From an uncultured Bacteroides sp. (GTDB lineage: Bacteria > Bacteroidota > Bacteroidia > Bacteroidales > Bacteroidaceae), in NCBI RefSeq assembly GCF_963675905.1, contig NZ_OY780936.1, forward strand, positions 2,241,946-2,305,945: 64,000 nt of DNA, read 5' to 3'. Under the pieces are notes generated by a model. It ran no database searches, was not told the origin of the DNA, and saw only the letters and a program-made list of their open reading frames with translations. The translations under genes and the position numbers were made by a program. This document shows, one piece after another, positions 1-64,000 of this stretch. Within the stretch, counting starts at the first letter, position 1; each line of letters starts with the position of its first letter.

Positions 1-1955
<1,955 letters not shown>

Positions 1956-1971
1956 TTAATCAAAAGTTTAA

Positions 1972-4900
1972 TTATTGCACATCCAGTGCATTAAACCATA
2001 AGCCATTCATATTATCTGCAATGATGCGTACTTTATAATGGCCTGCATTAATATAACTGCCGGTTGTAGTACTTAACGTTTTCCATTTTTCTGCAGCAAC
2101 CGGAAAGGTTATTTCATCATTCTTCAGGATTCTTCCATCAGCAGCAATCAGTTGAACACGAACTTTGATTGGAGCCGAAGTTATATTCATATAACTAAAT
2201 CGAAGAGCATACACATTGGCTATACCTGTATTAATGTTCCATTCAATACTGTTTGAATTACCTTTCAGGAAACAAACACCTGTCTGCTTTTTGTGTAGTT
2301 TCTTTTCAGATTTTCCTTTTATCAAAGCATCTTCAGCCTGATAAGTAACAGTGACACGCGAATCTTGTCCTTCAGGTAATGAAGCCGGCGGAGTAGCAAC
2401 TACACATTCGGCTTTATCCCATGACCATCCGTTTGATGGAGCAGCCTCAACCGGACGAATATCTTTGTTGCGTGAAGCAATTGCAATAGCAGAGATTACA
2501 GCCTGACCAGCTTTTACTTCAGGAAAAGAAATCTTCAGTTCGCCACCTTTAATAGTTGCGTTCACTACTTTCTTATAAGCAACATCGTGACCTGATTCTG
2601 CCCAGAGATCCATATCATTAATGTAGGTAGAATCATTAACGGCAACATCAAATATACGAAGTCCTTCGCAATCTTTACTTCCTCCTGTACCGTGCCATGG
2701 CTCTGTGAAATAGAGTTCTACACGATACTCGCCATCCGGAAGCGGGAAGTGATAAGCTAGTTTATGACGTCCGTAGCGGAAATGTCCGAAAAGGCTCCAA
2801 TCTTTTGTTCCATCAATAGGGTCTGAAGTAAATCGCTGGCTGCCCAGATAAGGGTTTAGTCCTTTATAATCATCAGCCCAGGAAGTAGATCCCCAGCCTT
2901 TGCTTGTTCCTCTTGCCACATCTGCATTCCAAACCTGTCCGTATTCATCTGTATATTTATCACCACCACAGTTAACACGGTAAATATAGTTATAATCATT
3001 TTCACCTTTCAGAATAGGAGCAACATTAGTATATAGCTTATCAAAATGAGGTGCTTTTTCCAGTCCATCCAAAACAATTACATCCTGAGTTACCGGTTTT
3101 CCACCATAATAACCAACCGCACGCAAAACATTGTAACGAACAGCTCTGTGTTCCCACATAAAGTGAGTTCCTACACCATGATTAATCTTCCTACCCATTA
3201 AAAGAGTATCAGTTGCATCATTGTATAGTTTCACAGAATCACAATTACTGAATACATCAATGTTCACACGACCTTTTGTTTTTGTAAAACGATCGGCCCA
3301 GGTATGAGACACGATATAAACCATTGGATCTTTCTTTGCCGGAACATAGTTTGCACGATACATATAATAAGCATCTACCGGTTCTTCCCAAGGAGTAACC
3401 AAACCTTTATAATTAAACGGCCCTACTTTATCAATTGCCCGATAACCTTCATCCGGTTGTTTACGTCCCGGATTATCATGTGAACTAAATACCCATTGGA
3501 ACTGACCGCAACAACTATCCTTCACAGACTCAGCCAGACGAATTTTCTTTTCGAGCAACTGGCACATTCTGTTTTCGCTCCACACACCATTCTGATCAAA
3601 ATCACCTTCGGTATGCAAATCGATAGAACGCCATGCACCATATTCACCATTCAACAACTGATTGCTGATTTCTTTATTATAGTTATCAGGAAATCCTCCA
3701 TACGTACCCGACCAGTTCTGAACCACATCCCAATCTGTTCCTTCACCACCGTTACAAGTGGTTACTATTCTTTGATTTCGGGCTGTTGGATCCATTTCAC
3801 GAATGATATTCGAACACTCTTCTGCAAATTCTTTTGGCAAAGAACTTTCGTTTTGCAATCCCCACATCACCACAGAAGGAGAATTACGACGCTCCTTTAT
3901 CCACTGACGAAGCAATGCTTTAAAGTTATTACGGAATTCAGGAGAATCATACCATATATGAGCCGAGAACTGAGGCCAGAAAATAATTCCATTTTCATCC
4001 CAGTAATTCTGATAAGACAAATTATGAGGTTGGTGAGCATCACGGAAAGCATTAAAGCCGGCAGCTTTTATTTGCTTTACACGAGAAGCAATCTGTTCAC
4101 TGGAAAAAGCATGAGATTGTCCGAACTGATGTTCGTATTCACAAACACCGTTAATAAAAACCGATTTACCATTCAATCGGAAAGTCTTGTCGCCATCTTT
4201 ACGAAGTACCGGCCAGCTTACCGTACGGATACCGTAAGAAGTAGTCATCTCGTCAGTACTCTTACCTCCACGTTTTACAACTGAAGCTAATGAGTAAAGA
4301 TACGGATCTTCAACCGACCATAAATGAACATCCTTAATTTCAGGGCTCACCTGTTTTATCACTTTCGTTTCTCCCGGTTGAAGAGTTACATTTTCTGATA
4401 AACGGAATGCCTGAGTCCAATTTTCATCGGTAAGTTTGCTTACTAATTCTACTGTTTCAACAGTGTTACCGTAATTCTTTATTTCAGTTTCAATGTTTAC
4501 AGTCTTAGCTTTTTCATCATTCCAAATATGTACACCGAATGGTTCAATACGAACCTTATCTGTAACCTCAAGAGTTACCGGACGATAGATTCCCATTGGC
4601 TGAGAACCTTCCGAGAATCCCCATTCAGAAGAACAACCACCACAAACCCAAGGCATATCTGAAATCATTGAAGGATGCTCTGCCTTAACGGCAATTGTAT
4701 TTTTTGCTCCCGGTTTCAAAGCATCTGTTACATCAAGAGTAAAAGTTGTGCGACCACTCGGATGGCGTCCCATATTTTTGCCATTTACATAAACTGTGGC
4801 ATAAGAGCCTACTCCATCAAAACGGATAAACAATCTCTTATCAGCATCATAAGCAGGCAAATCAAATTCTTTCTTGTACCATGCATTACCGTGACGATTA

Positions 4901-6180
4901 CCATGTACCAGCTGACGGTATCCCGCATAATCATCCCAGTTATGAGGAAGATTAACTTTCTTCCAGTCGGCAGTCACATTAAATGCATCATAAGTATTGC
5001 TATTTTCTCCGGCAGCAACTGTATACCAATCATTATTCAACGAACTGATAATTCTTTTTCCAGTCTGTTCCGGAACAGGGAAATGAGCTTCCGATTTTCC
5101 CATTGGTTTTGAAACAGCAACTGCAATACCACGCTGATCGTTTTTGTTTACTCCACAATAAAAGTGATAAACTACTCCTTTATGTTCTACCACACATGAT
5201 TTATGAGCAAAAAGATTATCATAATCCTTAGAAGGAATAACCAAGTCATCACCAGTCCAGTCGGTCCAGTGAACAAGATCATACGAGCAGGCAAAAGTAT
5301 TGAATGCTTTATATTTTCTAGAGCTACGGAAAGCACTGAAGTAGAACATAACGTACACATCCCCCATCTTCTGAATGTGTGCATCTGCAGTAAGTCCCTC
5401 CTCATGAGTAAAGATTGGATTACCTTCATATCTCTTCCAGTGAATCATATCATCAGACAGAGCAATACCAATTCTTTCAGCCTTGATATTTGTCTTTGGA
5501 TTACGACCGCCGGCATTGTAATACATCACAAATTGCTTACCGAGTTTTTTATCCTTATCCCAATAAACACAGCTCTTATACTGAGTAATGTTTTCAAACC
5601 ACTGAGCATCTTTATCTTCCGGGCTCAATATTGGTTTATCCAGACTTTCCCATTCGTGAGCCTTCGTAATATTTTTCTTTGTAAATGCCATACCAATTTT
5701 CAAAGGTCCGGACTCATATCCTGCAGAAGCGCCACCAATATAAGTCATCCAATATTTTTTTTTGAACTTATTCAGTTTATAACTTCCACCCCATGTATTA
5801 TCGAGTAAAGAGAGAAAACCGCCACGCTGATTTGTATCCCAGGTGCCATCACGGAAAGAAAGAACATTTCCCAAAGTTTTCCACTTAAGCAAATCATCAC
5901 TTTCCGCAAGCATAGTCTGGTATCCACGACCATCTTTACCATTCTGCCCGTTATACATAAGGTAAGTCATGTACCACTTATTACCTTCTCTGAACACACT
6001 CGGACAGTCTACCTTATATTTATTGGTGGTTGGCGCAATAACCAAACCATACTTATAAGGAGTTTTTATCTTCTCATAAATTTCTTCCATTTTATTCTGA
6101 GGGACTTGCTGTTGAGCAAATCCTCCCAATGAAATAAGAAGAGTAAGAAAAGCCGTTAAATGGCGTTTTATTATCATCAT
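1972..6180 (-). CDS. GH137 beta-L-arabinofuranosidase / GH2 beta-glucuronidase fusion with malectin and CBM domains
   Basis: Very large secreted enzyme (1402 aa, signal peptide ending near GGFAQ). Residues about 40-360 form a beta-propeller with blades marked by CPSVFREGNKWYMTYL and similar repeats. This matches the N-terminal GH137 domain of the B. thetaiotaomicron RG-II enzyme BT0996. Residues about 385-1040 are a GH2 enzyme with acid/base E778 (in GLQNES) and nucleophile E846 (in LLNGEYG), a beta-glucuronidase-type module in BT0996. Residues about 1065-1235 look malectin-like (YRVNCGGDKY, FAEP-like YFTEPWHG). About 1275-1400 resembles a CBM6/35 beta-sandwich (VTYQAEDALIKG). The fusion would act on two side chains: arabinofuranose on chain B and glucuronic acid on chain A. 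Nineteen nt separate it from the upstream GH138 gene. Family assignment rests on remembered similarity. Confidence 0.88.
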   Translation of the reverse strand: MMIIKRHLTAFLTLLISLGGFAQQQVPQNKMEEIYEKIKTPYKYGLVIAPTTNKYKVDCPSVFREGNKWYMTYLMYNGQNGKDGRGYQTMLAESDDLLKWKTLGNVLSFRDGTWDTNQRGGFLSLLDNTWGGSYKLNKFKKKYWMTYIGGASAGYESGPLKIGMAFTKKNITKAHEWESLDKPILSPEDKDAQWFENITQYKSCVYWDKDKKLGKQFVMYYNAGGRNPKTNIKAERIGIALSDDMIHWKRYEGNPIFTHEEGLTADAHIQKMGDVYVMFYFSAFRSSRKYKAFNTFACSYDLVHWTDWTGDDLVIPSKDYDNLFAHKSCVVEHKGVVYHFYCGVNKNDQRGIAVAVSKPMGKSEAHFPVPEQTGKRIISSLNNDWYTVAAGENSNTYDAFNVTADWKKVNLPHNWDDYAGYRQLVHGNRHGNAWYKKEFDLPAYDADKRLFIRFDGVGSYATVYVNGKNMGRHPSGRTTFTLDVTDALKPGAKNTIAVKAEHPSMISDMPWVCGGCSSEWGFSEGSQPMGIYRPVTLEVTDKVRIEPFGVHIWNDEKAKTVNIETEIKNYGNTVETVELVSKLTDENWTQAFRLSENVTLQPGETKVIKQVSPEIKDVHLWSVEDPYLYSLASVVKRGGKSTDEMTTSYGIRTVSWPVLRKDGDKTFRLNGKSVFINGVCEYEHQFGQSHAFSSEQIASRVKQIKAAGFNAFRDAHQPHNLSYQNYWDENGIIFWPQFSAHIWYDSPEFRNNFKALLRQWIKERRNSPSVVMWGLQNESSLPKEFAEECSNIIREMDPTARNQRIVTTCNGGEGTDWDVVQNWSGTYGGFPDNYNKEISNQLLNGEYGAWRSIDLHTEGDFDQNGVWSENRMCQLLEKKIRLAESVKDSCCGQFQWVFSSHDNPGRKQPDEGYRAIDKVGPFNYKGLVTPWEEPVDAYYMYRANYVPAKKDPMVYIVSHTWADRFTKTKGRVNIDVFSNCDSVKLYNDATDTLLMGRKINHGVGTHFMWEHRAVRYNVLRAVGYYGGKPVTQDVIVLDGLEKAPHFDKLYTNVAPILKGENDYNYIYRVNCGGDKYTDEYGQVWNADVARGTSKGWGSTSWADDYKGLNPYLGSQRFTSDPIDGTKDWSLFGHFRYGRHKLAYHFPLPDGEYRVELYFTEPWHGTGGSKDCEGLRIFDVAVNDSTYINDMDLWAESGHDVAYKKVVNATIKGGELKISFPEVKAGQAVISAIAIASRNKDIRPVEAAPSNGWSWDKAECVVATPPASLPEGQDSRVTVTYQAEDALIKGKSEKKLHKKQTGVCFLKGNSNSIEWNINTGIANVYALRFSYMNITSAPIKVRVQLIAADGRILKNDEITFPVAAEKWKTLSTTTGSYINAGHYKVRIIADNMNGLWFNALDVQ

Positions 6181-6199
6181 TTTATCTCTATAATTTATA

Positions 6200-8938
6200 T
6201 TAATAGAATAACCAGTCTACTGTTTCATCGGCTCCAGCCAAACCGGCATTTCTGGTTACCATATCTTTCTTATTTGTAAATCCAAGAACAATCAAATATC
6301 CTTTTGGCAATAAAAGTTTATGTTTACCAGGCGCAAAGCTAAAAGGATGAACATTTGCAAGAGGCATGTTGTTTATGCGAATAGCATTTATTATTACAGG
6401 CTCAGCCTGACCATATTCATTTGCAGAAGCATCAACTTCCAGCTTTGGAGCTTTAGCAAATTTTCTATGGTCATCACGGAAATAGCCAACCAGTAATGTA
6501 ACCGGTTCCTTAGTTTCAAATTCAATTGTTGTAGCCTCTTCACGTTGTTTGTCACCATTGAAACAGAAAGCAGAAAGGCCTTCCAGTTCAGGAGCAATAT
6601 CAACAACTTTTTCGTTCAGGTTAGTAAACAACTGCGCTCCCTTTGTTAGTTTTACTATAGAAGGATTACCCAGCAATGTAACTTTAGCAGGAGCAAACGC
6701 AGCAATCTTTGAGTCTGTAGACAATAACTTACCGTTTGCTTTATCTTTCAACATTGCCAGATTTGCCTTAAAGTTATCTAATTCTTTCTGATAATGAACA
6801 AGCATTTCTGCCCAGGTTTTGTTTTTGCCATCATCGCCACCGATAGGAATACGACGTAGCGAAGTCTGCATACTGTTAGCATACAAGTAATGATCCTTTG
6901 TCAGATCAACTAATTCACGATAGTGAACAAGTCCTTGCTCCATCAATGGAATAGCCGCATCAAGATTCTTTATATCTTTTCCCCACTGATAGTCGAGAAC
7001 CAACTTGGCAGCTTTCACTTTCAAGTTAAAAGCATAAGCAAACTCACGATAGCAGTGCATATCATTACGAAGACGTTCAAACTCTTCTTTATTCTTCGTT
7101 ACTTTTCCATCAACGCTATCTATAGCAGCAATTGCTTTATCACCATGCGCTATTACCTGAGCAATTATATCAAGAGGCAACTCCCCAACATGTGGTTGTT
7201 TCTTCCATTCTTTCTCAACGTATTCAATAAGCTTCTCACCTTCCGGTCCACAGCTTTCATAGAATCCCGGATAGATAGTATATTTATAAGGGTTGACCAA
7301 CTGGCTCATAAACATACCCAAAAGAAGCGTTTGTCTGTTACCTTCTGTTATACCAAAGCGACGCAACAATTTAGGAGCAATCTCGCCGGCTTGTTCATAA
7401 GCCTCCAGAATATTACCCGCTTTAGCAGCATCTATTCCGTAATAGTCGGCCAACTGATCTTTCCAGTAAACAATCTCATCTTTACGGTCGCGCTTGCTGT
7501 TCCATGCATAACGAGCCCATCCTTTATACCACATCCAGTCACGATCGAGTTGTTCCTGACGCTTGCCATCAGGCAATTTGTCGGCAGTATAAGGCCAGTC
7601 CCAGTATGAAGCCTGCGGATATAAGTGAAGCGCATTAGCACCATGAACATTATGCATCGCATTTACTGCCTTCTGAATAAAATCAGGAGAACTCCAGCGG
7701 AAAGGTTCCAGATTGGCCAGAATATGTACGTTACTGATATGTATACTTCCAAGAGAGCTCAGATCTTTATGAATCTTAGCCCATGGTCCGCGAGGTTCGT
7801 AAGTAGTAAGCGATTCACCATTATATTTGTGCATTGTATACAGATTCTTGTAAAGAGGAAGTGCTTTATCCATCACCATTTTACAATCAGTATCGTGAGC
7901 ACGAAGTAGAACTGGAGGTTCGTCGGTACGTCCCAAAGCCTTAAGTCCGTCTTTTACACCCGGAATAATAGTTTTGGTAAACCATTCCACATCATCTTCA
8001 TAAGTATCTATTGCTTCACCAAGGCAAACCAATAATCCAACATTAGGATACTTTTCAATAAAAGCAGCGATAGATTTACGTGTATAGTCAGCAATCAATG
8101 GAGTAATAGGACGATTTCTATCCTGAGTTTTAATACCATAATGCTCGGCAAAAGGTTTTGAAACAAGGATATTATAAAACATCTGAATAACAAAGATACC
8201 GCGTTTGTCAGCCTCTTTTGTTATGAAAGAAAACATCTCCTCATTCTTCTTAAAAGTAGCATCATCCACTTCAACGGCAAACGGATAATCTTTCAGTTTA
8301 ACTAAAGAAGCAAAAGGGTGACCATTCCACAAATAAACAGAGTTCATTTTGTTGGCCACAAGCATATCCAGATATTTAATCCACATCTGCTTGTCATAAA
8401 ACCATGGAAAGTTTTCTTCAGTATAAGGATATTCGTATACAGTTCTTCCAGGTAAGTAATATGGTTTCTGTACTCCAATACATGCACCTCTTAGCACCAT
8501 TTCCGGAGCATCAGTCATGTTTGCAGAAAATTCCAAAGTATTCTTTTTAACCTGATCTTTCAGTTGAAGGCAACCATACAAAGCTCCGGATGGATCATTG
8601 CCATACATTAAAGTTATATTTTTCTTCGTCCCGATATAGAAGCCCTCTTTCTTGTTAAAATCAGGAAGCATAAAGCCATATTTCTTTGCAAGGTCAAGGG
8701 AAACAGGATCTCCTTTTTCTAAAGCAAAAATTGTTTTTCCACTTAAATGTTTTGCATCATTCAAATTGCGGACTTTAACCGTATACCCGTCATTCTCAAG
8801 AGTTGTCTTCAGCTGTTCTGTTCCAAACTGTAAACGTTTGGATGCTGTAGGCGAAGTAATTATCGACACTGCATTCTTTTGGCATGAAGCAAAAAGACAA
8901 GCCAATGCGCACAAGGTCAATACTTTCAGTTTCGTCAT
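6200..8938 (-). CDS. GH138 alpha-D-galacturonidase
   Basis: 912-aa exo-glycosidase whose sequence and position match BT0997, founder of GH138, which removes alpha-1,2-linked galacturonic acid from RG-II chain A. The N-terminus is a lipoprotein signal (LACLFASC, acylated Cys 20), so it is probably anchored in a membrane. An N-terminal alpha/beta domain, common ahead of GH67/GH20-type barrels (residues about 20-140), precedes a TIM barrel beginning near ENFPWFYDKQMWIKYLDM. That region holds acidic motifs such as VCLGEAID. A helical region and a beta-rich C-terminus follow. It is first in a transcription unit with the GH137-GH2 and GH2 genes, downstream of a terminator (9148-9188) and a 23-bp repeat array. 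I did not assign catalytic residues with confidence. Confidence 0.83.
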   Translation of the reverse strand: MTKLKVLTLCALACLFASCQKNAVSIITSPTASKRLQFGTEQLKTTLENDGYTVKVRNLNDAKHLSGKTIFALEKGDPVSLDLAKKYGFMLPDFNKKEGFYIGTKKNITLMYGNDPSGALYGCLQLKDQVKKNTLEFSANMTDAPEMVLRGACIGVQKPYYLPGRTVYEYPYTEENFPWFYDKQMWIKYLDMLVANKMNSVYLWNGHPFASLVKLKDYPFAVEVDDATFKKNEEMFSFITKEADKRGIFVIQMFYNILVSKPFAEHYGIKTQDRNRPITPLIADYTRKSIAAFIEKYPNVGLLVCLGEAIDTYEDDVEWFTKTIIPGVKDGLKALGRTDEPPVLLRAHDTDCKMVMDKALPLYKNLYTMHKYNGESLTTYEPRGPWAKIHKDLSSLGSIHISNVHILANLEPFRWSSPDFIQKAVNAMHNVHGANALHLYPQASYWDWPYTADKLPDGKRQEQLDRDWMWYKGWARYAWNSKRDRKDEIVYWKDQLADYYGIDAAKAGNILEAYEQAGEIAPKLLRRFGITEGNRQTLLLGMFMSQLVNPYKYTIYPGFYESCGPEGEKLIEYVEKEWKKQPHVGELPLDIIAQVIAHGDKAIAAIDSVDGKVTKNKEEFERLRNDMHCYREFAYAFNLKVKAAKLVLDYQWGKDIKNLDAAIPLMEQGLVHYRELVDLTKDHYLYANSMQTSLRRIPIGGDDGKNKTWAEMLVHYQKELDNFKANLAMLKDKANGKLLSTDSKIAAFAPAKVTLLGNPSIVKLTKGAQLFTNLNEKVVDIAPELEGLSAFCFNGDKQREEATTIEFETKEPVTLLVGYFRDDHRKFAKAPKLEVDASANEYGQAEPVIINAIRINNMPLANVHPFSFAPGKHKLLLPKGYLIVLGFTNKKDMVTRNAGLAGADETVDWLFY

Positions 8939-9040
8939 CGTTCAAATAAGTTTATAATGTTATAAAAATGAGACGAAAACAAAGGAGGAATGTACTCAAA
9001 AGCGTGCAATTTCCTCAAGAAAGAAAGGGGCTTCCACTCT

Positions 9041-9132
9041 GCACACCCGGATGGACAACATTCGTACACCCGGATGGATCCTGGGGGTACACCCACGTGT
9101 AGAAAGTGCGTACACCCAGGTGTACGGAGGAA
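9041..9132. repeat. Four tandem 23-bp repeats upstream of the GH138 gene
   Basis: Units begin at 9041, 9064, 9087 and 9110, exactly 23 bp apart. Each starts with a conserved G(T/C)ACACCC. The first two continue GGATGGA; the last two continue with ACGTGTA or AGGTGTA, making near-palindromes TACACCC..GTGTA. The remaining ~8 bp of each unit is variable. The array lies between the GH78 terminator and the GH138 start, so it could be a regulator-binding array, or a mobile or neutral intergenic repeat. A short open frame across it is not credible as a gene. Confidence 0.75.
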
Positions 9133-9147
9133 TGAATAAGTTATAAA

Positions 9148-9188
9148 TAAAAAAAACGAAGAAGCAGGTTGTTATCCTTGCTTCTTCG
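9148..9188 (-). terminator. Rho-independent terminator after the GH78 gene
   Basis: Stem CGAAGAAGCA / TGCTTCTTCG (9157-9188) followed on the minus strand by a run of eight T (plus-strand A, 9149-9156). It ends the GH127-GH141-GH78 transcript and separates it from the GH138 unit. Confidence 0.85.
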
Positions 9189-9213
9189 CTCTTTATATTC
9201 AAAGCTATTATGA

Positions 9214-11379
9214 TTAATTACGGTAGTTTACTGTAACTTCTGAATTATTGCCTTCAATTAAGATACGATATTCATCGTTGGAAATTTTCTCAGCAACTCC
9301 GGTAGATGCTTTAGGTTTGCCTTTACTCTTGAAAGTTAGATATCCTCTACCCTCGCCGGCTTTAACCTTGATTATTTTTTTATCCATATATACATGAACG
9401 CCTCTCTTAGGAGTAGGAACCGTTCCTTCAATCCATTTCAATCCACCCAAAGAAGGATTAATGGCGAACTCACTATATCCAGGTTTCAGAGGTTTCACTC
9501 CCAGATAATATTTACCTAACAGATATATAGGACTTGATCCCCAGGCGTGACAAAGACTCTTTCCGAACGGACGGCCATACATTTCATAATGTTTGCTGCC
9601 TTTATCTTCCGGATTATATTTTTCCCAGAAAGAGGTAGCACCCAGTTTAAGCATACCACCCCAGTAATCTTTTATTTCTTTGGTTACATTCGTTTGTTCG
9701 CCAAGTGCACAAAGAGATTCCAATTCATAGAAACGCATGTAAGGAGTTGAGATCTTCATAATAGAATTATTCAGTATAACCGACTTCTTAACTGCTTGTT
9801 TCTTTTGATCATTCAGATAATCAAACAAGATTCCAAACATATTTGCATAGCGGGTTACTTGTTCACTTTGCTTTCCATTCAAGCGGTTATGAACGAATCC
9901 TTGTTTCTGGTTATTCCAGAAAGCTGGTTCCAACTTCGATTTAAGAGCAGTTGCCAACTTATCATATTTTGCTTTATCTTCTTTATTTCCGGTAAGATCA
10001 GCACACACAGCCATTGTTTCCAGACTCTTGCAGAACAAAATCTGTTCAAAGCTCAGTTCGCCGTGCTTATCCATATAACCATCTGCCCAGTCTACGAAAA
10101 CCCAGTCACCAGTCATACCTTCGACCATGCCATCCTTATTGGTTCTTCCCAACACATAATCCATCATGGTAGCCACCTTCGGATAAAGTTGTTCAATTAA
10201 ATGACGGTCACCTGTATACAGATAGTAATCATATACACTAAGGAACCAGTAGAACGTATAATCCATGATAGTATTAATATGCGAAGTAACGGGATCCTTA
10301 CCGCGAAGCAAGTTTATAGTACGGCCTACAGTGTGAGAATCGAAGAACAAATAATAGTTCATCAGATAACTTTGAATGGCATCGCCACTCCACACCCAGC
10401 GGTCACGCTTAATACCATCAATAAAGAACTCGCGGGTAGTAAGATGCATTGTGTAAGCAGCCACATCCCATATTTTATTTATCTCCGGATCACTGCAACG
10501 GAAAGAACCGCGATAAGTTTCAGGAAGAGATTCGTAAAGCATAGATGCCTTTGCAAAGCTCACTCCCGGATCAGTTACGATATAGACATATCTGAAAGCC
10601 TTAGAACCCTCAACAGTATAATCTTTAGCCTCGGCGTTATTCACCTCAAAACGATCGAGTGTTTCACAAGAACCTGTGCTCATTGCTTCTTCTTTTGATT
10701 CTCCATAGAAGATATTTACCTTACCATTTCCTTTAAGCTGTTCAAGTTTAATGTAACCAAAAGTTTCCTTTCCAAAATCGAGTAACACGCCTTGTGTTTG
10801 TGGAGTACTGGAAACCGCATTAGCAGGTTCGGTATGCAATTTAAATTGAGAAGGCAACTGAGAAGGATCATTAAAGTTCCAGCTGGCAGCATCCATATAA
10901 GTTGTAGCCGAAGTATCCGATGCCTTGCCCGATTCGTCAATCCATTCCTTGTCTTCGTAAGTTACTTTCCATGACTGATCAGAGTGAATTGTTTTACCAG
11001 ATACATAGATAGCAGGAACCGTTGCCTGATTGTGAACTTTGATATTCAGACTATGTTTTCCTTCCGGAATAATAAGAGTTTTAGGAGCACCAAACAGAAG
11101 TTTTCCATCAAGTTTCACATTGTAGCGTCCCTCAACAGCAATTGTAATCTCCTCCGGTTTAAACAGATTCAGTTTCTTTGAGAACTCAACCAGCACGTAA
11201 TGGCTATCCATTTTCCAGAAAGGAGGAAAGAAAGCTCCCCTCTCCGTACGGTTATTATTCATATTATTACCCAGCCATATTTCATAATCGCCCGGATACC
11301 AAATCCATGTAGCTTTTTGTGCTTTCATTGAAGAAACAGAAAGAACTATTAAAAGGATTAATAAAAAATTACGTTTCAT
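9214..11379 (-). CDS. GH78 alpha-L-rhamnosidase (BT1001-like)
   Basis: 721-aa secreted alpha-L-rhamnosidase with an N-terminal signal peptide (LIVLSVSSMKA). A beta-sandwich covers residues about 25-290. The (alpha/alpha)6 barrel opens with FRCSDPEINKIWDVAAYT and carries the GH78 signature region REFFIDGIKRDRWVWSGDA. Acidic residues in GDWVFVDWADG lie where family catalytic residues are expected. A short beta-domain ends the protein. Its closest remembered homologue is BT1001, which removes alpha-linked rhamnose from RG-II chain B. It is third in the left operon, 16 nt after the GH141 gene and before a strong terminator. It is much shorter than the second GH78 at 54180-57965, so the two are not recent duplicates. 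Confidence 0.9.
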   Translation of the reverse strand: MKRNFLLILLIVLSVSSMKAQKATWIWYPGDYEIWLGNNMNNNRTERGAFFPPFWKMDSHYVLVEFSKKLNLFKPEEITIAVEGRYNVKLDGKLLFGAPKTLIIPEGKHSLNIKVHNQATVPAIYVSGKTIHSDQSWKVTYEDKEWIDESGKASDTSATTYMDAASWNFNDPSQLPSQFKLHTEPANAVSSTPQTQGVLLDFGKETFGYIKLEQLKGNGKVNIFYGESKEEAMSTGSCETLDRFEVNNAEAKDYTVEGSKAFRYVYIVTDPGVSFAKASMLYESLPETYRGSFRCSDPEINKIWDVAAYTMHLTTREFFIDGIKRDRWVWSGDAIQSYLMNYYLFFDSHTVGRTINLLRGKDPVTSHINTIMDYTFYWFLSVYDYYLYTGDRHLIEQLYPKVATMMDYVLGRTNKDGMVEGMTGDWVFVDWADGYMDKHGELSFEQILFCKSLETMAVCADLTGNKEDKAKYDKLATALKSKLEPAFWNNQKQGFVHNRLNGKQSEQVTRYANMFGILFDYLNDQKKQAVKKSVILNNSIMKISTPYMRFYELESLCALGEQTNVTKEIKDYWGGMLKLGATSFWEKYNPEDKGSKHYEMYGRPFGKSLCHAWGSSPIYLLGKYYLGVKPLKPGYSEFAINPSLGGLKWIEGTVPTPKRGVHVYMDKKIIKVKAGEGRGYLTFKSKGKPKASTGVAEKISNDEYRILIEGNNSEVTVNYRN

Positions 11380-11395
11380 CTTTATATTATTAAGA

Positions 11396-13267
11396 TTATT
11401 TTTTCAACAAATATAGGTAATCCGGTTGTAAACCAGCACGGTTACGAATACTATCTGCCACCATCGGACCATTGTTTGTCCACACATTACCCGGACCATT
11501 AGCATTTTTCAGGAACTTTTCGGAATCACACCTGTTGTCTTTCACTTCAATAAACGAAGATCCTTCGTCGGTATACAAATAGAACCAGTGATTAGGATCG
11601 TGTGCATAAGGAGAAAGAACAATATCATGCACATAATTCTCGGCAACCACTGTTTTTGGTTGAGCGGAGAGCGTATAAATACCTGCCACATCATGCATGT
11701 GAATAGCATAATGATGGATATTATTTGCAATCACCTTATTGTTTCGCATGCAATTTACAGTCTGAGTCCATCCCCATCCCAAGTTAATTCCGGTGTAGGA
11801 CACATAGCTGATTTCATTATGCTGGATAGTTACATCTCTTACAAAACCTGCACAGATAGCCACACATCCCCAGTCTTCATTTGTTACATCCGTAAAGAAA
11901 TTGTTGGCGATAAGCTGATTGGCGCAAAGCACTCTGCTATCTGCCGGATCGTAAGGTAAATGCGACTCAAACGAAGGATCATTGAACTTACCAGTCTGCA
12001 AACCGTTGCCGGCAATATCCCTAAAGATAGAACCTTCCACGCTTACATGCTGAGCAGCTTCAACAAAATCGAGCCCGCAAGAACCCAAATGTTCAAAAGA
12101 ACAATTGGCAAAAGCAATATTGTTTGCACCCTGCACCTGAACGGCAGCTGGTGGACGACCAATCCATCCCTGATTATCCAGCGGATGATTATTATCATCA
12201 CGTATCTGTTTCGGATTCAATGTATAAGCATCCAGCATATACATTCCGGCTTGCAAAGGCACATGTCCTTTCTCCGACGGACGCATCCAGGTGGTATAAT
12301 TAAAGTTAATACCTTCAAAACGGATATTTGATACCGGACGGTCAACTGTACCTTCTACCTGAACCAAAGTTTCCAAAGCAGGAACCACAGCCGATGCGGT
12401 TTTCATGTTCTCCCCTTCACGTGGATAATAATATAGCCGACCGGTTCTATTATCATAATACCATTCACCCGGTTGATCGAGTAGTTCAATGGCATTAGTC
12501 AGATAAAAAGCAGAGTTTACTCCTTTGCCCAACATTGGTCGTGGCCAGGGATGTTCAAACTGAATACGACTTTCAGGATTACAGAATTTAATTCCGGCAG
12601 AATCACCCTGAACCTTAATTGACTTGATGCGAAGATTGGCAATTGCCCACATCTCATGAAGCACCAACTCAGCATGACGAGCATTCATTATAGCCTTTAC
12701 CGAACGAGCCGGCACCCAAAGAATTTCATTCTCCACATCGTTGTTTACAATTCTTGCCATCTGTTTAAAGTCGGCAACATTACGGGCACGAACAGCTTTC
12801 TTTCCGTTTATCCACAACTGACGGAAATCAGCCGTTCTCCCGTTAAAGTCAGGAACATCTGTTACCCAGACTTTTCCTTTTGCTGCAGCAGGCAGACCAT
12901 TTACATGTCCCGCCTTCTGCCATCCAGTAAGTGATGTACCACCACTAATAATTACCTTTTCACCTTTCACCGGCTCAATAACCGTAGGCGATTCTTTCGT
13001 GCCCGAATCCTCGGGACGGATAAAGACCGGTTCGTATACAGAGTAAGTACCACCCTGCATGTAAATATGAATACCGCCCTTAACCGACTCATCCTTTAAT
13101 CTTCTGAGTTCACGCGCCTGTCTCAATGCTCCCGCAAGTGTAGCTTTCGGAGAAGTCTGAGTTCCGTTGTTGCGGTCATTGCCATGCACGGAAACCCATA
13201 TATCAGCCGAAGAAGCCTTTGTTATCCCTAAAAAGAGAACAAGCAGGAGAAATGGAATACGTTTCAT
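11396..13267 (-). CDS. GH141 alpha-L-fucosidase (right-handed beta-helix)
   Basis: 623-aa secreted right-handed parallel beta-helix enzyme. After the signal peptide (LFLGITKASSA) comes the typical opening IWVSVHGNDRNNGTQTSP, a DUF1565-like start found in GH141. A beta-sandwich insertion (residues about 90-290) is followed by repetitive helix coils such as NIAFANCSFEHLGSCGLDF and VEGSIFRDIAGNGLQTG. BT1002 of B. thetaiotaomicron, at the same place between GH78 and GH127 genes, is the GH141 alpha-L-fucosidase that removes fucose from RG-II chain A. GH141 also contains xylanases, so the substrate rests on synteny. The gene sits 32 nt after the GH127 gene. Confidence 0.87.
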   Translation of the reverse strand: MKRIPFLLLVLFLGITKASSADIWVSVHGNDRNNGTQTSPKATLAGALRQARELRRLKDESVKGGIHIYMQGGTYSVYEPVFIRPEDSGTKESPTVIEPVKGEKVIISGGTSLTGWQKAGHVNGLPAAAKGKVWVTDVPDFNGRTADFRQLWINGKKAVRARNVADFKQMARIVNNDVENEILWVPARSVKAIMNARHAELVLHEMWAIANLRIKSIKVQGDSAGIKFCNPESRIQFEHPWPRPMLGKGVNSAFYLTNAIELLDQPGEWYYDNRTGRLYYYPREGENMKTASAVVPALETLVQVEGTVDRPVSNIRFEGINFNYTTWMRPSEKGHVPLQAGMYMLDAYTLNPKQIRDDNNHPLDNQGWIGRPPAAVQVQGANNIAFANCSFEHLGSCGLDFVEAAQHVSVEGSIFRDIAGNGLQTGKFNDPSFESHLPYDPADSRVLCANQLIANNFFTDVTNEDWGCVAICAGFVRDVTIQHNEISYVSYTGINLGWGWTQTVNCMRNNKVIANNIHHYAIHMHDVAGIYTLSAQPKTVVAENYVHDIVLSPYAHDPNHWFYLYTDEGSSFIEVKDNRCDSEKFLKNANGPGNVWTNNGPMVADSIRNRAGLQPDYLYLLKK

Positions 13268-13299
13268 TTTTCTTATATTATCTGTTTATCAACATTCAT

Positions 13300-15384
13300 T
13301 TATCGTGCCAGTGGCATCCATACAGTCATATCCGCCTTACCACGGTTACCCCATGCATAATAAGGAATCAAGCGGATTTTTACCTTCTTTGAAGAATCAG
13401 AAACTGTTTTGTAAAGAGTACCCTTCCATGAACCCTCGTTCATCAGTGAAGCTTCACCATCTAAAGCCACAATCGGGCTACCATCAATGGTAATCTTATT
13501 AGGAGTAAGTTGAATATTTGCAGGAATCAATACATTATCAATAGACTGTCCGCCTTCCACATCCATAGATTCAAGACAGTAAACCAGCGGTCCGCGTTTT
13601 ACCACAGTCTGGTTACGAGTCTCTTCCACCAACGGATTAGACTCCATCAGCTTCACAGTCATTGCAAGATTCAGTTCCACAACATCACCCTTCTTCCATA
13701 CTCTGTTTACTTCCGCATATTTCCCGGCAGACACATCAGCATCCACTGGTTTGCCATTAACTGTCAGAGTAGCTTTTTCGCACCATTCAGGAATACGGAA
13801 ATTCATGGAGAAAGCTTTCTTTGAAGCAACTTTATCAACAGTTGTAACCACTTTGCCATCCCATGGATAATCAGAAACCTGAGTCAGTTTCAAAGCAGAA
13901 CCATCAGTAAGTTTGGTGTCAAGCTGGTTGCCACCATATAAGTTAAACCAAACCCCTTTTTGTGAAATACTATATGCATAATTCTGGGCTTCGCACAAAG
14001 TACGCATTGTGTTTGGAGGACAGCAGAAACAACTGATGTATGACTGGCGCTCTCTTGGCCATCTCAGTGTATAAGGGAAATCTTTCGACAAACGCAACGG
14101 ATTGGTGTAGAAAAATCTCTTTCCATCCAAACTGACATTAGACAAAACGCTATTATAAAGAGCAGTCTCCATCACATCTGCATACTTCTCTTCACCGGTA
14201 GTCTGCAACATACGCCAGTTGAAAAGCATATTACCAATATTTGCGCATGACTCGTTGTGAGCCGTGCTGTTAGGCAACTGATAAGCACGACCGTATGACT
14301 GGTGTACTTTTTGGATAGAATCCGGCTCGTAGCAAGTACCATCAGGAGAAGTACCATCATACAAAGCACCGCAAGCACCAGTTACATACATCTTTCGGGT
14401 AACAATATCCTTCCAGATAGATTCCAGATTATCCATCAGAACCTTTTCACCTGTTTCAGCATACACATCAGCCACACCGGCATACAGATAATTTGCACGA
14501 ACAGCATGCCCCATTGCAGTTTTCTGGTCGCGGAAAGGAACACGATCCTGATTATCATCAGTACCATTCTTCACCATACCACGAATATTAATCAGGTTCT
14601 TTGCAAGTTCCAGGTAACGAGGATTGCCTGTTGCACGATACATCTCAACCACACCCATATAGTGAGAAGGACATATAGCGTTGCGGGCAAGTTCAGCCGA
14701 AGCCGTTTCGTAGAAGTAGCAAAGGAAATCAGTTGCCTTGATAGCAGCGTTGAACAAAGTCTTCTTTCCGGTAGCTCTGTAATGTACACAACCAGCCATC
14801 ATCAAGTGACCAAGATTATAAGTTTCAAAGTTAAGGCGGTTAGCAAAAGCCCCCACTTCATTGGCGCCACCCACTTTTGTTCCAATAACAGTCTCTTTGT
14901 GAGCCTTGTGAGAGTCGACACCTTTATTTTTTTCTTCAATAATAACCGGAGTATGAATATATCCGTCTTCGCGTTGCGCCTTCACGATAACAGCAACAGC
15001 CTTATCCATCAGCGCATCCAGTTTCGGATCTTTATTTACCGCATAAACAGCAGCCACACCTTCCAGCCATTTATAAAAATCGCCATCATGGAAAGGAGGT
15101 CCCCAATGTTCGCCCGGACACACACCAGCAGCCACTTCAAAGTTGCGGAAGCCATGTGAAATTTCAGGAGCATTCCATGTATTCCACATGCTGATAAGCA
15201 TAGTGTCTTTGCAAACGCGGAATCTATCACCCCAAAAGCCGTTAGTCCACTTCACAGCTGACAAGTCAACATTGGTAAGTTGTGCATACTTACTTTTCGA
15301 GGTATTCATTAAGGCTTTTTCCTGTGCCGGCAAAGCCATAAAAGCCGATAATAAACCAAGTGTAAGAAGTCCTTTCTTTATCAT
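13300..15384 (-). CDS. GH127 aceric-acid hydrolase / beta-L-arabinofuranosidase-type enzyme
   Basis: 694-aa secreted (alpha/alpha)6-barrel enzyme of GH127 (formerly DUF1680), signal peptide ending near FMALPAQ. The zinc-thiolate site of the family is intact: E378 and C380 in HNESCANIG, and C454-C455 in SCFCCPPN, where a Cys acts as nucleophile in characterised GH127 enzymes. Its homologue at this position in B. thetaiotaomicron, BT1003, was reported to release aceric acid from RG-II chain B. That reaction fits this context better than plain arabinofuranosidase activity. It is the first gene of the left operon; about 430 bp of gene-free, AT-rich DNA lies upstream. Confidence 0.9.
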   Translation of the reverse strand: MIKKGLLTLGLLSAFMALPAQEKALMNTSKSKYAQLTNVDLSAVKWTNGFWGDRFRVCKDTMLISMWNTWNAPEISHGFRNFEVAAGVCPGEHWGPPFHDGDFYKWLEGVAAVYAVNKDPKLDALMDKAVAVIVKAQREDGYIHTPVIIEEKNKGVDSHKAHKETVIGTKVGGANEVGAFANRLNFETYNLGHLMMAGCVHYRATGKKTLFNAAIKATDFLCYFYETASAELARNAICPSHYMGVVEMYRATGNPRYLELAKNLINIRGMVKNGTDDNQDRVPFRDQKTAMGHAVRANYLYAGVADVYAETGEKVLMDNLESIWKDIVTRKMYVTGACGALYDGTSPDGTCYEPDSIQKVHQSYGRAYQLPNSTAHNESCANIGNMLFNWRMLQTTGEEKYADVMETALYNSVLSNVSLDGKRFFYTNPLRLSKDFPYTLRWPRERQSYISCFCCPPNTMRTLCEAQNYAYSISQKGVWFNLYGGNQLDTKLTDGSALKLTQVSDYPWDGKVVTTVDKVASKKAFSMNFRIPEWCEKATLTVNGKPVDADVSAGKYAEVNRVWKKGDVVELNLAMTVKLMESNPLVEETRNQTVVKRGPLVYCLESMDVEGGQSIDNVLIPANIQLTPNKITIDGSPIVALDGEASLMNEGSWKGTLYKTVSDSSKKVKIRLIPYYAWGNRGKADMTVWMPLAR

Positions 15385-15813
15385 TTCTTTTTTCGTTAAT
15401 ATAATGTGTTAACTATAAGGACGAAGAAAGGGCGGTTTTGTAATGGGGGAAAAAGTGGTTTAAGTATAAATAAAAAAAACAAATATTTAAATATTTAACC
15501 AATAGTATAGTTAAACTCAATCCATAATCATATTTTCCTGATGCAGTTTTAGTATATTCATATTTCTTACATTTTCCTTGAAAGCTGAGTCATATTATTT
15601 ACGCTCTTTTTCCATAATTAAGATAAACCTTTTAGCTTAACTTAATCTTCGCTCAAAGTTAGCTATTCCAGAGATAATAATCCTAATGAATATATAATAT
15701 CCATAGGGTATATTTACTAAACATAATGATAGTAATGCTGGTTATAATAATTTTATAAGATACTTCATTTTTGTTACTATCATTTTCTAATTTCATATTT
15801 AATTGTATCTTTC
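15385..15813. other. AT-rich intergenic region upstream of the GH127 operon
   Basis: 429 bp with no plausible gene. It must hold the promoter of the left RG-II operon; the best -7 candidate on the minus strand near 15480 matches TAnnTTTG with one mismatch. No clear terminator for the cassette to its right is visible. Confidence 0.6.
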
Positions 15814-16191
15814 TTAGTCATTTATTGTCATTTCATCCATTTTATGACCTTTGCGTAGGTAAAAACCACCTCCCATTAAACCTATAGAAATAGAAATTAT
15901 ACTAAAAATTAAATCAATTTGTTTATCTGTTACTGCTTGAGCTAATTCGGTAACACATAAAAAAATGGATATCCCTCCCAAAACGATTAAAAAAATGCCC
16001 CATACTTTTCTTTTTTTACTGGGTGGAGCAACAGTTGGGACTGATTCATCCTCACCACATAATGTGATTATTAAACCAATTATAGGTGTAAAGCAAAGAC
16101 AAAAAAATAGACTCCACCAATACCCCATTTTTCTGTTAAGTCCAAACAAAGCAAATAATAAATTCCAAACCAATCCGATAACATAGTACAT
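15814..16191 (-). CDS. Small multi-pass membrane protein
   Basis: 125-aa protein of unknown function. Hydrophobic stretches at residues about 2-18, 24-44, 62-80 and 90-107 suggest four membrane segments. A short charged loop (GEDESVPTVAPPSKKRK) lies between the second and third. It lies 10 nt downstream of the membrane-anchored nuclease gene on the same strand and shares its low GC content, so it is probably the last gene of that cassette. It resembles nothing I can name with confidence. In context it could be a membrane partner or immunity-type component, which is inference. Confidence 0.6.
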   Translation of the reverse strand: MYYVIGLVWNLLFALFGLNRKMGYWWSLFFCLCFTPIIGLIITLCGEDESVPTVAPPSKKRKVWGIFLIVLGGISIFLCVTELAQAVTDKQIDLIFSIISISIGLMGGGFYLRKGHKMDEMTIND

Positions 16192-16201
16192 AGTTGTATA
16201 T

Positions 16202-18775
16202 TTATATGTTGATTAATCTAATATTTTGCAGTATGTAATTTATTTCTTTATCCATAACAGGAACTTCAACGCAATGATATTGACGATAATCTGCATGAAG
16301 TATTACCAAATACATTTTATCTACAATTATATTATAACGTTTCTTCAAAATATATCTATAAATATTTTGTTGCAGTATATAATGATTATAAGCTGAATTA
16401 TCTAGATGACTTAGCTCACCAGTTCCATTCTGATAAGAATTAATTTGAATAGTAATATCGTTTAAGATAGATTCATTAATTATTTTTAAACTTCTCTTCC
16501 AATCATATGTAATATAGGAATCTCCTTCTTTACATAGCAAATCAATAGTTCCAGCAATTTTGTCCTCTTCATCGAAAATTCGCCATTCAGTTCTATATGG
16601 TTTGACCTCTTTTGCTTTTATAAAATTCTCAAAATAAGTCCATTCTCTATTGATGGTAATATCTTCTTGAATCTTTTTATGAATACCTGTAAATTCAAAA
16701 TGAAACATTTTGTCAACAGACTTTCTATCTAAAAAATAATTTTCTATTTGAGAATGTAAATATGTACCAATTTCTCTAGAAAGTGCCCCTTTATAATTCC
16801 ATGAATCAATAAACTCAATAGCAGGAATACCTGTTTGTAATTCTTTATATGAAGCACGATATAAGCTATCGAAGGCAGGAAAAAATCTTTCAACTAAATT
16901 ACTAACAGGTGTCATGTTTATCTTTTCTTTATAAATATAAAGATGTTTTTCTGGATAAAACTTAATATCTTCATCACGACTACTCCTGTTCAAAGAATTG
17001 AATAAGGTTAATTTTGCATTTCCCACTATGCAGTTTAAATTCAAAGGTTTTACCTCAGTAATATATTCTTTTTCTTTCTCATTAAGTATCAGATTTTCTG
17101 AATTATAGATTCTCGTTTCAGTTTCTCCGAAATTTCTTATATTCAAATAATTTTCACGTTCCTTTTGTTTTTCCCATTTTTGAGCATCTAACAAAGACCA
17201 TCGTTCTTGTTCATCAGGATTATCAATTAATAAGAGATTTTTTTCAAATATTGAGTTGGGATCAATTGCATGAATTATTTTAGCAATGTACCCCACGCAC
17301 TTATAAGACTGCTCAACAATCTGTTTCTCTGAGAAACGAATTACAATCCAACCAACATTGTTGATATACGTATCTCTTACATCATCACCGCAATCAATAA
17401 AATGTATAGGAACACGACTAAAGCCTGAATATGGTTCATCAATTTCAATATCAATTCTTATATTTAGTTTAGAATTCTTGCCAACAATAGCAATATCTGG
17501 TTCATATGGTCTACATCCTTCTTGAACAAGCAAACAAGCATCACCAAGAATTGAATAATTATTATTTAAATAAGCTTCTAATTGTTTTTGGAATGCTTCT
17601 TCCATTTTACCACGCCTTGCTATCTTTCCTTTACGATGTGGCCAAACAATACATCCATTTTGAGGATACTTAGTTACCGTATATCTCGAGATATTATTCT
17701 GTATGAATTCTTTAGGTACAGAATAACCAACATATGTTCTTTCCCCCGAATTAACGATAATAATAGGTTTAAATATATTTTCGCTTTTTACATCTTGGTC
17801 TTGAGGAGCCATTATAATACTAATTGGCAAGGGCTCATTTTTAAACTTTTCACGAATGAGATTAATAAGGTTCAGTTCTATCTGTTTTGAATCAATCGTA
17901 CCGATCGTATTTTGTGATATAATAGCTTTATCTTTATGACTTAAATCAAATGTATTTTGATTTTTTATAGGTTCCTCTTTTGAGGGAGAAAGTGAACCTT
18001 TATATTTAGAAAACAATATTAACAGATAACAAATAAATGCTATAATAAAAAAAACTATAATATAAAATATAGTCGAGGCGCTAATATCACTATCATTTAT
18101 TGCTCCTACATTTTGACATAAAGAAGTAGTGTCATCAACAGCCAGTTGCAGATTATTCCAACGAAATGAATTAATAATCTTTTCAAAATCAGCTGCCCAA
18201 ATATCAGCTTCACTCTCTTTATAAGACATTAGAATTTCAGCAACTTCGTTGTTATTAGCAAGATAGAATATTTTTACTTGAATTGGCGTTTTATAAGCAC
18301 CAACCCTTCTATATGAAGATACTAAAGCGCAAATATCCCCAATTTTTCGCCATTTAATACTTTGAATATTAAGCAACTTAGCATTCCTGACTTGAAATTG
18401 AATTTCTTCATTAAAGGTTTTATAGTCTTCTTGCGTTAAGGCTGGTGATTCATTGGCATTTAAGTAATCATTATGATTGCCCTTAGAATATGTAATGATA
18501 ATACGACAGTACTTATTAAATCCTTCTTTACTCATATTAGAAAGATTCTTTTGCTGAAAAATGATTATACTATCATTATATTTAGACTGTTCATATTTAT
18601 AGCTTTTCAAGTTAGTATAAGTATCTTCTTTGTGTCTTAACTCAATGGTAGAAGGAATTGAAATTTTGAAAGCACTATTGATTTCAAAATTACACCATTC
18701 AGTTTGTGAATATGAATCGCAAACTATAAAATATAGCAAGATTAAAAAGAAGTAACGTTTCATTTTATTATGCAC
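16202..18775 (-). CDS. Membrane-anchored protein with VSR/DUF559-like and RecB-family nuclease domains
   Basis: 857-aa protein of unusual architecture. Residues 1-24 are a signal peptide; about 25-215 form an extracytoplasmic domain like PsbP/DUF1795-type Bacteroides proteins. One membrane helix (about 235-257) follows. The rest should be cytoplasmic. Residues about 385-500 resemble a VSR/DUF559-type PD-(D/E)XK fold: EPDIAIV, then DIEIDEPY, then GWIVIRFSEKQIV. Residues about 600-857 are a RecB-like PD-(D/E)XK nuclease with every hallmark: GTYLH (H674), E730, GTID (D745), YDWK (D758, K760) and QQNIY (Q802/Y806). A start four codons later (MKRYFF) is equally possible. The frame overlaps the upstream gene by 8 nt. 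Function unknown; a membrane-tethered DNA-cutting defence effector is inference. Confidence 0.75.
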   Translation of the reverse strand: MHNKMKRYFFLILLYFIVCDSYSQTEWCNFEINSAFKISIPSTIELRHKEDTYTNLKSYKYEQSKYNDSIIIFQQKNLSNMSKEGFNKYCRIIITYSKGNHNDYLNANESPALTQEDYKTFNEEIQFQVRNAKLLNIQSIKWRKIGDICALVSSYRRVGAYKTPIQVKIFYLANNNEVAEILMSYKESEADIWAADFEKIINSFRWNNLQLAVDDTTSLCQNVGAINDSDISASTIFYIIVFFIIAFICYLLILFSKYKGSLSPSKEEPIKNQNTFDLSHKDKAIISQNTIGTIDSKQIELNLINLIREKFKNEPLPISIIMAPQDQDVKSENIFKPIIIVNSGERTYVGYSVPKEFIQNNISRYTVTKYPQNGCIVWPHRKGKIARRGKMEEAFQKQLEAYLNNNYSILGDACLLVQEGCRPYEPDIAIVGKNSKLNIRIDIEIDEPYSGFSRVPIHFIDCGDDVRDTYINNVGWIVIRFSEKQIVEQSYKCVGYIAKIIHAIDPNSIFEKNLLLIDNPDEQERWSLLDAQKWEKQKERENYLNIRNFGETETRIYNSENLILNEKEKEYITEVKPLNLNCIVGNAKLTLFNSLNRSSRDEDIKFYPEKHLYIYKEKINMTPVSNLVERFFPAFDSLYRASYKELQTGIPAIEFIDSWNYKGALSREIGTYLHSQIENYFLDRKSVDKMFHFEFTGIHKKIQEDITINREWTYFENFIKAKEVKPYRTEWRIFDEEDKIAGTIDLLCKEGDSYITYDWKRSLKIINESILNDITIQINSYQNGTGELSHLDNSAYNHYILQQNIYRYILKKRYNIIVDKMYLVILHADYRQYHCVEVPVMDKEINYILQNIRLINI

Positions 18776-19394
18776 TTTTACATAAAATTCCTTTTGAACT
18801 TATATATCTAAAATATGTCATAGATAAAAGATCTAATATAATTCCTAATATAAGAAACAGAAGATTCCCCCACAATCCATATAAACATAAATGCCAACCA
18901 TATAAAATCAAAAAAGAAGAAATAGTTGTTAGTACAAGAAAAAAGACAAAAATTGTAATGTTAAAAATTACAGCTAATAATTTACCAAAAAACATTTTAT
19001 AGATTGAAATCGATATTATTTGAATATGGGCAATAAATCCGTTAAACAATTCTATGGACACTCTAAAAGGTCTAAAAATCACAATTATACTAATAATCAT
19101 TATTGGAAAAACCATCCATCCAACAGCAGATAATTCCCCCTGCTGAATTGTTCTCAAATAAGGTTGTAAGTCTACTTCTATAAACATTGTTAGTATTAGA
19201 AAACTGAAAATGATATATAAAACTTTTAAGAATATTAATCCACATCCTTGTTTTTTCACTGGTTGCACATTTTCACTGTAAACATAGCAATATTTGTTAT
19301 CAAAAACAGGTTTATTCTCATAGTAATGACATATGAAAGATTCATTTTTTCTATCCATATGATTGCAAAATATGCATTGTTTTTTCTTTGCCAT
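18768..19394 (-). CDS. Zinc-ribbon, multi-pass membrane protein
   Basis: 208-aa protein that opens with a possible metal-binding cluster (C7 and C10 in QCIFCNH, then C22 and C36). About five hydrophobic segments follow over residues 48-200, including FLKVLYIIFSFLILTMFI and LLAVIFNITIFVFFLVLT. First gene of a three-gene AT-rich cassette; its stop codon overlaps the start of the dual-nuclease gene, implying translational coupling. I do not recognise a family. It may sense or localise the nuclease at the membrane; this is inference from gene order only. Confidence 0.6.
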   Translation of the reverse strand: MAKKKQCIFCNHMDRKNESFICHYYENKPVFDNKYCYVYSENVQPVKKQGCGLIFLKVLYIIFSFLILTMFIEVDLQPYLRTIQQGELSAVGWMVFPIMIISIIVIFRPFRVSIELFNGFIAHIQIISISIYKMFFGKLLAVIFNITIFVFFLVLTTISSFLILYGWHLCLYGLWGNLLFLILGIILDLLSMTYFRYISSKGILCKSA

Positions 19395-19595
19395 ATAATT
19401 ATTTTTTTATAGTATATATATCGATTTATGAAAACAATATTACAAGAGATAAAAACAATATAAGTTATTAATTCTGAGTAATAATATTATATTTAAGATG
19501 TTACTATCTTTAACCATATTTTTCAAATTCAATACAAATATAATATAAATTAATTTCAAAAGAAGAAAAAAAAATATTATTTTACTTTTTATTGA

Positions 19596-19751
19596 TTATA
19601 ATACCATTAGTTTTAAATTTATCAAACAACTATCCAAATAACTGAGTGAACGAAGAATACAGGATAATGATAAAAGCCCCATATCTAACAAGTCTTGCTG
19701 AGTAATATTGAGCAAGACTCTTCTATCTTTTATTATATCGTAGAAGTCCAT
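19596..19751 (-). pseudogene. Decayed hipB copy
   Basis: The frame starting at 19751 (MDFYDIIKDRRVLLNITQQD) is almost identical to the first 20 residues of the intact HipB at 21427-21633. It then loses the recognition helix and ends in unrelated residues. The promoter -7 element and the palindromic operator of the intact gene are both degenerate here. About 200 bp of very AT-rich, gene-free DNA lies on its left. Confidence 0.8.
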
Positions 19752-20110
19752 AAGTACATTATTTTGCCCATTTGAAGCAGAAAGAGTGTATTTTATTAGA
19801 TATAAAACAAAAAAGTGCAATATTCTGCATATTACACTTTCCTGTTTTTCTATATTTTAAATAAACTACAAGCTATACTTCCCCTCAATCTTAACAACAG
19901 CATTACCACCAAAAAGAACTTTACCATCTACAGCCTTAAGCTTCACAATATTAAAAATTCCAGTTATCCGTTCTGCTCAATAGAGACAGACGGACCATTC
20001 CAAAGTTGATTCTTCAGCATGTATCTCATTGCCTAATTGCCTGAATCTGTTGCTAGGGCTTCAAATAGCCAAACTTAGGAGCAAAATACGAGTCCTGATT
20101 TTATTTGATT
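19681..20110. repeat. Direct repeat of the hipB/phzF junction (copy of 21563-21997)
   Basis: About 430 bp matches 21563-21997 in the same orientation with high identity by eye. It includes the start of hipB, the hairpin at 19812-19840 (identical to 21694-21722) and the last ~245 bp of phzF. The right end of the match falls on the stop codon of hipT (20109-20111). Confidence 0.85.
19866..20108 (-). pseudogene. phzF 3'-end remnant
   Basis: Matches the final ~245 bp of the intact phzF at 21747-21997, including the same stop codon context, but with point changes and small gaps that break the frame. It has no 5' part; its left-out portion is replaced by hipT, whose stop codon lies exactly at the junction. 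Confidence 0.85.
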
Positions 20111-21113
20111 ACATATCAACAAAACGCTTCAACCGACTAAGCCGTTCTTCATAACTCCGCAAATACATTCGCTTTAGCTTATCATCAAGAAAAGAATTAC
20201 CTATCAACTCCATTACAAGTGGCTGAGAAGTAGTAAACATTTCCATTATTTTCTTTATCTTCTTCTCCGGCACTCCTATTCTGCACCCGAAATGAATAAA
20301 ATCATCACTGCAAGGATGTCCGGTTTGCTCATATATTTCAGAATATTCTTCTTTTGGGAATAAGCCACCTTCGAGTGCAAAATCGCTATCTTTTATGTGT
20401 AGAGAAGTATTCATTAAATCGTATGCCGGAGCTAAAAGATAGTCGCCATTTGGAGATTGCTGCAATGAAAAGTTCTTTTGGTGAGCATCGCCATTGGCGA
20501 ACAGATAATTAAATACTACCAACGTAAAAAACTTACTCATTTCAACTTGCCAGGCGGATACATTGTTACGGATTAACAAAGCCAAATCTTCATAACTACC
20601 GGTATATTTAAAGTCTTTACCATGGGTTACTGAAGTTTTACTGGCTAATGAAGAAAAATCTTCCTGATTTATTTTTGTTCCATCGGCTGCTATATCAAAT
20701 CGCTTGGTGATATATGCTATTTCTCCGTTACTAAAGAAAGTCAAAGCATTTTCTGCTGTTTTTATTTTGTAAACCTGACTGGCAATCTGCATCGTTAGAT
20801 GTTCATTTGCAGGAATCTGATTACGAAACTTTAAATGCTTATAGTTGGGTGCAGGTTTAATAATATAAGTTCCCTGAACTCCTTGCGGTGTAAGCACAAT
20901 CTTTCCTTTATCAACAATGGCCGATAATTTCTCTTGTACACCAGAGACTGAAATCTGATTTATGTAATCTGCAATATCATTTTCTTCTGCGTCATAAGAA
21001 AAATCGAGAATATGATTCACTGATTTTCCGTTAAAGACACGCTTCAGGCACAAAGGACTATATTTATCAAATCCTTCCGCTAAAGTACCCGGACAATATT
21101 TTATTTCTTTCAT
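20109..21113 (-). CDS. hipT: HipT-like serine/threonine kinase toxin
   Basis: 334-aa kinase of the HipA family lacking the usual N-terminal HipA subdomain, as in E. coli HipBST. Visible elements are a glycine-rich loop with two serines (S55-V-S57-GVQEKLSA, comparable to the autophosphorylated S-x-S of HipT), the catalytic loop NGDAHQKNFS (D209) and the metal-binding YDLM (D232). Such kinases phosphorylate aminoacyl-tRNA synthetases to halt translation. Its ATG overlaps the stop of the small HipS-like gene by 4 nt. The stop codon is formed at a recombination junction with a phzF remnant, so the extreme C-terminus may differ from homologues by a few residues. Confidence 0.88.
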   Translation of the reverse strand: MKEIKYCPGTLAEGFDKYSPLCLKRVFNGKSVNHILDFSYDAEENDIADYINQISVSGVQEKLSAIVDKGKIVLTPQGVQGTYIIKPAPNYKHLKFRNQIPANEHLTMQIASQVYKIKTAENALTFFSNGEIAYITKRFDIAADGTKINQEDFSSLASKTSVTHGKDFKYTGSYEDLALLIRNNVSAWQVEMSKFFTLVVFNYLFANGDAHQKNFSLQQSPNGDYLLAPAYDLMNTSLHIKDSDFALEGGLFPKEEYSEIYEQTGHPCSDDFIHFGCRIGVPEKKIKKIMEMFTTSQPLVMELIGNSFLDDKLKRMYLRSYEERLSRLKRFVDM

Positions 21114-21430
21114 ATCTTCTTAACCGTTATTGCACCAATAGTATCTGTATGCGCTGTTGCAAGCAATAATCCAAAATAATCTTCTTCATCAATACGAAGT
21201 GTCTGGCACTGAATGGCTTTATTTGCTCCTTCAGACAACATATTGAAAAAGAAAGAGAAAAGGGTTTCCGATCTATATTCCTGTTTTGTCTTTGGAAGCG
21301 TTAGACTGATTGCCGGTAAACAGGAATCCTGAAAGTATTTATCGTCATAACGGAAAATGTATTCTCCATTATCATTCTCGGTAAGAAGTCCGGCCAGAAT
21401 CTTATTGTAATATACTTCTGCCTGTCTCAT
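21110..21430 (-). CDS. hipS: HipS-like protein (HipA N-terminal subdomain)
   Basis: 106-aa protein corresponding to the N-terminal subdomain normally fused to HipA (motifs AEVYYNKILAGLLTE, YFQDSCLPAISLTLP, FSFFFNMLSEG). In the E. coli three-gene HipBST system the separate HipS, not HipB, neutralises the kinase. It overlaps hipB upstream and hipT downstream by 4 nt each (ATGA), so all three are translationally coupled. Assignment as antitoxin rests on that analogy. Confidence 0.82.
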   Translation of the reverse strand: MRQAEVYYNKILAGLLTENDNGEYIFRYDDKYFQDSCLPAISLTLPKTKQEYRSETLFSFFFNMLSEGANKAIQCQTLRIDEEDYFGLLLATAHTDTIGAITVKKI

Positions 21431-21633
21431 AATTTAGGTATTTCTCTAACTTTCATTATCAACTCAAGTCCTAGTGCATCGGTTATTTTTCTAAGAGTAT
21501 CGATAGATGGATTACCGTTACCTTTTTCTATAGCTTTTATGGTCCGAAGACTAACGCCGGAAATATCTGCCAGATCTTGCTGAGTAATATTGAGCAAGAC
21601 TCTTCTATCTTTTATAATATCGTAGAAATCCAT
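21427..21633 (-). CDS. hipB: HipB-like XRE-family repressor
   Basis: Short DNA-binding protein with a lambda-repressor-like helix-turn-helix (LNITQQDLADISGVSLRTIK, then AIEKGNGNPSIDTLRKITDALGLEL). I chose ATG 21631-21633 (MDFYDIIKD, 68 aa), not the longer frame to 21702. The longer frame would run through the phzF terminator, a palindromic operator and a consensus -7 element. It should autoregulate the operon through the palindrome at 21669-21689. Confidence 0.85.
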   Translation of the reverse strand: MDFYDIIKDRRVLLNITQQDLADISGVSLRTIKAIEKGNGNPSIDTLRKITDALGLELIMKVREIPKL

Positions 21634-21659
21634 AAGTGCATTATTTTGCCCATTTGAAG

Positions 21660-21689
21660 CAAATATACGTATTATAACGTTTATAATAC
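21660..21689 (-). promoter_or_regulatory. hipBST promoter and palindromic operator
   Basis: A perfect inverted repeat, GTATTATAA / TTATAATAC with a 3-bp spacer (21669-21689), lies directly upstream of a consensus Bacteroides -7 element (TATATTTG on the minus strand, 21660-21667). The element is 27 nt before the chosen hipB start. Position and symmetry fit a HipB-type operator. Confidence 0.75.
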
Positions 21690-21690
21690 C

Positions 21691-21722
21691 AAAAAAGTGC
21701 AATATTCTGCATATTACACTTT
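21691..21722 (-). terminator. phzF terminator hairpin
   Basis: Inverted repeat AAAGTG.AATAT / ATATT.CACTTT around a TCTGC loop (21694-21722), followed on the minus strand by six T. It separates phzF from hipB. Confidence 0.75.
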
Positions 21723-21746
21723 CCTGTTTTCTATATTTTAAATAAG

Positions 21747-22775
21747 CTACAAGCTATACTCTCCATCAATCTTAACAACAGCATTACCACCAAAAAGAAC
21801 TTTGCCATCTTTGGCATTAAGCTTTACAATATTAAAGAGATCTTTTTCACCATTTTGTTCTATTGAAACTGGCTGACCGTTCCACATCTCATTCTTCAGC
21901 ATATAATATCCCATTGCCGAATTCCCTGAACCGGTTGCGGGATCTTCAAGATAACCAAACTTCGGAGCAAAGACACGGGTTCTTATTTTATTTGATTTAT
22001 CAGCTACATCGTTAGTGAAAACGAGTATTATATCTATATCGTTATTGAGGCAGAATTCTTTCAGCTTTGGTTCATCCGGTTGCAAACCAAGGATATTATC
22101 CAAATTCACTATCGGAACAATCAGTGTTCTTAAGCCTGCATCAATCAACATAACAGGGTGTTGCTGATCAATACTTTCGACGGTAGTCTGAAGATTCACA
22201 GCTATATCTACCAACGAAGGTTTTACTTCAAGATATTCAGGACTGGGAGCTGTGATAAATACGGCATCGAGTGACTGAAGTTCGTTATAGACCGCCAAAT
22301 CTCCTTTATTGGTTTTGATTGTAATTTCTTTAACCTGTTGCAGCTCCTTATTACTTTTTACCAGATTATACATGCAGGCAATAGTTCCATGTCCGCAGAA
22401 TTCTACTTCACACTCGGAAGAGTAATAACGTAATCTGTATGCATTATCAGCAAGCGGAGTGCAATACACTACTTCGGACACAAATCCTTTGTGATCTTTT
22501 GCTATACTTAGCATTTCTTCTTCTGTTAACTGCTGATCTTTATCGAGGAACAGACAGGCGGCAGGATTCCCTTTCGACTGTCCGCTTGTAAATGCATCCA
22601 GTTTTCTGTAAACGAATTTATTCTTTGCATCAGTTTCAGAGGCTGCAAAAGGATTTTCTGGTTTCGCCTGATTAGCTGTAGTTGTTTTCTTCTTACCGAA
22701 TTTATTAGCTTTTTCCCATGCTGCCTTTCTAGCCTGGTATTGCTCGTACTGATTTTCTAAATAATTATCCGCCAT
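21747..22775 (-). CDS. PhzF-family isomerase with N-terminal extension
   Basis: 342-aa protein. Residues about 53-340 are a PhzF/DAP-epimerase-like fold with the typical YRKLDAFTSGQSKGNPAAC, VEFCGHGTIA and FAPKFGYLEDPATGSGNSA motifs. The physiological substrate of most PhzF-like proteins is unknown. The first ~50 residues are a charged, lysine-rich extension (NQYEQYQARKAAWEKANK) absent from textbook PhzF enzymes. The gene stands alone between two intergenic regions, with a dense palindromic array upstream and its own terminator downstream. A partial copy of its 3' end lies beyond hipT. Confidence 0.85.
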   Translation of the reverse strand: MADNYLENQYEQYQARKAAWEKANKFGKKKTTTANQAKPENPFAASETDAKNKFVYRKLDAFTSGQSKGNPAACLFLDKDQQLTEEEMLSIAKDHKGFVSEVVYCTPLADNAYRLRYYSSECEVEFCGHGTIACMYNLVKSNKELQQVKEITIKTNKGDLAVYNELQSLDAVFITAPSPEYLEVKPSLVDIAVNLQTTVESIDQQHPVMLIDAGLRTLIVPIVNLDNILGLQPDEPKLKEFCLNNDIDIILVFTNDVADKSNKIRTRVFAPKFGYLEDPATGSGNSAMGYYMLKNEMWNGQPVSIEQNGEKDLFNIVKLNAKDGKVLFGGNAVVKIDGEYSL

Positions 22776-22929
22776 AAACTTTTTACTTTATACTCTGAAA
22801 AACAAAGGTATTCAATTAATTCTTTTAAAAAAGGGAAAATATTACTTTGTTACAGATCTAAATATGTAGAACATTCTTTGATTCTCTGCTGAAGAAAATA
22901 AAAAAGCCGGCGAATACTTTATTTCCTCT

Positions 22930-23001
22930 TGTACAAAACAAATATATCTTCTGTACAAAAGAATTAATTGTTTTGTACAGAGGATTACATTCTTTTGTAC
23001 A
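22930..23001 (-). promoter_or_regulatory. Nested palindromic operator array at the phzF promoter
   Basis: Four copies of one 9-bp motif: TGTACAAAA at 22930 and 22952, and its inverse TTTTGTACA at 22971 and 22993. Spacing is 22, 19 and 22 bp. Inner and outer pairs each form perfect 10-bp-arm palindromes. A -7 consensus on the minus strand (TATATTTG, 22939-22946) sits inside the array, about 165 nt before phzF. A regulator dimer-of-dimers site is likely. The rest of this 460-bp gap has no gene. Confidence 0.7.
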
Positions 23002-23098
23002 ATAATTCAATATTATGAATAATCATATAAAAATAAGAAAGTCGAATCAGCAATTAACTTTGAAGGAATACTTATAATTATTTTAGTAGCAGATAGTA

Positions 23099-23133
23099 GT
23101 GGCAGATGAATGTTCCAATAATTTATCTGCCAC
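23099..23133. other. Hairpin in the phzF / glycerophosphate cassette gap
   Basis: Inverted repeat GTGGCAGAT / ATCTGCCAC. A second, imperfect hairpin (GGAGA..TCTCC around T6/A6) lies near 23187-23215, close to the stop of the cytidylyltransferase gene. Either could end that transcript, though neither has a classic T-run. Confidence 0.45.
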
Positions 23134-23236
23134 CAGTCAAAACGCCTATAAACAGGGATATTTATCTCTATTTAGTAGCAGGTGGGAGATGTTTTTTGAA
23201 AAAAACTTTCTCCTGCAAATTTAATTGAAAATCAAT

Positions 23237-23719
23237 TTATTTTCTCACATCCTCTGCCCAACAAAAGTCAAGAGCTGATTCGCGCTGAAGAGCAGCATCC
23301 ACAATCTGATTAGCACTATCAATAATAATCTTTTTTATTGTGGTGGTACTAACGCCGGGAGTATATGGGAAATAAACAACACGTTTGTCCGGTTGAGATT
23401 TCATCCACTCCAACCCTTCCAGATACTTATGTTCCCAATCGTCTCCAATGGTCACAACATCAATTTTCTCCTCCCGAAGCTGAGCCACCTCGGTTAATTT
23501 CACTTGCTTTACTACTTTTGTCACACATTCTAAAGATTCAATAATCCTAAAACGCTGTTCAAAAGGTATAATGGGTTTCATCCCTTTGTACTTTTCAATA
23601 AGTTCATCCGTGCTAACGCCAACAATCAGCTCATCTCCCAACTTCGCCGACCGTTCTAATAAGTTTAAATGTCCTACATGAAATAAATCAAAACTACCTG
23701 AAGTAAATACCCTAACCAT
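23237..23719 (-). CDS. Glycerol-3-phosphate cytidylyltransferase-like nucleotidyltransferase (TagD type)
   Basis: 160-aa cytidylyltransferase fold. GSFDLFHVGHLNLL carries the HxGH nucleotide-binding motif, and the family's C-terminal signature appears as GVSTTTIKK. Known TagD enzymes make CDP-glycerol from CTP and glycerol 3-phosphate; related enzymes use other polyol or amino-alcohol phosphates. A C-terminal tail of ~25 residues extends beyond the usual ~130 aa. It is last of three closely spaced genes (12 nt gap) with an aminotransferase and a CDP-glycerol-type transferase, implying a shared product. Confidence 0.85.
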   Translation of the reverse strand: MVRVFTSGSFDLFHVGHLNLLERSAKLGDELIVGVSTDELIEKYKGMKPIIPFEQRFRIIESLECVTKVVKQVKLTEVAQLREEKIDVVTIGDDWEHKYLEGLEWMKSQPDKRVVYFPYTPGVSTTTIKKIIIDSANQIVDAALQRESALDFCWAEDVRK

Positions 23720-23731
23720 CTCTCTTCTATT

Positions 23732-24778
23732 TTAATTCAGTTTATAATTCTCTATTTCCTTTATTCGTGCAGCCAATTCATCCAAATCCTCTTTTGTTTG
23801 AACGCCTAAATGCGATACCCGAAAATAATGAGGAGTGCCTCCGGGCATTATATATATATCTTGTTTCAACAGTTCGGTGAACAATATATCACCATTTTTG
23901 TGAACGAAAAATCCGGTAATGCAATTTGAAGGGACTTCGGCAGGAACTTCCCAGCCGTTCTTCTCACAAAGGCTTCTGAAGTAAAGCGCTTTTTCTTTTA
24001 CTTCATCAACAATAGCATCGGTTCCCTTCTCAACATCCATTTTTAAGCGGGCATGCAATTGCATAAAAAGTGTAGTGGCAGGACTGTAAGGAGTTTGTCC
24101 GCGTTCCAGATTTCTAAGGTTTTCCGCAAAATCGAAATAATAACCTTTACGGGCGTAAGGCAGATTCTGAACACTCTCTGCAAGCACTATCAAAGATAAT
24201 CCGGGAGCAATATTCAACCCTTTCTGGCTACTTGTAATGCATATATCGATACCAAGCGCATCCATATCAAGAGGATCGGCCAAGAAAGAACTGATCACAT
24301 CAACAACTAACGAAACATTATACTTATGACAGATATCTGAAATCTTTTTTAGATTGAACAACTGTCCCGTAGAGGTTTCATGATGCTGACATAAAAAGAC
24401 ATCCGGTTGAGATTCAATTATGGCACTTTCTAGTTTATCATAATCAACATCTTTGGCAAATGGAACTTCAAAGATTTCGTTTGAGCAAGCATAATAATCG
24501 CATAAGCTTTTCCAGCGATGTCCAAAAGATCCACCTGATATAATAAATGCTTTCTTCTTCAGAGTCACAAAATTAGTAACTACAGCTTCCATTGCTCCTG
24601 TGCCGGATGCCGTATAAAAAATAACCTTTCCTTTTTTGCAGTTTATGAGCTGAAGCATCATCTGCTCAGACTCTTTCACTAATGCAGAAAAGGCAGCAGT
24701 ACGCATATATGGTATCTGTCCGTTATTTATCTGCAATATCTCTTCCTCAATATTACCGGGAAAAACGTATGATTTCAT
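23732..24778 (-). CDS. Class V PLP-dependent aminotransferase
   Basis: 348-aa fold-type I aminotransferase related to alanine-glyoxylate, serine-pyruvate and 2-aminoethylphosphonate transaminases. Visible features are the cofactor-binding ASGTGAMEAVV, the Asp of VVDVISSF that contacts the pyridine nitrogen, and the PLP lysine in CITSSQKGLN. It lies 3 nt from the transferase gene upstream and 12 nt from the cytidylyltransferase downstream. Context suggests it makes an amino-alcohol phosphate or phosphonate that is then activated by CTP. The precise substrate cannot be read from the sequence. Confidence 0.82.
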   Translation of the reverse strand: MKSYVFPGNIEEEILQINNGQIPYMRTAAFSALVKESEQMMLQLINCKKGKVIFYTASGTGAMEAVVTNFVTLKKKAFIISGGSFGHRWKSLCDYYACSNEIFEVPFAKDVDYDKLESAIIESQPDVFLCQHHETSTGQLFNLKKISDICHKYNVSLVVDVISSFLADPLDMDALGIDICITSSQKGLNIAPGLSLIVLAESVQNLPYARKGYYFDFAENLRNLERGQTPYSPATTLFMQLHARLKMDVEKGTDAIVDEVKEKALYFRSLCEKNGWEVPAEVPSNCITGFFVHKNGDILFTELLKQDIYIMPGGTPHYFRVSHLGVQTKEDLDELAARIKEIENYKLN

Positions 24779-24781
24779 TTT

Positions 24782-25831
24782 TTATCGTTTAATTCGTCCA
24801 AATTCTTTAATACTGGTATATCTTCTCCAAAGATTAAGTTTCCGTTGCTTTGGAATACCATGTCTGCTTATATAATCGGCTGTAGCATCTAGCATACGCT
24901 TGCATACATTACCATCCAGATAAGGATCATAATTATTTTTAATCCACTGTCGTTTTTTTATTGCACCTTCATCATATAGAGCTATTTCAAAAGCATCCGA
25001 TAATTGATCGGGCTCAGTAATATTAGTCCAATAAATATCTTTTGAGATTGTACTTAAAGTAATGACCGGCCTATCCAGCAACAGAAATTCGTATATGGTG
25101 GATGACGTATCACTAATCATCACATCCGACATTAATTGGTATTTTGTTACGTTAAAATCATCAATCCAAACAATATGCTCTTCACTTTCTGCCAACTGTT
25201 TATATTCATCAATCCACTCCTGCTTAGTTAAAGGGTGGAATTTGAGTAATAAAACAATATCCTTTTTGTGAACAAGATCTACAAGAGTTTCTTTGATGTG
25301 TGGCAAAGAAGTTAAAGAAGGCGAGAAGGTTGGAGCATACAGCACAACCTGACTTTTTTTATGTTCGGCCAGCAAGTCAGCCTTTTCAGTATCAAAACTA
25401 TGCAAGTGGTTTTTAATCCAGTCTTGCTTAGGCCATCCGGTTTCTACGACTTCAAAGTCTTTATATTTTTTGGCCAAAGTAGAGAAGCCTTCAGTAAAGA
25501 AAGGTCCCTGAGTGAAATAAGTATCAAAATATCTTCTTATCACCCAATGGTCTTTTTTCTCCGCCGCATATCCATGAAAAACCTGAATTTTTACTCCGGG
25601 AAGATAATAAGGAACAATATTTCCCGGAACAAAAATTGCTTCCGGTGAAAAATCGTAGACTTCCTGTATATTATTGGTATATGGAACTTCCTCACTTAAA
25701 GGGAATAAAGGTATTTTTTTTTGATGTACATACCAGAGAATTTTATTATCCGGAGATTGTACTGCTTCTTGATAAATTGGATATAAAATATCAATAGCAT
25801 ATTTATTTTCACAAAATAGTATTATACGCAT
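24782..25831 (-). CDS. CDP-glycerol glycerophosphotransferase-family enzyme
   Basis: 349-aa GT-B-like transferase. Evidence for the TagB/TagF family: QVFHGYAAEKKDHW (family HG motif), LLLKFHPL (HP motif), and MISDTSSTIYEFLLLDRPVI (D-S-S motif) near the C-terminus. Such enzymes transfer glycerol phosphate from CDP-glycerol to a lipid-linked or glycan acceptor. It lacks the long N-terminal membrane-binding region of Gram-positive TagF. First gene of the cassette; 331 bp upstream are gene-free apart from the terminator at 26029-26073. Confidence 0.83.
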   Translation of the reverse strand: MRIILFCENKYAIDILYPIYQEAVQSPDNKILWYVHQKKIPLFPLSEEVPYTNNIQEVYDFSPEAIFVPGNIVPYYLPGVKIQVFHGYAAEKKDHWVIRRYFDTYFTQGPFFTEGFSTLAKKYKDFEVVETGWPKQDWIKNHLHSFDTEKADLLAEHKKSQVVLYAPTFSPSLTSLPHIKETLVDLVHKKDIVLLLKFHPLTKQEWIDEYKQLAESEEHIVWIDDFNVTKYQLMSDVMISDTSSTIYEFLLLDRPVITLSTISKDIYWTNITEPDQLSDAFEIALYDEGAIKKRQWIKNNYDPYLDGNVCKRMLDATADYISRHGIPKQRKLNLWRRYTSIKEFGRIKR

Positions 25832-26028
25832 TTTTTTAAAGAACTAATCCTTGTTTTGAATCATTTATTTAAAACAAACGCAAATTTACATAATTACTGC
25901 ATAAAAAACAGTGTTTTTTTTTAATAACATTGCAACACAAAATATCTTTATGTATCTATGAGTTTCTTTATTGAATGGCAATAAACTATAGAACAACTAC
26001 TTAAGATATAAAACAAAGGAATTATAAT

Positions 26029-26073
26029 AAAAAGGCAAGCTAAAAGAAAAGAAACTTTTAGCTTGCCTTTTTA
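26029..26073 (-). terminator. Rho-independent terminator
   Basis: Long perfect stem AAAAAGGCAAGCTAAAAG / CTTTTAGCTTGCCTTTTT, with T-rich sequence after it on the minus strand. It ends the homocysteine S-methyltransferase transcript. Confidence 0.9.
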
Positions 26074-26162
26074 TTGCAAATACTCATCACAAACTTTTTA
26101 CTCAACTTCTTTTATGAGTCTTGATATACAAATATAAAGCGTTTCAGGCTTTTACATCGGGC

Positions 26163-27110
26163 TTATTTTATAGTAAATATTTCCGCAAATCTTTTTAGAT
26201 GTGTATTGTCCGTTCCACAACAACCACCAACAATTTTCAGAGGAAAGTCTTTATGCAAAGCAAACATGCTATTGGCAAGCTCTATATCTGAAGAAGATTT
26301 TAAACAATTACATTCATTCAGTTCTTCCGGACTCAAGCTGGATGCATTTGCTTGTATACCCATAAATCGGGAACGAACCAACGTAGTGTGATTATCAGCA
26401 ACGGACAAGGCTTGATGTAAGTTATCAGGATGTACACAATTTACCGTATAGCATAAAGGATGCGTTTCGGTACTGGCATCAATGACTTCTATTGCTTTAT
26501 GAATTGATGTACCGTCGAGCAAAGGTCCATTCTTTAGAATCATAAAGCTTATGATGTAAGGAAGTTCAGTAGTTTCCATTGCTTTTGCCATACCAATAGC
26601 TTCCGGCAAAGCAGGCATTATTCCTGCAAACAGATAGTCGGCCCCGGCTTTTTTGAATGCTTCCAAATGAGGTAGATGAAATTCTATTGCTTCATCTACG
26701 GACAAGGACTCCGAGGGGGCATAAGCATCTCCCCTACACCCTACTAAACCTCCGACATATACAGAAGTGGTATAACCCGATTTTAATTCAGAAAGGAACG
26801 CTACATTATCGGCTATAATATCTCTATCACTGAATGCAGAACGAAGAACTCTTTCTTTATTAACTCTACGAGTTGGTGCCATCAACATAATCGGTAACTG
26901 AAAAGTCTCAGCAATATCCAAATATTGTTTATAAATATCGGCCAGCACCTCTCTGTATCTATCATTATAAATTAACCCGGCATGAACAATATGCTCATCC
27001 AAAGGTACATTATATTCACGGCGTAACCGCTCAACAATAGCTCCTTCAGTTAATATTATGGGAGATTTATGAAACGTTGTTTCAAAAGAAATATTTTCCA
27101 TTCTATTCAT
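26163..27110 (-). CDS. Homocysteine S-methyltransferase family protein
   Basis: 315-aa barrel protein of the Pfam S-methyl_trans family, which moves a methyl group from S-methylmethionine or a related donor to homocysteine. The zinc-binding cysteines are visible: one in YTVNCVHPDN and the pair in KIVGGCCGTDN. Other motifs are ILTEGAIVERL and AGADYLFAGIMPAL. I chose ATG 27108-27110 (MNRMENISF) over an upstream TTG. It has its own terminator downstream and follows another terminator, so it is monocistronic. Some members instead handle selenohomocysteine or act in salvage. Confidence 0.85.
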   Translation of the reverse strand: MNRMENISFETTFHKSPIILTEGAIVERLRREYNVPLDEHIVHAGLIYNDRYREVLADIYKQYLDIAETFQLPIMLMAPTRRVNKERVLRSAFSDRDIIADNVAFLSELKSGYTTSVYVGGLVGCRGDAYAPSESLSVDEAIEFHLPHLEAFKKAGADYLFAGIMPALPEAIGMAKAMETTELPYIISFMILKNGPLLDGTSIHKAIEVIDASTETHPLCYTVNCVHPDNLHQALSVADNHTTLVRSRFMGIQANASSLSPEELNECNCLKSSSDIELANSMFALHKDFPLKIVGGCCGTDNTHLKRFAEIFTIK

Positions 27111-27330
27111 TGTATATATCACCTGCAAATATATACAAACAAAACGAGTCTATTCTGGAATTCTACTATAATTGAGCAGCTCTTTATTCAGGTTAATTCT
27201 ATAATCTTTTTAAGTAATAACATTCTAACAATCGAAATAATGGAAGTAAATTCAGCATAAGATAATCCAGAGAATGGATATTTTCTGCTTTTATATAAAA
27301 CGAATAATGAGAAGGATAAAATAAAAACTC

Positions 27331-27369
27331 AAAAGGCTATCATTGCGACTTTTGCAATGATAGCCTTTT
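27331..27369 (-). terminator. Rho-independent terminator after the TlpA-like gene
   Basis: Perfect stem AAAAGGCTATCATTGC / GCAATGATAGCCTTTT, 57 nt past the TlpA-like stop codon. Confidence 0.88.
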
Positions 27370-27425
27370 ATTCATACCCAGTTCTATATCCGGAATATAA
27401 ATTTCAGATTTGAATGGAGGTAATC

Positions 27426-28418
27426 TTACTTTTTCAACAACTCTCTCAATAAATTATCCAAATCATCACCAAACACATTTTTGGCAACTATTACTCCCTT
27501 TGAATCAACCAGAAAATTAGTTGGGATAGCTCTTACGCCATATTTGCCAATAATTTCACTTTGCCAGAATTTTAATTCAGAAATCTGAGTCCAGTCAAGA
27601 TGATCATCAGCTATGGCTTTTACCCATTTATCTTTTGCTTTATCCAGAGAAACCGCAAGCACATCAAAGCCTTTATCTTTATACTTCTGATATATCTTCA
27701 CAAAGTTTGGATTTTCTCTTCTGCAAGGTGGACACCAGGATGCCCAAAAGTCAATCAATAAATAACCTTCACCCAAACGATCTGAAAGAGCAACCGTTTT
27801 TCCATCTGGGGTTTTAGCAGAAAACTCGGGAGCTGTTTTGCCCACAGAAACATTACTTAATGTTTTTACCAGCTTGTTTAAAACCTGCACATAAGTTGTG
27901 TTATGCAACGAAGAATCAAGTAGCTTGATATTTGATTCTATTTCGGTTTGGGAAAGTCGGTACGAGAAATCACGGTAAAGTGCATAAGCCGATACTAACG
28001 AAGAAGGATGTTGTTTAATAAACTCATCAATCTTCACATCTTCTTTACTTTTATACTCTTTAAAGAGAGCATGTAAAGCAGATCCCGTTACCTCTGTATT
28101 CTGATAATCGGAAGCCGGATCTAAATTCACAGTTGTTTTATTTTTATCCAGAAACAGCATATAAGGATTTTCCTTTGAGTCCAGAGAGATTCCGTAAATC
28201 TCAGGCAATACTGTTTTTGTGGAAAAAGAGAACTGTCCATTCTGTACTTTGGCAGAATCAACAACGACATAATATTTGTCTATAAACTTTTGCAGATACA
28301 CTTTACCTGTAGTTACTCCACTTACAGAGCCATTAAGGTGCAATGTATTTTTTTCCTGTGCATGAGCTAAGGTAAAACTTAATGCTAATGCCGCCAAAAC
28401 TATTAATTTTCTTTTCAT
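27426..28418 (-). CDS. TlpA/ResA-like thiol-disulfide oxidoreductase with DUF4369 domain
   Basis: 330-aa exported protein (signal peptide LAALALSFTLAHAQ). Residues about 25-190 form the DUF4369 domain typical of Bacteroidetes; about 192-328 are a thioredoxin fold with active site FWASWCPPCRREN and cis-proline RAIPTNFL. It should act in the periplasm on disulfides. Its promoter shares both the spacing and an upstream palindrome with the promoter of the SusC/SusD-Ntn hydrolase operon, although 145 bp and that separate promoter split it from them. The pairing suggests a shared signal. Confidence 0.88.
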   Translation of the reverse strand: MKRKLIVLAALALSFTLAHAQEKNTLHLNGSVSGVTTGKVYLQKFIDKYYVVVDSAKVQNGQFSFSTKTVLPEIYGISLDSKENPYMLFLDKNKTTVNLDPASDYQNTEVTGSALHALFKEYKSKEDVKIDEFIKQHPSSLVSAYALYRDFSYRLSQTEIESNIKLLDSSLHNTTYVQVLNKLVKTLSNVSVGKTAPEFSAKTPDGKTVALSDRLGEGYLLIDFWASWCPPCRRENPNFVKIYQKYKDKGFDVLAVSLDKAKDKWVKAIADDHLDWTQISELKFWQSEIIGKYGVRAIPTNFLVDSKGVIVAKNVFGDDLDNLLRELLKK

Positions 28419-28466
28419 AAGCTATAATTAGTTCTATAATTATCCATATAAGTTATTTTCTGGCAA

Positions 28467-28511
28467 CAAAGGTATTTAAAGTTACATTAAGAGACAATAC
28501 CACATATATGG
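28467..28511 (-). promoter_or_regulatory. TlpA-like gene promoter with palindromic site
   Basis: Minus strand: TACCTTTG (-7 consensus, 28467-28474), 20-nt spacer, TTG (-33, 28495-28497), directly preceded by the near-palindrome CCACATATATGG as read on the plus strand (28500-28511). The same arrangement occurs at 35579-35623. Confidence 0.75.
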
Positions 28512-28563
28512 GATTTTTATAACTGACTTCGGGGATTCTCTAAAACTTATAATGAATCTTCTT

Positions 28564-29778
28564 TTATAAACTATAATTGCTTTTATAATAATCAGTCAAA
28601 TATTGATCTATCCAGTCATTAAGCTTTTTCAACTCATCTACCTTCACCCCTTCAGTTCTCCATTCATTGATATATTTTTGTGATTCAGTTATCACTTTAT
28701 TTTCCGCCGGTTCCAAGGTCTGAAGAATTCCTTTTTGATCTTTTGAAATTAGAGCCGCTAAATTAAGATAATCCTCGCCTTCTCCACGATCTATCGGGAA
28801 TAATTTTTGTTTTAATTTGGATGACCAGTCAAAAAGTGGTGCCGAAGCCTCTCCTTCTGAAGTAACAATTTTAGGAAGATATCCTTTACTGTTTACCAGA
28901 AGTGGGACTGCTACAGAAGTCAACGGACAGCCTACAACCGACCAAAGGACTGTTTGCGAAGCTGGTTCACTATCCTTTACACCCTGGAAAACAAGAACAG
29001 AAGTGGTTAGATAACGCGGAATAAAATCACGAAATGGAACCAAAACAGCTTTACTTCCGTCTGACGGTATATTATTATATAAATCGACTCCTGTAAGTCC
29101 ATGTTTCAAACTACGTGATACATCCTTCAGTATAAATTCAAATGATATACTCTTTTTCAGAGAAGCCTGATAAAAAAGTTCAGATGCCACCTCAAAACGT
29201 GCAAGCCCTTTATCACGAGTACGGTCTCCGGAGAAAGAGAAATTAGTACGTATTATGTACCCAAAAGGTGCTACAGCAGAATCGTTTGCATCATATTTCA
29301 CATAACTCTTATCACTGGTTTCATAATATGCTGCACCACCATGTGCATCAATTACCCCGAAATTAGAGCTGGCACGAATAGGACGAGGCAGACTGTCGAG
29401 CAGGTGTTCAAAATCGGCTAAAGAAGCACATGTTTGGAGAGCTAGTTTCATTATATAACCATCAAGTCCCTTTTCATCTCCGTCCAATCCCGGGTTCAGA
29501 TTATAGGATGCCGAATTTATTATGGCAAAACCGGCACTATTATGTCCGCCGAATACACCTTTTTTTCCAGAATCACGCGTGCTGACTACAGCTATATAAG
29601 GATATCTGCCATCTGAAAAGGACTGAAATTTATTATTCGGATCATGTGTATCCCGTTGTTTAAACAACAAAGGACGACCATCGGCAGTAAACTTACCCGA
29701 AATAACCGCTGTAGTACAAGCTCCTGCCTGCAGAATTCCTGCAAACAAGAGCAATATATAAACAAACAACTTCTTCAT
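28564..29778 (-). CDS. Secreted Ntn hydrolase, C45/acyltransferase-like family
   Basis: 404-aa protein. The signal peptide ends QAGA, leaving Cys21 (CTTAVISGKFTADGRPLLFK) as the new N-terminus. This is the expected nucleophile of the N-terminal nucleophile hydrolases that include choloylglycine hydrolases, isopenicillin N acyltransferase and the C45 peptidase family. Other family-like segments are FGGHNSAGFAIINSASYN and RASSNFGVIDAHGGAAYYE. Such enzymes cleave or form amide bonds. It is 4 nt downstream of the SusD gene, which suggests that the imported ligand is an amide or peptide-like compound. The substrate is unknown. Confidence 0.78.
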   Translation of the reverse strand: MKKLFVYILLLFAGILQAGACTTAVISGKFTADGRPLLFKQRDTHDPNNKFQSFSDGRYPYIAVVSTRDSGKKGVFGGHNSAGFAIINSASYNLNPGLDGDEKGLDGYIMKLALQTCASLADFEHLLDSLPRPIRASSNFGVIDAHGGAAYYETSDKSYVKYDANDSAVAPFGYIIRTNFSFSGDRTRDKGLARFEVASELFYQASLKKSISFEFILKDVSRSLKHGLTGVDLYNNIPSDGSKAVLVPFRDFIPRYLTTSVLVFQGVKDSEPASQTVLWSVVGCPLTSVAVPLLVNSKGYLPKIVTSEGEASAPLFDWSSKLKQKLFPIDRGEGEDYLNLAALISKDQKGILQTLEPAENKVITESQKYINEWRTEGVKVDELKKLNDWIDQYLTDYYKSNYSL

Positions 29779-29782
29779 ATAA

Positions 29783-31237
29783 TTAAAGCGCTTTATTGGT
29801 GTTAGTTTCAGAATCAGGAAGCGGGAATATATAGTTCTCGGCAGAAGGTAAAACCTGAGCAGCCTGCAGACTGCTACTTCCTTTTGCCGGAATAGTCAAT
29901 AAATCGCGAAGCAAGTCATTAGAACGGAATCCCTCACCTAAAAGCTCTATCCTTCGTTCCAAACGAATGGTTTCCAGTAATGCTGTACTTGTATTTTCTG
30001 AATTGGCAGGAAATACAAAACCGGCATCCGAGCGATGATGAACAGCTTCCAGTAATTTAATGGCTAATGCATTGTTATTAGTTCTCAAAGCAGCCTCAGC
30101 ATAATTAAGCAATATTTCTGAATAACGAATTACAGGAATATAATCTATGTATGGAGAAACTTTTGCATATTTATTAAGGTAATATTTCCCTGATTTCAAC
30201 TCAATCAAATTACGGCGTGCATCATTGGCTCCCCAAAGAGAAGAGCCCAATATACCGGAAGGATTCAGATAATATTCCTTGTTTGAATAATAAACATACG
30301 CAATTGCTGATTGTCCGCTATAAGAATCAGATGCTGTTGAAGGCATAGCTAAAATAGATTCTGTTGTCAGGAAATTAGATCCAAACAAAGTTGTTATATC
30401 ACTCTGCAAGGCATGCTTCACCCCTGTTGTTGCAGAGAATGGAGCATCAGTCTGCGGAACAATCTTTTTAGCCTCGGTTATCACATTCTGGAAATCACCT
30501 TTATTGAGATAAACCCTTGTTTTCAAAGCAATGGCTGTACTCTTGTGTGCCCTTGTTGTATTTAGAGCAGAAGAAGAATAAGAATCCGGTAAATTGGTTT
30601 CAGCAAAATCAAGATCTTCAAGAATTTGCTTATAAACCTCCTTCACGGTGCTACGAGCCAGGTCATTGTTTGCCGATGTAGTTTCAGCCTGCAAGCGGAG
30701 GGGCAAACCTTTTGAGGCTCCGTCGTTTTCTGTATACGGACGGGCATAAATAGTTACCAAAGTATAATAGCTAAGTGCTCTTACAAATTTTGCTTCAGCA
30801 ACATATTTTGTTTTTAACTCATCGCTTATCACACCAGTACTTTTAGCTAATCCATCTATAATAATATTTGCATTGTTAATTGCAGCATAAGCCTGTTGCC
30901 AGGTATTATTAATATCATTTGAACCAGAAGTATAAGAGTTTGTCCAGCTCTCATAGGCTGTATATGAGTTACCTGTTACGTTAATGAAATCTTCACCACG
31001 TACATCCAGGTACAAATGAATGCGACCACCGTACATACTAGCACCTTTAAGCGCTTTATACATTCCGTTGACTAACCCTTCGATACGAGTCTGTGTTTGA
31101 AATATTTCTCCGGCACTTAATGAAGTTTCCGATTCTGTATTCAACTCACTATCGCATCCTGACAAAGTAAATGAAAAAAAATAGGTAAGTCCCAGAATGA
31201 CTGATATATTTTTTATTTTATTTATTAATCGAATCAT
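29783..31237 (-). CDS. SusD-like outer-membrane binding lipoprotein
   Basis: 484-aa lipoprotein (lipobox LSGC, Cys 28) with SusD features: early helical region (IEGLVNGMYKAL), TPR-like repeats such as NANIIIDGLA and KFVRALSYYTLV, and a C-terminal RagB/SusD portion (PVIRYSEILLNYAEAAL, RLERRIELLGEG). It forms the lid of the SusC-like transporter encoded 25 nt upstream. It is shorter than the RG-II SusD at 48960-50771. Confidence 0.92.
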   Translation of the reverse strand: MIRLINKIKNISVILGLTYFFSFTLSGCDSELNTESETSLSAGEIFQTQTRIEGLVNGMYKALKGASMYGGRIHLYLDVRGEDFINVTGNSYTAYESWTNSYTSGSNDINNTWQQAYAAINNANIIIDGLAKSTGVISDELKTKYVAEAKFVRALSYYTLVTIYARPYTENDGASKGLPLRLQAETTSANNDLARSTVKEVYKQILEDLDFAETNLPDSYSSSALNTTRAHKSTAIALKTRVYLNKGDFQNVITEAKKIVPQTDAPFSATTGVKHALQSDITTLFGSNFLTTESILAMPSTASDSYSGQSAIAYVYYSNKEYYLNPSGILGSSLWGANDARRNLIELKSGKYYLNKYAKVSPYIDYIPVIRYSEILLNYAEAALRTNNNALAIKLLEAVHHRSDAGFVFPANSENTSTALLETIRLERRIELLGEGFRSNDLLRDLLTIPAKGSSSLQAAQVLPSAENYIFPLPDSETNTNKAL

Positions 31238-31262
31238 AATATGTCATTTTTATATAGTGTAA

Positions 31263-34200
31263 TTAGAATCCTAAGTTAATTCCCAAAGTGAATGTACGTC
31301 CCTGTCCTAAGGAGTTGCGTTCTATACCTGGAGTGGTATTTGAGTTTCCATTGACAGATGACTCAGGATCCGCACCCGAATATTTAGTCAGCAAAAAGGC
31401 ATTTGAAACCTGTGCATAAATTCGGGCAGAACTTAAATTTAATCTACTCAATAGAGTTGCAGGAATTCTATAAGCTAACAGTACATTCTGCAAACGTAGG
31501 AAATCGGCCTTTTCTGCATTTGCAGAAATTGGGAACGACGTACCATTGGAAATAATATCATTATAGACCAAACGAGGTATATCAGTAACCTGTCCTGGGG
31601 TAGTCCATCGATCAAGAATACCGGTATAGTTATTATAAAAAGTCTGTTCTCTTAAGGTGGCCTTAGTACCATTCATCACATAGTTACCACCAGCATAAGT
31701 AAAGTTCAGCGTAAGATCCCAGTTCTTATATTTGAGGTTACTTACTAACCCTCCATACCATTTAGGAAGTGCACTACCAATCAAATAATAGTCAGATACC
31801 CCGATTGCAGGAGCTGTTGTTCCATCAAGATAAGTCCAGTTACTTTCACCCGGTGCTACTACAGAACTATACTGCACTTTTTCGCCCTTAGCGTTAACAA
31901 ATATCCTACGACCATTCTCCGGATTCACACCTGCAGTCTTTGCACCATAAAGGCTACCTACAGAATAACCCACACGAGTTACATTGTTTGCGTTGGCAGA
32001 AGTATGGGTATACCCAATAATATCAGCATTATCTCCGGCAAGCTGAGTTACTTTATTCTTAATACCTGTAAAGTTGAATGACACATCCCATGAAAATTCT
32101 TTTTTCTGAATCAAAGAAGTATTTAATGTAAGTTCTATACCTCTGTTGTACATAGAACCAATGTTAGTTAAGATAGAATTACCCGGAATACCTTTTGACG
32201 GAGATTGAGGTGTATCTAGAATCAAGCCGTTCACATTATTATTAAAATATGCAAGTTCCACCGACAAACGTTTTTTCAGCAATTCGGCATTGATACCAAT
32301 ATTAGTCTGATCACTGGTTTCCCAACTTAGGTCAGGATTACCCGACTGACTGAGAGCCCAGGTTGATGCTGTTCCATAAAGAGAAGAAGAGAACAAGTCA
32401 TACGAACCATAATTGTTTGTCAGATTTCCATTTCCCACACGTCCCCAACTTGCATTCAGTTTCAGTTCATCAAATATTCTTCCCAATGCCGATTTCTTGA
32501 AGAACTTCTCTTGTGAAAGGACCCAGCCGGCAGAAACACCACCAAAATTACCATATTTATGTCCCACGGCCAAAGCAGAATTTCCATCACGTCTCAGATT
32601 CACAGTAAAAAGATACTTAGCATCCAAATCATAACTCAAACGAGAAAAGTAAGAAAAGAAAGATCTTTCACCCAGTGAATTATTAGAAGCAGTATAATTA
32701 CTCCAGCCTCCCTGGTAGTTTTCAAAGAACTCATCCGAAGCCTTTGAAGCATTCACTCCCCAGATGTTTACTTTATTTTTCTGTAAATCGGTACCCAACA
32801 AAGCAGAAACATGATGCCTATTGTTAAATACCTGATCATAATTCAATGTATTAGTAAAAGTCTCATTATTTCTCAATGCCGATACATTTGTTACAGAACC
32901 ACCATTAGAATAACCCGAAGAGCCCAACTTAGAACTTAAAAAACTAATTGTCTCCGTTTTCAAACGATCAATGGCATACGATGTATTAAACTCCAGATGC
33001 TTCGATAATTTCACATTTGCACTTAGTCCACCCAGAAAACGGTCATTATCAGAAGTGCTACGACTGTATTCAAACAAAGCCAACGGATTATATAAAGTAG
33101 AAGAAGCTTTATTATTTCCCATACCTATCTGTCCGGTGCTACTCAGATTATAACTACCATCTTCATTATAAGGACTTATATTAGAAGGCAAAGAAATAGC
33201 CATTCTGGCTGCCCCAATAAGAAATTGAGATGATCCCTGCAAAGATCCTGAACTATAAGCCTGATTGTGACTTGTGTTATAAGAACCATTACCTTTTATT
33301 TTCAACCATTTAGTAACTTCATGATCAACATTAAATCGTATACCTTTTCTTTGAAAATCATTATTCACCAAAAAACCTTCCTGATTAGAATAATTGGCTG
33401 AGAAATAATAAGTAGTCTTCTCTGTCCCGCCTGATAATGTTAACGCATGGTTGTGAGACACAGCTGTACGATAAATATAATCATACCATTTTGTGTCAAC
33501 CAGTGAACCATCCGCGTTATAAGAAGGAAAGAATAATTGAGAGCTTACATTATCATTGTTTGCATTTCCGCTCAGAATTTTGGAATTAAGCACCGCTTCA
33601 TTCTTTATATCCATGTATTGTTGCGCATTCAACAATTTAGGCAAACGGGTAGCATTGGTAACACCAACCCAACCTTCATAATTAGCCTTTGCCTTGCCAG
33701 ATTTACCTCTTTTTGTTGTAATCAGCAACACACCTGCTGCAGCACGCGAACCATAAATAGAGGTAGAAGCCGCATCTTTTAGTACATCAATAGACTCAAT
33801 ATCCGAAGGGTTTATATCTGCCAACGGATTATTAGGCACATCCGTTGTAGTTGAAATATTTCCTGTGCTTACAGGAACCCCATCAATTACGACCAAGGGA
33901 TATGAACTTAAAGAGATAGAGTTGACACCACGGATTCTGATTACAGGAGGATTGTTCAGCAAGCCGTTAGGCTGTGATATGCTAACACCTGCCGCTCTTC
34001 CGGACAATGCCTGATCAAAACTTTGAACCGGTAATTCCTTTATCACGTCACCATTAACACGTGCAGCCGCTCCGGAAAATACTTTCTTCGACTGAGTACC
34101 ATAACCCACAACCACCACTTCATTAAGGCGGTTCAGATCTTCTGATAACGTAACATAAACAGGCTCTTCAGTGTCGTACACATCAATCTCCTGAGTGCGA

Positions 34201-34484
34201 TAACCTACCAGACTAACAGATAAAGTAAGCGGAAGTTTTTTTGAAGCCTTTATTTCAAATTCTCCTTTTACATCAGTAGAGGCACCTGTTGTTGTAGACT
34301 TGATAAGTACAATTGCCCCTATTATAGGTTCTTTGGTACGTTCATCAACAACATGTCCTTTTATTAAAGTCTGTGCATTTATAAATCCCGAAGAAGTAAA
34401 TAAAAGAAGCGCGATAATAGAGAGTATAGTTCTCCCTGTCGGGAATGTAAGTCTATCCCCGACTCTAAAAAATATATTTATCAT
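31263..34484 (-). CDS. SusC-like TonB-dependent transporter
   Basis: 1073-aa outer-membrane transporter. After the signal peptide comes a carboxypeptidase-like domain (LIKGHVVDERTKEPIIGA), the linker ending LNEVVVVGYGTQ, the plug (LSGRAAGVSISQPNGLL, IRIRGVNSI) and a C-terminal beta-barrel ending in LGINLGF. No STN domain precedes the plug, so ECF/anti-sigma control is not expected. It lies between a binding-protein gene (21 nt) and its SusD partner. No glycosidase gene adjoins it; the ligand is likely not a polysaccharide. Confidence 0.93.
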   Translation of the reverse strand: MINIFFRVGDRLTFPTGRTILSIIALLLFTSSGFINAQTLIKGHVVDERTKEPIIGAIVLIKSTTTGASTDVKGEFEIKASKKLPLTLSVSLVGYRTQEIDVYDTEEPVYVTLSEDLNRLNEVVVVGYGTQSKKVFSGAAARVNGDVIKELPVQSFDQALSGRAAGVSISQPNGLLNNPPVIRIRGVNSISLSSYPLVVIDGVPVSTGNISTTTDVPNNPLADINPSDIESIDVLKDAASTSIYGSRAAAGVLLITTKRGKSGKAKANYEGWVGVTNATRLPKLLNAQQYMDIKNEAVLNSKILSGNANNDNVSSQLFFPSYNADGSLVDTKWYDYIYRTAVSHNHALTLSGGTEKTTYYFSANYSNQEGFLVNNDFQRKGIRFNVDHEVTKWLKIKGNGSYNTSHNQAYSSGSLQGSSQFLIGAARMAISLPSNISPYNEDGSYNLSSTGQIGMGNNKASSTLYNPLALFEYSRSTSDNDRFLGGLSANVKLSKHLEFNTSYAIDRLKTETISFLSSKLGSSGYSNGGSVTNVSALRNNETFTNTLNYDQVFNNRHHVSALLGTDLQKNKVNIWGVNASKASDEFFENYQGGWSNYTASNNSLGERSFFSYFSRLSYDLDAKYLFTVNLRRDGNSALAVGHKYGNFGGVSAGWVLSQEKFFKKSALGRIFDELKLNASWGRVGNGNLTNNYGSYDLFSSSLYGTASTWALSQSGNPDLSWETSDQTNIGINAELLKKRLSVELAYFNNNVNGLILDTPQSPSKGIPGNSILTNIGSMYNRGIELTLNTSLIQKKEFSWDVSFNFTGIKNKVTQLAGDNADIIGYTHTSANANNVTRVGYSVGSLYGAKTAGVNPENGRRIFVNAKGEKVQYSSVVAPGESNWTYLDGTTAPAIGVSDYYLIGSALPKWYGGLVSNLKYKNWDLTLNFTYAGGNYVMNGTKATLREQTFYNNYTGILDRWTTPGQVTDIPRLVYNDIISNGTSFPISANAEKADFLRLQNVLLAYRIPATLLSRLNLSSARIYAQVSNAFLLTKYSGADPESSVNGNSNTTPGIERNSLGQGRTFTLGINLGF

Positions 34485-34505
34485 AAGTAATGCTTTATAA
34501 AGGAA

Positions 34506-35432
34506 TTATTTTGTTTTTATAGATGATAGGTAACCATTACCCTCCACTTGCTTTTTCTGAGAAACAAGTACATCTACTGTTGGCTTGAGGAAGCCGTAAT
34601 TGTGATTATGAATCAATCCGTTATCCAGTACCCAGCTGACGAATCTTCCAACTTCCGGATTTGCATTCTTTGAATAAAGAAATCCAAAATCCTGCACCGG
34701 TATAATATCTACATTTTGATTTTCAAGTAAATCTATAACCTGATCAATATTCTCCGAAGCAAGGACCTTGCGTTGTTCTTTCTTTACATCAAGAGGAAGC
34801 AGAGCTATATTATCTCTTAATTTGCGGGAATTCGTATCATAAATGTAGTTCAGACTATTGAAGGTTACTCCCGTCTGGTCTTTCTCAACCGCATTAATCA
34901 GGAACTGATCATCACCGGATATTTTCCGTCCTTTTATATCCGCAGTTTTGTAACCGAAATATGCAGCAAAAGTTATTGTTGCCGATGACTTTCCATTTCC
35001 CGAATAAACAGTTGCTTTACTTGCAGATTTTGAATCTTTCTGATCGTCGGCAAAAACATCTTCTCTAAAAAAGAGCTCTTTCAATTTCCTCTTATTAAGA
35101 TTCTTCTTGCTCAACTCCGCCAGAGATAAACTGTTTTTCCCTGCAATGGGAAGTAGTGCATATCTACCCACATAAGTAATTTGCTTGTCGGACTGTAAAG
35201 AGTCATTATAAGTCTGCACACTCAAGTCTACCGAATTATCATCTGCATTTTTGTCTGCCCATACAATTTTTACTCCGGGATTCTGTTTCTCATATTCGTT
35301 AATCCACTTTTGTACTAAAGGAGTGGTAAATCTGGAACCTTTTATATAAATTTCGGAAGTATTTTTCTGTGCATGCAAGTGAACTGTAGCTATTAAAGCC
35401 AATACTAATAAATGTATCCTGAAATTCTTCAT
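34506..35432 (-). CDS. Periplasmic substrate-binding (PstS-like) protein
   Basis: 308-aa exported protein (signal peptide LALIATVHLHAQ) with a type-2 periplasmic binding fold. It opens with IYIKGSRFTTPLVQKWINEYEKQNPGV, the pattern of PstS-like and tungstate-binding proteins. ANOTHER hallmark is VYSGNGKSSATITFAAYFG. No ABC transporter genes are near. It is the first gene of the operon, followed after 21 nt by the SusC-like gene. A role as scout or periplasmic carrier for the SusC/D ligand is inference; phosphate binding is not shown. Confidence 0.75.
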   Translation of the reverse strand: MKNFRIHLLVLALIATVHLHAQKNTSEIYIKGSRFTTPLVQKWINEYEKQNPGVKIVWADKNADDNSVDLSVQTYNDSLQSDKQITYVGRYALLPIAGKNSLSLAELSKKNLNKRKLKELFFREDVFADDQKDSKSASKATVYSGNGKSSATITFAAYFGYKTADIKGRKISGDDQFLINAVEKDQTGVTFNSLNYIYDTNSRKLRDNIALLPLDVKKEQRKVLASENIDQVIDLLENQNVDIIPVQDFGFLYSKNANPEVGRFVSWVLDNGLIHNHNYGFLKPTVDVLVSQKKQVEGNGYLSSIKTK

Positions 35433-35578
35433 ACCCTAAAAATTTAAACTATAAAACACCTTAATTATTAAACCATACGTCAAAAATCACTTGCAACATC
35501 GCATTCCCATGACTAAAGGAATAATTTCGTTTTTTCTAATCAAATACTTCATACCTTCTTATTTATATTTTGATTCTG

Positions 35579-35623
35579 CAAAGGTATTTTAAGTCGTTTT
35601 AAAGGGCAATACCATATACATGG
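35579..35623 (-). promoter_or_regulatory. Promoter and palindrome of the SusC/D-Ntn hydrolase operon
   Basis: Minus strand: TACCTTTG (-7, 35579-35586), 20-nt spacer, TTG (-33, 35607-35609). The near-palindrome CCATATACATGG (plus strand, 35612-35623) abuts the -33 element. The remaining 230 bp toward the cysteine desulfidase gene hold only a hairpin (TTATTGCAGAA / TTCTGCAATAA, 35698-35732). Confidence 0.78.
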
Positions 35624-35856
35624 CATTTTAGGGAGATAGCGTATAGCGTGAGTTTGGTATAAGAAACAAAAACCTGGGAAATATATAATAGGCAAGATTA
35701 TTGCAGAACAAGTTGGTCTTATTCTGCAATAAATTATTTCATTATACCTTTTGGGGAGAAAAGTTAAGAGTGTCTGAGCAATCTAATTATTTACCGACCT
35801 GATACAGGATAAGAAAGCAAGTCATGCTTATAAAATCACATTTATAAAATAGATTT

Positions 35857-37146
35857 TCAGCACTTATGTGTCATAATATCCAAAACCATCTGGTCAGTTT
35901 CATTCATAGCTTCGGAACCAATTCTTGTCAGGTTGCGGATACTGCGATCTACATCATCGTCAATAATTCCTTCTACGGATGTAACACATTTCTGTTGCAT
36001 AGCAAGCATGGCAGACAGAACTGCTGTTGATACACCACTGCTCACCTTTAGTGCACAACTTGGTTTGGCACCGTCGCAAATCATTCCGGTAAGATTGGCA
36101 ATCATATTCTTTACGGCAAAAGATACTTGTTCGTAACCACCACCCATCAGATAAGTGATACCGCAACTGGAACCTGTAGCCGCTACTACACACCCGCAAA
36201 GAGCAGACAGTCTGCCTAAACTCTGTTTGATATAAATTGCAGTCAGATGGCTTAGCATCAGTGCACGAATCAGTTCTTCTTCCGAATTGTGATTTTCTTC
36301 AGCAAAAACCGCCACCGGAAGCGTAGCCGAGATTCCCTGATTACCACTACCCGAATTACTCATTACAGGGATCATTGCTCCTGCCATACGAGCATCGCAA
36401 GCTGCAGATGTGTATGATAAAATATGCGCAAACGTGTTATCGCCCATAATGTGGCGTTCCATCTTACTTTGCAGAGTTTTTCCCAGTCCATGTCCGTAAT
36501 CACCATCCAGAGCAAGTTCGGCAGCAGCCATATTCAGTCGTTTGGTTTCAAGAATAAAGGATATCTCTTCCAAAGGCGTTTCCATGGCAAAATCATAAAC
36601 TTTACGCAAGTTCAGTTCCGGATCTTGTTCTGATTTCTCAGCAACAGAAGCCGTACGTTTATCCAGAAGAACATTATCATCAACAGCCAGGTAAACAAAA
36701 TCTTTATGTCCACCAGAGATAATGGCAGTTGAGCGCTTACCTTCGGCTTTGCAAACAACTTCAATATAGAGTTTTTCTTCAATATTTTCTTTTAGGGAGA
36801 TGTGGATGGCCTGCTGTTCTATCAGCTGTTTGCCTCGTTCCACATCATCGGGGGTGCAATCCTTCAGGACTTCCAGTTCATAGGAAGACTTACCAATCAA
36901 CGCACCAAGTGCAATTGCTATTGGCAAACCAATCATTCCTGTTCCTGGAATTCCCACGCCCATGGCATTCTTTAAAATGTTTGCGCTAAGATGAGCTTCA
37001 ATATTAACTGGAAGCGTACCCAATATTTCGGCGGCTTTAGCCACACAAAGCGCTACCGAAATAGGCTCTGTGCAACCAATTGCCGGAACAACCTCGCGCT
37101 TCACCAGCGAGATAATCTGTTCTTTTTCAACTTCGTGAATATTCAT
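35857..37146 (-). CDS. cyuA: L-cysteine desulfidase (CyuA/UPF0597 family)
   Basis: 429-aa cytoplasmic enzyme that splits L-cysteine to pyruvate, ammonia and sulfide using an oxygen-sensitive iron-sulfur cluster. Family features: VVPAIGCTEPISVALC near the N-terminus, MSNSGSGNQGI in the middle, and the cluster-ligand cysteines in GSSCGITYLMGGG and CDGAKPSCALKV. I start at ATG 37144-37146 (MNIHEVEKEQ); a TTG three codons earlier gives the longer reading but is less likely. Monocistronic, with palindromic sites in the 305-bp gap upstream. In gut bacteria such enzymes release H2S from host or diet cysteine. Confidence 0.9.
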   Translation of the reverse strand: MNIHEVEKEQIISLVKREVVPAIGCTEPISVALCVAKAAEILGTLPVNIEAHLSANILKNAMGVGIPGTGMIGLPIAIALGALIGKSSYELEVLKDCTPDDVERGKQLIEQQAIHISLKENIEEKLYIEVVCKAEGKRSTAIISGGHKDFVYLAVDDNVLLDKRTASVAEKSEQDPELNLRKVYDFAMETPLEEISFILETKRLNMAAAELALDGDYGHGLGKTLQSKMERHIMGDNTFAHILSYTSAACDARMAGAMIPVMSNSGSGNQGISATLPVAVFAEENHNSEEELIRALMLSHLTAIYIKQSLGRLSALCGCVVAATGSSCGITYLMGGGYEQVSFAVKNMIANLTGMICDGAKPSCALKVSSGVSTAVLSAMLAMQQKCVTSVEGIIDDDVDRSIRNLTRIGSEAMNETDQMVLDIMTHKC

Positions 37147-37286
37147 TAATCTCAAAGTGATTTTTTTGTTAGATAAGAGAATTTATTTTTTGCTTTTAAT
37201 GCGATACAAAATTAAATAAAAATTCCGAATTTATACGTATAAATCTTAAAAAAGGGAATTTGCTAATCAATATAGTTAGGATTAGA

Positions 37287-37304
37287 AAGGAATATCTATT
37301 CCTT
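37287..37304. promoter_or_regulatory. Perfect palindrome upstream of cyuA
   Basis: AAGGAATA-TC-TATTCCTT, 8-bp arms, about 140 bp before the cyuA start. A candidate operator for cysteine-responsive control, by position only. Confidence 0.5.
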
Positions 37305-37335
37305 AAATTGGATTTATATATAACACCCACTCTTA

Positions 37336-37389
37336 TGATTTATATCTAATGGATTTATGCAAATAGACATTTTCATTAGATATAAATCA
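37336..37389. repeat. 16-bp perfect inverted repeat between hicB-like gene and cyuA
   Basis: Arms TGATTTATATCTAATG (37336-37351) and CATTAGATATAAATCA (37374-37389) around a 22-nt loop. A third related half-site, ATTAGATATA, follows at about 37415. There is no T-run, so it is a poor terminator. It may be an operator, or pair in RNA. Confidence 0.6.
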
Positions 37390-37461
37390 CAAAAGGTTCC
37401 ATTTTTATTGCTTTATTAGATATAGCTAATGGAAATCGTGAATAATATATCAGAGTTTAAA

Positions 37462-37854
37462 CTATACCAGACTAATAGCCTGAAGTTCTTTTGTCAATGC
37501 CTTAATACCATTTTGAATCTTTTCAAGCTGAGTTTTACGAGGCTTATGCACTCCTGCCGCATAATGCCATAGCTGACGTTCATTAATTCCGGTTATTCTA
37601 CTCAATGCAGCTTTCGTAAATATATTACTGTAGTAATTAATAAAGGTAGCAGCATCTATCTTGAACTTAAGCTCAAATTCTCCAACCAACAATTCAACAG
37701 GATTTGGATTATCTTCCAAATACAGTTGGATAGCTTCGCTCATATTATCTTCAATCTCTCTCATATCATTACCAACGGTAATAATTGGAGCACCTTCTAT
37801 ATAAGCACTAAAATTCTTTCCTGCATGTTCTACAATCACTTCTACTGTTTTCAT
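37462..37854 (-). CDS. HicB-like antitoxin without HicA
   Basis: 130-aa protein. Residues about 1-70 form a HicB-type partial RNase-H fold (VIVEHAGKNFSAYIEG, then MREIEDNMSEAIQLYLED). Residues about 80-125 form a helix-turn-helix (FTKAALSRITGINERQLWHYAAG). HicB normally represses and neutralises a HicA RNA-cleaving toxin encoded next to it, but no hicA-like frame is present within 300 bp on either side. Only an 8-codon open frame precedes it. It may be a solitary regulator left after loss of the toxin. Confidence 0.75.
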   Translation of the reverse strand: MKTVEVIVEHAGKNFSAYIEGAPIITVGNDMREIEDNMSEAIQLYLEDNPNPVELLVGEFELKFKIDAATFINYYSNIFTKAALSRITGINERQLWHYAAGVHKPRKTQLEKIQNGIKALTKELQAISLV

Positions 37855-37900
37855 AGTTACTTTTCTGGCTTTTTAGAACAAAACGTTTTCTTGAAGCATA

Positions 37901-37964
37901 GTTACAGCTTCTTTTACTGATTTGTAACTTATAACTTTTGAGAATTAGTTATGCTACAAATGTA
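37901..37964 (-). promoter_or_regulatory. Promoter and inverted repeat of the HicB-like gene
   Basis: A consensus -7 element TACATTTG on the minus strand (37957-37964) precedes the gene by about 100 nt. An inverted repeat GTTACA (37901-37906) / TGTAAC (37923-37928) lies within the predicted leader and could be an autoregulatory site. Confidence 0.55.
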
Positions 37965-38166
37965 GTAATAATATGAATACTTCATATTTAATTATTCACT
38001 ATTTTACTATACTTTCAATTAATAGGGGGACAAATCATATCTGATAAAATCGCTCGGAAAACGTACAATAGTACTATTATAATACCTACTTACTACAGAT
38101 GTATTATTGACAGCAACATCGATATAAAATAAAATTCTGAATCAATTCTTGAAGTAATATACTGGG

Positions 38167-38319
38167 TTATAAATTATCTAAATCTATTACATTATCTGTA
38201 CCAAACCAGTCTACTGCTCTTTCTATTACTTGAGGATTAGCTTGATTGAAATAAATCACGAGCGATTCTTTGGCTCTTGTGCAACAAACATAAAACAATT
38301 TCTGACTTCGTTCTAAGTC
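38167..38319 (-). pseudogene. C-terminal remnant of a UvrD-like helicase
   Basis: Fifty codons reading DLERSQKLFYVCCTRAKESL and on to NVIDLDNL plus stop. The YVCCTRAKE part is motif VI of UvrD/Rep-type SF1 helicases, and the ending resembles the C-terminus of helicases paired with OLD-type ATPases in Gabija-like defence loci. A stop codon immediately precedes the fragment and nothing upstream continues it, so the gene has been deleted down to its tail. Confidence 0.75.
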
Positions 38320-38565
38320 TCAAATAGAACAACAGAATAAGAATACTCAATATATAAATGAATTTCAAAAGACGTTATCTATGGGATTGAGTAGAGACGT
38401 TCTGATGTATCTCAAAGCATCGATTCTCAACATCGTTCTACAACAAGCTGCCTCTATTTGTCGAAAGATTCAGAAAGCAGAAGAATTGGCAGAAGACACA
38501 TTCATTGACGACCGTAACTATCTGTGCTTCGATGATGTTCTTCGTACAGCAGGCCGACTTTTCGT
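38320..38565. other. Scrambled segment between gene remnants
   Basis: No convincing gene. On the plus strand from 38381 a frame reads MGLSRDVLMYLKASILNIVL and continues through IDDRNYLCFDDVLRTAGRLF. This has protein-like composition but merges at its end into antisense of the neighbouring gene. It may be a fragment of a lost gene. Confidence 0.35.
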
Positions 38566-38859
38566 TCAGGGTATAGATGATGCCCCTGCAGTCTCAAATT
38601 TAATATCCCAAACATCCTCAAAGTGCATGTCAAGAAGGGTGTCTGTCTCTGAACTCCATCCTTCAATATCTGGAGTAAGCCCAATTGGCAAGACAGTAAC
38701 CGTTGCACGCTTTTCTACAGAATCCCAATGAAACGAGCGTATTTCAGAATCATGGAAATTCCAATTATCTTCTTCACCGAGAAACATTTCTATATTCTCA
38801 ATGCCATCGATTAGTTTCTCAGAACTATTTCGGATTGTCCTACTATACTTGTATGCCAT
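38566..38859 (-). CDS. Small immunity-protein-like hypothetical, possibly C-terminally truncated
   Basis: 97-aa protein with the pattern NFHDSEIRSFHWD, then alternating hydrophobic strands (ATVTVLPIGL, LLDMHFEDVWDIKFETAG). The HDSEI-type opening recurs in small beta-rich proteins, including some immunity proteins of polymorphic toxin systems. The frame stops shortly after the third strand, beside the scrambled segment 38320-38565, so the C-terminus may be lost. Function unknown. It lies downstream of the radical-SAM/DndD operon with a 123-bp gap. Confidence 0.45.
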   Translation of the reverse strand: MAYKYSRTIRNSSEKLIDGIENIEMFLGEEDNWNFHDSEIRSFHWDSVEKRATVTVLPIGLTPDIEGWSSETDTLLDMHFEDVWDIKFETAGASSIP

Positions 38860-38982
38860 ATATCACGGATATAATTGGTTTCAAAAAAAATATTTACGAC
38901 ATATTAATCTTGTATTTAAATGTCAAGCATTAATTCTTTCAATAGTCGAAACATTCCTAACGAAAATCCACACAATAAATGT

Positions 38983-39435
38983 CTAAATTAATAAATTAAC
39001 CTCGTCCTTTATCTCTTGATAGCAGTTATCCATGTAACCTATCAATTTATAGAACAGAGTTTCTTTATCTAGATTTTCAGCCCAATCTTTTAGTACACCG
39101 AATCCAGCATTAGCATACTTCTCAGCGAGTGCATATACCTCGTCACGATTACAAATTTCGTCAATCTGTTCAGTATTGTCCTTCAAATTTTCGTCAAAGT
39201 ATAGGCACGATAGGAGCGCTTCGTAATTGCCAAGATACTCAGCACGGACAAATGAGTCAACTGTTTGAGGGGCAGATGGTTCTTTCCCTTCCATCTTAGC
39301 TATCGCTATTGCGAAGCTATACAAGTCTGCGCGTGTGGCGGCATTCTTGTGAAGCTGGAAATACTTGCTTTTCTCCAAATCTGCTATAAAGCCGTTATCG
39401 TAAGCCTTTGCTATGTTTAATGCTACTTTTGCCAT
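38983..39435 (-). CDS. 150-aa protein in the dndE position of a DndD operon
   Basis: Mostly helical small protein (AKVALNIAKAYDNGFIADLE, TRADLYSFAIAIAKMEGKE, FYKLIGYMDNCYQEI). It follows the DndD-family gene by 6 nt, the place DndE occupies in DNA phosphorothioation operons. A stretch ATRADLYSFAIAIAK could correspond to DndE's RIALALSL-type helix, but I cannot claim homology. Last gene of the seven-gene operon. Confidence 0.6.
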   Translation of the reverse strand: MAKVALNIAKAYDNGFIADLEKSKYFQLHKNAATRADLYSFAIAIAKMEGKEPSAPQTVDSFVRAEYLGNYEALLSCLYFDENLKDNTEQIDEICNRDEVYALAEKYANAGFGVLKDWAENLDKETLFYKLIGYMDNCYQEIKDEVNLLI

Positions 39436-39441
39436 AATTAA

Positions 39442-41421
39442 TTACTTTATTACAGTTACACTATCTTCAAATGACAATTTAGTAAATGTGCTATACTGGT
39501 TTTGCAAAGCTCCACTAACCTTTTCGTCAAATTCAGTAGGAGTGAATGTAAGAATCACCTGCTTAGACTTTGCAATCTCGCAGAGAGTATTGATAAAGTT
39601 TATGCGGTTCTCATCATCAACACGTCCAATAGGAGTATCAATAAACAACAATGAATCGTGCATAGACACCTTCTGCAAAGCAAGCGTAAACGAAAGTGCA
39701 AGCAATGCACGTTCGGCTGCACTACATGAGCCCAATGTCTGTGAACCATAATTATCAAGCAAACGGAAAGTATAGTCTTCGAGTATCTCTACTTTTGAGA
39801 ACGCATCTTTCTTCCAAAGAAGTTTTGAGAAAGTATCAAAAGTTTCATTCTCCATCTCGTTACGACTCTCTTCAAGTAACTCAAGACGTGTCTCCTTGAG
39901 AATATTACGACACTTCTTGCAGTATTCTGCTTGTTCGCTGATTCTCTCAAGTTGCTTATTCTTATCTATGAGTGATTTCAGTTTCTTATTCTGATTCACA
40001 TACTTAGTATTAAGTTCATTTCTATGAGCCTCTTCTACACCCTTCTTCGCTACAATCTTATCGCGTTCAGCCTTGAATAACTTCTTCTGTTCAATGGCTT
40101 TGGTAATAGCCTCTGTATTAGGAATGTTCATCAAGTAAGTATTGAGTTGCTTCTCCTCGTCAAGATAATCATCATATTGCTTGCTCAAAGAATTGATTTC
40201 ATTCATCATAGCCACACGTTTGTCTTGGTAGTTGGCAATCTTTGCTAGATACTGACGAAGGAATACAACAGCCTTATTAAGAAGAGCCGATGTTTCAGAA
40301 GATACCTCCAACTCCTTTTTCAACTCATCAATAAAGTTGAATGAATGGTCACTCAATGGCTGGTCGCACACACAACAATGCTTATGATGCTCAATTGAGT
40401 CAAGCAAAAACTTATCAATACGCGGAGGAAGTTTTCCATGCTTATCTTGCTCCTGTATGTACTTATATAGGCTTTTGATTGCAGGATACATAGCAAAGCA
40501 CTGTAAATACTCGCGTACGAATACCATCATTTGGTCTTTCTTCTGATCTATAGTAACCTTAAGGTTGTCAATCAATGTTTCTACTTCTTTGAGACGAGCT
40601 GTTTTCTCTGAAACATGTATATGGCCGCTTATGGTATTGTCGAGTTCTGCAATCTCATCATCACACTTATGTATCTGTGTTGTAAAAGTATCAACAGCTG
40701 CAGTAGATGTGTCAATAGCCGACTGAATGTTATCCAAATCCTTTTGAGCTGTAGCAATATCCCTCACTGAGGAATTTGCGATCTGAGGATTTAGAACACC
40801 AGTCAAGTAATTATTGAAGGCAGTTTCTGCTTTCTCTATTATTTTTGCTTGAGTAAGTTCCTCAATACCATTCTTTACATTTTCAAGCTGACCTGCTTTG
40901 AAATAATCCTCCAAATGTTCACCGTCAAAGAAGATGTATTCATGAATCTCTTCAGGTACATTCTTTTTTACCAAAGATAGTGTTTCCTCTTCTGAATCTA
41001 CAGAGTTCCACTCTCCATCTTTGAAATGCATGATAGAAAATTCTGTGCTAACTGGTACCACTGCCTCGTTTGTTACATTGAACTTACCTACACGCTGAAA
41101 TCTAACTTTCTCTGCTGAGTCGTCTGAAGTAAACAATATTCTGACAAAAGCATCGCCTATAGCACTACCACCATCAACAAGATGTTCACGTATTTCTTGA
41201 ACCTGTAAGTTGTTAAGAATCGGACTCGCAGTATATTTGTTACCTAGGTGCATCTCCGAATCGTAGAGGCACCAAGTTATGGCATTGAGCACATTTGTTT
41301 TACCTACACCATTCTTGGCATAGATTATATGTAGGTCATTCTGTTCTGCAGCACATGAAAACTTAAATTGCAGATTTCTGTACTGTCGGAAATTCTGAAT
41401 ATCTATACTCTCTATTCGCAT
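39442..41421 (-). CDS. DndD-family SMC-like ATPase
   Basis: 659-aa SMC/RecF-type ATPase of the DndD family. Walker A is AKNGVGKTN (residues 35-43). A long coiled-coil middle carries a zinc-hook pair HCCVCDQ (C349, C352) and another C501-x2-C504. The ABC signature region is LGSCSAAERALLALSF (563-578), and Walker B is LLFIDTPIGRVDDENR (D595). In Dnd systems this ATPase drives the DNA-modification step or nicks DNA. The canonical partners DndA, DndB and DndC are absent. Instead a radical-SAM protein and a PLD-helicase fusion precede it. It starts 5 nt after a 49-aa gene. Confidence 0.88.
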   Translation of the reverse strand: MRIESIDIQNFRQYRNLQFKFSCAAEQNDLHIIYAKNGVGKTNVLNAITWCLYDSEMHLGNKYTASPILNNLQVQEIREHLVDGGSAIGDAFVRILFTSDDSAEKVRFQRVGKFNVTNEAVVPVSTEFSIMHFKDGEWNSVDSEEETLSLVKKNVPEEIHEYIFFDGEHLEDYFKAGQLENVKNGIEELTQAKIIEKAETAFNNYLTGVLNPQIANSSVRDIATAQKDLDNIQSAIDTSTAAVDTFTTQIHKCDDEIAELDNTISGHIHVSEKTARLKEVETLIDNLKVTIDQKKDQMMVFVREYLQCFAMYPAIKSLYKYIQEQDKHGKLPPRIDKFLLDSIEHHKHCCVCDQPLSDHSFNFIDELKKELEVSSETSALLNKAVVFLRQYLAKIANYQDKRVAMMNEINSLSKQYDDYLDEEKQLNTYLMNIPNTEAITKAIEQKKLFKAERDKIVAKKGVEEAHRNELNTKYVNQNKKLKSLIDKNKQLERISEQAEYCKKCRNILKETRLELLEESRNEMENETFDTFSKLLWKKDAFSKVEILEDYTFRLLDNYGSQTLGSCSAAERALLALSFTLALQKVSMHDSLLFIDTPIGRVDDENRINFINTLCEIAKSKQVILTFTPTEFDEKVSGALQNQYSTFTKLSFEDSVTVIK

Positions 41422-41425
41422 ACGG

Positions 41426-41575
41426 CTAAACTGATTTCATGATTTTTTCAATTATTCTCTTACCTTGACGACCCTCCTCAATACCAGAGAGCACATTCTC
41501 GATATTTTGTTTCATAGCGATATCAGACTTAGTCTTTTCCGCTATCTTTATGCGTATCTTTTTATTAATTGCCAT
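41426..41575 (-). CDS. 49-aa basic small protein
   Basis: Short frame (MAINKKIRIKIAEKTKSDIA, then QNIENVLSGIEEGRQGKRII) fitted exactly between the helicase stop (41577) and the DndD start (41421), leaving 1 and 4 nt. Basic and amphipathic. Its tight packing argues that it is translated. Function unknown; possibly a subunit that links helicase and ATPase. Confidence 0.65.
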   Translation of the reverse strand: MAINKKIRIKIAEKTKSDIAMKQNIENVLSGIEEGRQGKRIIEKIMKSV

Positions 41576-41576
41576 A

Positions 41577-43697
41577 CTAATCTAAAGTATTTATTATTTT
41601 TAGTGCATCTATTGAATTTATTGCATTCTCAGCTATTTCTCTAAGGCGAATTTGTTCCTTAGCTCTAATCTTACGTTCGAGTTCAGCCACATCATCATCG
41701 AGACCTGCTATTGTATCTACACATATGTCATATAGGTTCGCAAACTTTTTATCAGGTGCTTGTCTAATGATACGACCGATACGTTGAACATACTCGCGTG
41801 GATTAGTACTTGATGCCATTAGAATGCCTACATCAGCCGTTGGAATATCAATGCCTTCGTCCATACATTTTATTGCAACGAGAGCTTTATAGACTCCTGC
41901 TTTAAATTTGGCTATTATAGTTTCACGCTCAGACTTATTATTATATCTGCGTTCAGGCTTAGTGCCCTCTTTTTCAGTTAGCTTATGAGAGATAACACCT
42001 CGTTCATTTAATATACCTAAAACGCTCTGTATCTGCTGTGGAGAAACAAATATTATGAGATTTTGTATGCCACCTTTAGCATCTAGTTCATCCAAGATAC
42101 GTTCAAGTTCTTCATATTTGCTTTCTGCATTCTTAATAATATTTGCACGCTTCTCCATTAAGCGTTCAAGACGTAGAGCTGCATCAGCATCATGATCCTT
42201 CATTCGCCATATCTTACTTATACGATTTGAAACTGATTGGTACTCCTTCGTTTCATCACCATTAAGCCTAACTGTCGAAATAAGGTAGTTATAGTTAACA
42301 AGAAAGTGCTTCCCGGTCATGGGGTTATACTCTGTTAACGCATCTTTGATGGTAAACTCGAAGTTCGCATTGCCATAATAGTCTACAAGTCTTGCTGTTC
42401 CTGAATCATCAAACCAACGACTAGGAGTTGCACTCAAACCTATTCTATATTTATAAATATCTAATAGTGCATTTTGTAGCTTCCGTGCTCCAAGCCAATG
42501 AGTTTCGTCACCCACAAACAAAACTTCAGTGTCGGGGTGTAGACAGGTTGTAAAAGCTCCTATAAATTTCTCTGATGAAGCCGTAATATGTGTCGTGTAG
42601 AATACACAATGATCAGCTAGTCCAGCTCCATTTTTATATAATAACTTTGTCAGAAGTCCCTCCCAGTTAACTACAGAACCATCAACGACATCACTCTCAT
42701 CGAAGCATAAGCCCAGGGCATCTACCTCCTCTTTCCATTGCTTTGACAATGTATTTTGAGGTGTTGATATAATGGTAATTAACTTCTTTCGAGTTTGATT
42801 TAAGTACTTAATACCAGCAATGGCCGTACGTGTTTTTCCTGTACCTGTTGCCATTTCAAATAACAAACGGTAGCTATTTTCTTTCCATTTATTAAGTGCA
42901 TCAGCTTGGTAGAAAAACAATTTCTTGTCTTGTTTAAAATTAAAGTTCTTGAGTTTAAGTGTACGGTACTTCCTCAAAGAAATACTCTCAGTTTTGAAAT
43001 CTGAAGAGTAACGTACGATATCTGCCTTCACTGCACTTGGAAGATTGAATACCTTCACATTCTTACGCTCTCCGTTCCAAATTTCGTCAAAGCGCTGTTT
43101 GTCACGCAGATAATAATCATGTGATTCAGACCATTCTTTAAAAACTTTAAACTCTTCGTCGTTGTTTACCCATGCTGCGGCAGTCTCGTTTATTGAGCCA
43201 CTAAATGAAAGTTCATTGCCGTCTTTATCACGTAGTATGCCAACCTTCTGGTGAAACAATCCTTTTTCCGAGATTGTTTCGTTATCACAGATCGAGCCAT
43301 CTTCATTGAAAACGATGGCAAGCTTCATTTCCAGTAAGCCATTTGCCAACATCCATCCAAGGGCCTTTACATGATTTTTTTCAAACTCTACCTCTAGGTT
43401 GTCTTTATCAATACCAAAATCTCTAAGAGTGAGTTCGCTACTGTCTTCAGCTATTTTTTTGATGACTTCAAGGTCGTCGCTATTCAAACGAGGGCTTGTA
43501 ATGAGTCGCATCTTTCCACCATTCTGAATAAAGTCAGAAAGCCCACGAGCTGCAACAGCCATGGACGAAGATGCAAAGAAACCAGCAATGCGGTCATAGA
43601 GGACTGATGCACCTAAAACAGGAACATAATAGTCCTCTATGATATCGTCAACACCCGACTCATAGCAAGGTTTGATATTTAGCTCCTTAAAGTTCAT
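41577..43697 (-). CDS. PLD-like nuclease / SF2 helicase fusion
   Basis: 706-aa protein. Residues about 1-215 are a phospholipase-D-like nuclease domain with one HKD-type motif, FHQKVGILRDKDGNELSFSG (H149, K151) followed by SINETAAAW. Residues about 260-700 are an SF2 helicase: Walker A MATGTGKT (282-289), DETH box in VGDETHWLG, SATPS motif, and motif VI YVQRIGRIIRQ. It resembles restriction-type helicases such as those in Mokosh or DISARM-like contexts, but with other partners. Overlaps the upstream radical-SAM gene by 11 nt. Probably the DNA-degrading or remodelling arm of the operon. Confidence 0.85.
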   Translation of the reverse strand: MNFKELNIKPCYESGVDDIIEDYYVPVLGASVLYDRIAGFFASSSMAVAARGLSDFIQNGGKMRLITSPRLNSDDLEVIKKIAEDSSELTLRDFGIDKDNLEVEFEKNHVKALGWMLANGLLEMKLAIVFNEDGSICDNETISEKGLFHQKVGILRDKDGNELSFSGSINETAAAWVNNDEEFKVFKEWSESHDYYLRDKQRFDEIWNGERKNVKVFNLPSAVKADIVRYSSDFKTESISLRKYRTLKLKNFNFKQDKKLFFYQADALNKWKENSYRLLFEMATGTGKTRTAIAGIKYLNQTRKKLITIISTPQNTLSKQWKEEVDALGLCFDESDVVDGSVVNWEGLLTKLLYKNGAGLADHCVFYTTHITASSEKFIGAFTTCLHPDTEVLFVGDETHWLGARKLQNALLDIYKYRIGLSATPSRWFDDSGTARLVDYYGNANFEFTIKDALTEYNPMTGKHFLVNYNYLISTVRLNGDETKEYQSVSNRISKIWRMKDHDADAALRLERLMEKRANIIKNAESKYEELERILDELDAKGGIQNLIIFVSPQQIQSVLGILNERGVISHKLTEKEGTKPERRYNNKSERETIIAKFKAGVYKALVAIKCMDEGIDIPTADVGILMASSTNPREYVQRIGRIIRQAPDKKFANLYDICVDTIAGLDDDVAELERKIRAKEQIRLREIAENAINSIDALKIINTLD

Positions 43698-45813
43698 AAT
43701 CTATAGACTCTTTTGCCGTTTCAATTATGAGATTAACGTTAGGACGTCTTCTAACTTGAGTTGTCTTCGATAGAATGGACAATATCTCTTCGCGTGTTTC
43801 ATCTGTAGCTCCCGCCATAAAATAATTCTGAACGTAAGGGATATACAGACATAGTTTTGGAATAATAGCCTTCATATCTCGCTCCTTTAGTTTTATAAAG
43901 TTTGATCCCAATGCATTTGCATTTGCTCTGCATTTTGCGAATCTACACAATCCTAATTGAGCAGCTGTCTTCATATGGTTTTCGCCATATTTTTTATCAG
44001 CAACCTCTTTGCGTTTATCCGAACGAAGCATATAGCCCATCTGATTATAGTCAACATCTGTCTTGCCACAATTAGCGAGTAAGTATGGAACACTATAATA
44101 TGCGTCCTTGAAGTCACTAAACTGTGATGGGTCAGCCTTTGTTATTTCGTATGGCTTAAAGTCATCTTTGATAATTTCAAGTATCTCACTACACTTATAT
44201 TTCTTCAGCACTTCGAGCAGAAGCTTACTCTTATTATCATCTTCAAGCAAACTATCATCTGCATGAGTAAAGAATGCCTTTAACAGAACACGCTCATTTA
44301 TTGGATTATCAATAACGTCATTCCAATACGCTTCATCCATTGTGTACTTATTTTCATCCATAACAATTTCAGTATCTCGTTCCCAAAGTGTAGAATCAAT
44401 CATCTGTTTAAATGATAGATTGAAGAAACTCAAGAAGATCTCTTTATGCTCTTTAAATCTGTTTAGAAAGTCAAAAATAGACTTCAATGGAGTCGTCATA
44501 GTTACGTCGTTATAGTAACCATTATTGTAATCCCCCATGAATTCTTCGTATGTTTTTAGTCTATCATGCTTAATGCCAAGAGTATGTTCCTCCCAATATG
44601 TCTGATTTTTATAGCAGAATTGCCAAAATGATAGACTTCGATAGAATCCTGGCTGATTACACCATCTAGCTATCTGTACATAAATATTTGGCATAGGAGC
44701 TTTCTTATAATCTTCATGACGCATGATGTAACCAAGGCATCCATAGCGCATCAGTACTGTAATACGCATGAATATCTCTGCAATGTCAAGCTGGAATCTC
44801 TTATCATCGTGTGGTGTTTGTTGGAATCCACAAAAGACATAAAACTTTGTTTCTCTCTTTGGACAATAGAACTTCCAAATCTTCAATGCTTTTTCGATAA
44901 GTTTTCTATCAAACCAGTTATCAAAGGCAAAGATAAAGTCCCCATGATAGTTTGCACTAGCCAATTTCTTCGCCATATCTTCGCCTCGTTTATTTTGAGC
45001 AAGAAGACGTTCGTCTAGGCCTTGTCTGAATTGGAAAGGCCTGCCTGTTGCAATCAGTTCATCAAGCAAAGGTTCCCAATAAGGTGATGCCAAAAAATTA
45101 TCATCCCAAAGATAAATGAAAGGTCTCTTCAACTTTCCATTTTCATCTCGTTCCTCGTCAAGGAAGTCTTTAAGGTTAGAATATGGCATTACCTTACGCT
45201 CAAGTTTGTTTACGCAAAACGGACATTTACGAAAACAACCGCGAGTAAGGAAACCGATAGAATATTCTTTATAATCCTTGTAGTATGAAGCTGATGATTT
45301 TATGTTCTCCATTATACCCACAAACTCATCATAAAGATGATATTCAGGCATCTGGGTACGCATATCTATACCTTGTGTTCCCAATTTATTAGTAAAGATA
45401 TTGAAAAATTCATCTTTTTCCAATCTTTCCATATCTTCTGCACGTTTCTCGGCAAAACCTTGTTCTACCGAGAGATTCGCATAGCTTCCCGTTCCACCAA
45501 TACGTACACGTTTTTTTAGTTTTTTATCGGATATAAGAACAGAAAGAAGCAAAGGTGGATCGTCATAGGTAAATGAGAATACAACTGAAACATAGATATG
45601 ATCAAGTTGCATCAAATCCTCAAACTTACTTTCGTTTGTAAGCAATTCATATGTACTCACCTCATCTTGATTTATGGCGTCACTCTTTCGTACAAAGCCA
45701 TTGTCGCGAAAGAAACCAGCTATCTTCAGTAAGGCAAGATTTGGGTGACGCGTACCATTGCAAAGTAAGTCCGCATCAACTAATCCTATTTTATATATTT
45801 TCTTTTTAGCCAT
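43687..45813 (-). CDS. Radical-SAM protein, B12-binding-like N-terminus
   Basis: 708-aa protein. The [4Fe-4S] motif is C193-FRK-C197-PF-C200 within FLTRGCFRKCPFCVNK. The preceding part (IGLVDADLL, HPNLALLKIAGFF, RVRIGGTGSYANLS) resembles the B12-binding radical-SAM family found in phage and metagenome genomes. So do the later IYLWDDNFLASPYWEPLLDE and FRQGLDERLLA. The C-terminal ~300 residues are unfamiliar and include C-rich GLCRFAKCRANA. Its place at the head of a DndD/helicase operon suggests modification of DNA or of a nucleotide precursor; that is inference. It overlaps both neighbours (8 and 11 nt). Confidence 0.82.
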   Translation of the reverse strand: MAKKKIYKIGLVDADLLCNGTRHPNLALLKIAGFFRDNGFVRKSDAINQDEVSTYELLTNESKFEDLMQLDHIYVSVVFSFTYDDPPLLLSVLISDKKLKKRVRIGGTGSYANLSVEQGFAEKRAEDMERLEKDEFFNIFTNKLGTQGIDMRTQMPEYHLYDEFVGIMENIKSSASYYKDYKEYSIGFLTRGCFRKCPFCVNKLERKVMPYSNLKDFLDEERDENGKLKRPFIYLWDDNFLASPYWEPLLDELIATGRPFQFRQGLDERLLAQNKRGEDMAKKLASANYHGDFIFAFDNWFDRKLIEKALKIWKFYCPKRETKFYVFCGFQQTPHDDKRFQLDIAEIFMRITVLMRYGCLGYIMRHEDYKKAPMPNIYVQIARWCNQPGFYRSLSFWQFCYKNQTYWEEHTLGIKHDRLKTYEEFMGDYNNGYYNDVTMTTPLKSIFDFLNRFKEHKEIFLSFFNLSFKQMIDSTLWERDTEIVMDENKYTMDEAYWNDVIDNPINERVLLKAFFTHADDSLLEDDNKSKLLLEVLKKYKCSEILEIIKDDFKPYEITKADPSQFSDFKDAYYSVPYLLANCGKTDVDYNQMGYMLRSDKRKEVADKKYGENHMKTAAQLGLCRFAKCRANANALGSNFIKLKERDMKAIIPKLCLYIPYVQNYFMAGATDETREEILSILSKTTQVRRRPNVNLIIETAKESIDYEL

Positions 45814-46120
45814 ATATTATATTGCTGTAATCCACTTTGGGTAAACAAATCAATACGTCATAATCCGCTAATAGGAGAATGTCGTTTTCATTTGACCACC
45901 CAGCTAATTCTTCATAACCTTCATCAATAGCAAATTCACGTCTGACAACACGTACGCATGGAGACTCAGAAACAACCTTCTTTATGAATGGTAGAGTTTC
46001 TTCATCCGCCACACTTAGCAATTCATCTTCTTGATACACCACCTCACGTTCTTTAAAACGCGTGACAATCTGGCGTATTTGGAATTTGGTTAATTCAAAA
46101 TTGTTATTATTTTGCAGCAT
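45806..46120 (-). CDS. 104-aa hypothetical protein of the radical-SAM/DndD operon
   Basis: Unknown function. It begins with a helical, charged part (FELTKFQIRQIVTRFKEREV) followed by alternating strands (SPCVRVVRREFAI, DILLLADYDVLICLP). Overlaps the XRE gene by 14 nt and the radical-SAM gene by 8 nt, so it is coupled to both. No domain recognised. Confidence 0.6.
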   Translation of the reverse strand: MLQNNNNFELTKFQIRQIVTRFKEREVVYQEDELLSVADEETLPFIKKVVSESPCVRVVRREFAIDEGYEELAGWSNENDILLLADYDVLICLPKVDYSNIIYG

Positions 46121-46367
46121 AATGTTCCTTTATCATATCATACGGATTCATAACATCCAGTTCCATATTACTATTTAAGAGTGCTCTTACATCTGTGTTT
46201 AGAGCATCAGCGATTACGAATAACTGCTCGATAGATGGCTGCATTTTATTGTTCGCCCACCTACAAACAGTAGCTTCAGTTTTCCCAATTTTCAAAGCAA
46301 GCCATTTATTAGTAAGCCGCTTTTCAGCAAGGACTACTTTTATTCGATTGAACACTTTTCTCTCCAT
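46107..46367 (-). CDS. XRE-family transcriptional regulator
   Basis: 86-aa DNA-binding protein with an XRE helix-turn-helix (LTNKWLALKIGKTEATVCRW, then MQPSIEQLFVIADALNTDV). I chose ATG 46365-46367 (MERKVFNRIK); an in-frame longer start would place the predicted -7 element inside the leader-proximal region. First gene of the operon, probably its autoregulator, which is typical of defence cassettes that must stay quiet until needed. Confidence 0.85.
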   Translation of the reverse strand: MERKVFNRIKVVLAEKRLTNKWLALKIGKTEATVCRWANNKMQPSIEQLFVIADALNTDVRALLNSNMELDVMNPYDMIKEHYAAK

Positions 46368-46394
46368 AAATAAAATTATTATACTATTACATCG

Positions 46395-46402
46395 CAAAAT
46401 TA
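46395..46402 (-). promoter_or_regulatory. Putative -7 element of the radical-SAM/DndD operon
   Basis: TAATTTTG on the minus strand matches TAnnTTTG and lies 28 nt upstream of the XRE start. The surrounding TTAATTTGTTAA is palindromic and could be the regulator's site. No clear -33 at standard spacing. Confidence 0.5.
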
Positions 46403-46855
46403 ACAAATTAAGTCAAGATTCGTGCAGAAATGGAAAGAAATCTACGAAAACAGGACGTAAATAGCCTCGTTTTTGCTGTATTTTATGTTCTACTACACAA
46501 AATTTAGCGAAAACTCATTGAAATTAAACTGAGAATACAACTCGTTTCGTAAGGAGGGGATATCGTTTTCTTATTTTCATTTTAATAAATAATTATTCAA
46601 TACTCAATAATAAATATTTAGCTCAGACTAAAAATACAAATATAGCTACATATTTTAATTTAATAAGAACAAATGCATACACATTTATAGAAAAAAATTA
46701 ATTCATAAATAAAGAGTAATAATAGCCCCCCCGAGCGAAACAATCCCCACCCTCAAAAAATCTCCCGCCAATAAATAAAAAAACAACTAGACATTTCAAC
46801 CAATACAACCTTATATATTTTCAAAACATATAGTATAAATTTTGAGAAATAAAGT
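46403..46855. other. Divergent intergenic region
   Basis: About 450 bp, very AT-rich apart from a short run of seven C near 46727-46733, between the minus-strand operon and the plus-strand helicase-like gene. No gene or structured RNA recognised. Confidence 0.5.
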
Positions 46856-46863
46856 TACCTTTG
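46856..46863 (+). promoter_or_regulatory. -7 element of the helicase-like gene
   Basis: TACCTTTG, exact match to TAnnTTTG, 27 nt before ATG 46891. It supports that start rather than the TTG that lies within the element itself. Confidence 0.7.
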
Positions 46864-46890
46864 CGCCCTTTATTAACCAAAATAAATTTA

Positions 46891-48711
46891 ATGCTACGAG
46901 AAAGAACTATCAAGATTCACGAAAAGGAGTATCTGACTGATGCGTTGAAGCGCGAAGGTTTTGCGGCTCTTCCTACTAATTGTGTAATTAACAAGGTACT
47001 TCCGGGACTGGGGGCTACTTACTGCGAACTTACCTCACCACGAAAGTCTATCATCATTGAACCAAATGTGCCGGTTATTGTGGATAAAGCAAAGAAGCAC
47101 AAGCATACGCTGGCTGTTCACAAAGGGGTAATGGTGCAACATATAACAGATTTCCTTGAAAAGAACGGGAAGCAACATTACAAGATTCTCACCACTCCGG
47201 AGAGCTTCCAGAAGATAAAAGAGGCTATGGAGGCGCTGCAGATTGATATGTACAGCGAATGTTTTATGTTGTTTGATGAGTGCGAGAAGCTGGTGCAGGA
47301 TGTTGATTACCGCAATACTATTCGCGAACCGATGAATGATTTCTTCCTTTTCGAATCGAAAGCAATGGTTTCTGCTACTCCGATTGTTGCCAATGATGAG
47401 CGATTTGTGAATCATGGTTTCAGGATGCTACGCATTGAGCCTGCTTACCAGTACAAAAAGAAGATGCAGCTTATCACAACAAATAATATCTGCGAATCGC
47501 TTTCTGAATTACTGGGACGAATAAGGCTGAACAACAGATCTCGGGTATGTATCTTTGTGAATTCTATTGATACCATTGATTCATTGTTTATTGATATCCC
47601 TGATATTCAGGATTCTTATACTTTCTGCAGTGAGGAAGGAACTTTTAAGCTGTGGAAGGCAGGTAAAAGAAAGAAGTCGACTATGATTGACGAACTGATG
47701 CCGTTTAACTTCTTTACAAGTCGTTTCTTCTCGGCTGTTGATATCATGTCGGACGTTGCCCCGCATGTGATTATGATTTCGGATATGTACGGTGCTCCAC
47801 AATCCGCTATCGATCCTAAAACGGAAGCAATACAGATATACGGAAGATTCAGAAAAGGGGTTCGGAGCTTTACTCACATCTGCAGTATTCGTCCCAGTCT
47901 TGATTACAAGAGCGAAAAAGAGATTGACAGTTGGCTGGAAGGTGCCGGGAAAGTGTACAATAACTGGAAGCTGAGTTTAAAAAGTACTTCCAATGATGGT
48001 GAACGTACTCTGCTAAGAGAGGCAATGCTCAATAACAGCTACCTTCCTTATCTGGACGACAAGGGAAACCCTGATCCTTTTCTGATTGCCAATCTTTATG
48101 AGGCAGAGAAGGTAAAGTCACTCTACACCTATCCTTCTAATCTTTACGAAGCTTATAAAAGTTCTCATTTCTTTGATGTGGATATAGCTCAGGAGCAACA
48201 TCTGTTCAGTGATGACGACCGACTTGCTTTGCATCGTCAACGTACCCGCAAGGGACGTTTTGCTGTGCTGCTTATGCGGTTCGAAGCGCTAGAAAAGCTA
48301 AGAATGAATCCTGCTGAGAAATCACAGAAAAAATACCAGCATTTACTGTCACGATTAATATCCAGCAAGGAGGACAGAACTCTTTACGAATGTTACGAGA
48401 AAATGGGTAGTGGTTATATCCGCGAGAAAATTGATTATAACCTGAAAGCAATGGAACGCTCTATTGACAAGGTTAACGATAATATAATCAAGAACTCCGG
48501 CCCTATGAGAAAGTCTATCCACAGGATGTTTGATGAAAGTACGCTTTATTCGAAAGGTGAAATAAGTGCCATTCTTACTCAGGCTTACAAGCGAAAAGGA
48601 TTATTTGTTAATAAATCTATATCGAGCACAGAAATTAAGCGTTGGTATGACATAGAAACGGTCCGTGGGCATGGTTTCGACCAAATTAAACTGCTGAAAA
48701 AGAGGTATTAA
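46891..48711 (+). CDS. Helicase-like SF2 protein with altered Walker A
   Basis: 606-aa protein, the only convincing plus-strand gene here. It has SF2-like landmarks: a DEAD/DEAH-type box FDECEKL (D129-E-C-E132), a motif III-like VSATPI (161-164) and a motif VI-like IQIYGRFRKG. The expected Walker A reads LPGLGATYCEL, so the invariant lysine of GxGK(T/S) is replaced by alanine. Similar proteins occur in Bacteroides near mobile DNA, but I cannot name the family. The C-terminal half is charged and helical. It stands alone, with its own promoter, and converges on the SusC/D operon with a shared terminator. Confidence 0.75.
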   Translation: MLRERTIKIHEKEYLTDALKREGFAALPTNCVINKVLPGLGATYCELTSPRKSIIIEPNVPVIVDKAKKHKHTLAVHKGVMVQHITDFLEKNGKQHYKILTTPESFQKIKEAMEALQIDMYSECFMLFDECEKLVQDVDYRNTIREPMNDFFLFESKAMVSATPIVANDERFVNHGFRMLRIEPAYQYKKKMQLITTNNICESLSELLGRIRLNNRSRVCIFVNSIDTIDSLFIDIPDIQDSYTFCSEEGTFKLWKAGKRKKSTMIDELMPFNFFTSRFFSAVDIMSDVAPHVIMISDMYGAPQSAIDPKTEAIQIYGRFRKGVRSFTHICSIRPSLDYKSEKEIDSWLEGAGKVYNNWKLSLKSTSNDGERTLLREAMLNNSYLPYLDDKGNPDPFLIANLYEAEKVKSLYTYPSNLYEAYKSSHFFDVDIAQEQHLFSDDDRLALHRQRTRKGRFAVLLMRFEALEKLRMNPAEKSQKKYQHLLSRLISSKEDRTLYECYEKMGSGYIREKIDYNLKAMERSIDKVNDNIIKNSGPMRKSIHRMFDESTLYSKGEISAILTQAYKRKGLFVNKSISSTEIKRWYDIETVRGHGFDQIKLLKKRY

Positions 48712-48900
48712 ACACTTTTTAACTCTAAAATCAATCTAAAAACAGTAAAAAGCGGAATAGTTTTCCGTCTTACCATTTTACTTTTCAAGATAACATTCTG
48801 ATTACTAGGCGCGGGCATTTTTGTTTCACCCCGTAAGAAAACAAAAAAATAGCATAGTTGCCCGCGCACTAAAATATTACTTATTTGAGCACTGAAATAA

Positions 48901-48938
48901 AAAAAGTCCAGGTCTAATCCACAAGACCCGGACTTTTT
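48901..48938. terminator. Bidirectional terminator
   Basis: Stem AAAAAGTCC.GGTC / GACC.GGACTTTTT with T-runs on both strands. It ends the SusC/SusD transcript (minus) and probably the helicase-like gene (plus). Confidence 0.88.
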
Positions 48939-48959
48939 CAATTTAATTCTCAGATAATC

Positions 48960-50771
48960 CTAGTATCCTGGATTCTGATATTCAGCGCCATTCTTTATCA
49001 CATCAGTAAATGATTGTGGAATTGGACGAACTTTATAGTAATCGTCATTGAAGTAAGCTCCAACATCAGGATTTGTCTCAGTAAGATAAGCTTTACTCAA
49101 CTTACCTGTACGCTTCAAATCATAGAAACGAGTGTACTCTCCGGCCAACTCTCTTGCACGTTCATCAAGGATTGTCTGAATAGTTACACTACCTTGAATA
49201 TCGGCTGCACCGGCTCTTTTACGTACTTTATTGATATAAGCTGCAGCTCCCGAACCTCCATTGAGATACAAATCAGCTTCGGCTGCTATCAGGTATATTT
49301 CGGCCATACGCATTGTTATTGCCGAAGCATCACATGCGAAACGGTTCTTTGAAGCACTGATTACAGTAAAGTTGCTTGAGTTGAATTTATTTAGTGATGG
49401 ATAGAAGAAGTAGAACGGATTCTCAACTGTTGTTCCATCGTTAAGACGAGTATACTTCATTTTCACAGTATCAGCATTGCTATACAAATCATTGTAATCA
49501 ATAATCAGGTAAGGAACACTTAGTTTCTTTGATACAAGGTCATTGTATGCAGCCTCCTGAGGACGAACAAATTTAATAGCCACGTCACCTACGTTCACTT
49601 TTGATAAAGAAGTAACATCGGCTGTGCGGTCATACATCTTCAGGTTATCTGCTGTCCATTGATATGCATTGTTTGCAGTCCATTCTGTCTGGAAGAATGC
49701 AGCATAACGAGGGTCTAGAGTATTATCTTCATTAACAAATACATCCAGCAAATATTTAGAAGGCATAAACAAACCATCAGAATAACGTCCTATTTCTGTT
49801 TCGTGTCCTTTGTAAAGAATAGCTGGGAATTTGGCTACATTTCCATAGAATAACTGGTAATCCTGATTATGTTGCCACAAGTTTGTACTACCTCCGGCCT
49901 GTGAGAAAGCTACAGAATATAATGATTCCTTATTCTCCAGATTGTTTGCATTTGCAAATACCTGATTAATTGTAGGATACATATAAGTAGCATACTTTGC
50001 GCCACCTGATTCACAGTCGGCTATCAATTCTTTACTGGTATCAAGCGCTTTTTGAATGAACTCTGTTGAACCATATTCTTTTGTCTGTAAGCAAGCTTTT
50101 GCCAAAAGTCCCATTGCAGATTTACGCAATGCTCTTCCTTCTTCGCCCGGACGAGATATAGGAAGCCACTTAGCGGCAAACTCAAGATCTGGGATAATGG
50201 TAGTTTTATATATTTCAAGCGGCTCAGTTTTTGTTGGAGATAAATCTACCCCTGAAGGTAATGTTGTGTTCAAAGTTACAGCACCAAACTGTTCTACCAG
50301 AAAATAGTAGTAAAGCGCTCTCATATAATGAGCTTCTGCTACTAAAGCATTCTTTTCGTCAGTACTCTTGAAATCTGTTACGTTGTCTACGCTCTCAATA
50401 CACAGATTACATGCTCCAATACCATCATAAGCACCATTCCACTGATCTTTTGCATTATTTAATGAGATCTGTGCTCCCTGACCATATTTGAAATAACCTT
50501 CGTAGGTTTTTGCATTCTGGCGGGAAGTCCAAAGGTCGGTTCCTGCTTCAGTAAGGAACATCATTCCGTTTTTACCGTAGAAATAACGTTGAAGACTGAA
50601 ATAACAGTTATTGATAGCTTGTTGATAACCTGCTTTCTGAGATATCAGAATATTCATGGTAGAACCAGAAGGGTTTACTTCATCTAAAGAACAAGATGAG
50701 ACCCCCACACTTGCCGCAAGGATAGTTGACAGCAAGATTTTATTATATTTATTAAGCTTATTGAATTTCAT
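48960..50771 (-). CDS. SusD-like lipoprotein of the RG-II locus
   Basis: 603-aa surface glycan-binding lipoprotein (lipobox ...VGVSSC, Cys 27). SusD features include QAINNCYFSLQRYFYGKNG, TPR-like EAHYMRALYYYFLVEQFGAV, and C-terminal ITMRMAEIYLIAAEADLYL with RKRAGAADI. It caps the SusC transporter encoded 13 nt upstream. RG-II or its large oligosaccharides are the presumed ligand from gene context. Confidence 0.92.
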   Translation of the reverse strand: MKFNKLNKYNKILLSTILAASVGVSSCSLDEVNPSGSTMNILISQKAGYQQAINNCYFSLQRYFYGKNGMMFLTEAGTDLWTSRQNAKTYEGYFKYGQGAQISLNNAKDQWNGAYDGIGACNLCIESVDNVTDFKSTDEKNALVAEAHYMRALYYYFLVEQFGAVTLNTTLPSGVDLSPTKTEPLEIYKTTIIPDLEFAAKWLPISRPGEEGRALRKSAMGLLAKACLQTKEYGSTEFIQKALDTSKELIADCESGGAKYATYMYPTINQVFANANNLENKESLYSVAFSQAGGSTNLWQHNQDYQLFYGNVAKFPAILYKGHETEIGRYSDGLFMPSKYLLDVFVNEDNTLDPRYAAFFQTEWTANNAYQWTADNLKMYDRTADVTSLSKVNVGDVAIKFVRPQEAAYNDLVSKKLSVPYLIIDYNDLYSNADTVKMKYTRLNDGTTVENPFYFFYPSLNKFNSSNFTVISASKNRFACDASAITMRMAEIYLIAAEADLYLNGGSGAAAYINKVRKRAGAADIQGSVTIQTILDERARELAGEYTRFYDLKRTGKLSKAYLTETNPDVGAYFNDDYYKVRPIPQSFTDVIKNGAEYQNPGY

Positions 50772-50784
50772 GTTTTACTTAATT

Positions 50785-53700
50785 TTAGAATGTTACATTT
50801 ACACCAAATACAAATTCTTTTGTCAAAGGGAAGTTATCAGATCCTTCACGTTCAGGATCCTGTCCTTTCATTTGTTTGTCGAATGCAAAAATAAATGGAT
50901 TATATGCTGTTGCATATACGCGAAGTTTCTCCATGTGTGCACTCTTCAATAAAGATTTTGGTAAAGTATAACCTAATGTAATATTCTTAATCTTGATAAA
51001 AGAACCATCTCTCAGAGCTAAAGAACCCCAGCCATAATACTGTGATGTTGAACTGTGAATTCCCGGACGAGGCAAATATGCACCCTGGTTTTCAGGAGTC
51101 CAGTAACTAATGCCTGAAGGAGAATTTTCAAGACTGGTAGTTGGATTGTATCTTGTTATCAAATCGCTCTGTAACATCTGTCCGCAACGAGCCATCACAA
51201 AAATGCTAGCATCGAAATTACGGTATGTAAAGTTATTCTGGAAACCTAAGTACCAGTCAGGATTCTTTGAACCTAAATACATCTTGTCTTTTTCGCTGTA
51301 TTTATGAACACCGTTATCACTAACATCGTTTCCATCAACATCTTTAGTTATGATAGGATTGGTAGCCAGTTTTATATCTCCCGGAACACAACCGTACAAT
51401 TTAGCCTCATCGGTTTCTGCTTCAGACCATATTCCTAAGTATTTATAATTATAGAATGCTCTGATTGGTTTTCCTTTGAATAAAGATTCTGCAATAATAT
51501 CCCCGTCAGGTAACTTCACAATCTTTTCTTTGTTAACTGTTAAAGTAGTAACAGTAGACCATGTGAAATCCTTTGCAACGATATTCTGTGTATTAAGCAT
51601 CACTTCAAGGTTCTTGTTATTGGTTTCACCAATATTCTGCCATGTATTGATTGGAGAGCCCCACATTGTAACACCGGCGGTAATAGGCAAAGTACGTTTA
51701 AACAACAAACCTTTTGTATTTGTGTTAGACAAGTCAACGGCAAGATTAATACGCCCGTTCAGGAAGCTTGCATCAACACCAATGTTTGTATTATACGATT
51801 TTTCCCAGCCAATTGATGGATTACCGTAAGGTGCGCTAAACTGTACAACAGGAGCAGCCTTAGATCCAAATACTACAGGAGTAAGGAATGTATATACTGC
51901 TGTGTTAGAAGAATAAGCTCCCATACCACCTGAGTTACCGGTAATACCGTAACCTATTCTTAATTTCAGGTTAGACAACCAGTCCTGACTTTTTTCCATA
52001 AAAGACTCGTCGCTGATGCGCCATGCAAAAGCTGCTGCAGGGAATGAATCCCACTTACTGCCAACTGCTAAATGAGATACTCCATCCCAACGATTAGACA
52101 AAGTAACGATATAACGTCCTTTGAAGTTGTAGTTTAAACGAGCTGCATAAGACATGGACTGTGTTTGTTTGAAATCGGAATCCAGACTTTGTTTCTGTGT
52201 TCCTGCTGACAGTTTCCAGAAAGACTGACTGGTTAATTGTTGTCCCTGAGCTGCAGCATAACTATATTCTGTTTGGTTTTTAGACCAGGAAGTAACACCT
52301 GTCAACCCAAATTCATGATCTTTTGCTATTTTAAAGTTATAGTTTAAGATGTTCTCCCATTTATAACCGTAAGTAGCATTATTGGCAATAGAAGCCAAAG
52401 GTTTGTTATATCCAGCTGTAATATTAGCTATAGACAGCGGACCAAAGAACATTCCTGTACGTGAATTGTTAACAGTTGTTCCCAATACTGATTTGAAAGA
52501 AACTCCTTTTACCGGAGTAAGCTCCAAAGTTCCGTTTGCAGTAATGTATGTACCTCTGGTATTATTTACATATTGACCATCAATTTCATCCGACATAGGA
52601 TTCTGCTGACTTGTAAGATATTCCGGATTGATTGAGCCATCTTCTTTATATGCCTCTCCAAGTGGAACAAAAGTCAAAGCATTGACAAACACACTTTGGT
52701 TACGTTTATTTTGATCTGTATATGTAATGTTTGTGTTGAAGCCTGCCTTTGCCCAACTAGAAAGCTTTTGATCTAAATTTAGTCTCAAGCCATAACGTAA
52801 ACGATCATCACCTTTAAGTAAGCCTTGCTCATCATTATAGTTTATAGATGCAAATACCTGAGTCTTATCAGTACCTCCGGTTATTGATAAATTATAATTC
52901 TGATTGATTGATGCTTTACCTATCACTTCGTCTACGAAATCAATCCATTGTCCATTATCATAAGCAGTTTGCACTTTAGGATCTGTAAAAATGGATGAGG
53001 TAAATTCCGGATAAGAACCATGCGCTCCTCTATATGCTTCTTTTTTAAGATTCATATATTCATCACCAGTCATTCCCGATGGATATTTTGCAAAACCGGA
53101 TACTCCGACATAAGCATCAAGATTTACTGTAGTTTTACCCTGAACACCTTTCTTTGTAGTGATTATAACAACACCATTAGCTCCTGCAGAACCATAAATA
53201 GCTGTTGATGATGCATCTTTTAGCACCTCAATAGATTCGATGTCTGATGGATTTATCTGATTGTAACTTCCAGCAATACCGTCAATGATAAATAATGGAG
53301 AGTTATCTCCATAAATTGAACGGGTACCACGCAACTGGATATTTACGTCAGCACCTGCCTGACCAGATGACTTTACAATATCCAAACCTGCAACCTTACC
53401 TTGTAATGCTTCCATAGCGTTACTTGTTGGGGCAACTGTAATATCAGCCGACTTTATAGAAGTAATAGCTCCGGTTAAATCACGCTTTTTCATTGTTCCA
53501 TAACCAATTACTACAACCTCATCAAGATTTTGTGTAGTCGGCTCCATCTTAATCTCCAAATCCTTACCGTTACCTACTGTAACAGTCATAGCTTTATAAC
53601 CAATGTAGGTTAATGCTATAAGATTCTTGCCGGAGGGTAAGTTCAAGGTAAAGTTTCCATCAATATCAGTAATAGCACCTACGGTAGTACCTTTTACTAA

Positions 53701-53937
53701 TACAGAAACCCCTGTCAATGTTTCTCCTGTTTTCTCATCAACTACTTTTCCTTTGATTGTTTTAGCTTGTGTAATAGTCTGAAGCGAACTCACACTCTTT
53801 TGCGAATTTCCTGCATAAGTTGAAGGCAATGCAGACATACATAGAACTGCCGATAGTCCAAAAACCAAATGGGTACGTCTAAAACGATAACCCAAGACGT
53901 CCATTGGTGGACACACTTTTTCTTTCTTGTTTTTCAT
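50785..53937 (-). CDS. SusC-like TonB-dependent transporter of the RG-II locus
   Basis: 1050-aa outer-membrane transporter. A long N-terminus (YRFRRTHLVFGLSAVLCMSA signal region) leads to a carboxypeptidase-like domain (TIKGKVVDEKTGETLTGVSV). The TonB-box region LDEVVVIGYGTMKKRDLTGA, the plug (LQGKVAGLDIVKSSGQAG, IQLRGTRSI) and a beta-barrel ending in VFGVNVTF follow. No STN domain, consistent with hybrid two-component rather than ECF/anti-sigma control; no such regulator is in the window. A terminator and 240 bp separate it from the upstream GH78 fusion gene, so it has its own promoter. Confidence 0.93.
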   Translation of the reverse strand: MKNKKEKVCPPMDVLGYRFRRTHLVFGLSAVLCMSALPSTYAGNSQKSVSSLQTITQAKTIKGKVVDEKTGETLTGVSVLVKGTTVGAITDIDGNFTLNLPSGKNLIALTYIGYKAMTVTVGNGKDLEIKMEPTTQNLDEVVVIGYGTMKKRDLTGAITSIKSADITVAPTSNAMEALQGKVAGLDIVKSSGQAGADVNIQLRGTRSIYGDNSPLFIIDGIAGSYNQINPSDIESIEVLKDASSTAIYGSAGANGVVIITTKKGVQGKTTVNLDAYVGVSGFAKYPSGMTGDEYMNLKKEAYRGAHGSYPEFTSSIFTDPKVQTAYDNGQWIDFVDEVIGKASINQNYNLSITGGTDKTQVFASINYNDEQGLLKGDDRLRYGLRLNLDQKLSSWAKAGFNTNITYTDQNKRNQSVFVNALTFVPLGEAYKEDGSINPEYLTSQQNPMSDEIDGQYVNNTRGTYITANGTLELTPVKGVSFKSVLGTTVNNSRTGMFFGPLSIANITAGYNKPLASIANNATYGYKWENILNYNFKIAKDHEFGLTGVTSWSKNQTEYSYAAAQGQQLTSQSFWKLSAGTQKQSLDSDFKQTQSMSYAARLNYNFKGRYIVTLSNRWDGVSHLAVGSKWDSFPAAAFAWRISDESFMEKSQDWLSNLKLRIGYGITGNSGGMGAYSSNTAVYTFLTPVVFGSKAAPVVQFSAPYGNPSIGWEKSYNTNIGVDASFLNGRINLAVDLSNTNTKGLLFKRTLPITAGVTMWGSPINTWQNIGETNNKNLEVMLNTQNIVAKDFTWSTVTTLTVNKEKIVKLPDGDIIAESLFKGKPIRAFYNYKYLGIWSEAETDEAKLYGCVPGDIKLATNPIITKDVDGNDVSDNGVHKYSEKDKMYLGSKNPDWYLGFQNNFTYRNFDASIFVMARCGQMLQSDLITRYNPTTSLENSPSGISYWTPENQGAYLPRPGIHSSTSQYYGWGSLALRDGSFIKIKNITLGYTLPKSLLKSAHMEKLRVYATAYNPFIFAFDKQMKGQDPEREGSDNFPLTKEFVFGVNVTF

Positions 53938-54090
53938 TCTTTTGTTAGTTAATAACTACTAGTAAAACATTTATGTTTTATTTTCAACAATAGTATATTT
54001 TCACATATCTACTGTTGTATTAACATGACGGGGCGTCTAACTAACTGTACTCAGTTTCTGGATTAATAGAACAAGAATACATCCATAAAA

Positions 54091-54139
54091 AAGCATTAAG
54101 ACATCATTCAATGAGTATTTGAACAATGTCTTAATGCTT
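54091..54139 (-). terminator. Terminator after the GH78-sialidase-like gene
   Basis: Stem AAGCATTAAGACAT / ATGTCTTAATGCTT followed by six T on the minus strand. Confidence 0.85.
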
Positions 54140-54179
54140 ATATAATTCCTTTTGCACAAAAAGGATTTAACAAATAGAA

Positions 54180-57100
54180 CTATTTTTTTAGTGCAGGCCA
54201 TTGTCCGTTGACAATAGGCACTTCTTTTAATTGTTTTGGATCAATCTTCATGTATTTAATACGTTGGCGTCTCCAGGTATAAATAGCATGAATATAACCG
54301 TCGTTACCTTGTATTATTGAAGGATAAGAGTATTGACCTATAGGTGAATCTTCAAGAACAAGTGAAGCAAACCATTTTTTCCCGTCTTTTGATACGGCGA
54401 TGTTAAGTGGCGTACGTGCCCCTTTCTTTGCCCCTTCGGGTGTTTTAACGTGATTATAGATCAACACCTGACGGCCATCTTTCAATGTAACCGCATCGGT
54501 TCCCGAGTTATTGTTAGGAAGATCAATCAACTTCATCTCACTCCAGGTTTCGCCCCCATCTTTCGACCACGCTTCGGCTATTGCGCTGTTGCGGGTACGG
54601 CAAAGAATCTGTAACGATCCGTCTTTATGGAATAAAATACTAGGCTGAATGGCATTGATTGTCTTTCCATCATTGATAGGTTGTGTTTCACTCCATGTTT
54701 TACCTTTATCTTCTGTAGATTCAAAATGAACTTTCCATCCGTCTCCTTCAGTACTTGTAGGACAAACTAACTTATTACCTATCATTACAGGTTTGTTTTT
54801 AATCGGTCCAAGGATATTCTTCGGTAGCTCTTCGCGTTGTGTCCATGTTTTTCCTCCATCATAAGAGCGAATAAGGTAACCGGTCCAGTCGCCCACATTC
54901 TTTCCAATCTTAAAGAATAACAAGAGTTCACCTCCGGGTACCTGAAAAAGTACCGGGTTATAGCATGCTTTACGCAATGTATCACTCATTATACCATCTG
55001 CCACCTTTTGAGGAGCAGTCCATCCTTCAGCTGTTTTTCTGCACACCCAGATGCAAACATCAGGATTTCCTTCCTTTGTTCCTCCAAAGAATGAAGCAAC
55101 AAGTCCAGTTGGAGTGTCGGCTATTGTAGCAGCATGCGCTGATGGAAATGAAGCTTTTTCGTAAAGGAACTCATCTTCTACAATACCTTTTCTCCATGCG
55201 CCTAGACCTACATTCATATCAACACTGAATGAATAATTGCCCGAACCAACTTCCCAACAAGTAAAGTTTCCTTCTTTTCCTAGATATTTCACTCCTTTGG
55301 CTTTTGCTACAGGAATACCACCCTCTTTTATCATTGCTTTATCCGAAGGTAAGTAAACAATGGCAGTTGTATTGGCAGGAATAGTAATATTCCAATCCAA
55401 ATGTTTCAGATTCTTTTTCCATTTGCTCACTACTTTTCCGTAAGGAGTCATATAAGAAGCATCGACATCACTCAGATCCTGAATCTCAAAATTAGGCTTC
55501 ATGATAATCTTCTTAAAGCCTGCTTCCTTTTCATCGGTTTTGATTCCGGCCATATTCTCATAGAAGAATGGAATAAGGTCGCCAAGAAGCATTACGTGAT
55601 TCTTTGAGTTCATCTTTGGTCCGGCGGTATCACCGTTCCATAATTCCCAGATTGTAGTCGCTCCCTTTTTAACCATATATCCCCAACTTGGGTATGTATC
55701 GTTAGAAGCCAACAGATATGCCACATCAGCACGTCCCATCTTGCACAATTCGCGCATAATCCATTGCGAACCGACTAATCCAGTACAAATATGTCCATTG
55801 CTTCCAACCATAACCTTATCAACAATCTGCTTGCTTACTTTTTCAACCATATTATCGGGAACCATGCCAAATGCTAATGGAAGTAAGTTGGATGTTGCCG
55901 AGTTATTTCCGTAGAACAAGCTATCGGTATTGAAATATTTCTTGTTGAAGGCATCTTTTACATTAGCAGCAATTGCATCAAACTCTTTTGCATCTTCAGT
56001 CTTATTCTGCAATGTTGCAAACTTACTCATCAAAGCAAGCATTTTATAGTAATAAGCTGTAGAAACCAACAGTCCGTCTGTCTGACGCTTCGGGTCTTTT
56101 GAGTGAATCAGTTCAGGAGATTCAGGTGGAACACACCAGTCGCCATATTCATCACGAGTCATAATACCCTCTCTCAGGTATTCCTTTTTCATGTGATCCA
56201 TCCACTTTTTCATTGCATCATAGTTCTTCACGATAGGCTGAATATTTCCAAACTGTGAATAAACCATATCAGATGATAAAAGGAATACGGAAGGCCATGT
56301 TATATTATCTGTGTAATAGTTCAGATAAGAAGGTGCCACATCTGGAATGCAACCATCTTCACGTTGCGCATCGCGGATATCGTCCATCCACTTACTGTAA
56401 AGCTGTCCGTTTTCCATTACAAAGCTTTCGCCAAGAGAGCCTACAGCTCGGTCGCCCAACCAAGGCTGACGTTCGTTTCTCTGCGGACAGTCAACAGGCA
56501 TTCCTTTGTAATTGCTACGAATTCCCCAGAAAGCATTTTTGTATATCTGATTAATGATAGGATCAGTGCAGCTGAATGAACCGAGTGTTTCCATTTCATC
56601 ATTAACAACTTCGCCAACAAACTGATCTAATGAAGGCTTGTATTTGTATCCGGTTATCTCTACATATTGGAAACCATTATATACAAATTTAGGTGCCCAC
56701 TCTTCTGTTCCTTGTCCTTTCAGGATATAAAGATTAGTAACCTTTGCATCTCTGAGAGGCTCCATATAAAGTTCGCCATTCTTCTGAAGAACTTCAGCAA
56801 AACGCAGGCGGATAGTATCACCGGCATTACCTTTCACTTTTATTCTTAACCATCCGGCCATGTTCTGTCCCATGTCGAGAATGTATCTCTTGCCGGGAAG
56901 TTCTGTAATAGAAACAGGGTGGATTTTATCTACAACCTTCATTCCTGCAGTCATTTCAGCACGAAGTGTTCCCGAAGGAAGGGTTACACGTTGTGCCGAG
57001 TCCCATGAAGAATCATTGAATCCCGGTTCTGTCCAGTTTCCAAGCTCTTTGCGGGCATCATACACCTCACCGTCATATTCGTTATTGCTACGAATAGGAC

Positions 57101-57965
57101 CATCTGCATTAATTTTCCATGAAGTATCACTTCCAACTACATCTTTTGATCCGTCGGTATATTCCATTATAAGTACCAAACGTACTTTTGGAAAGCCAAA
57201 TGTAGGGATTTTATAGTTCTTGAAATTCTGACGCATAGTATAGAAACGTCCGTTACCAAGAGTAACACCCATTGCGTTTGCTTTATCTTTCAACAAAGCT
57301 GTAACGTCGTAACTATTATAAAGAGTAGTCTTTCTGTAATCGGTTGGTGCAGGTGCAAGAACACGGTCACCAACTTTCTGACCATTAATATACAATTCAT
57401 ATAATCCTAACCCGGAAATATGAACAGTAGCATGCGCTATTTTCTTCTTTGGAGTAAACTCCTTACGAAGATAACGGGCAGACATACGTGAAAACTGAGT
57501 ATCAGAATCCCATGGCATAAGTTTATCCTTGCCAATCCACTGAGCTTTCCAGTCATTCTGTGAAAGTAATCCCATGCTCCATTGAGCAGGCGTGCTCCAG
57601 GAAGATTCTCCGGCATTAGTAGTAACCTTTACTTTCCAGAAATAACGTCCATTACTTTTTAACGGCTGTCCGGCATAACTCACCCATTGAGACTGGGAAG
57701 ACTTAACAATGCCGGAGTTCCATACATCTCCTTCACCGGCATTTAGTTTTTGCAGCGACGAGGCAACTAATATCTGGTAAGAAAGCTGAGTCACCCCTCT
57801 ATCGGAAGAAGAAATGCGCCAGCTTATCCGTGGAGACTCTGTATCAATTCCCACAGGATTGTTCAGCATCTCGCAACGCAGACTGTTTATGCTTACTCCG
57901 GCATAAGCCGCTACTTTCAGAGAAAGCAGACAAACGAGTAACAAAAAGATTTTTTTCTTCGGCAT
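54180..57965 (-). CDS. GH78 alpha-L-rhamnosidase fused to a sialidase-like (BNR) domain
   Basis: 1261-aa secreted fusion. Residues about 22-918 are a full GH78 enzyme: N-terminal Ig-like domain (LRCEMLNNPVGIDTESPRISW), rhamnosidase beta-domains (ARYLRKEFT, DMGQNMAGW) and the (alpha/alpha)6 barrel with DCPQRNERQPWLGD and GATTIWELWNGD. Residues about 925-1261 are a six-bladed BNR/sialidase-like propeller. It starts SFFGGTKEGNPDVCIW and has Asp boxes at 1034-1041 (SYDGGKTW), 1084-1091 and 1134-1141, plus a degenerate one at 1192. A Tyr in QYSYPSII is a candidate nucleophile. The canonical FRIP arginine motif of sialidases is not visible. In RG-II, side chain C is rhamnose on Kdo, so the two modules could act in sequence. 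Confidence 0.88.
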   Translation of the reverse strand: MPKKKIFLLLVCLLSLKVAAYAGVSINSLRCEMLNNPVGIDTESPRISWRISSSDRGVTQLSYQILVASSLQKLNAGEGDVWNSGIVKSSQSQWVSYAGQPLKSNGRYFWKVKVTTNAGESSWSTPAQWSMGLLSQNDWKAQWIGKDKLMPWDSDTQFSRMSARYLRKEFTPKKKIAHATVHISGLGLYELYINGQKVGDRVLAPAPTDYRKTTLYNSYDVTALLKDKANAMGVTLGNGRFYTMRQNFKNYKIPTFGFPKVRLVLIMEYTDGSKDVVGSDTSWKINADGPIRSNNEYDGEVYDARKELGNWTEPGFNDSSWDSAQRVTLPSGTLRAEMTAGMKVVDKIHPVSITELPGKRYILDMGQNMAGWLRIKVKGNAGDTIRLRFAEVLQKNGELYMEPLRDAKVTNLYILKGQGTEEWAPKFVYNGFQYVEITGYKYKPSLDQFVGEVVNDEMETLGSFSCTDPIINQIYKNAFWGIRSNYKGMPVDCPQRNERQPWLGDRAVGSLGESFVMENGQLYSKWMDDIRDAQREDGCIPDVAPSYLNYYTDNITWPSVFLLSSDMVYSQFGNIQPIVKNYDAMKKWMDHMKKEYLREGIMTRDEYGDWCVPPESPELIHSKDPKRQTDGLLVSTAYYYKMLALMSKFATLQNKTEDAKEFDAIAANVKDAFNKKYFNTDSLFYGNNSATSNLLPLAFGMVPDNMVEKVSKQIVDKVMVGSNGHICTGLVGSQWIMRELCKMGRADVAYLLASNDTYPSWGYMVKKGATTIWELWNGDTAGPKMNSKNHVMLLGDLIPFFYENMAGIKTDEKEAGFKKIIMKPNFEIQDLSDVDASYMTPYGKVVSKWKKNLKHLDWNITIPANTTAIVYLPSDKAMIKEGGIPVAKAKGVKYLGKEGNFTCWEVGSGNYSFSVDMNVGLGAWRKGIVEDEFLYEKASFPSAHAATIADTPTGLVASFFGGTKEGNPDVCIWVCRKTAEGWTAPQKVADGIMSDTLRKACYNPVLFQVPGGELLLFFKIGKNVGDWTGYLIRSYDGGKTWTQREELPKNILGPIKNKPVMIGNKLVCPTSTEGDGWKVHFESTEDKGKTWSETQPINDGKTINAIQPSILFHKDGSLQILCRTRNSAIAEAWSKDGGETWSEMKLIDLPNNNSGTDAVTLKDGRQVLIYNHVKTPEGAKKGARTPLNIAVSKDGKKWFASLVLEDSPIGQYSYPSIIQGNDGYIHAIYTWRRQRIKYMKIDPKQLKEVPIVNGQWPALKK

Positions 57966-57987
57966 TGTTATCGAATTATTTTATTGA

Positions 57988-59460
57988 TTACTTATTCCAT
58001 TTTTCCTGTGCATCAGGAAGAGAAGTCCAATCCTGTTTCACGTATTCTTTAGAAGCATCAGTCACAATAAGAACCATATCATTACCTGCACGATATCCGC
58101 TGTCGTTAATAAATTCGGTAACTTTATTATCAAATTCGCCAATATATTCCAACTGTCCGTTTACAGGACTATACCACCATGCTTTTTTCTTTGCTCCGGA
58201 GATTTTTGTCAAATCAATCTGAGCAGGACGGTTTGTATAATTATAAACCAACAGGTAATCTTTTCCACGAGTACCAATGATTCTTTCGTAACGTTCACCG
58301 TTTGTTCCGGCAATAACAGACTGATCTGGAACTCTATCAAAGAATGGAAAAGTAAGCATCAGGTTCTTTAAATAGTTCATCTGGTTCATTCCCGGATCTT
58401 TCAATGCATCATACCATGGTTTAGTAGCACCGTAAGCTCCCCCTACTCCATTCTTCAACATCTGCATAATTGAATTATGTCCGTAAGTATGTCCGAATGA
58501 ACCGGCAAAAACTGACCAGTATGCATAACGACGAATATCATTAGCATTCCATAAAGGTTGTGTGGTATCATGCAACCCCTGAGGAATTTCTTCGTAAACA
58601 GGTTCACCATCAATAGTTGGTTTCAAAGGCTTCATAGCAAAGCTCTTTTCTACATAGCGCCAGTTATCCTCTTCTGTATTTTCCTGAATGGTATAATCTC
58701 CATCACCAAATCGTTGACCGTAACGACGGTGACCTGACTGGAACATATTAAAGTCTAACCACTTTTCATTATTAAACCAAACTGCAGAAGTAGTTCTTCC
58801 TCTTGGATGGAAAGTCATCAGGTGATTTTCATCATTAGTTTTTATAGAATTGGCAAGTGTATTCCATACAGTTGGCTTCACATCACCACGAATATCTCCT
58901 CCGATAAACCAAACAATATTAGGATTATTCTTATAGCGATCTGCAAGGAATTTACCATAAACCTGAGCATCTTTTTCTGTTACCAGTCCTTTACTAACAG
59001 GAGTTCCCCAAAGGCAAACCATCCCTACATAAATACCTTTCTTCTCGGCAGTACGAACAATATAATCTATATGATCCCAGTAACCATATACACCTTTCTT
59101 ATCAATATTCTTAAAATTAAAGCCATCAGGCAAAGCCCATTGACCATAAGTATTCATTTCAGGCATAGTATGCATCAACATAATCTGAACCATATTAAAG
59201 CCTTTCTTGCTGCATTGTTCAAGATAGTATTCCACTTCATCACGATCAAGACGTGCAGGCATAAGCCAACCGGTATCACCTAACCAGAAGAACGGAGTTC
59301 CGTTTGTGTGTTTCAGGTAACGTCCGCTTTCATCAACCATCAATTTCCCGTTATTCCAGGGAATATAAGTCTTAGCCACTTTTTTCTGTGCCTGAACGTT
59401 GCCACAGATTCCCAAAAGGAACAAACATGCCATTGCAATAAACTTGCTTCTTTTCATCAT
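57988..59460 (-). CDS. GH140 apiosidase
   Basis: 490-aa secreted (signal peptide MACLFLLGICGNVQA) TIM-barrel enzyme with C-terminal beta-domain, DUF4038/GH140. The putative catalytic pair is D189 in WFIGGDIRGD and E286 in TIDGEPVYEE, aligning with the acid/base and nucleophile known for BT1012. GH140 cuts the apiose-galacturonate linkage that attaches RG-II side chains A and B to the backbone, releasing whole side chains. It lies 22 nt from the GH78 fusion gene and 6 nt from GH95. Confidence 0.92.
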   Translation of the reverse strand: MMKRSKFIAMACLFLLGICGNVQAQKKVAKTYIPWNNGKLMVDESGRYLKHTNGTPFFWLGDTGWLMPARLDRDEVEYYLEQCSKKGFNMVQIMLMHTMPEMNTYGQWALPDGFNFKNIDKKGVYGYWDHIDYIVRTAEKKGIYVGMVCLWGTPVSKGLVTEKDAQVYGKFLADRYKNNPNIVWFIGGDIRGDVKPTVWNTLANSIKTNDENHLMTFHPRGRTTSAVWFNNEKWLDFNMFQSGHRRYGQRFGDGDYTIQENTEEDNWRYVEKSFAMKPLKPTIDGEPVYEEIPQGLHDTTQPLWNANDIRRYAYWSVFAGSFGHTYGHNSIMQMLKNGVGGAYGATKPWYDALKDPGMNQMNYLKNLMLTFPFFDRVPDQSVIAGTNGERYERIIGTRGKDYLLVYNYTNRPAQIDLTKISGAKKKAWWYSPVNGQLEYIGEFDNKVTEFINDSGYRAGNDMVLIVTDASKEYVKQDWTSLPDAQEKWNK

Positions 59461-59466
59461 TATTGT

Positions 59467-61932
59467 TTATTTTTTATAGATTACGTATTCTTTTCCTGGT
59501 TTTGTATTCAGATCATACAAATAAGTGTTCTTTATACTGAGTCCTGTAAGTTTGGTTGCGTCCTTAACCAAAGGTGCTGCAACAGAATGTACTGTATAAA
59601 GCGTATTTGAATTCTCGCCTTTGGCTTTTTTCAATCCATTACCTTTTAACGGAGTAAGTGAACGTAAACGACAATTGCCTCCTATATGAGACTTGACAAT
59701 AACTTTGTCTACCTCTCCATTCTTCCAACTAAGGCTAAGTTCAAATCCACCACGGGCAACCAGTCCGTTTATATGTCCTTCTTTCCATAATGAAGGCAAC
59801 GCTGGAAGGAGATAGATGAAACCATCATAACTCTGCATCAACATTTCTGCAATTCCGGCAGCACAACCAAAGTTTCCATCAATCTGGAAAGGTGGATGAG
59901 CATCGAACAAGTTTGGATAGGTCCCTCCCTTTTTCTTTTCATTGCGAACCAATGAAAGTTGATTTGTTATAAGCTTATATGCATGATCTCCATCGAGTAA
60001 ACGAGCCCATAAGCAAACTTTCCATCCCATTGACCAACCTGTAGATGGATCGCCACGATGTATCAGTGATGTGCGGGCAGCCTCAAATAATTCAGGTGTG
60101 CGGTAAGGAGATATCTGATTACTTGGGAATAATCCGTAAAGATGTGACACATGACGATGAATATCCTGTGGATCGTCCCAATCGTTCATCCATTCCTGTA
60201 ATTGTCCCCAACGGCCCACTTGCATTGGAGCCATTTCTGTGAGTCTTTGTTTTAAGTGGTTAGCAAATTCAGCATCCACTTCTAGTAAACGGGACGAATA
60301 AATAATCTGGTTCCACAAATCAAATATTAATTGATTATCCATTGTGCAACCTGCAGCAGTAGTTGCTTCTCCGTTACTTCCGGCATGAACATTTTCAGGA
60401 GAGTTTGAAGGACAAACAACTAGCCAGTTGTGTGATGGTTCCTTAACCATAATCTGGTCAAAGAATACAGCTGCACCTTTCATTATAGGATATATCTCTT
60501 TCAAGAACTTTATATCGCCAGTATATAGATAGTGCTCCCAAAGATGGCGGCACAACCATGCTCCACCAGAAGGCCACATACCCGAAGGCGCTTTATCCAA
60601 AGCTCCGGTTACTCTCCATATATCTGTATTATGATGCAATACCCATCCATCGGCACCATACATTACTTTAGCTGTTTCCTTACCACTTTCAGAAACTTCT
60701 TTTACCATGTTAAACAATGGTTCATTCAGTTCAGTGAGGTTGGCCACTTCCGATGGCCAGTAGTTCATTTCAACATTGATATTGCAAGTATACTTGCTAT
60801 CCCAGGAAGGTAATAGTTTATCGTTCCAGATTCCCTGAAGATTAGCCGGTTGTCCGCCTGGTTGTGAAGAAGAAATCAGCAGGTAACGTCCGAACTGAAA
60901 ATATGTTGCCACCAAATGAGCATCGTTTGTCTGTGCAAAGTTTTCTACTCTTTTATCGGTAGTTATTCCATCTTGTTTGTTTTCTCCAAGATAAAGAGAA
61001 ACCCTGTCCATATACTTTTTAAAGAAAGAAACATGTTCTTTGAACGATGTTGCATAATCTCTGGTCAGTGCCTTATCAAGAAAACTCTTAGCCCGCTCTG
61101 CAAAGTTACCGGATATATCTTTGTAATTTACAAAATTAGTTCCTATTGAAACATACAAAGTAGCTTCATCGGCACCTTCAACAGTTACGGTTCCGTCTTT
61201 ATACTGTACTTTTCCATTAACAGCCTTAACAGTAAGTCTCCCCTGAAACTCTACTTTTCCTTTTAATCCTTCATGCCATGAAGAAACACCCGAAAGAGTA
61301 ACGCTGTTTCCTTCTGTATCCACAACAACATCCTGATGAGGAGAAGTAAAGAATGCATTAAAAGTTATTTTCTTTGCAGCATCGGCTGATAAGCGGATCA
61401 TTATAACCTGGTCTGGAAATGAAGTAATCATTTCCCTTTTATAACGAATACCATCCACTTTATAGGAAACAAGTGCACGGGCAGAATCGAGACTAAGCTC
61501 TCTGTAATAATCAGTATAACGAGTATGTCCCGGAAAAGCAATACGTAAATCGCCAAATGTTTGATATGGCATACCGGAATTTGTATTTGCCATTACTTTT
61601 TGAGTTGCCAGAGTCTGAGCTTCCAGGTATTTACCCGCAAAGACCAGTTCTCTGACTTTTGGTATATATTGCAAAGCTTCCGGATTTGCATTGTTATTAG
61701 GACGGCCGGCCCATATAGTTTCTTCGTTTAGCTGAATCTGCTCTACAGAAGGAGTTCCGTAAACCATTGCACCTAGACGACCATTTCCTAAAGGCAAAGC
61801 TTCAGTCCATACAGAAGCTGGTTTATCATACCACAATTTATATCCTGCTGCTTCTGCATAAAGTGACAGAAACAGAGATGAAAACAGGATAAGAAATCGA
61901 TAACGACTGAAATATGTATTTTTACGATTCAT
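59467..61932 (-). CDS. GH95 alpha-L-galactosidase / alpha-L-fucosidase-family enzyme
   Basis: 821-aa secreted GH95 enzyme. The family opens with LWYDKPASVWTEALPLGNGRLG. Catalytic landmarks are N384 and N386 in CNINVEMNYWP, E513 in CPSNSPEN and D685 in PFQIDGNFG, all present. GH95 contains 1,2-alpha-L-fucosidases and alpha-L-galactosidases. Synteny with BT1010 and the RG-II context favour removal of the terminal L-galactose of chain A. It sits in a run of four minus-strand genes with 6- to 33-nt gaps. Confidence 0.9.
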   Translation of the reverse strand: MNRKNTYFSRYRFLILFSSLFLSLYAEAAGYKLWYDKPASVWTEALPLGNGRLGAMVYGTPSVEQIQLNEETIWAGRPNNNANPEALQYIPKVRELVFAGKYLEAQTLATQKVMANTNSGMPYQTFGDLRIAFPGHTRYTDYYRELSLDSARALVSYKVDGIRYKREMITSFPDQVIMIRLSADAAKKITFNAFFTSPHQDVVVDTEGNSVTLSGVSSWHEGLKGKVEFQGRLTVKAVNGKVQYKDGTVTVEGADEATLYVSIGTNFVNYKDISGNFAERAKSFLDKALTRDYATSFKEHVSFFKKYMDRVSLYLGENKQDGITTDKRVENFAQTNDAHLVATYFQFGRYLLISSSQPGGQPANLQGIWNDKLLPSWDSKYTCNINVEMNYWPSEVANLTELNEPLFNMVKEVSESGKETAKVMYGADGWVLHHNTDIWRVTGALDKAPSGMWPSGGAWLCRHLWEHYLYTGDIKFLKEIYPIMKGAAVFFDQIMVKEPSHNWLVVCPSNSPENVHAGSNGEATTAAGCTMDNQLIFDLWNQIIYSSRLLEVDAEFANHLKQRLTEMAPMQVGRWGQLQEWMNDWDDPQDIHRHVSHLYGLFPSNQISPYRTPELFEAARTSLIHRGDPSTGWSMGWKVCLWARLLDGDHAYKLITNQLSLVRNEKKKGGTYPNLFDAHPPFQIDGNFGCAAGIAEMLMQSYDGFIYLLPALPSLWKEGHINGLVARGGFELSLSWKNGEVDKVIVKSHIGGNCRLRSLTPLKGNGLKKAKGENSNTLYTVHSVAAPLVKDATKLTGLSIKNTYLYDLNTKPGKEYVIYKK

Positions 61933-61964
61933 TTGTTGTTGGTTATTTAATGAAGAAAAAGAGA

Positions 61965-63341
61965 TTACTTCAGTGCATTCAAAAGTTTTTCCAGCTCTTC
62001 AAAAGAGCGCATAGCATTCTTCGGAAACTTTTCTCCTTTGTCTCCAAAGCTAAACATTTTCTCTCTTGGTTCTATTGTTACTTTGCTTTCATCAAGCATT
62101 TGTTTCTTCAGATTGAATACATCGGCAAAGAAATTATAAACAGCATTTCTTTTATTTGGGCCAAAATCGTGTCCTTCGGCAGGCAGGTGAACGTTTGTTA
62201 CTTTTTCTGTTGCACCGTAAAAGTCATAAATGCGTTTGATATATGGAAATTCAAGAGTTGGTACAGTACTAGTCCAGTCTTGTCCGTCGGAAACAATCAA
62301 CATTGGTTTCGGAGCATTTGTAGCGGCTAGTTCAGCAGCAACAGTTCCTCCACAAGAATAGAAGACTGGTAGTCCGCTTTCACAAGGACATCCCCCGTCA
62401 AAGTGAGACGACAGACTTACAACCGGACAAAGGGCTGTGTATCTCTGATCGAGAACAGAAAGAAGTACTGTCTGAGACCCACCACCGGAACCACCATTTA
62501 CGCCGATTCTTTTCTTATCTACATCTTTACGGTTATACATAAAATCGAGAATACTAATTCCATTCAAAGCCTGAATAACCTGAGCAGCACTTTTGTGATG
62601 TGCCTCTTCGGGGAATTGCAAAATAGATTCGCCCCATGCAAACAGATCATAATCCACACAAATGGCTCCCATTCTGGCTAAAGTAGCCATACGTTGCTGC
62701 TGGTCTTCTCTGTAACGGCCATCTTTAAAATGCCCATTTGGACAAATTATTAACGGGAATTTTCCTTTTACCAAAGGCTTGTAAATTGATCCGCAGACAT
62801 ACAGACCTGGAAGAGTTTCCAATGAAAAGTTCTGTACGGTATATCCTGTATAGACTCTTTCCTTTGAGATTACCGGTTTAGTTTTAACCCTTGCATTCAA
62901 GAGAGGATCGATACCCAAACGTTCTCTAACCTCTTTGCGCAAGCATTCTTTTCTCTTGTTCCATTGTACAGAATCAGGGTAAAGAGAATTAAGATACTTA
63001 ATCATTTTTACTCCATCCTCATCCGTGCGACGGGCATACTCGTAATTCTTTATTTTATAATAAGTATCAGTTTGCTTCACAAACTTATAATCAAAAGGAG
63101 CAAGTACATTTTTCAGACTCTCCTCCAGAGAATAAGGACGAATACGTGAATCTGCATAATCGAGCATTTTACCATCCACAACTACATCTGTCCACTTCAA
63201 CCGGACATTGAATCGTTCAGAGATTTCAGTTAGAACATCTTTGAGTGGTTTCTGGTATTTGTTATCTGAATTCTGCTGTGCAAAAAGAGTATTTCCCGAA
63301 AGGGCGATTGCAAAAAGCAATATGACTTTTTTTATATTCAT
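61965..63341 (-). CDS. Pectin-methylesterase-like alpha/beta hydrolase with STN-like N-terminal domain
   Basis: 458-aa secreted esterase (signal peptide ending GNTLFAQ). Residues about 28-105 resemble an STN/DUF4974 secretin-TonB-type domain (KPLKDVLTEISERFNVRLKW, YSLEESLKNVLAPFDYKF). Residues about 110-430 form an acetyl-xylan-esterase-like alpha/beta hydrolase with nucleophile in GVNGGSGGGSQT, acid in SDGQDWTST and histidine in PAEGHDFGP. BT1017, an RG-II pectin methylesterase, has a similar combination, so removal of methyl esters from backbone galacturonate is the best guess. Downstream neighbour GH28 gene is 33 nt upstream in transcription order. Confidence 0.82.
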   Translation of the reverse strand: MNIKKVILLFAIALSGNTLFAQQNSDNKYQKPLKDVLTEISERFNVRLKWTDVVVDGKMLDYADSRIRPYSLEESLKNVLAPFDYKFVKQTDTYYKIKNYEYARRTDEDGVKMIKYLNSLYPDSVQWNKRKECLRKEVRERLGIDPLLNARVKTKPVISKERVYTGYTVQNFSLETLPGLYVCGSIYKPLVKGKFPLIICPNGHFKDGRYREDQQQRMATLARMGAICVDYDLFAWGESILQFPEEAHHKSAAQVIQALNGISILDFMYNRKDVDKKRIGVNGGSGGGSQTVLLSVLDQRYTALCPVVSLSSHFDGGCPCESGLPVFYSCGGTVAAELAATNAPKPMLIVSDGQDWTSTVPTLEFPYIKRIYDFYGATEKVTNVHLPAEGHDFGPNKRNAVYNFFADVFNLKKQMLDESKVTIEPREKMFSFGDKGEKFPKNAMRSFEELEKLLNALK

Positions 63342-63374
63342 GGTACTATTTATTTGAATCCCAAATGGTTGGTA

Positions 63375-64000
63375 TTATTCTCTTATAATGAGACTTTCTT
63401 TAGCATACACGCTCTCTTTATCTACAACTAAAGGCAGACGAGTGAGGTAATTATGCATCAGAATAACATCTTTATTTTCTCCTGAAAGAAGAAGAAAAGA
63501 ACGACTTCCCGCCTGTGGATAGCATCCCTGAATAAAGCATCCTTTGGAATCGCTTATTTTCAATAAAGGAGCATCAGCATTCGGTGTTCCTGTTTTGATG
63601 GCATTCAGTTCCAGGTTTTCAGCATGAGAGAATTCAAAGGCAGAACCTTTCTTTGCATCAATACGAACATTATTTAGCTCCAGATTCTTTACCAGGTTTG
63701 CTTCTATTCCCGATTCTGACTGTATATTAATGTTATTCAGTGTAACATCACTTATAGGCATCTCTTCTATCCCTAATATACTGACGGCTGTATTTACCTT
63801 TGTTCCTGTCAGATTAGAAATATGAATATTACGGAATATAGGTGTACGATCTGAAACCGGCTCCTGATCCATTTTACTATAGAAAAGGCTAAGAACTATT
63901 GCTTCTTTCTTGATGTCCTTCATCACAATATTATCAACCCGGATTTCTTCTACAATACCTCCACGCCCACGGGTAGACTTGATGCGAATACCTCTGTCTG
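63375..64000 (-). CDS. GH28 polygalacturonase-family enzyme, N-terminus beyond window
   Basis: C-terminal ~208 codons of a right-handed beta-helix enzyme. The frame continues past the internal GTG to the window edge. The visible upstream part, RGIRIKSTRGRGG (63960-63995), is the GH28 RIK substrate-binding region and proves the gene is longer. Helix coils follow (FRNIHISNLTG, VTLNNINI, LNNVRIDAKKG). The catalytic Asp residues lie upstream and are not seen. BT1018 is the counterpart in B. thetaiotaomicron. It should cut the RG-II homogalacturonan backbone or exposed galacturonides. Confidence 0.88.
   Translation of the reverse strand, partial: DRGIRIKSTRGRGGIVEEIRVDNIVMKDIKKEAIVLSLFYSKMDQEPVSDRTPIFRNIHISNLTGTKVNTAVSILGIEEMPISDVTLNNINIQSESGIEANLVKNLELNNVRIDAKKGSAFEFSHAENLELNAIKTGTPNADAPLLKISDSKGCFIQGCYPQAGSRSFLLLSGENKDVILMHNYLTRLPLVVDKESVYAKESLIIRE

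Follow-up and report, generated by a model that had tools for sequence, protein, structure and literature searches.

Background

To our knowledge, the self-marks employed in restriction comprise methylated bases and further elaborated forms of these, 7-deazaguanines and phosphorothioates. Among the described systems closest to the operon reported here is DndCDEA-PbeABCD of Haloterrigena jeotgali, in which, according to excerpts of its description (PMC6459918), the genes follow the order pbeA-pbeB-pbeC-pbeD and PbeB and PbeD measure 66 and 152 amino acids (aa), respectively. The same core is found in CxC ABC-ATPase/DndE systems with DNA methylases, and in published examples of these, cited in extracts of PMC10853773, cytosine methylases substitute for the phosphorothioation genes. 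For DndCDE-IscS, a mechanism of radical-SAM type has been put forward (extract of PMC9239176) but is doubted in PMC10853773, and in the extracted text of the latter 'radical SAM' appears twice, both times about DndC.

The operon studied here shares the pbeA-pbeB-pbeC-pbeD order with the H. jeotgali system and encodes a PbeB of 49 and a PbeD of 150 aa. Unlike that system, it lies in a genome without any match to DndC and has instead a radical-SAM protein (hereafter rSAM), a 104-aa protein and an XRE protein; the apparent stand-in for the phosphorothioation genes is not a cytosine methylase, as in the extracts of PMC10853773, but rSAM. Among the papers listed in the literature searches, none reports a radical-SAM front end on Pbe or an association of rSAM with such cassettes.

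Results and Discussion

A seven-gene operon with a PbeABCD core

In the window, i.e. the whole stretch of 64,000 nucleotides (nt) that was analysed, seven genes are packed on the minus strand with overlaps of 14, 8 and 11 nt and gaps of 1, 4 and 6 nt, as the preliminary description had it. The same description was aware of no named system of this composition, a view that does not hold: four of the seven genes are pbeA-pbeB-pbeC-pbeD, a named, phosphorothioate-linked restriction module, whose antiviral role here is presumed from its genes. As to a match with a known subtype, the core is therefore a known phosphorothioate-associated cassette, while the novelty of the operon is its front end, which consists of the XRE regulator, the 104-aa protein and the 708-aa rSAM.

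PbeA (41577..43697, 706 aa; PADLOC PbeA 2e-203) combines a PLD (HKD) nuclease domain with an SF2 helicase and carries the motifs HQK...GSIN at 149-170, GTGKT at 285, DETH at 397 and QRIGRIIR at 638. The HKD signature was scored with a looser pattern (19/19 rSAM-linked PbeA, 10/13 other PbeA) instead of a stricter one, which recovered 0/19 of the rSAM-linked proteins. Of Dpd proteins, PADLOC found in the operon only a weak similarity, through the helicase, between PbeA and DpdE (0.0028), and neither DndF, DndG and DndH nor DrmA/DrmB are among the PADLOC matches listed for the seven proteins. PbeB (41426..41575, 49 aa), separated from pbeA and pbeC by 1 and 4 nt, has no family match in Pfam, NCBIfam or PADLOC and was assigned by position and size together with BLASTP homologues in sister loci; such homologues, ORFs of 49-59 aa, occur in 10/17 rSAM-Pbe loci, and ORFs of 57-63 aa that do not match PbeB occupy the same place in 5 more.

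The ATPase previously called DndD-type is indeed present (39442..41421, 659 aa) but is more exactly PbeC, as its PADLOC match to PbeC (6.7e-83, residues 1-630) compares with 4.7e-44 for DndD. This coiled-coil ABC ATPase has the motif GVGKT at 38 and a zinc-hook-type motif, CCVC; in 19/19 rSAM-linked PbeC, the central third of the protein carries CxC or CxxC. Likewise, the protein placed in the 'DndE position' exists (38983..39435, 150 aa) and is better described as PbeD: hhalign matched it to the PbeD-position proteins of ordinary Pbe loci with a probability of 97.8 over 100 columns, while its match to DndE, of which PbeD would be an RHH-type cognate, is weak (24.7; ordinary PbeD against DndE, 0.7). 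A PbeD homologue is present in 13/17 rSAM-Pbe loci, or in 14/17 with a looser cut-off.

The radical-SAM protein and its small upstream neighbours

rSAM (43687..45813, 708 aa) belongs to the radical SAM superfamily by its CxxxCxxC motif and a partial TIM-barrel fold. The motif, reported earlier at 193-200, is confirmed there as CFRKCPFC and is present in 157/157 rSAM rows. Residues ~5-395 comprise an N-terminal Rossmann-like domain and the radical-SAM barrel, and residues 481-708 (43690..44373, minus strand) a C-terminal domain with a KYGENHxK motif that is modelled as winged-helix-like and, in other loci, is a separate gene of ~230 aa. Family searches gave almost no matches outside PHROGs (Pfam 0.0079), none in PADLOC and NCBIfam, and a PDB profile search with E up to 1 returned a single unrelated parvalbumin row. 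In its modelled structure, rSAM is similar to AprD4, MiaB and cobalamin-dependent methylases, and its fold would be compatible with a cobalamin-dependent radical-SAM methylase with putative cobalamin binding by the N-terminal domain; sequence identity to MiaB/RimO, AprD4, TsrM, OxsB and CysS-type enzymes is 17% or less and, unlike these, rSAM carries the extra C-terminal domain. Winged helices of the FokI/SspB/DndG type prompted a comparison of this domain to DndG, in which no relation was seen; SspB and DndG are absent from the VIA-align matches listed for the C-terminal model, which is no evidence against kinship.

In MiaB/RimO, three conserved cysteines of the N-terminal domain bind a second cluster. 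In rSAM, the conserved cysteines beyond the motif are C359 (51/54 rows) and C385 (53/54), and none precedes C193 in the 54 rows, C18 occurring in only 14; MiaB-like sulfur insertion is weakened by this absence, though sulfur chemistry as such is possible. The lack of conserved N-terminal cysteines also speaks against the idea that the substrate of rSAM is RNA (tRNA, for instance, in the manner of MiaB), with the cassette monitoring or exploiting the modification. Since, moreover, the partners in the cassette are nuclease-helicases and an ATPase of a DNA-scanning type, we give this idea very little credence.

The XRE/Cro-type helix-turn-helix protein (46107..46367, 86 aa, starting with the ATG at 46367; Pfam HTH_26 6.9e-7, HTH_3 2.5e-6) is probably an autoregulator. 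Similar proteins lie just upstream of rSAM in 4/17 Pbe, 8/28 Drm, 6/12 DndFGH and 0/13 ParB loci. The 104-aa protein (45806..46120) belongs to no named family (no match in Pfam, NCBIfam or PADLOC), and its homologues are found upstream of rSAM in 4/17 Pbe, 9/28 Drm, 5/12 DndFGH, 1/8 other and 0/13 ParB loci. In one locus (L028), this family is joined to the N-terminus of rSAM, and the 104-aa protein is likely a partner of rSAM. This fusion and the presence of two small genes in the operon would also suit an rSAM that, like a RiPP maturase, modifies one of the small proteins (the 104-aa protein or PbeB) and thereby arms or restrains the system. Such a role is hardly probable, because the 104-aa family is upstream in only 19/78 loci, and small PbeB-position proteins are present also in Pbe loci without rSAM and are absent between the DndFGH genes.

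Modification genes around Pbe and DndFGH cassettes

DndC scored above the cut-off in 1/30 genomes with rSAM-Pbe or rSAM-DndFGH and in 3/3 class-sample genomes with DndFGH but without rSAM at the locus. In contrast to DndABCDE-DndFGH, neither DndC nor DndE was found at the 12 rSAM-DndFGH loci, where rSAM relatives hold, before dndF-dndG-dndH, the place that dndC-dndD-dndE occupy upstream of dndF in the non-rSAM loci L187 and L188. In other loci, the gene directly upstream of pbeA encodes a PAPS reductase (L201) or a methyltransferase (L197). Within 5 kb of the cassette, 8/12 non-rSAM Pbe loci and 1/29 rSAM-Pbe/DndFGH loci have a gene for a DNA methyltransferase or one of DndC/PAPS type (Fisher p 4e-5); with a weak match to a class-I methyltransferase in L094 included, the latter figure becomes 2/29 (p 2e-4); within 8 kb, the figures are 9/12 and 3/29. 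The distance in L196 was taken from pbeA-pbeC and not from its DndD, and a motif match inside an annotated cas3 gene in L195 was left out. Methyltransferases were screened with eight reference proteins, two of them without motifs (one of these cut out of frame), and two motifs, so that other types may have escaped. The plasmid controls were hand-picked: 9 came from the 26 records that gave PbeA-like matches, and 3 from the 10 that gave DndH-like ones.

These results support two suggestions of the preliminary description: the operon is of defence type, rSAM occupying a place often held by a phosphorothioate or methyl modification enzyme, and the replacement of sulfur-transfer chemistry by rSAM is well supported.

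Relatives of rSAM and exchange of cassettes

Searches for relatives in genomes found 123, of which 80 were kept and 78 were usable (L091 and L092 have no full rSAM ORF). rSAM neighbours Pbe in 17 of these loci and DndFGH in 12; a DISARM-type cassette (NERD helicase, DrmA, DrmB) accompanies it in 28 and ParB-SNF2 in 13, and 8 loci have none of these. The counts are not independent because near-copies (e.g. L051/L053, L076/L077) remain. Carriers of rSAM-cassette loci exist in culture, among them Paraprevotella clara YIT 11840 and Prevotella sp. tc2-28 (rSAM-DndFGH), Bacteroides ndongoniae Marseille-P3108T (rSAM-Pbe) and Dysgonomonas sp. 520 (rSAM-DrmA/B). The label 'Drm' denotes a homologue of the NERD helicase, the 794-aa protein or DrmB; DrmA is present in 21/28 of these loci and DrmA with DrmB in 19/28, some loci ending early. 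Many of these cassettes share DrmA and DrmB with DISARM; unlike DISARM, that of L069 (DrmA 1.1e-178, DrmB 7.7e-16) has rSAM, a NERD-UvrD helicase and a ~794-aa protein, and no methyltransferase is named among its genes.

In 69/70 loci, the cassette begins immediately 3' of rSAM or of the small gene for its C-terminal domain (Pbe 17/17, Drm 28/28, DndFGH 12/12, ParB 12/13). The order rSAM, pbeA, pbeC is seen again in 17 further genome loci, which span at least three phyla and in which the spacing of pbeA from its upstream neighbour is -43 to +33 nt. The arrangement is thus more than chance, and the co-occurrence of radical-SAM and DndD-like genes, whose rarity had been named as counter-evidence, is recurrent.

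The 19 rSAM-linked PbeA rows form a single clade (support 100/100), as do the 12 rSAM-linked DndH rows (100/100). The rSAM tree, by contrast, requires at least 27 switches from one cassette label to another, and a Pbe locus (L071) and a ParB locus (L085) are sisters (100/100). Cassettes have therefore been swapped around rSAM repeatedly, and this pattern suggests that they are interchangeable readers for one kind of writer. It also bears on whether PbeABCD is here solitary, using a distant modification system or none, with rSAM as a passenger. Indeed, 58% (320/553) of published PbeAC pairs lack dndCD within 10 kb (extracts of PMC6459918), and in 4/12 of our control Pbe loci the surrounding 5 kb are devoid of modification genes. 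Nevertheless, a passenger is very improbable, given that rSAM precedes pbeA in every one of the 17 loci, across these phyla and within one PbeA clade, and that the same rSAM family lies upstream of three other cassettes.

Relatives of rSAM in phages

Viral relatives were reduced from 151 to 80 (L117-L120 and L143, without full rSAM ORF, were dropped) and thinned at 88% identity to 48 non-redundant loci; a viral scan with P0005 as sole query gave no match. In these 48 loci, rSAM often adjoins DNA methyltransferases: 12 C5-methyltransferase ORFs lie within 2 kb and 0 at 2 to 10 kb, and 21 N6/N4-methyltransferase ORFs lie within 2 kb, followed by 1, 3, 1 and 1 in the next bins. Radical-SAM defence proteins of a nucleotide-making kind do exist, namely the viperins (extract of PMC12926258), and rSAM could similarly yield a modified nucleotide or small molecule that signals to the cassette or acts with it. 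We consider this highly unlikely, as the methyltransferase linkage speaks against it, rSAM is common to four unlike cassettes, several of which are related to systems that depend on modification, and family scans of the operon reported no nucleotide-sensing domain. The nucleotide-based antiphage response put forward earlier thus finds no backing in any result.

A candidate writer of DNA self-marks

Our preferred explanation, which we regard as probable, is that the operon encodes restriction that depends on a modification, with PbeABCD joined to a radical-SAM enzyme that writes the self-mark of the host. We infer host DNA as the substrate, to which rSAM would attach a small chemical group at particular sites by radical chemistry, perhaps assisted by the 104-aa protein and perhaps guided by its winged-helix-like C-terminal domain; a methyl-type or sulfur-type group would be a guess from the fold. 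PbeC and PbeD would scan DNA, and the nuclease-helicase PbeA would act on unmarked DNA or block its replication, with PbeB as a possible regulator and the XRE protein restraining expression. The same kind of writer may be coupled to DndFGH, DISARM-type DrmA/DrmB and ParB-SNF2 cassettes, and phages may apply their rSAM relatives to their own DNA. Because DndFGH can be toxic without its modification genes (extract of PMC12707154), rSAM-DndFGH genomes lacking DndC should need another protector. Gene content and order, their recurrence, the missing DndC, the exchange of cassettes, the linkage to DNA methyltransferases in phages and the fold class are computational results, whereas the nature of the mark as a self-mark, its chemistry and site, and the parts played by PbeB, XRE and the 104-aa protein are inferred.

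We lean, by a narrower measure of confidence, towards a wider form of this explanation, in which rSAM writes a novel DNA mark, most likely placed on a carbon atom in the base or the sugar, that at least four cassettes read, and phages mark their own DNA with the same kind of enzyme; a less novel form, in which rSAM makes ordinary phosphorothioate by another route, is possible. If several modification-dependent cassettes indeed have a radical-SAM writer in common, DNA marking would gain a further route, the persistence of DndFGH and Pbe cassettes in genomes lacking DndC would be explained, and the modules that write DNA marks would prove to be traded separately from those that read them.

The flanks of the locus in the window are about 66-72% alike to those of genus relatives or barely match them.

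The window operon and its PbeABCD core

All seven minus-strand genes of the preliminary description are present in the window as claimed (38983-46367), neighbouring genes overlapping by 14, 8 or 11 nt or being separated by gaps of 1, 4 or 6 nt. In PADLOC the PLD-helicase is PbeA (2e-203) and the ABC ATPase is PbeC (6.7e-83, versus 4.7e-44 for DndD); the 150-aa protein matches PbeD-position proteins with 97.8% probability, and PbeA scores 325 bits against the NCBIfam family 'DNA phosphorothioation system restriction enzyme', under its 600-bit cut-off. The name PbeABCD comes from Xiong et al. (PMC6459918), and Rakesh et al. (PMC10853773) revised the annotation; excerpts of the two papers describe PbeA as a fusion of HKD nuclease and SF2 helicase, PbeB as a small protein, PbeC as a CxC ABC ATPase and PbeD as the DndE cognate. 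Since the window genes follow this published order and the family matches fit, the back four genes are the known cassette, and the proposal of an undescribed operon does not hold for them. The front three, namely the XRE regulator, the 104-aa protein and the radical-SAM protein (rSAM), are not described with PbeABCD in those excerpts. We class the window operon as PbeABCD with a probable, apparently unreported writer.

Among the literature matches listed, an association of radical SAM with PbeABCD, DndFGH, DISARM, DrmA/NERD or phage ParB plus methyltransferase is not described, and the matches listed for radical-SAM DNA modification likewise contain no description of an rSAM-cassette association. 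In excerpts of related papers, radical SAM is discussed for DndC or the Dnd mechanism (PMC10853773, PMC9239176) or for viperins (PMC12926258); the other papers' excerpts do not mention it. If the mark were demonstrated, the writer itself would be of a new kind.

Four cassettes beside rSAM

A scan of genome contigs yielded 123 rSAM relatives, of which 80 were kept; two of these loci lack a full rSAM ORF, and the cassette counts rest on the other 78. PbeA and PbeC accompany rSAM at 17 of the 78, DndF, DndG and DndH at 12, a ~794-aa protein, a NERD-UvrD helicase or both (Drm) at 28, and a set of ParB, 138-aa protein, SNF2 helicase and second ParB at 13, while eight loci have none of the four. DrmA homologues occur at 21 of the 28 Drm loci, together with DrmB at 19. 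Representative proteins were assigned by PADLOC to DndF (5.1e-90), DndG (8.5e-35), DndH (0), DrmA (1.1e-178) and DrmB (7.7e-16), and the SNF2 helicase is ZorD/DpdE-like. At 69 of 70 loci the gene immediately 5' of the first cassette gene encodes rSAM or, as a separate copy, its C-terminal domain (gaps -50 to +57 nt); in the sole exception, L086, the ParB cassette precedes rSAM. Members of the 104-aa family accompany Pbe, Drm and DndFGH cassettes alike, and at L028 the family is joined to rSAM in a fusion; it is therefore tied to rSAM rather than to one cassette.

In DISARM-type cassettes headed by rSAM, the ~794-aa protein, of no known family, sits between DrmA and a NERD-UvrD helicase (L069 13132-15516 and homologues). 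The ParB set (L098 11159-15714 and homologues), conserved in 13 rSAM loci, often comes with a wHTH gene, and PADLOC relates it only in part to Zorya/Dpd helicases and to ParB-type proteins.

Modification genes near the cassettes

Many loci without rSAM carry modification genes at or near this position. In two of three DndFGH genomes from a 395-genome class sample (L187, L188), dndC-dndD-dndE lie 5' of dndF. Among Pbe cassettes, dndBCDE lie upstream at L196, a methyltransferase gene overlaps pbeA at L197, and a PAPS reductase gene abuts it at L201. By BLASTP, DndC, PAPS reductase and DndE had no match at any of the 80 rSAM loci. Across 30 whole genomes (the window's own, 17 rSAM-Pbe and 12 rSAM-DndFGH), DndC exceeded the cut-off in one, that of L083, where it lies on a different contig; two weaker matches fell under it. 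All three DndFGH control genomes were positive, versus 0/12 of the DndFGH genomes with rSAM (Fisher p 0.002). Within 5 kb, a methyltransferase or DndC/PAPS-type gene occurs at 8/12 Pbe controls versus 1/29 rSAM loci (p 4e-5), or 2/29 counting a weak match at L094 (p 2e-4), in a comparison of few, partly hand-picked controls with rSAM genomes that are mostly MAGs. Against this pattern, three Pbe loci (L190, L192, L195) and one DndFGH locus (L203) have no nearby modification gene, so that an empty slot is possible. That rSAM is a passenger beside an ordinary solitary PbeABCD cassette gained weight from the recount behind the figure of 8/12, and we still regard it as very improbable.

Pbe cassettes also adjoin a cysteine desulfurase, DUF4007, a ~1100-aa protein and PAPS reductase (L200 12158-18401, L201 3208-9383), possibly another sulfur-type modification module.

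Relatives in phages

Of 151 rSAM relatives on viral contigs 80 were kept, 75 with a usable rSAM, and these were thinned to 48 loci at <88% identity. Some of the reference methyltransferases were taken from Oscillospiraceae phage NatCom_21982, whose rSAM has a ParB-N6/N4 methyltransferase on one side and a C5 methyltransferase on the other, so the comparison was made by distance within methyltransferase families. Within 2 kb of rSAM the 48 loci hold 12 C5- and 21 N6/N4-methyltransferase ORFs, versus none and six at 2 to 10 kb. One or more such ORFs fall in the nearer range at 23/48 loci, and six SAM-synthetase-like ORFs also lie within 2 kb (one of the family checked by Pfam). The rSAM family is thus linked to DNA modification independently of bacterial cassettes.

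L107 carries rSAM, PbeA and PbeD (4735-11346) on a contig classed as viral in IMG/VR, and the rSAM-Pbe system may accordingly travel on mobile elements. L017 (MT837356.1), deposited as an unverified bacteriophage scaffold, encodes the 794-aa protein along with rSAM and NERD helicase, so that it could be a defence locus from a bacterium, wrongly filed as phage. A Rhizobium plasmid (L021 4347-9596) has a row of DEAD helicase, ParB-N, DGQHR (DndB-like) and a distant rSAM.

Proposed mechanism and cassette exchange

We consider it most likely that rSAM writes a DNA self-mark; its substrate, its chemistry and the self-mark role are what we infer. The winged-helix-like domain, or its separate copy, would help to position the mark where present, PbeC/PbeD would scan DNA, and PbeA would act on DNA without the mark, either by cleavage, as argued in the excerpt of Rakesh et al. 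(PMC10853773), or by a replication block without cleavage, as reported in that of Xiong et al. (PMC6459918). According to a review (PMC12707154), DndFGH may prove toxic when its modification genes are missing, and modification and restriction clusters are sometimes exchangeable. We lean, by a small degree, towards rSAM writing a previously unknown DNA mark that is read by at least four cassettes, with phages marking their own DNA likewise; a new carbon-linked group is our first guess. A phosphorothioate made by another route is possible, and the odds of a previously unknown mark are lowered slightly by the radical-SAM mechanism that an excerpt of PMC9239176 proposes for DndCDE-IscS.

From a shared mark one would expect readers that settled once on a type of writer and writers that were traded among readers, as is seen. 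The rSAM-linked PbeA proteins (17 genome loci, the window and one viral contig) form one clade (100/100) spanning Bacteroidota, Bacillota and Actinomycetota, outside which falls the Pbe pair that lies near rSAM on the opposite strand at L102; rSAM-linked DndH likewise forms one clade (100/100; 12 rows, Bacteroidota and Verrucomicrobiota). On the rSAM tree (79 rows; five labels, counting 'other') the cassette label changes at least 27 times, where four changes would be enough; the mean for shuffled labels is 44.4, so that the labels are clustered too. L071 (Pbe) and L085 (ParB) are sisters there (100/100), and the clade that holds the window's rSAM also includes, with starred support, the Drm loci L035 and L036.

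Other features of the window

A 616-aa ORF without significant Pfam match or NCBIfam or PADLOC family adjoins the operon on the opposite strand (46861-48711, plus). At 16001-20000 GC is low (0.295 and 0.265 in two 2-kb bins, versus 0.35-0.44 in the rest of the window); this patch encodes an 857-aa protein with a C-terminus weakly like Cas4-type nucleases, and a 208-aa neighbour. At 20109-21702 (minus) lies a HipA/HipB-type toxin-antitoxin-like trio (HTH protein of 91 aa, 106 aa, 334 aa), suggested by weak PADLOC PDC-M03A/B and NCBIfam HipA matches.
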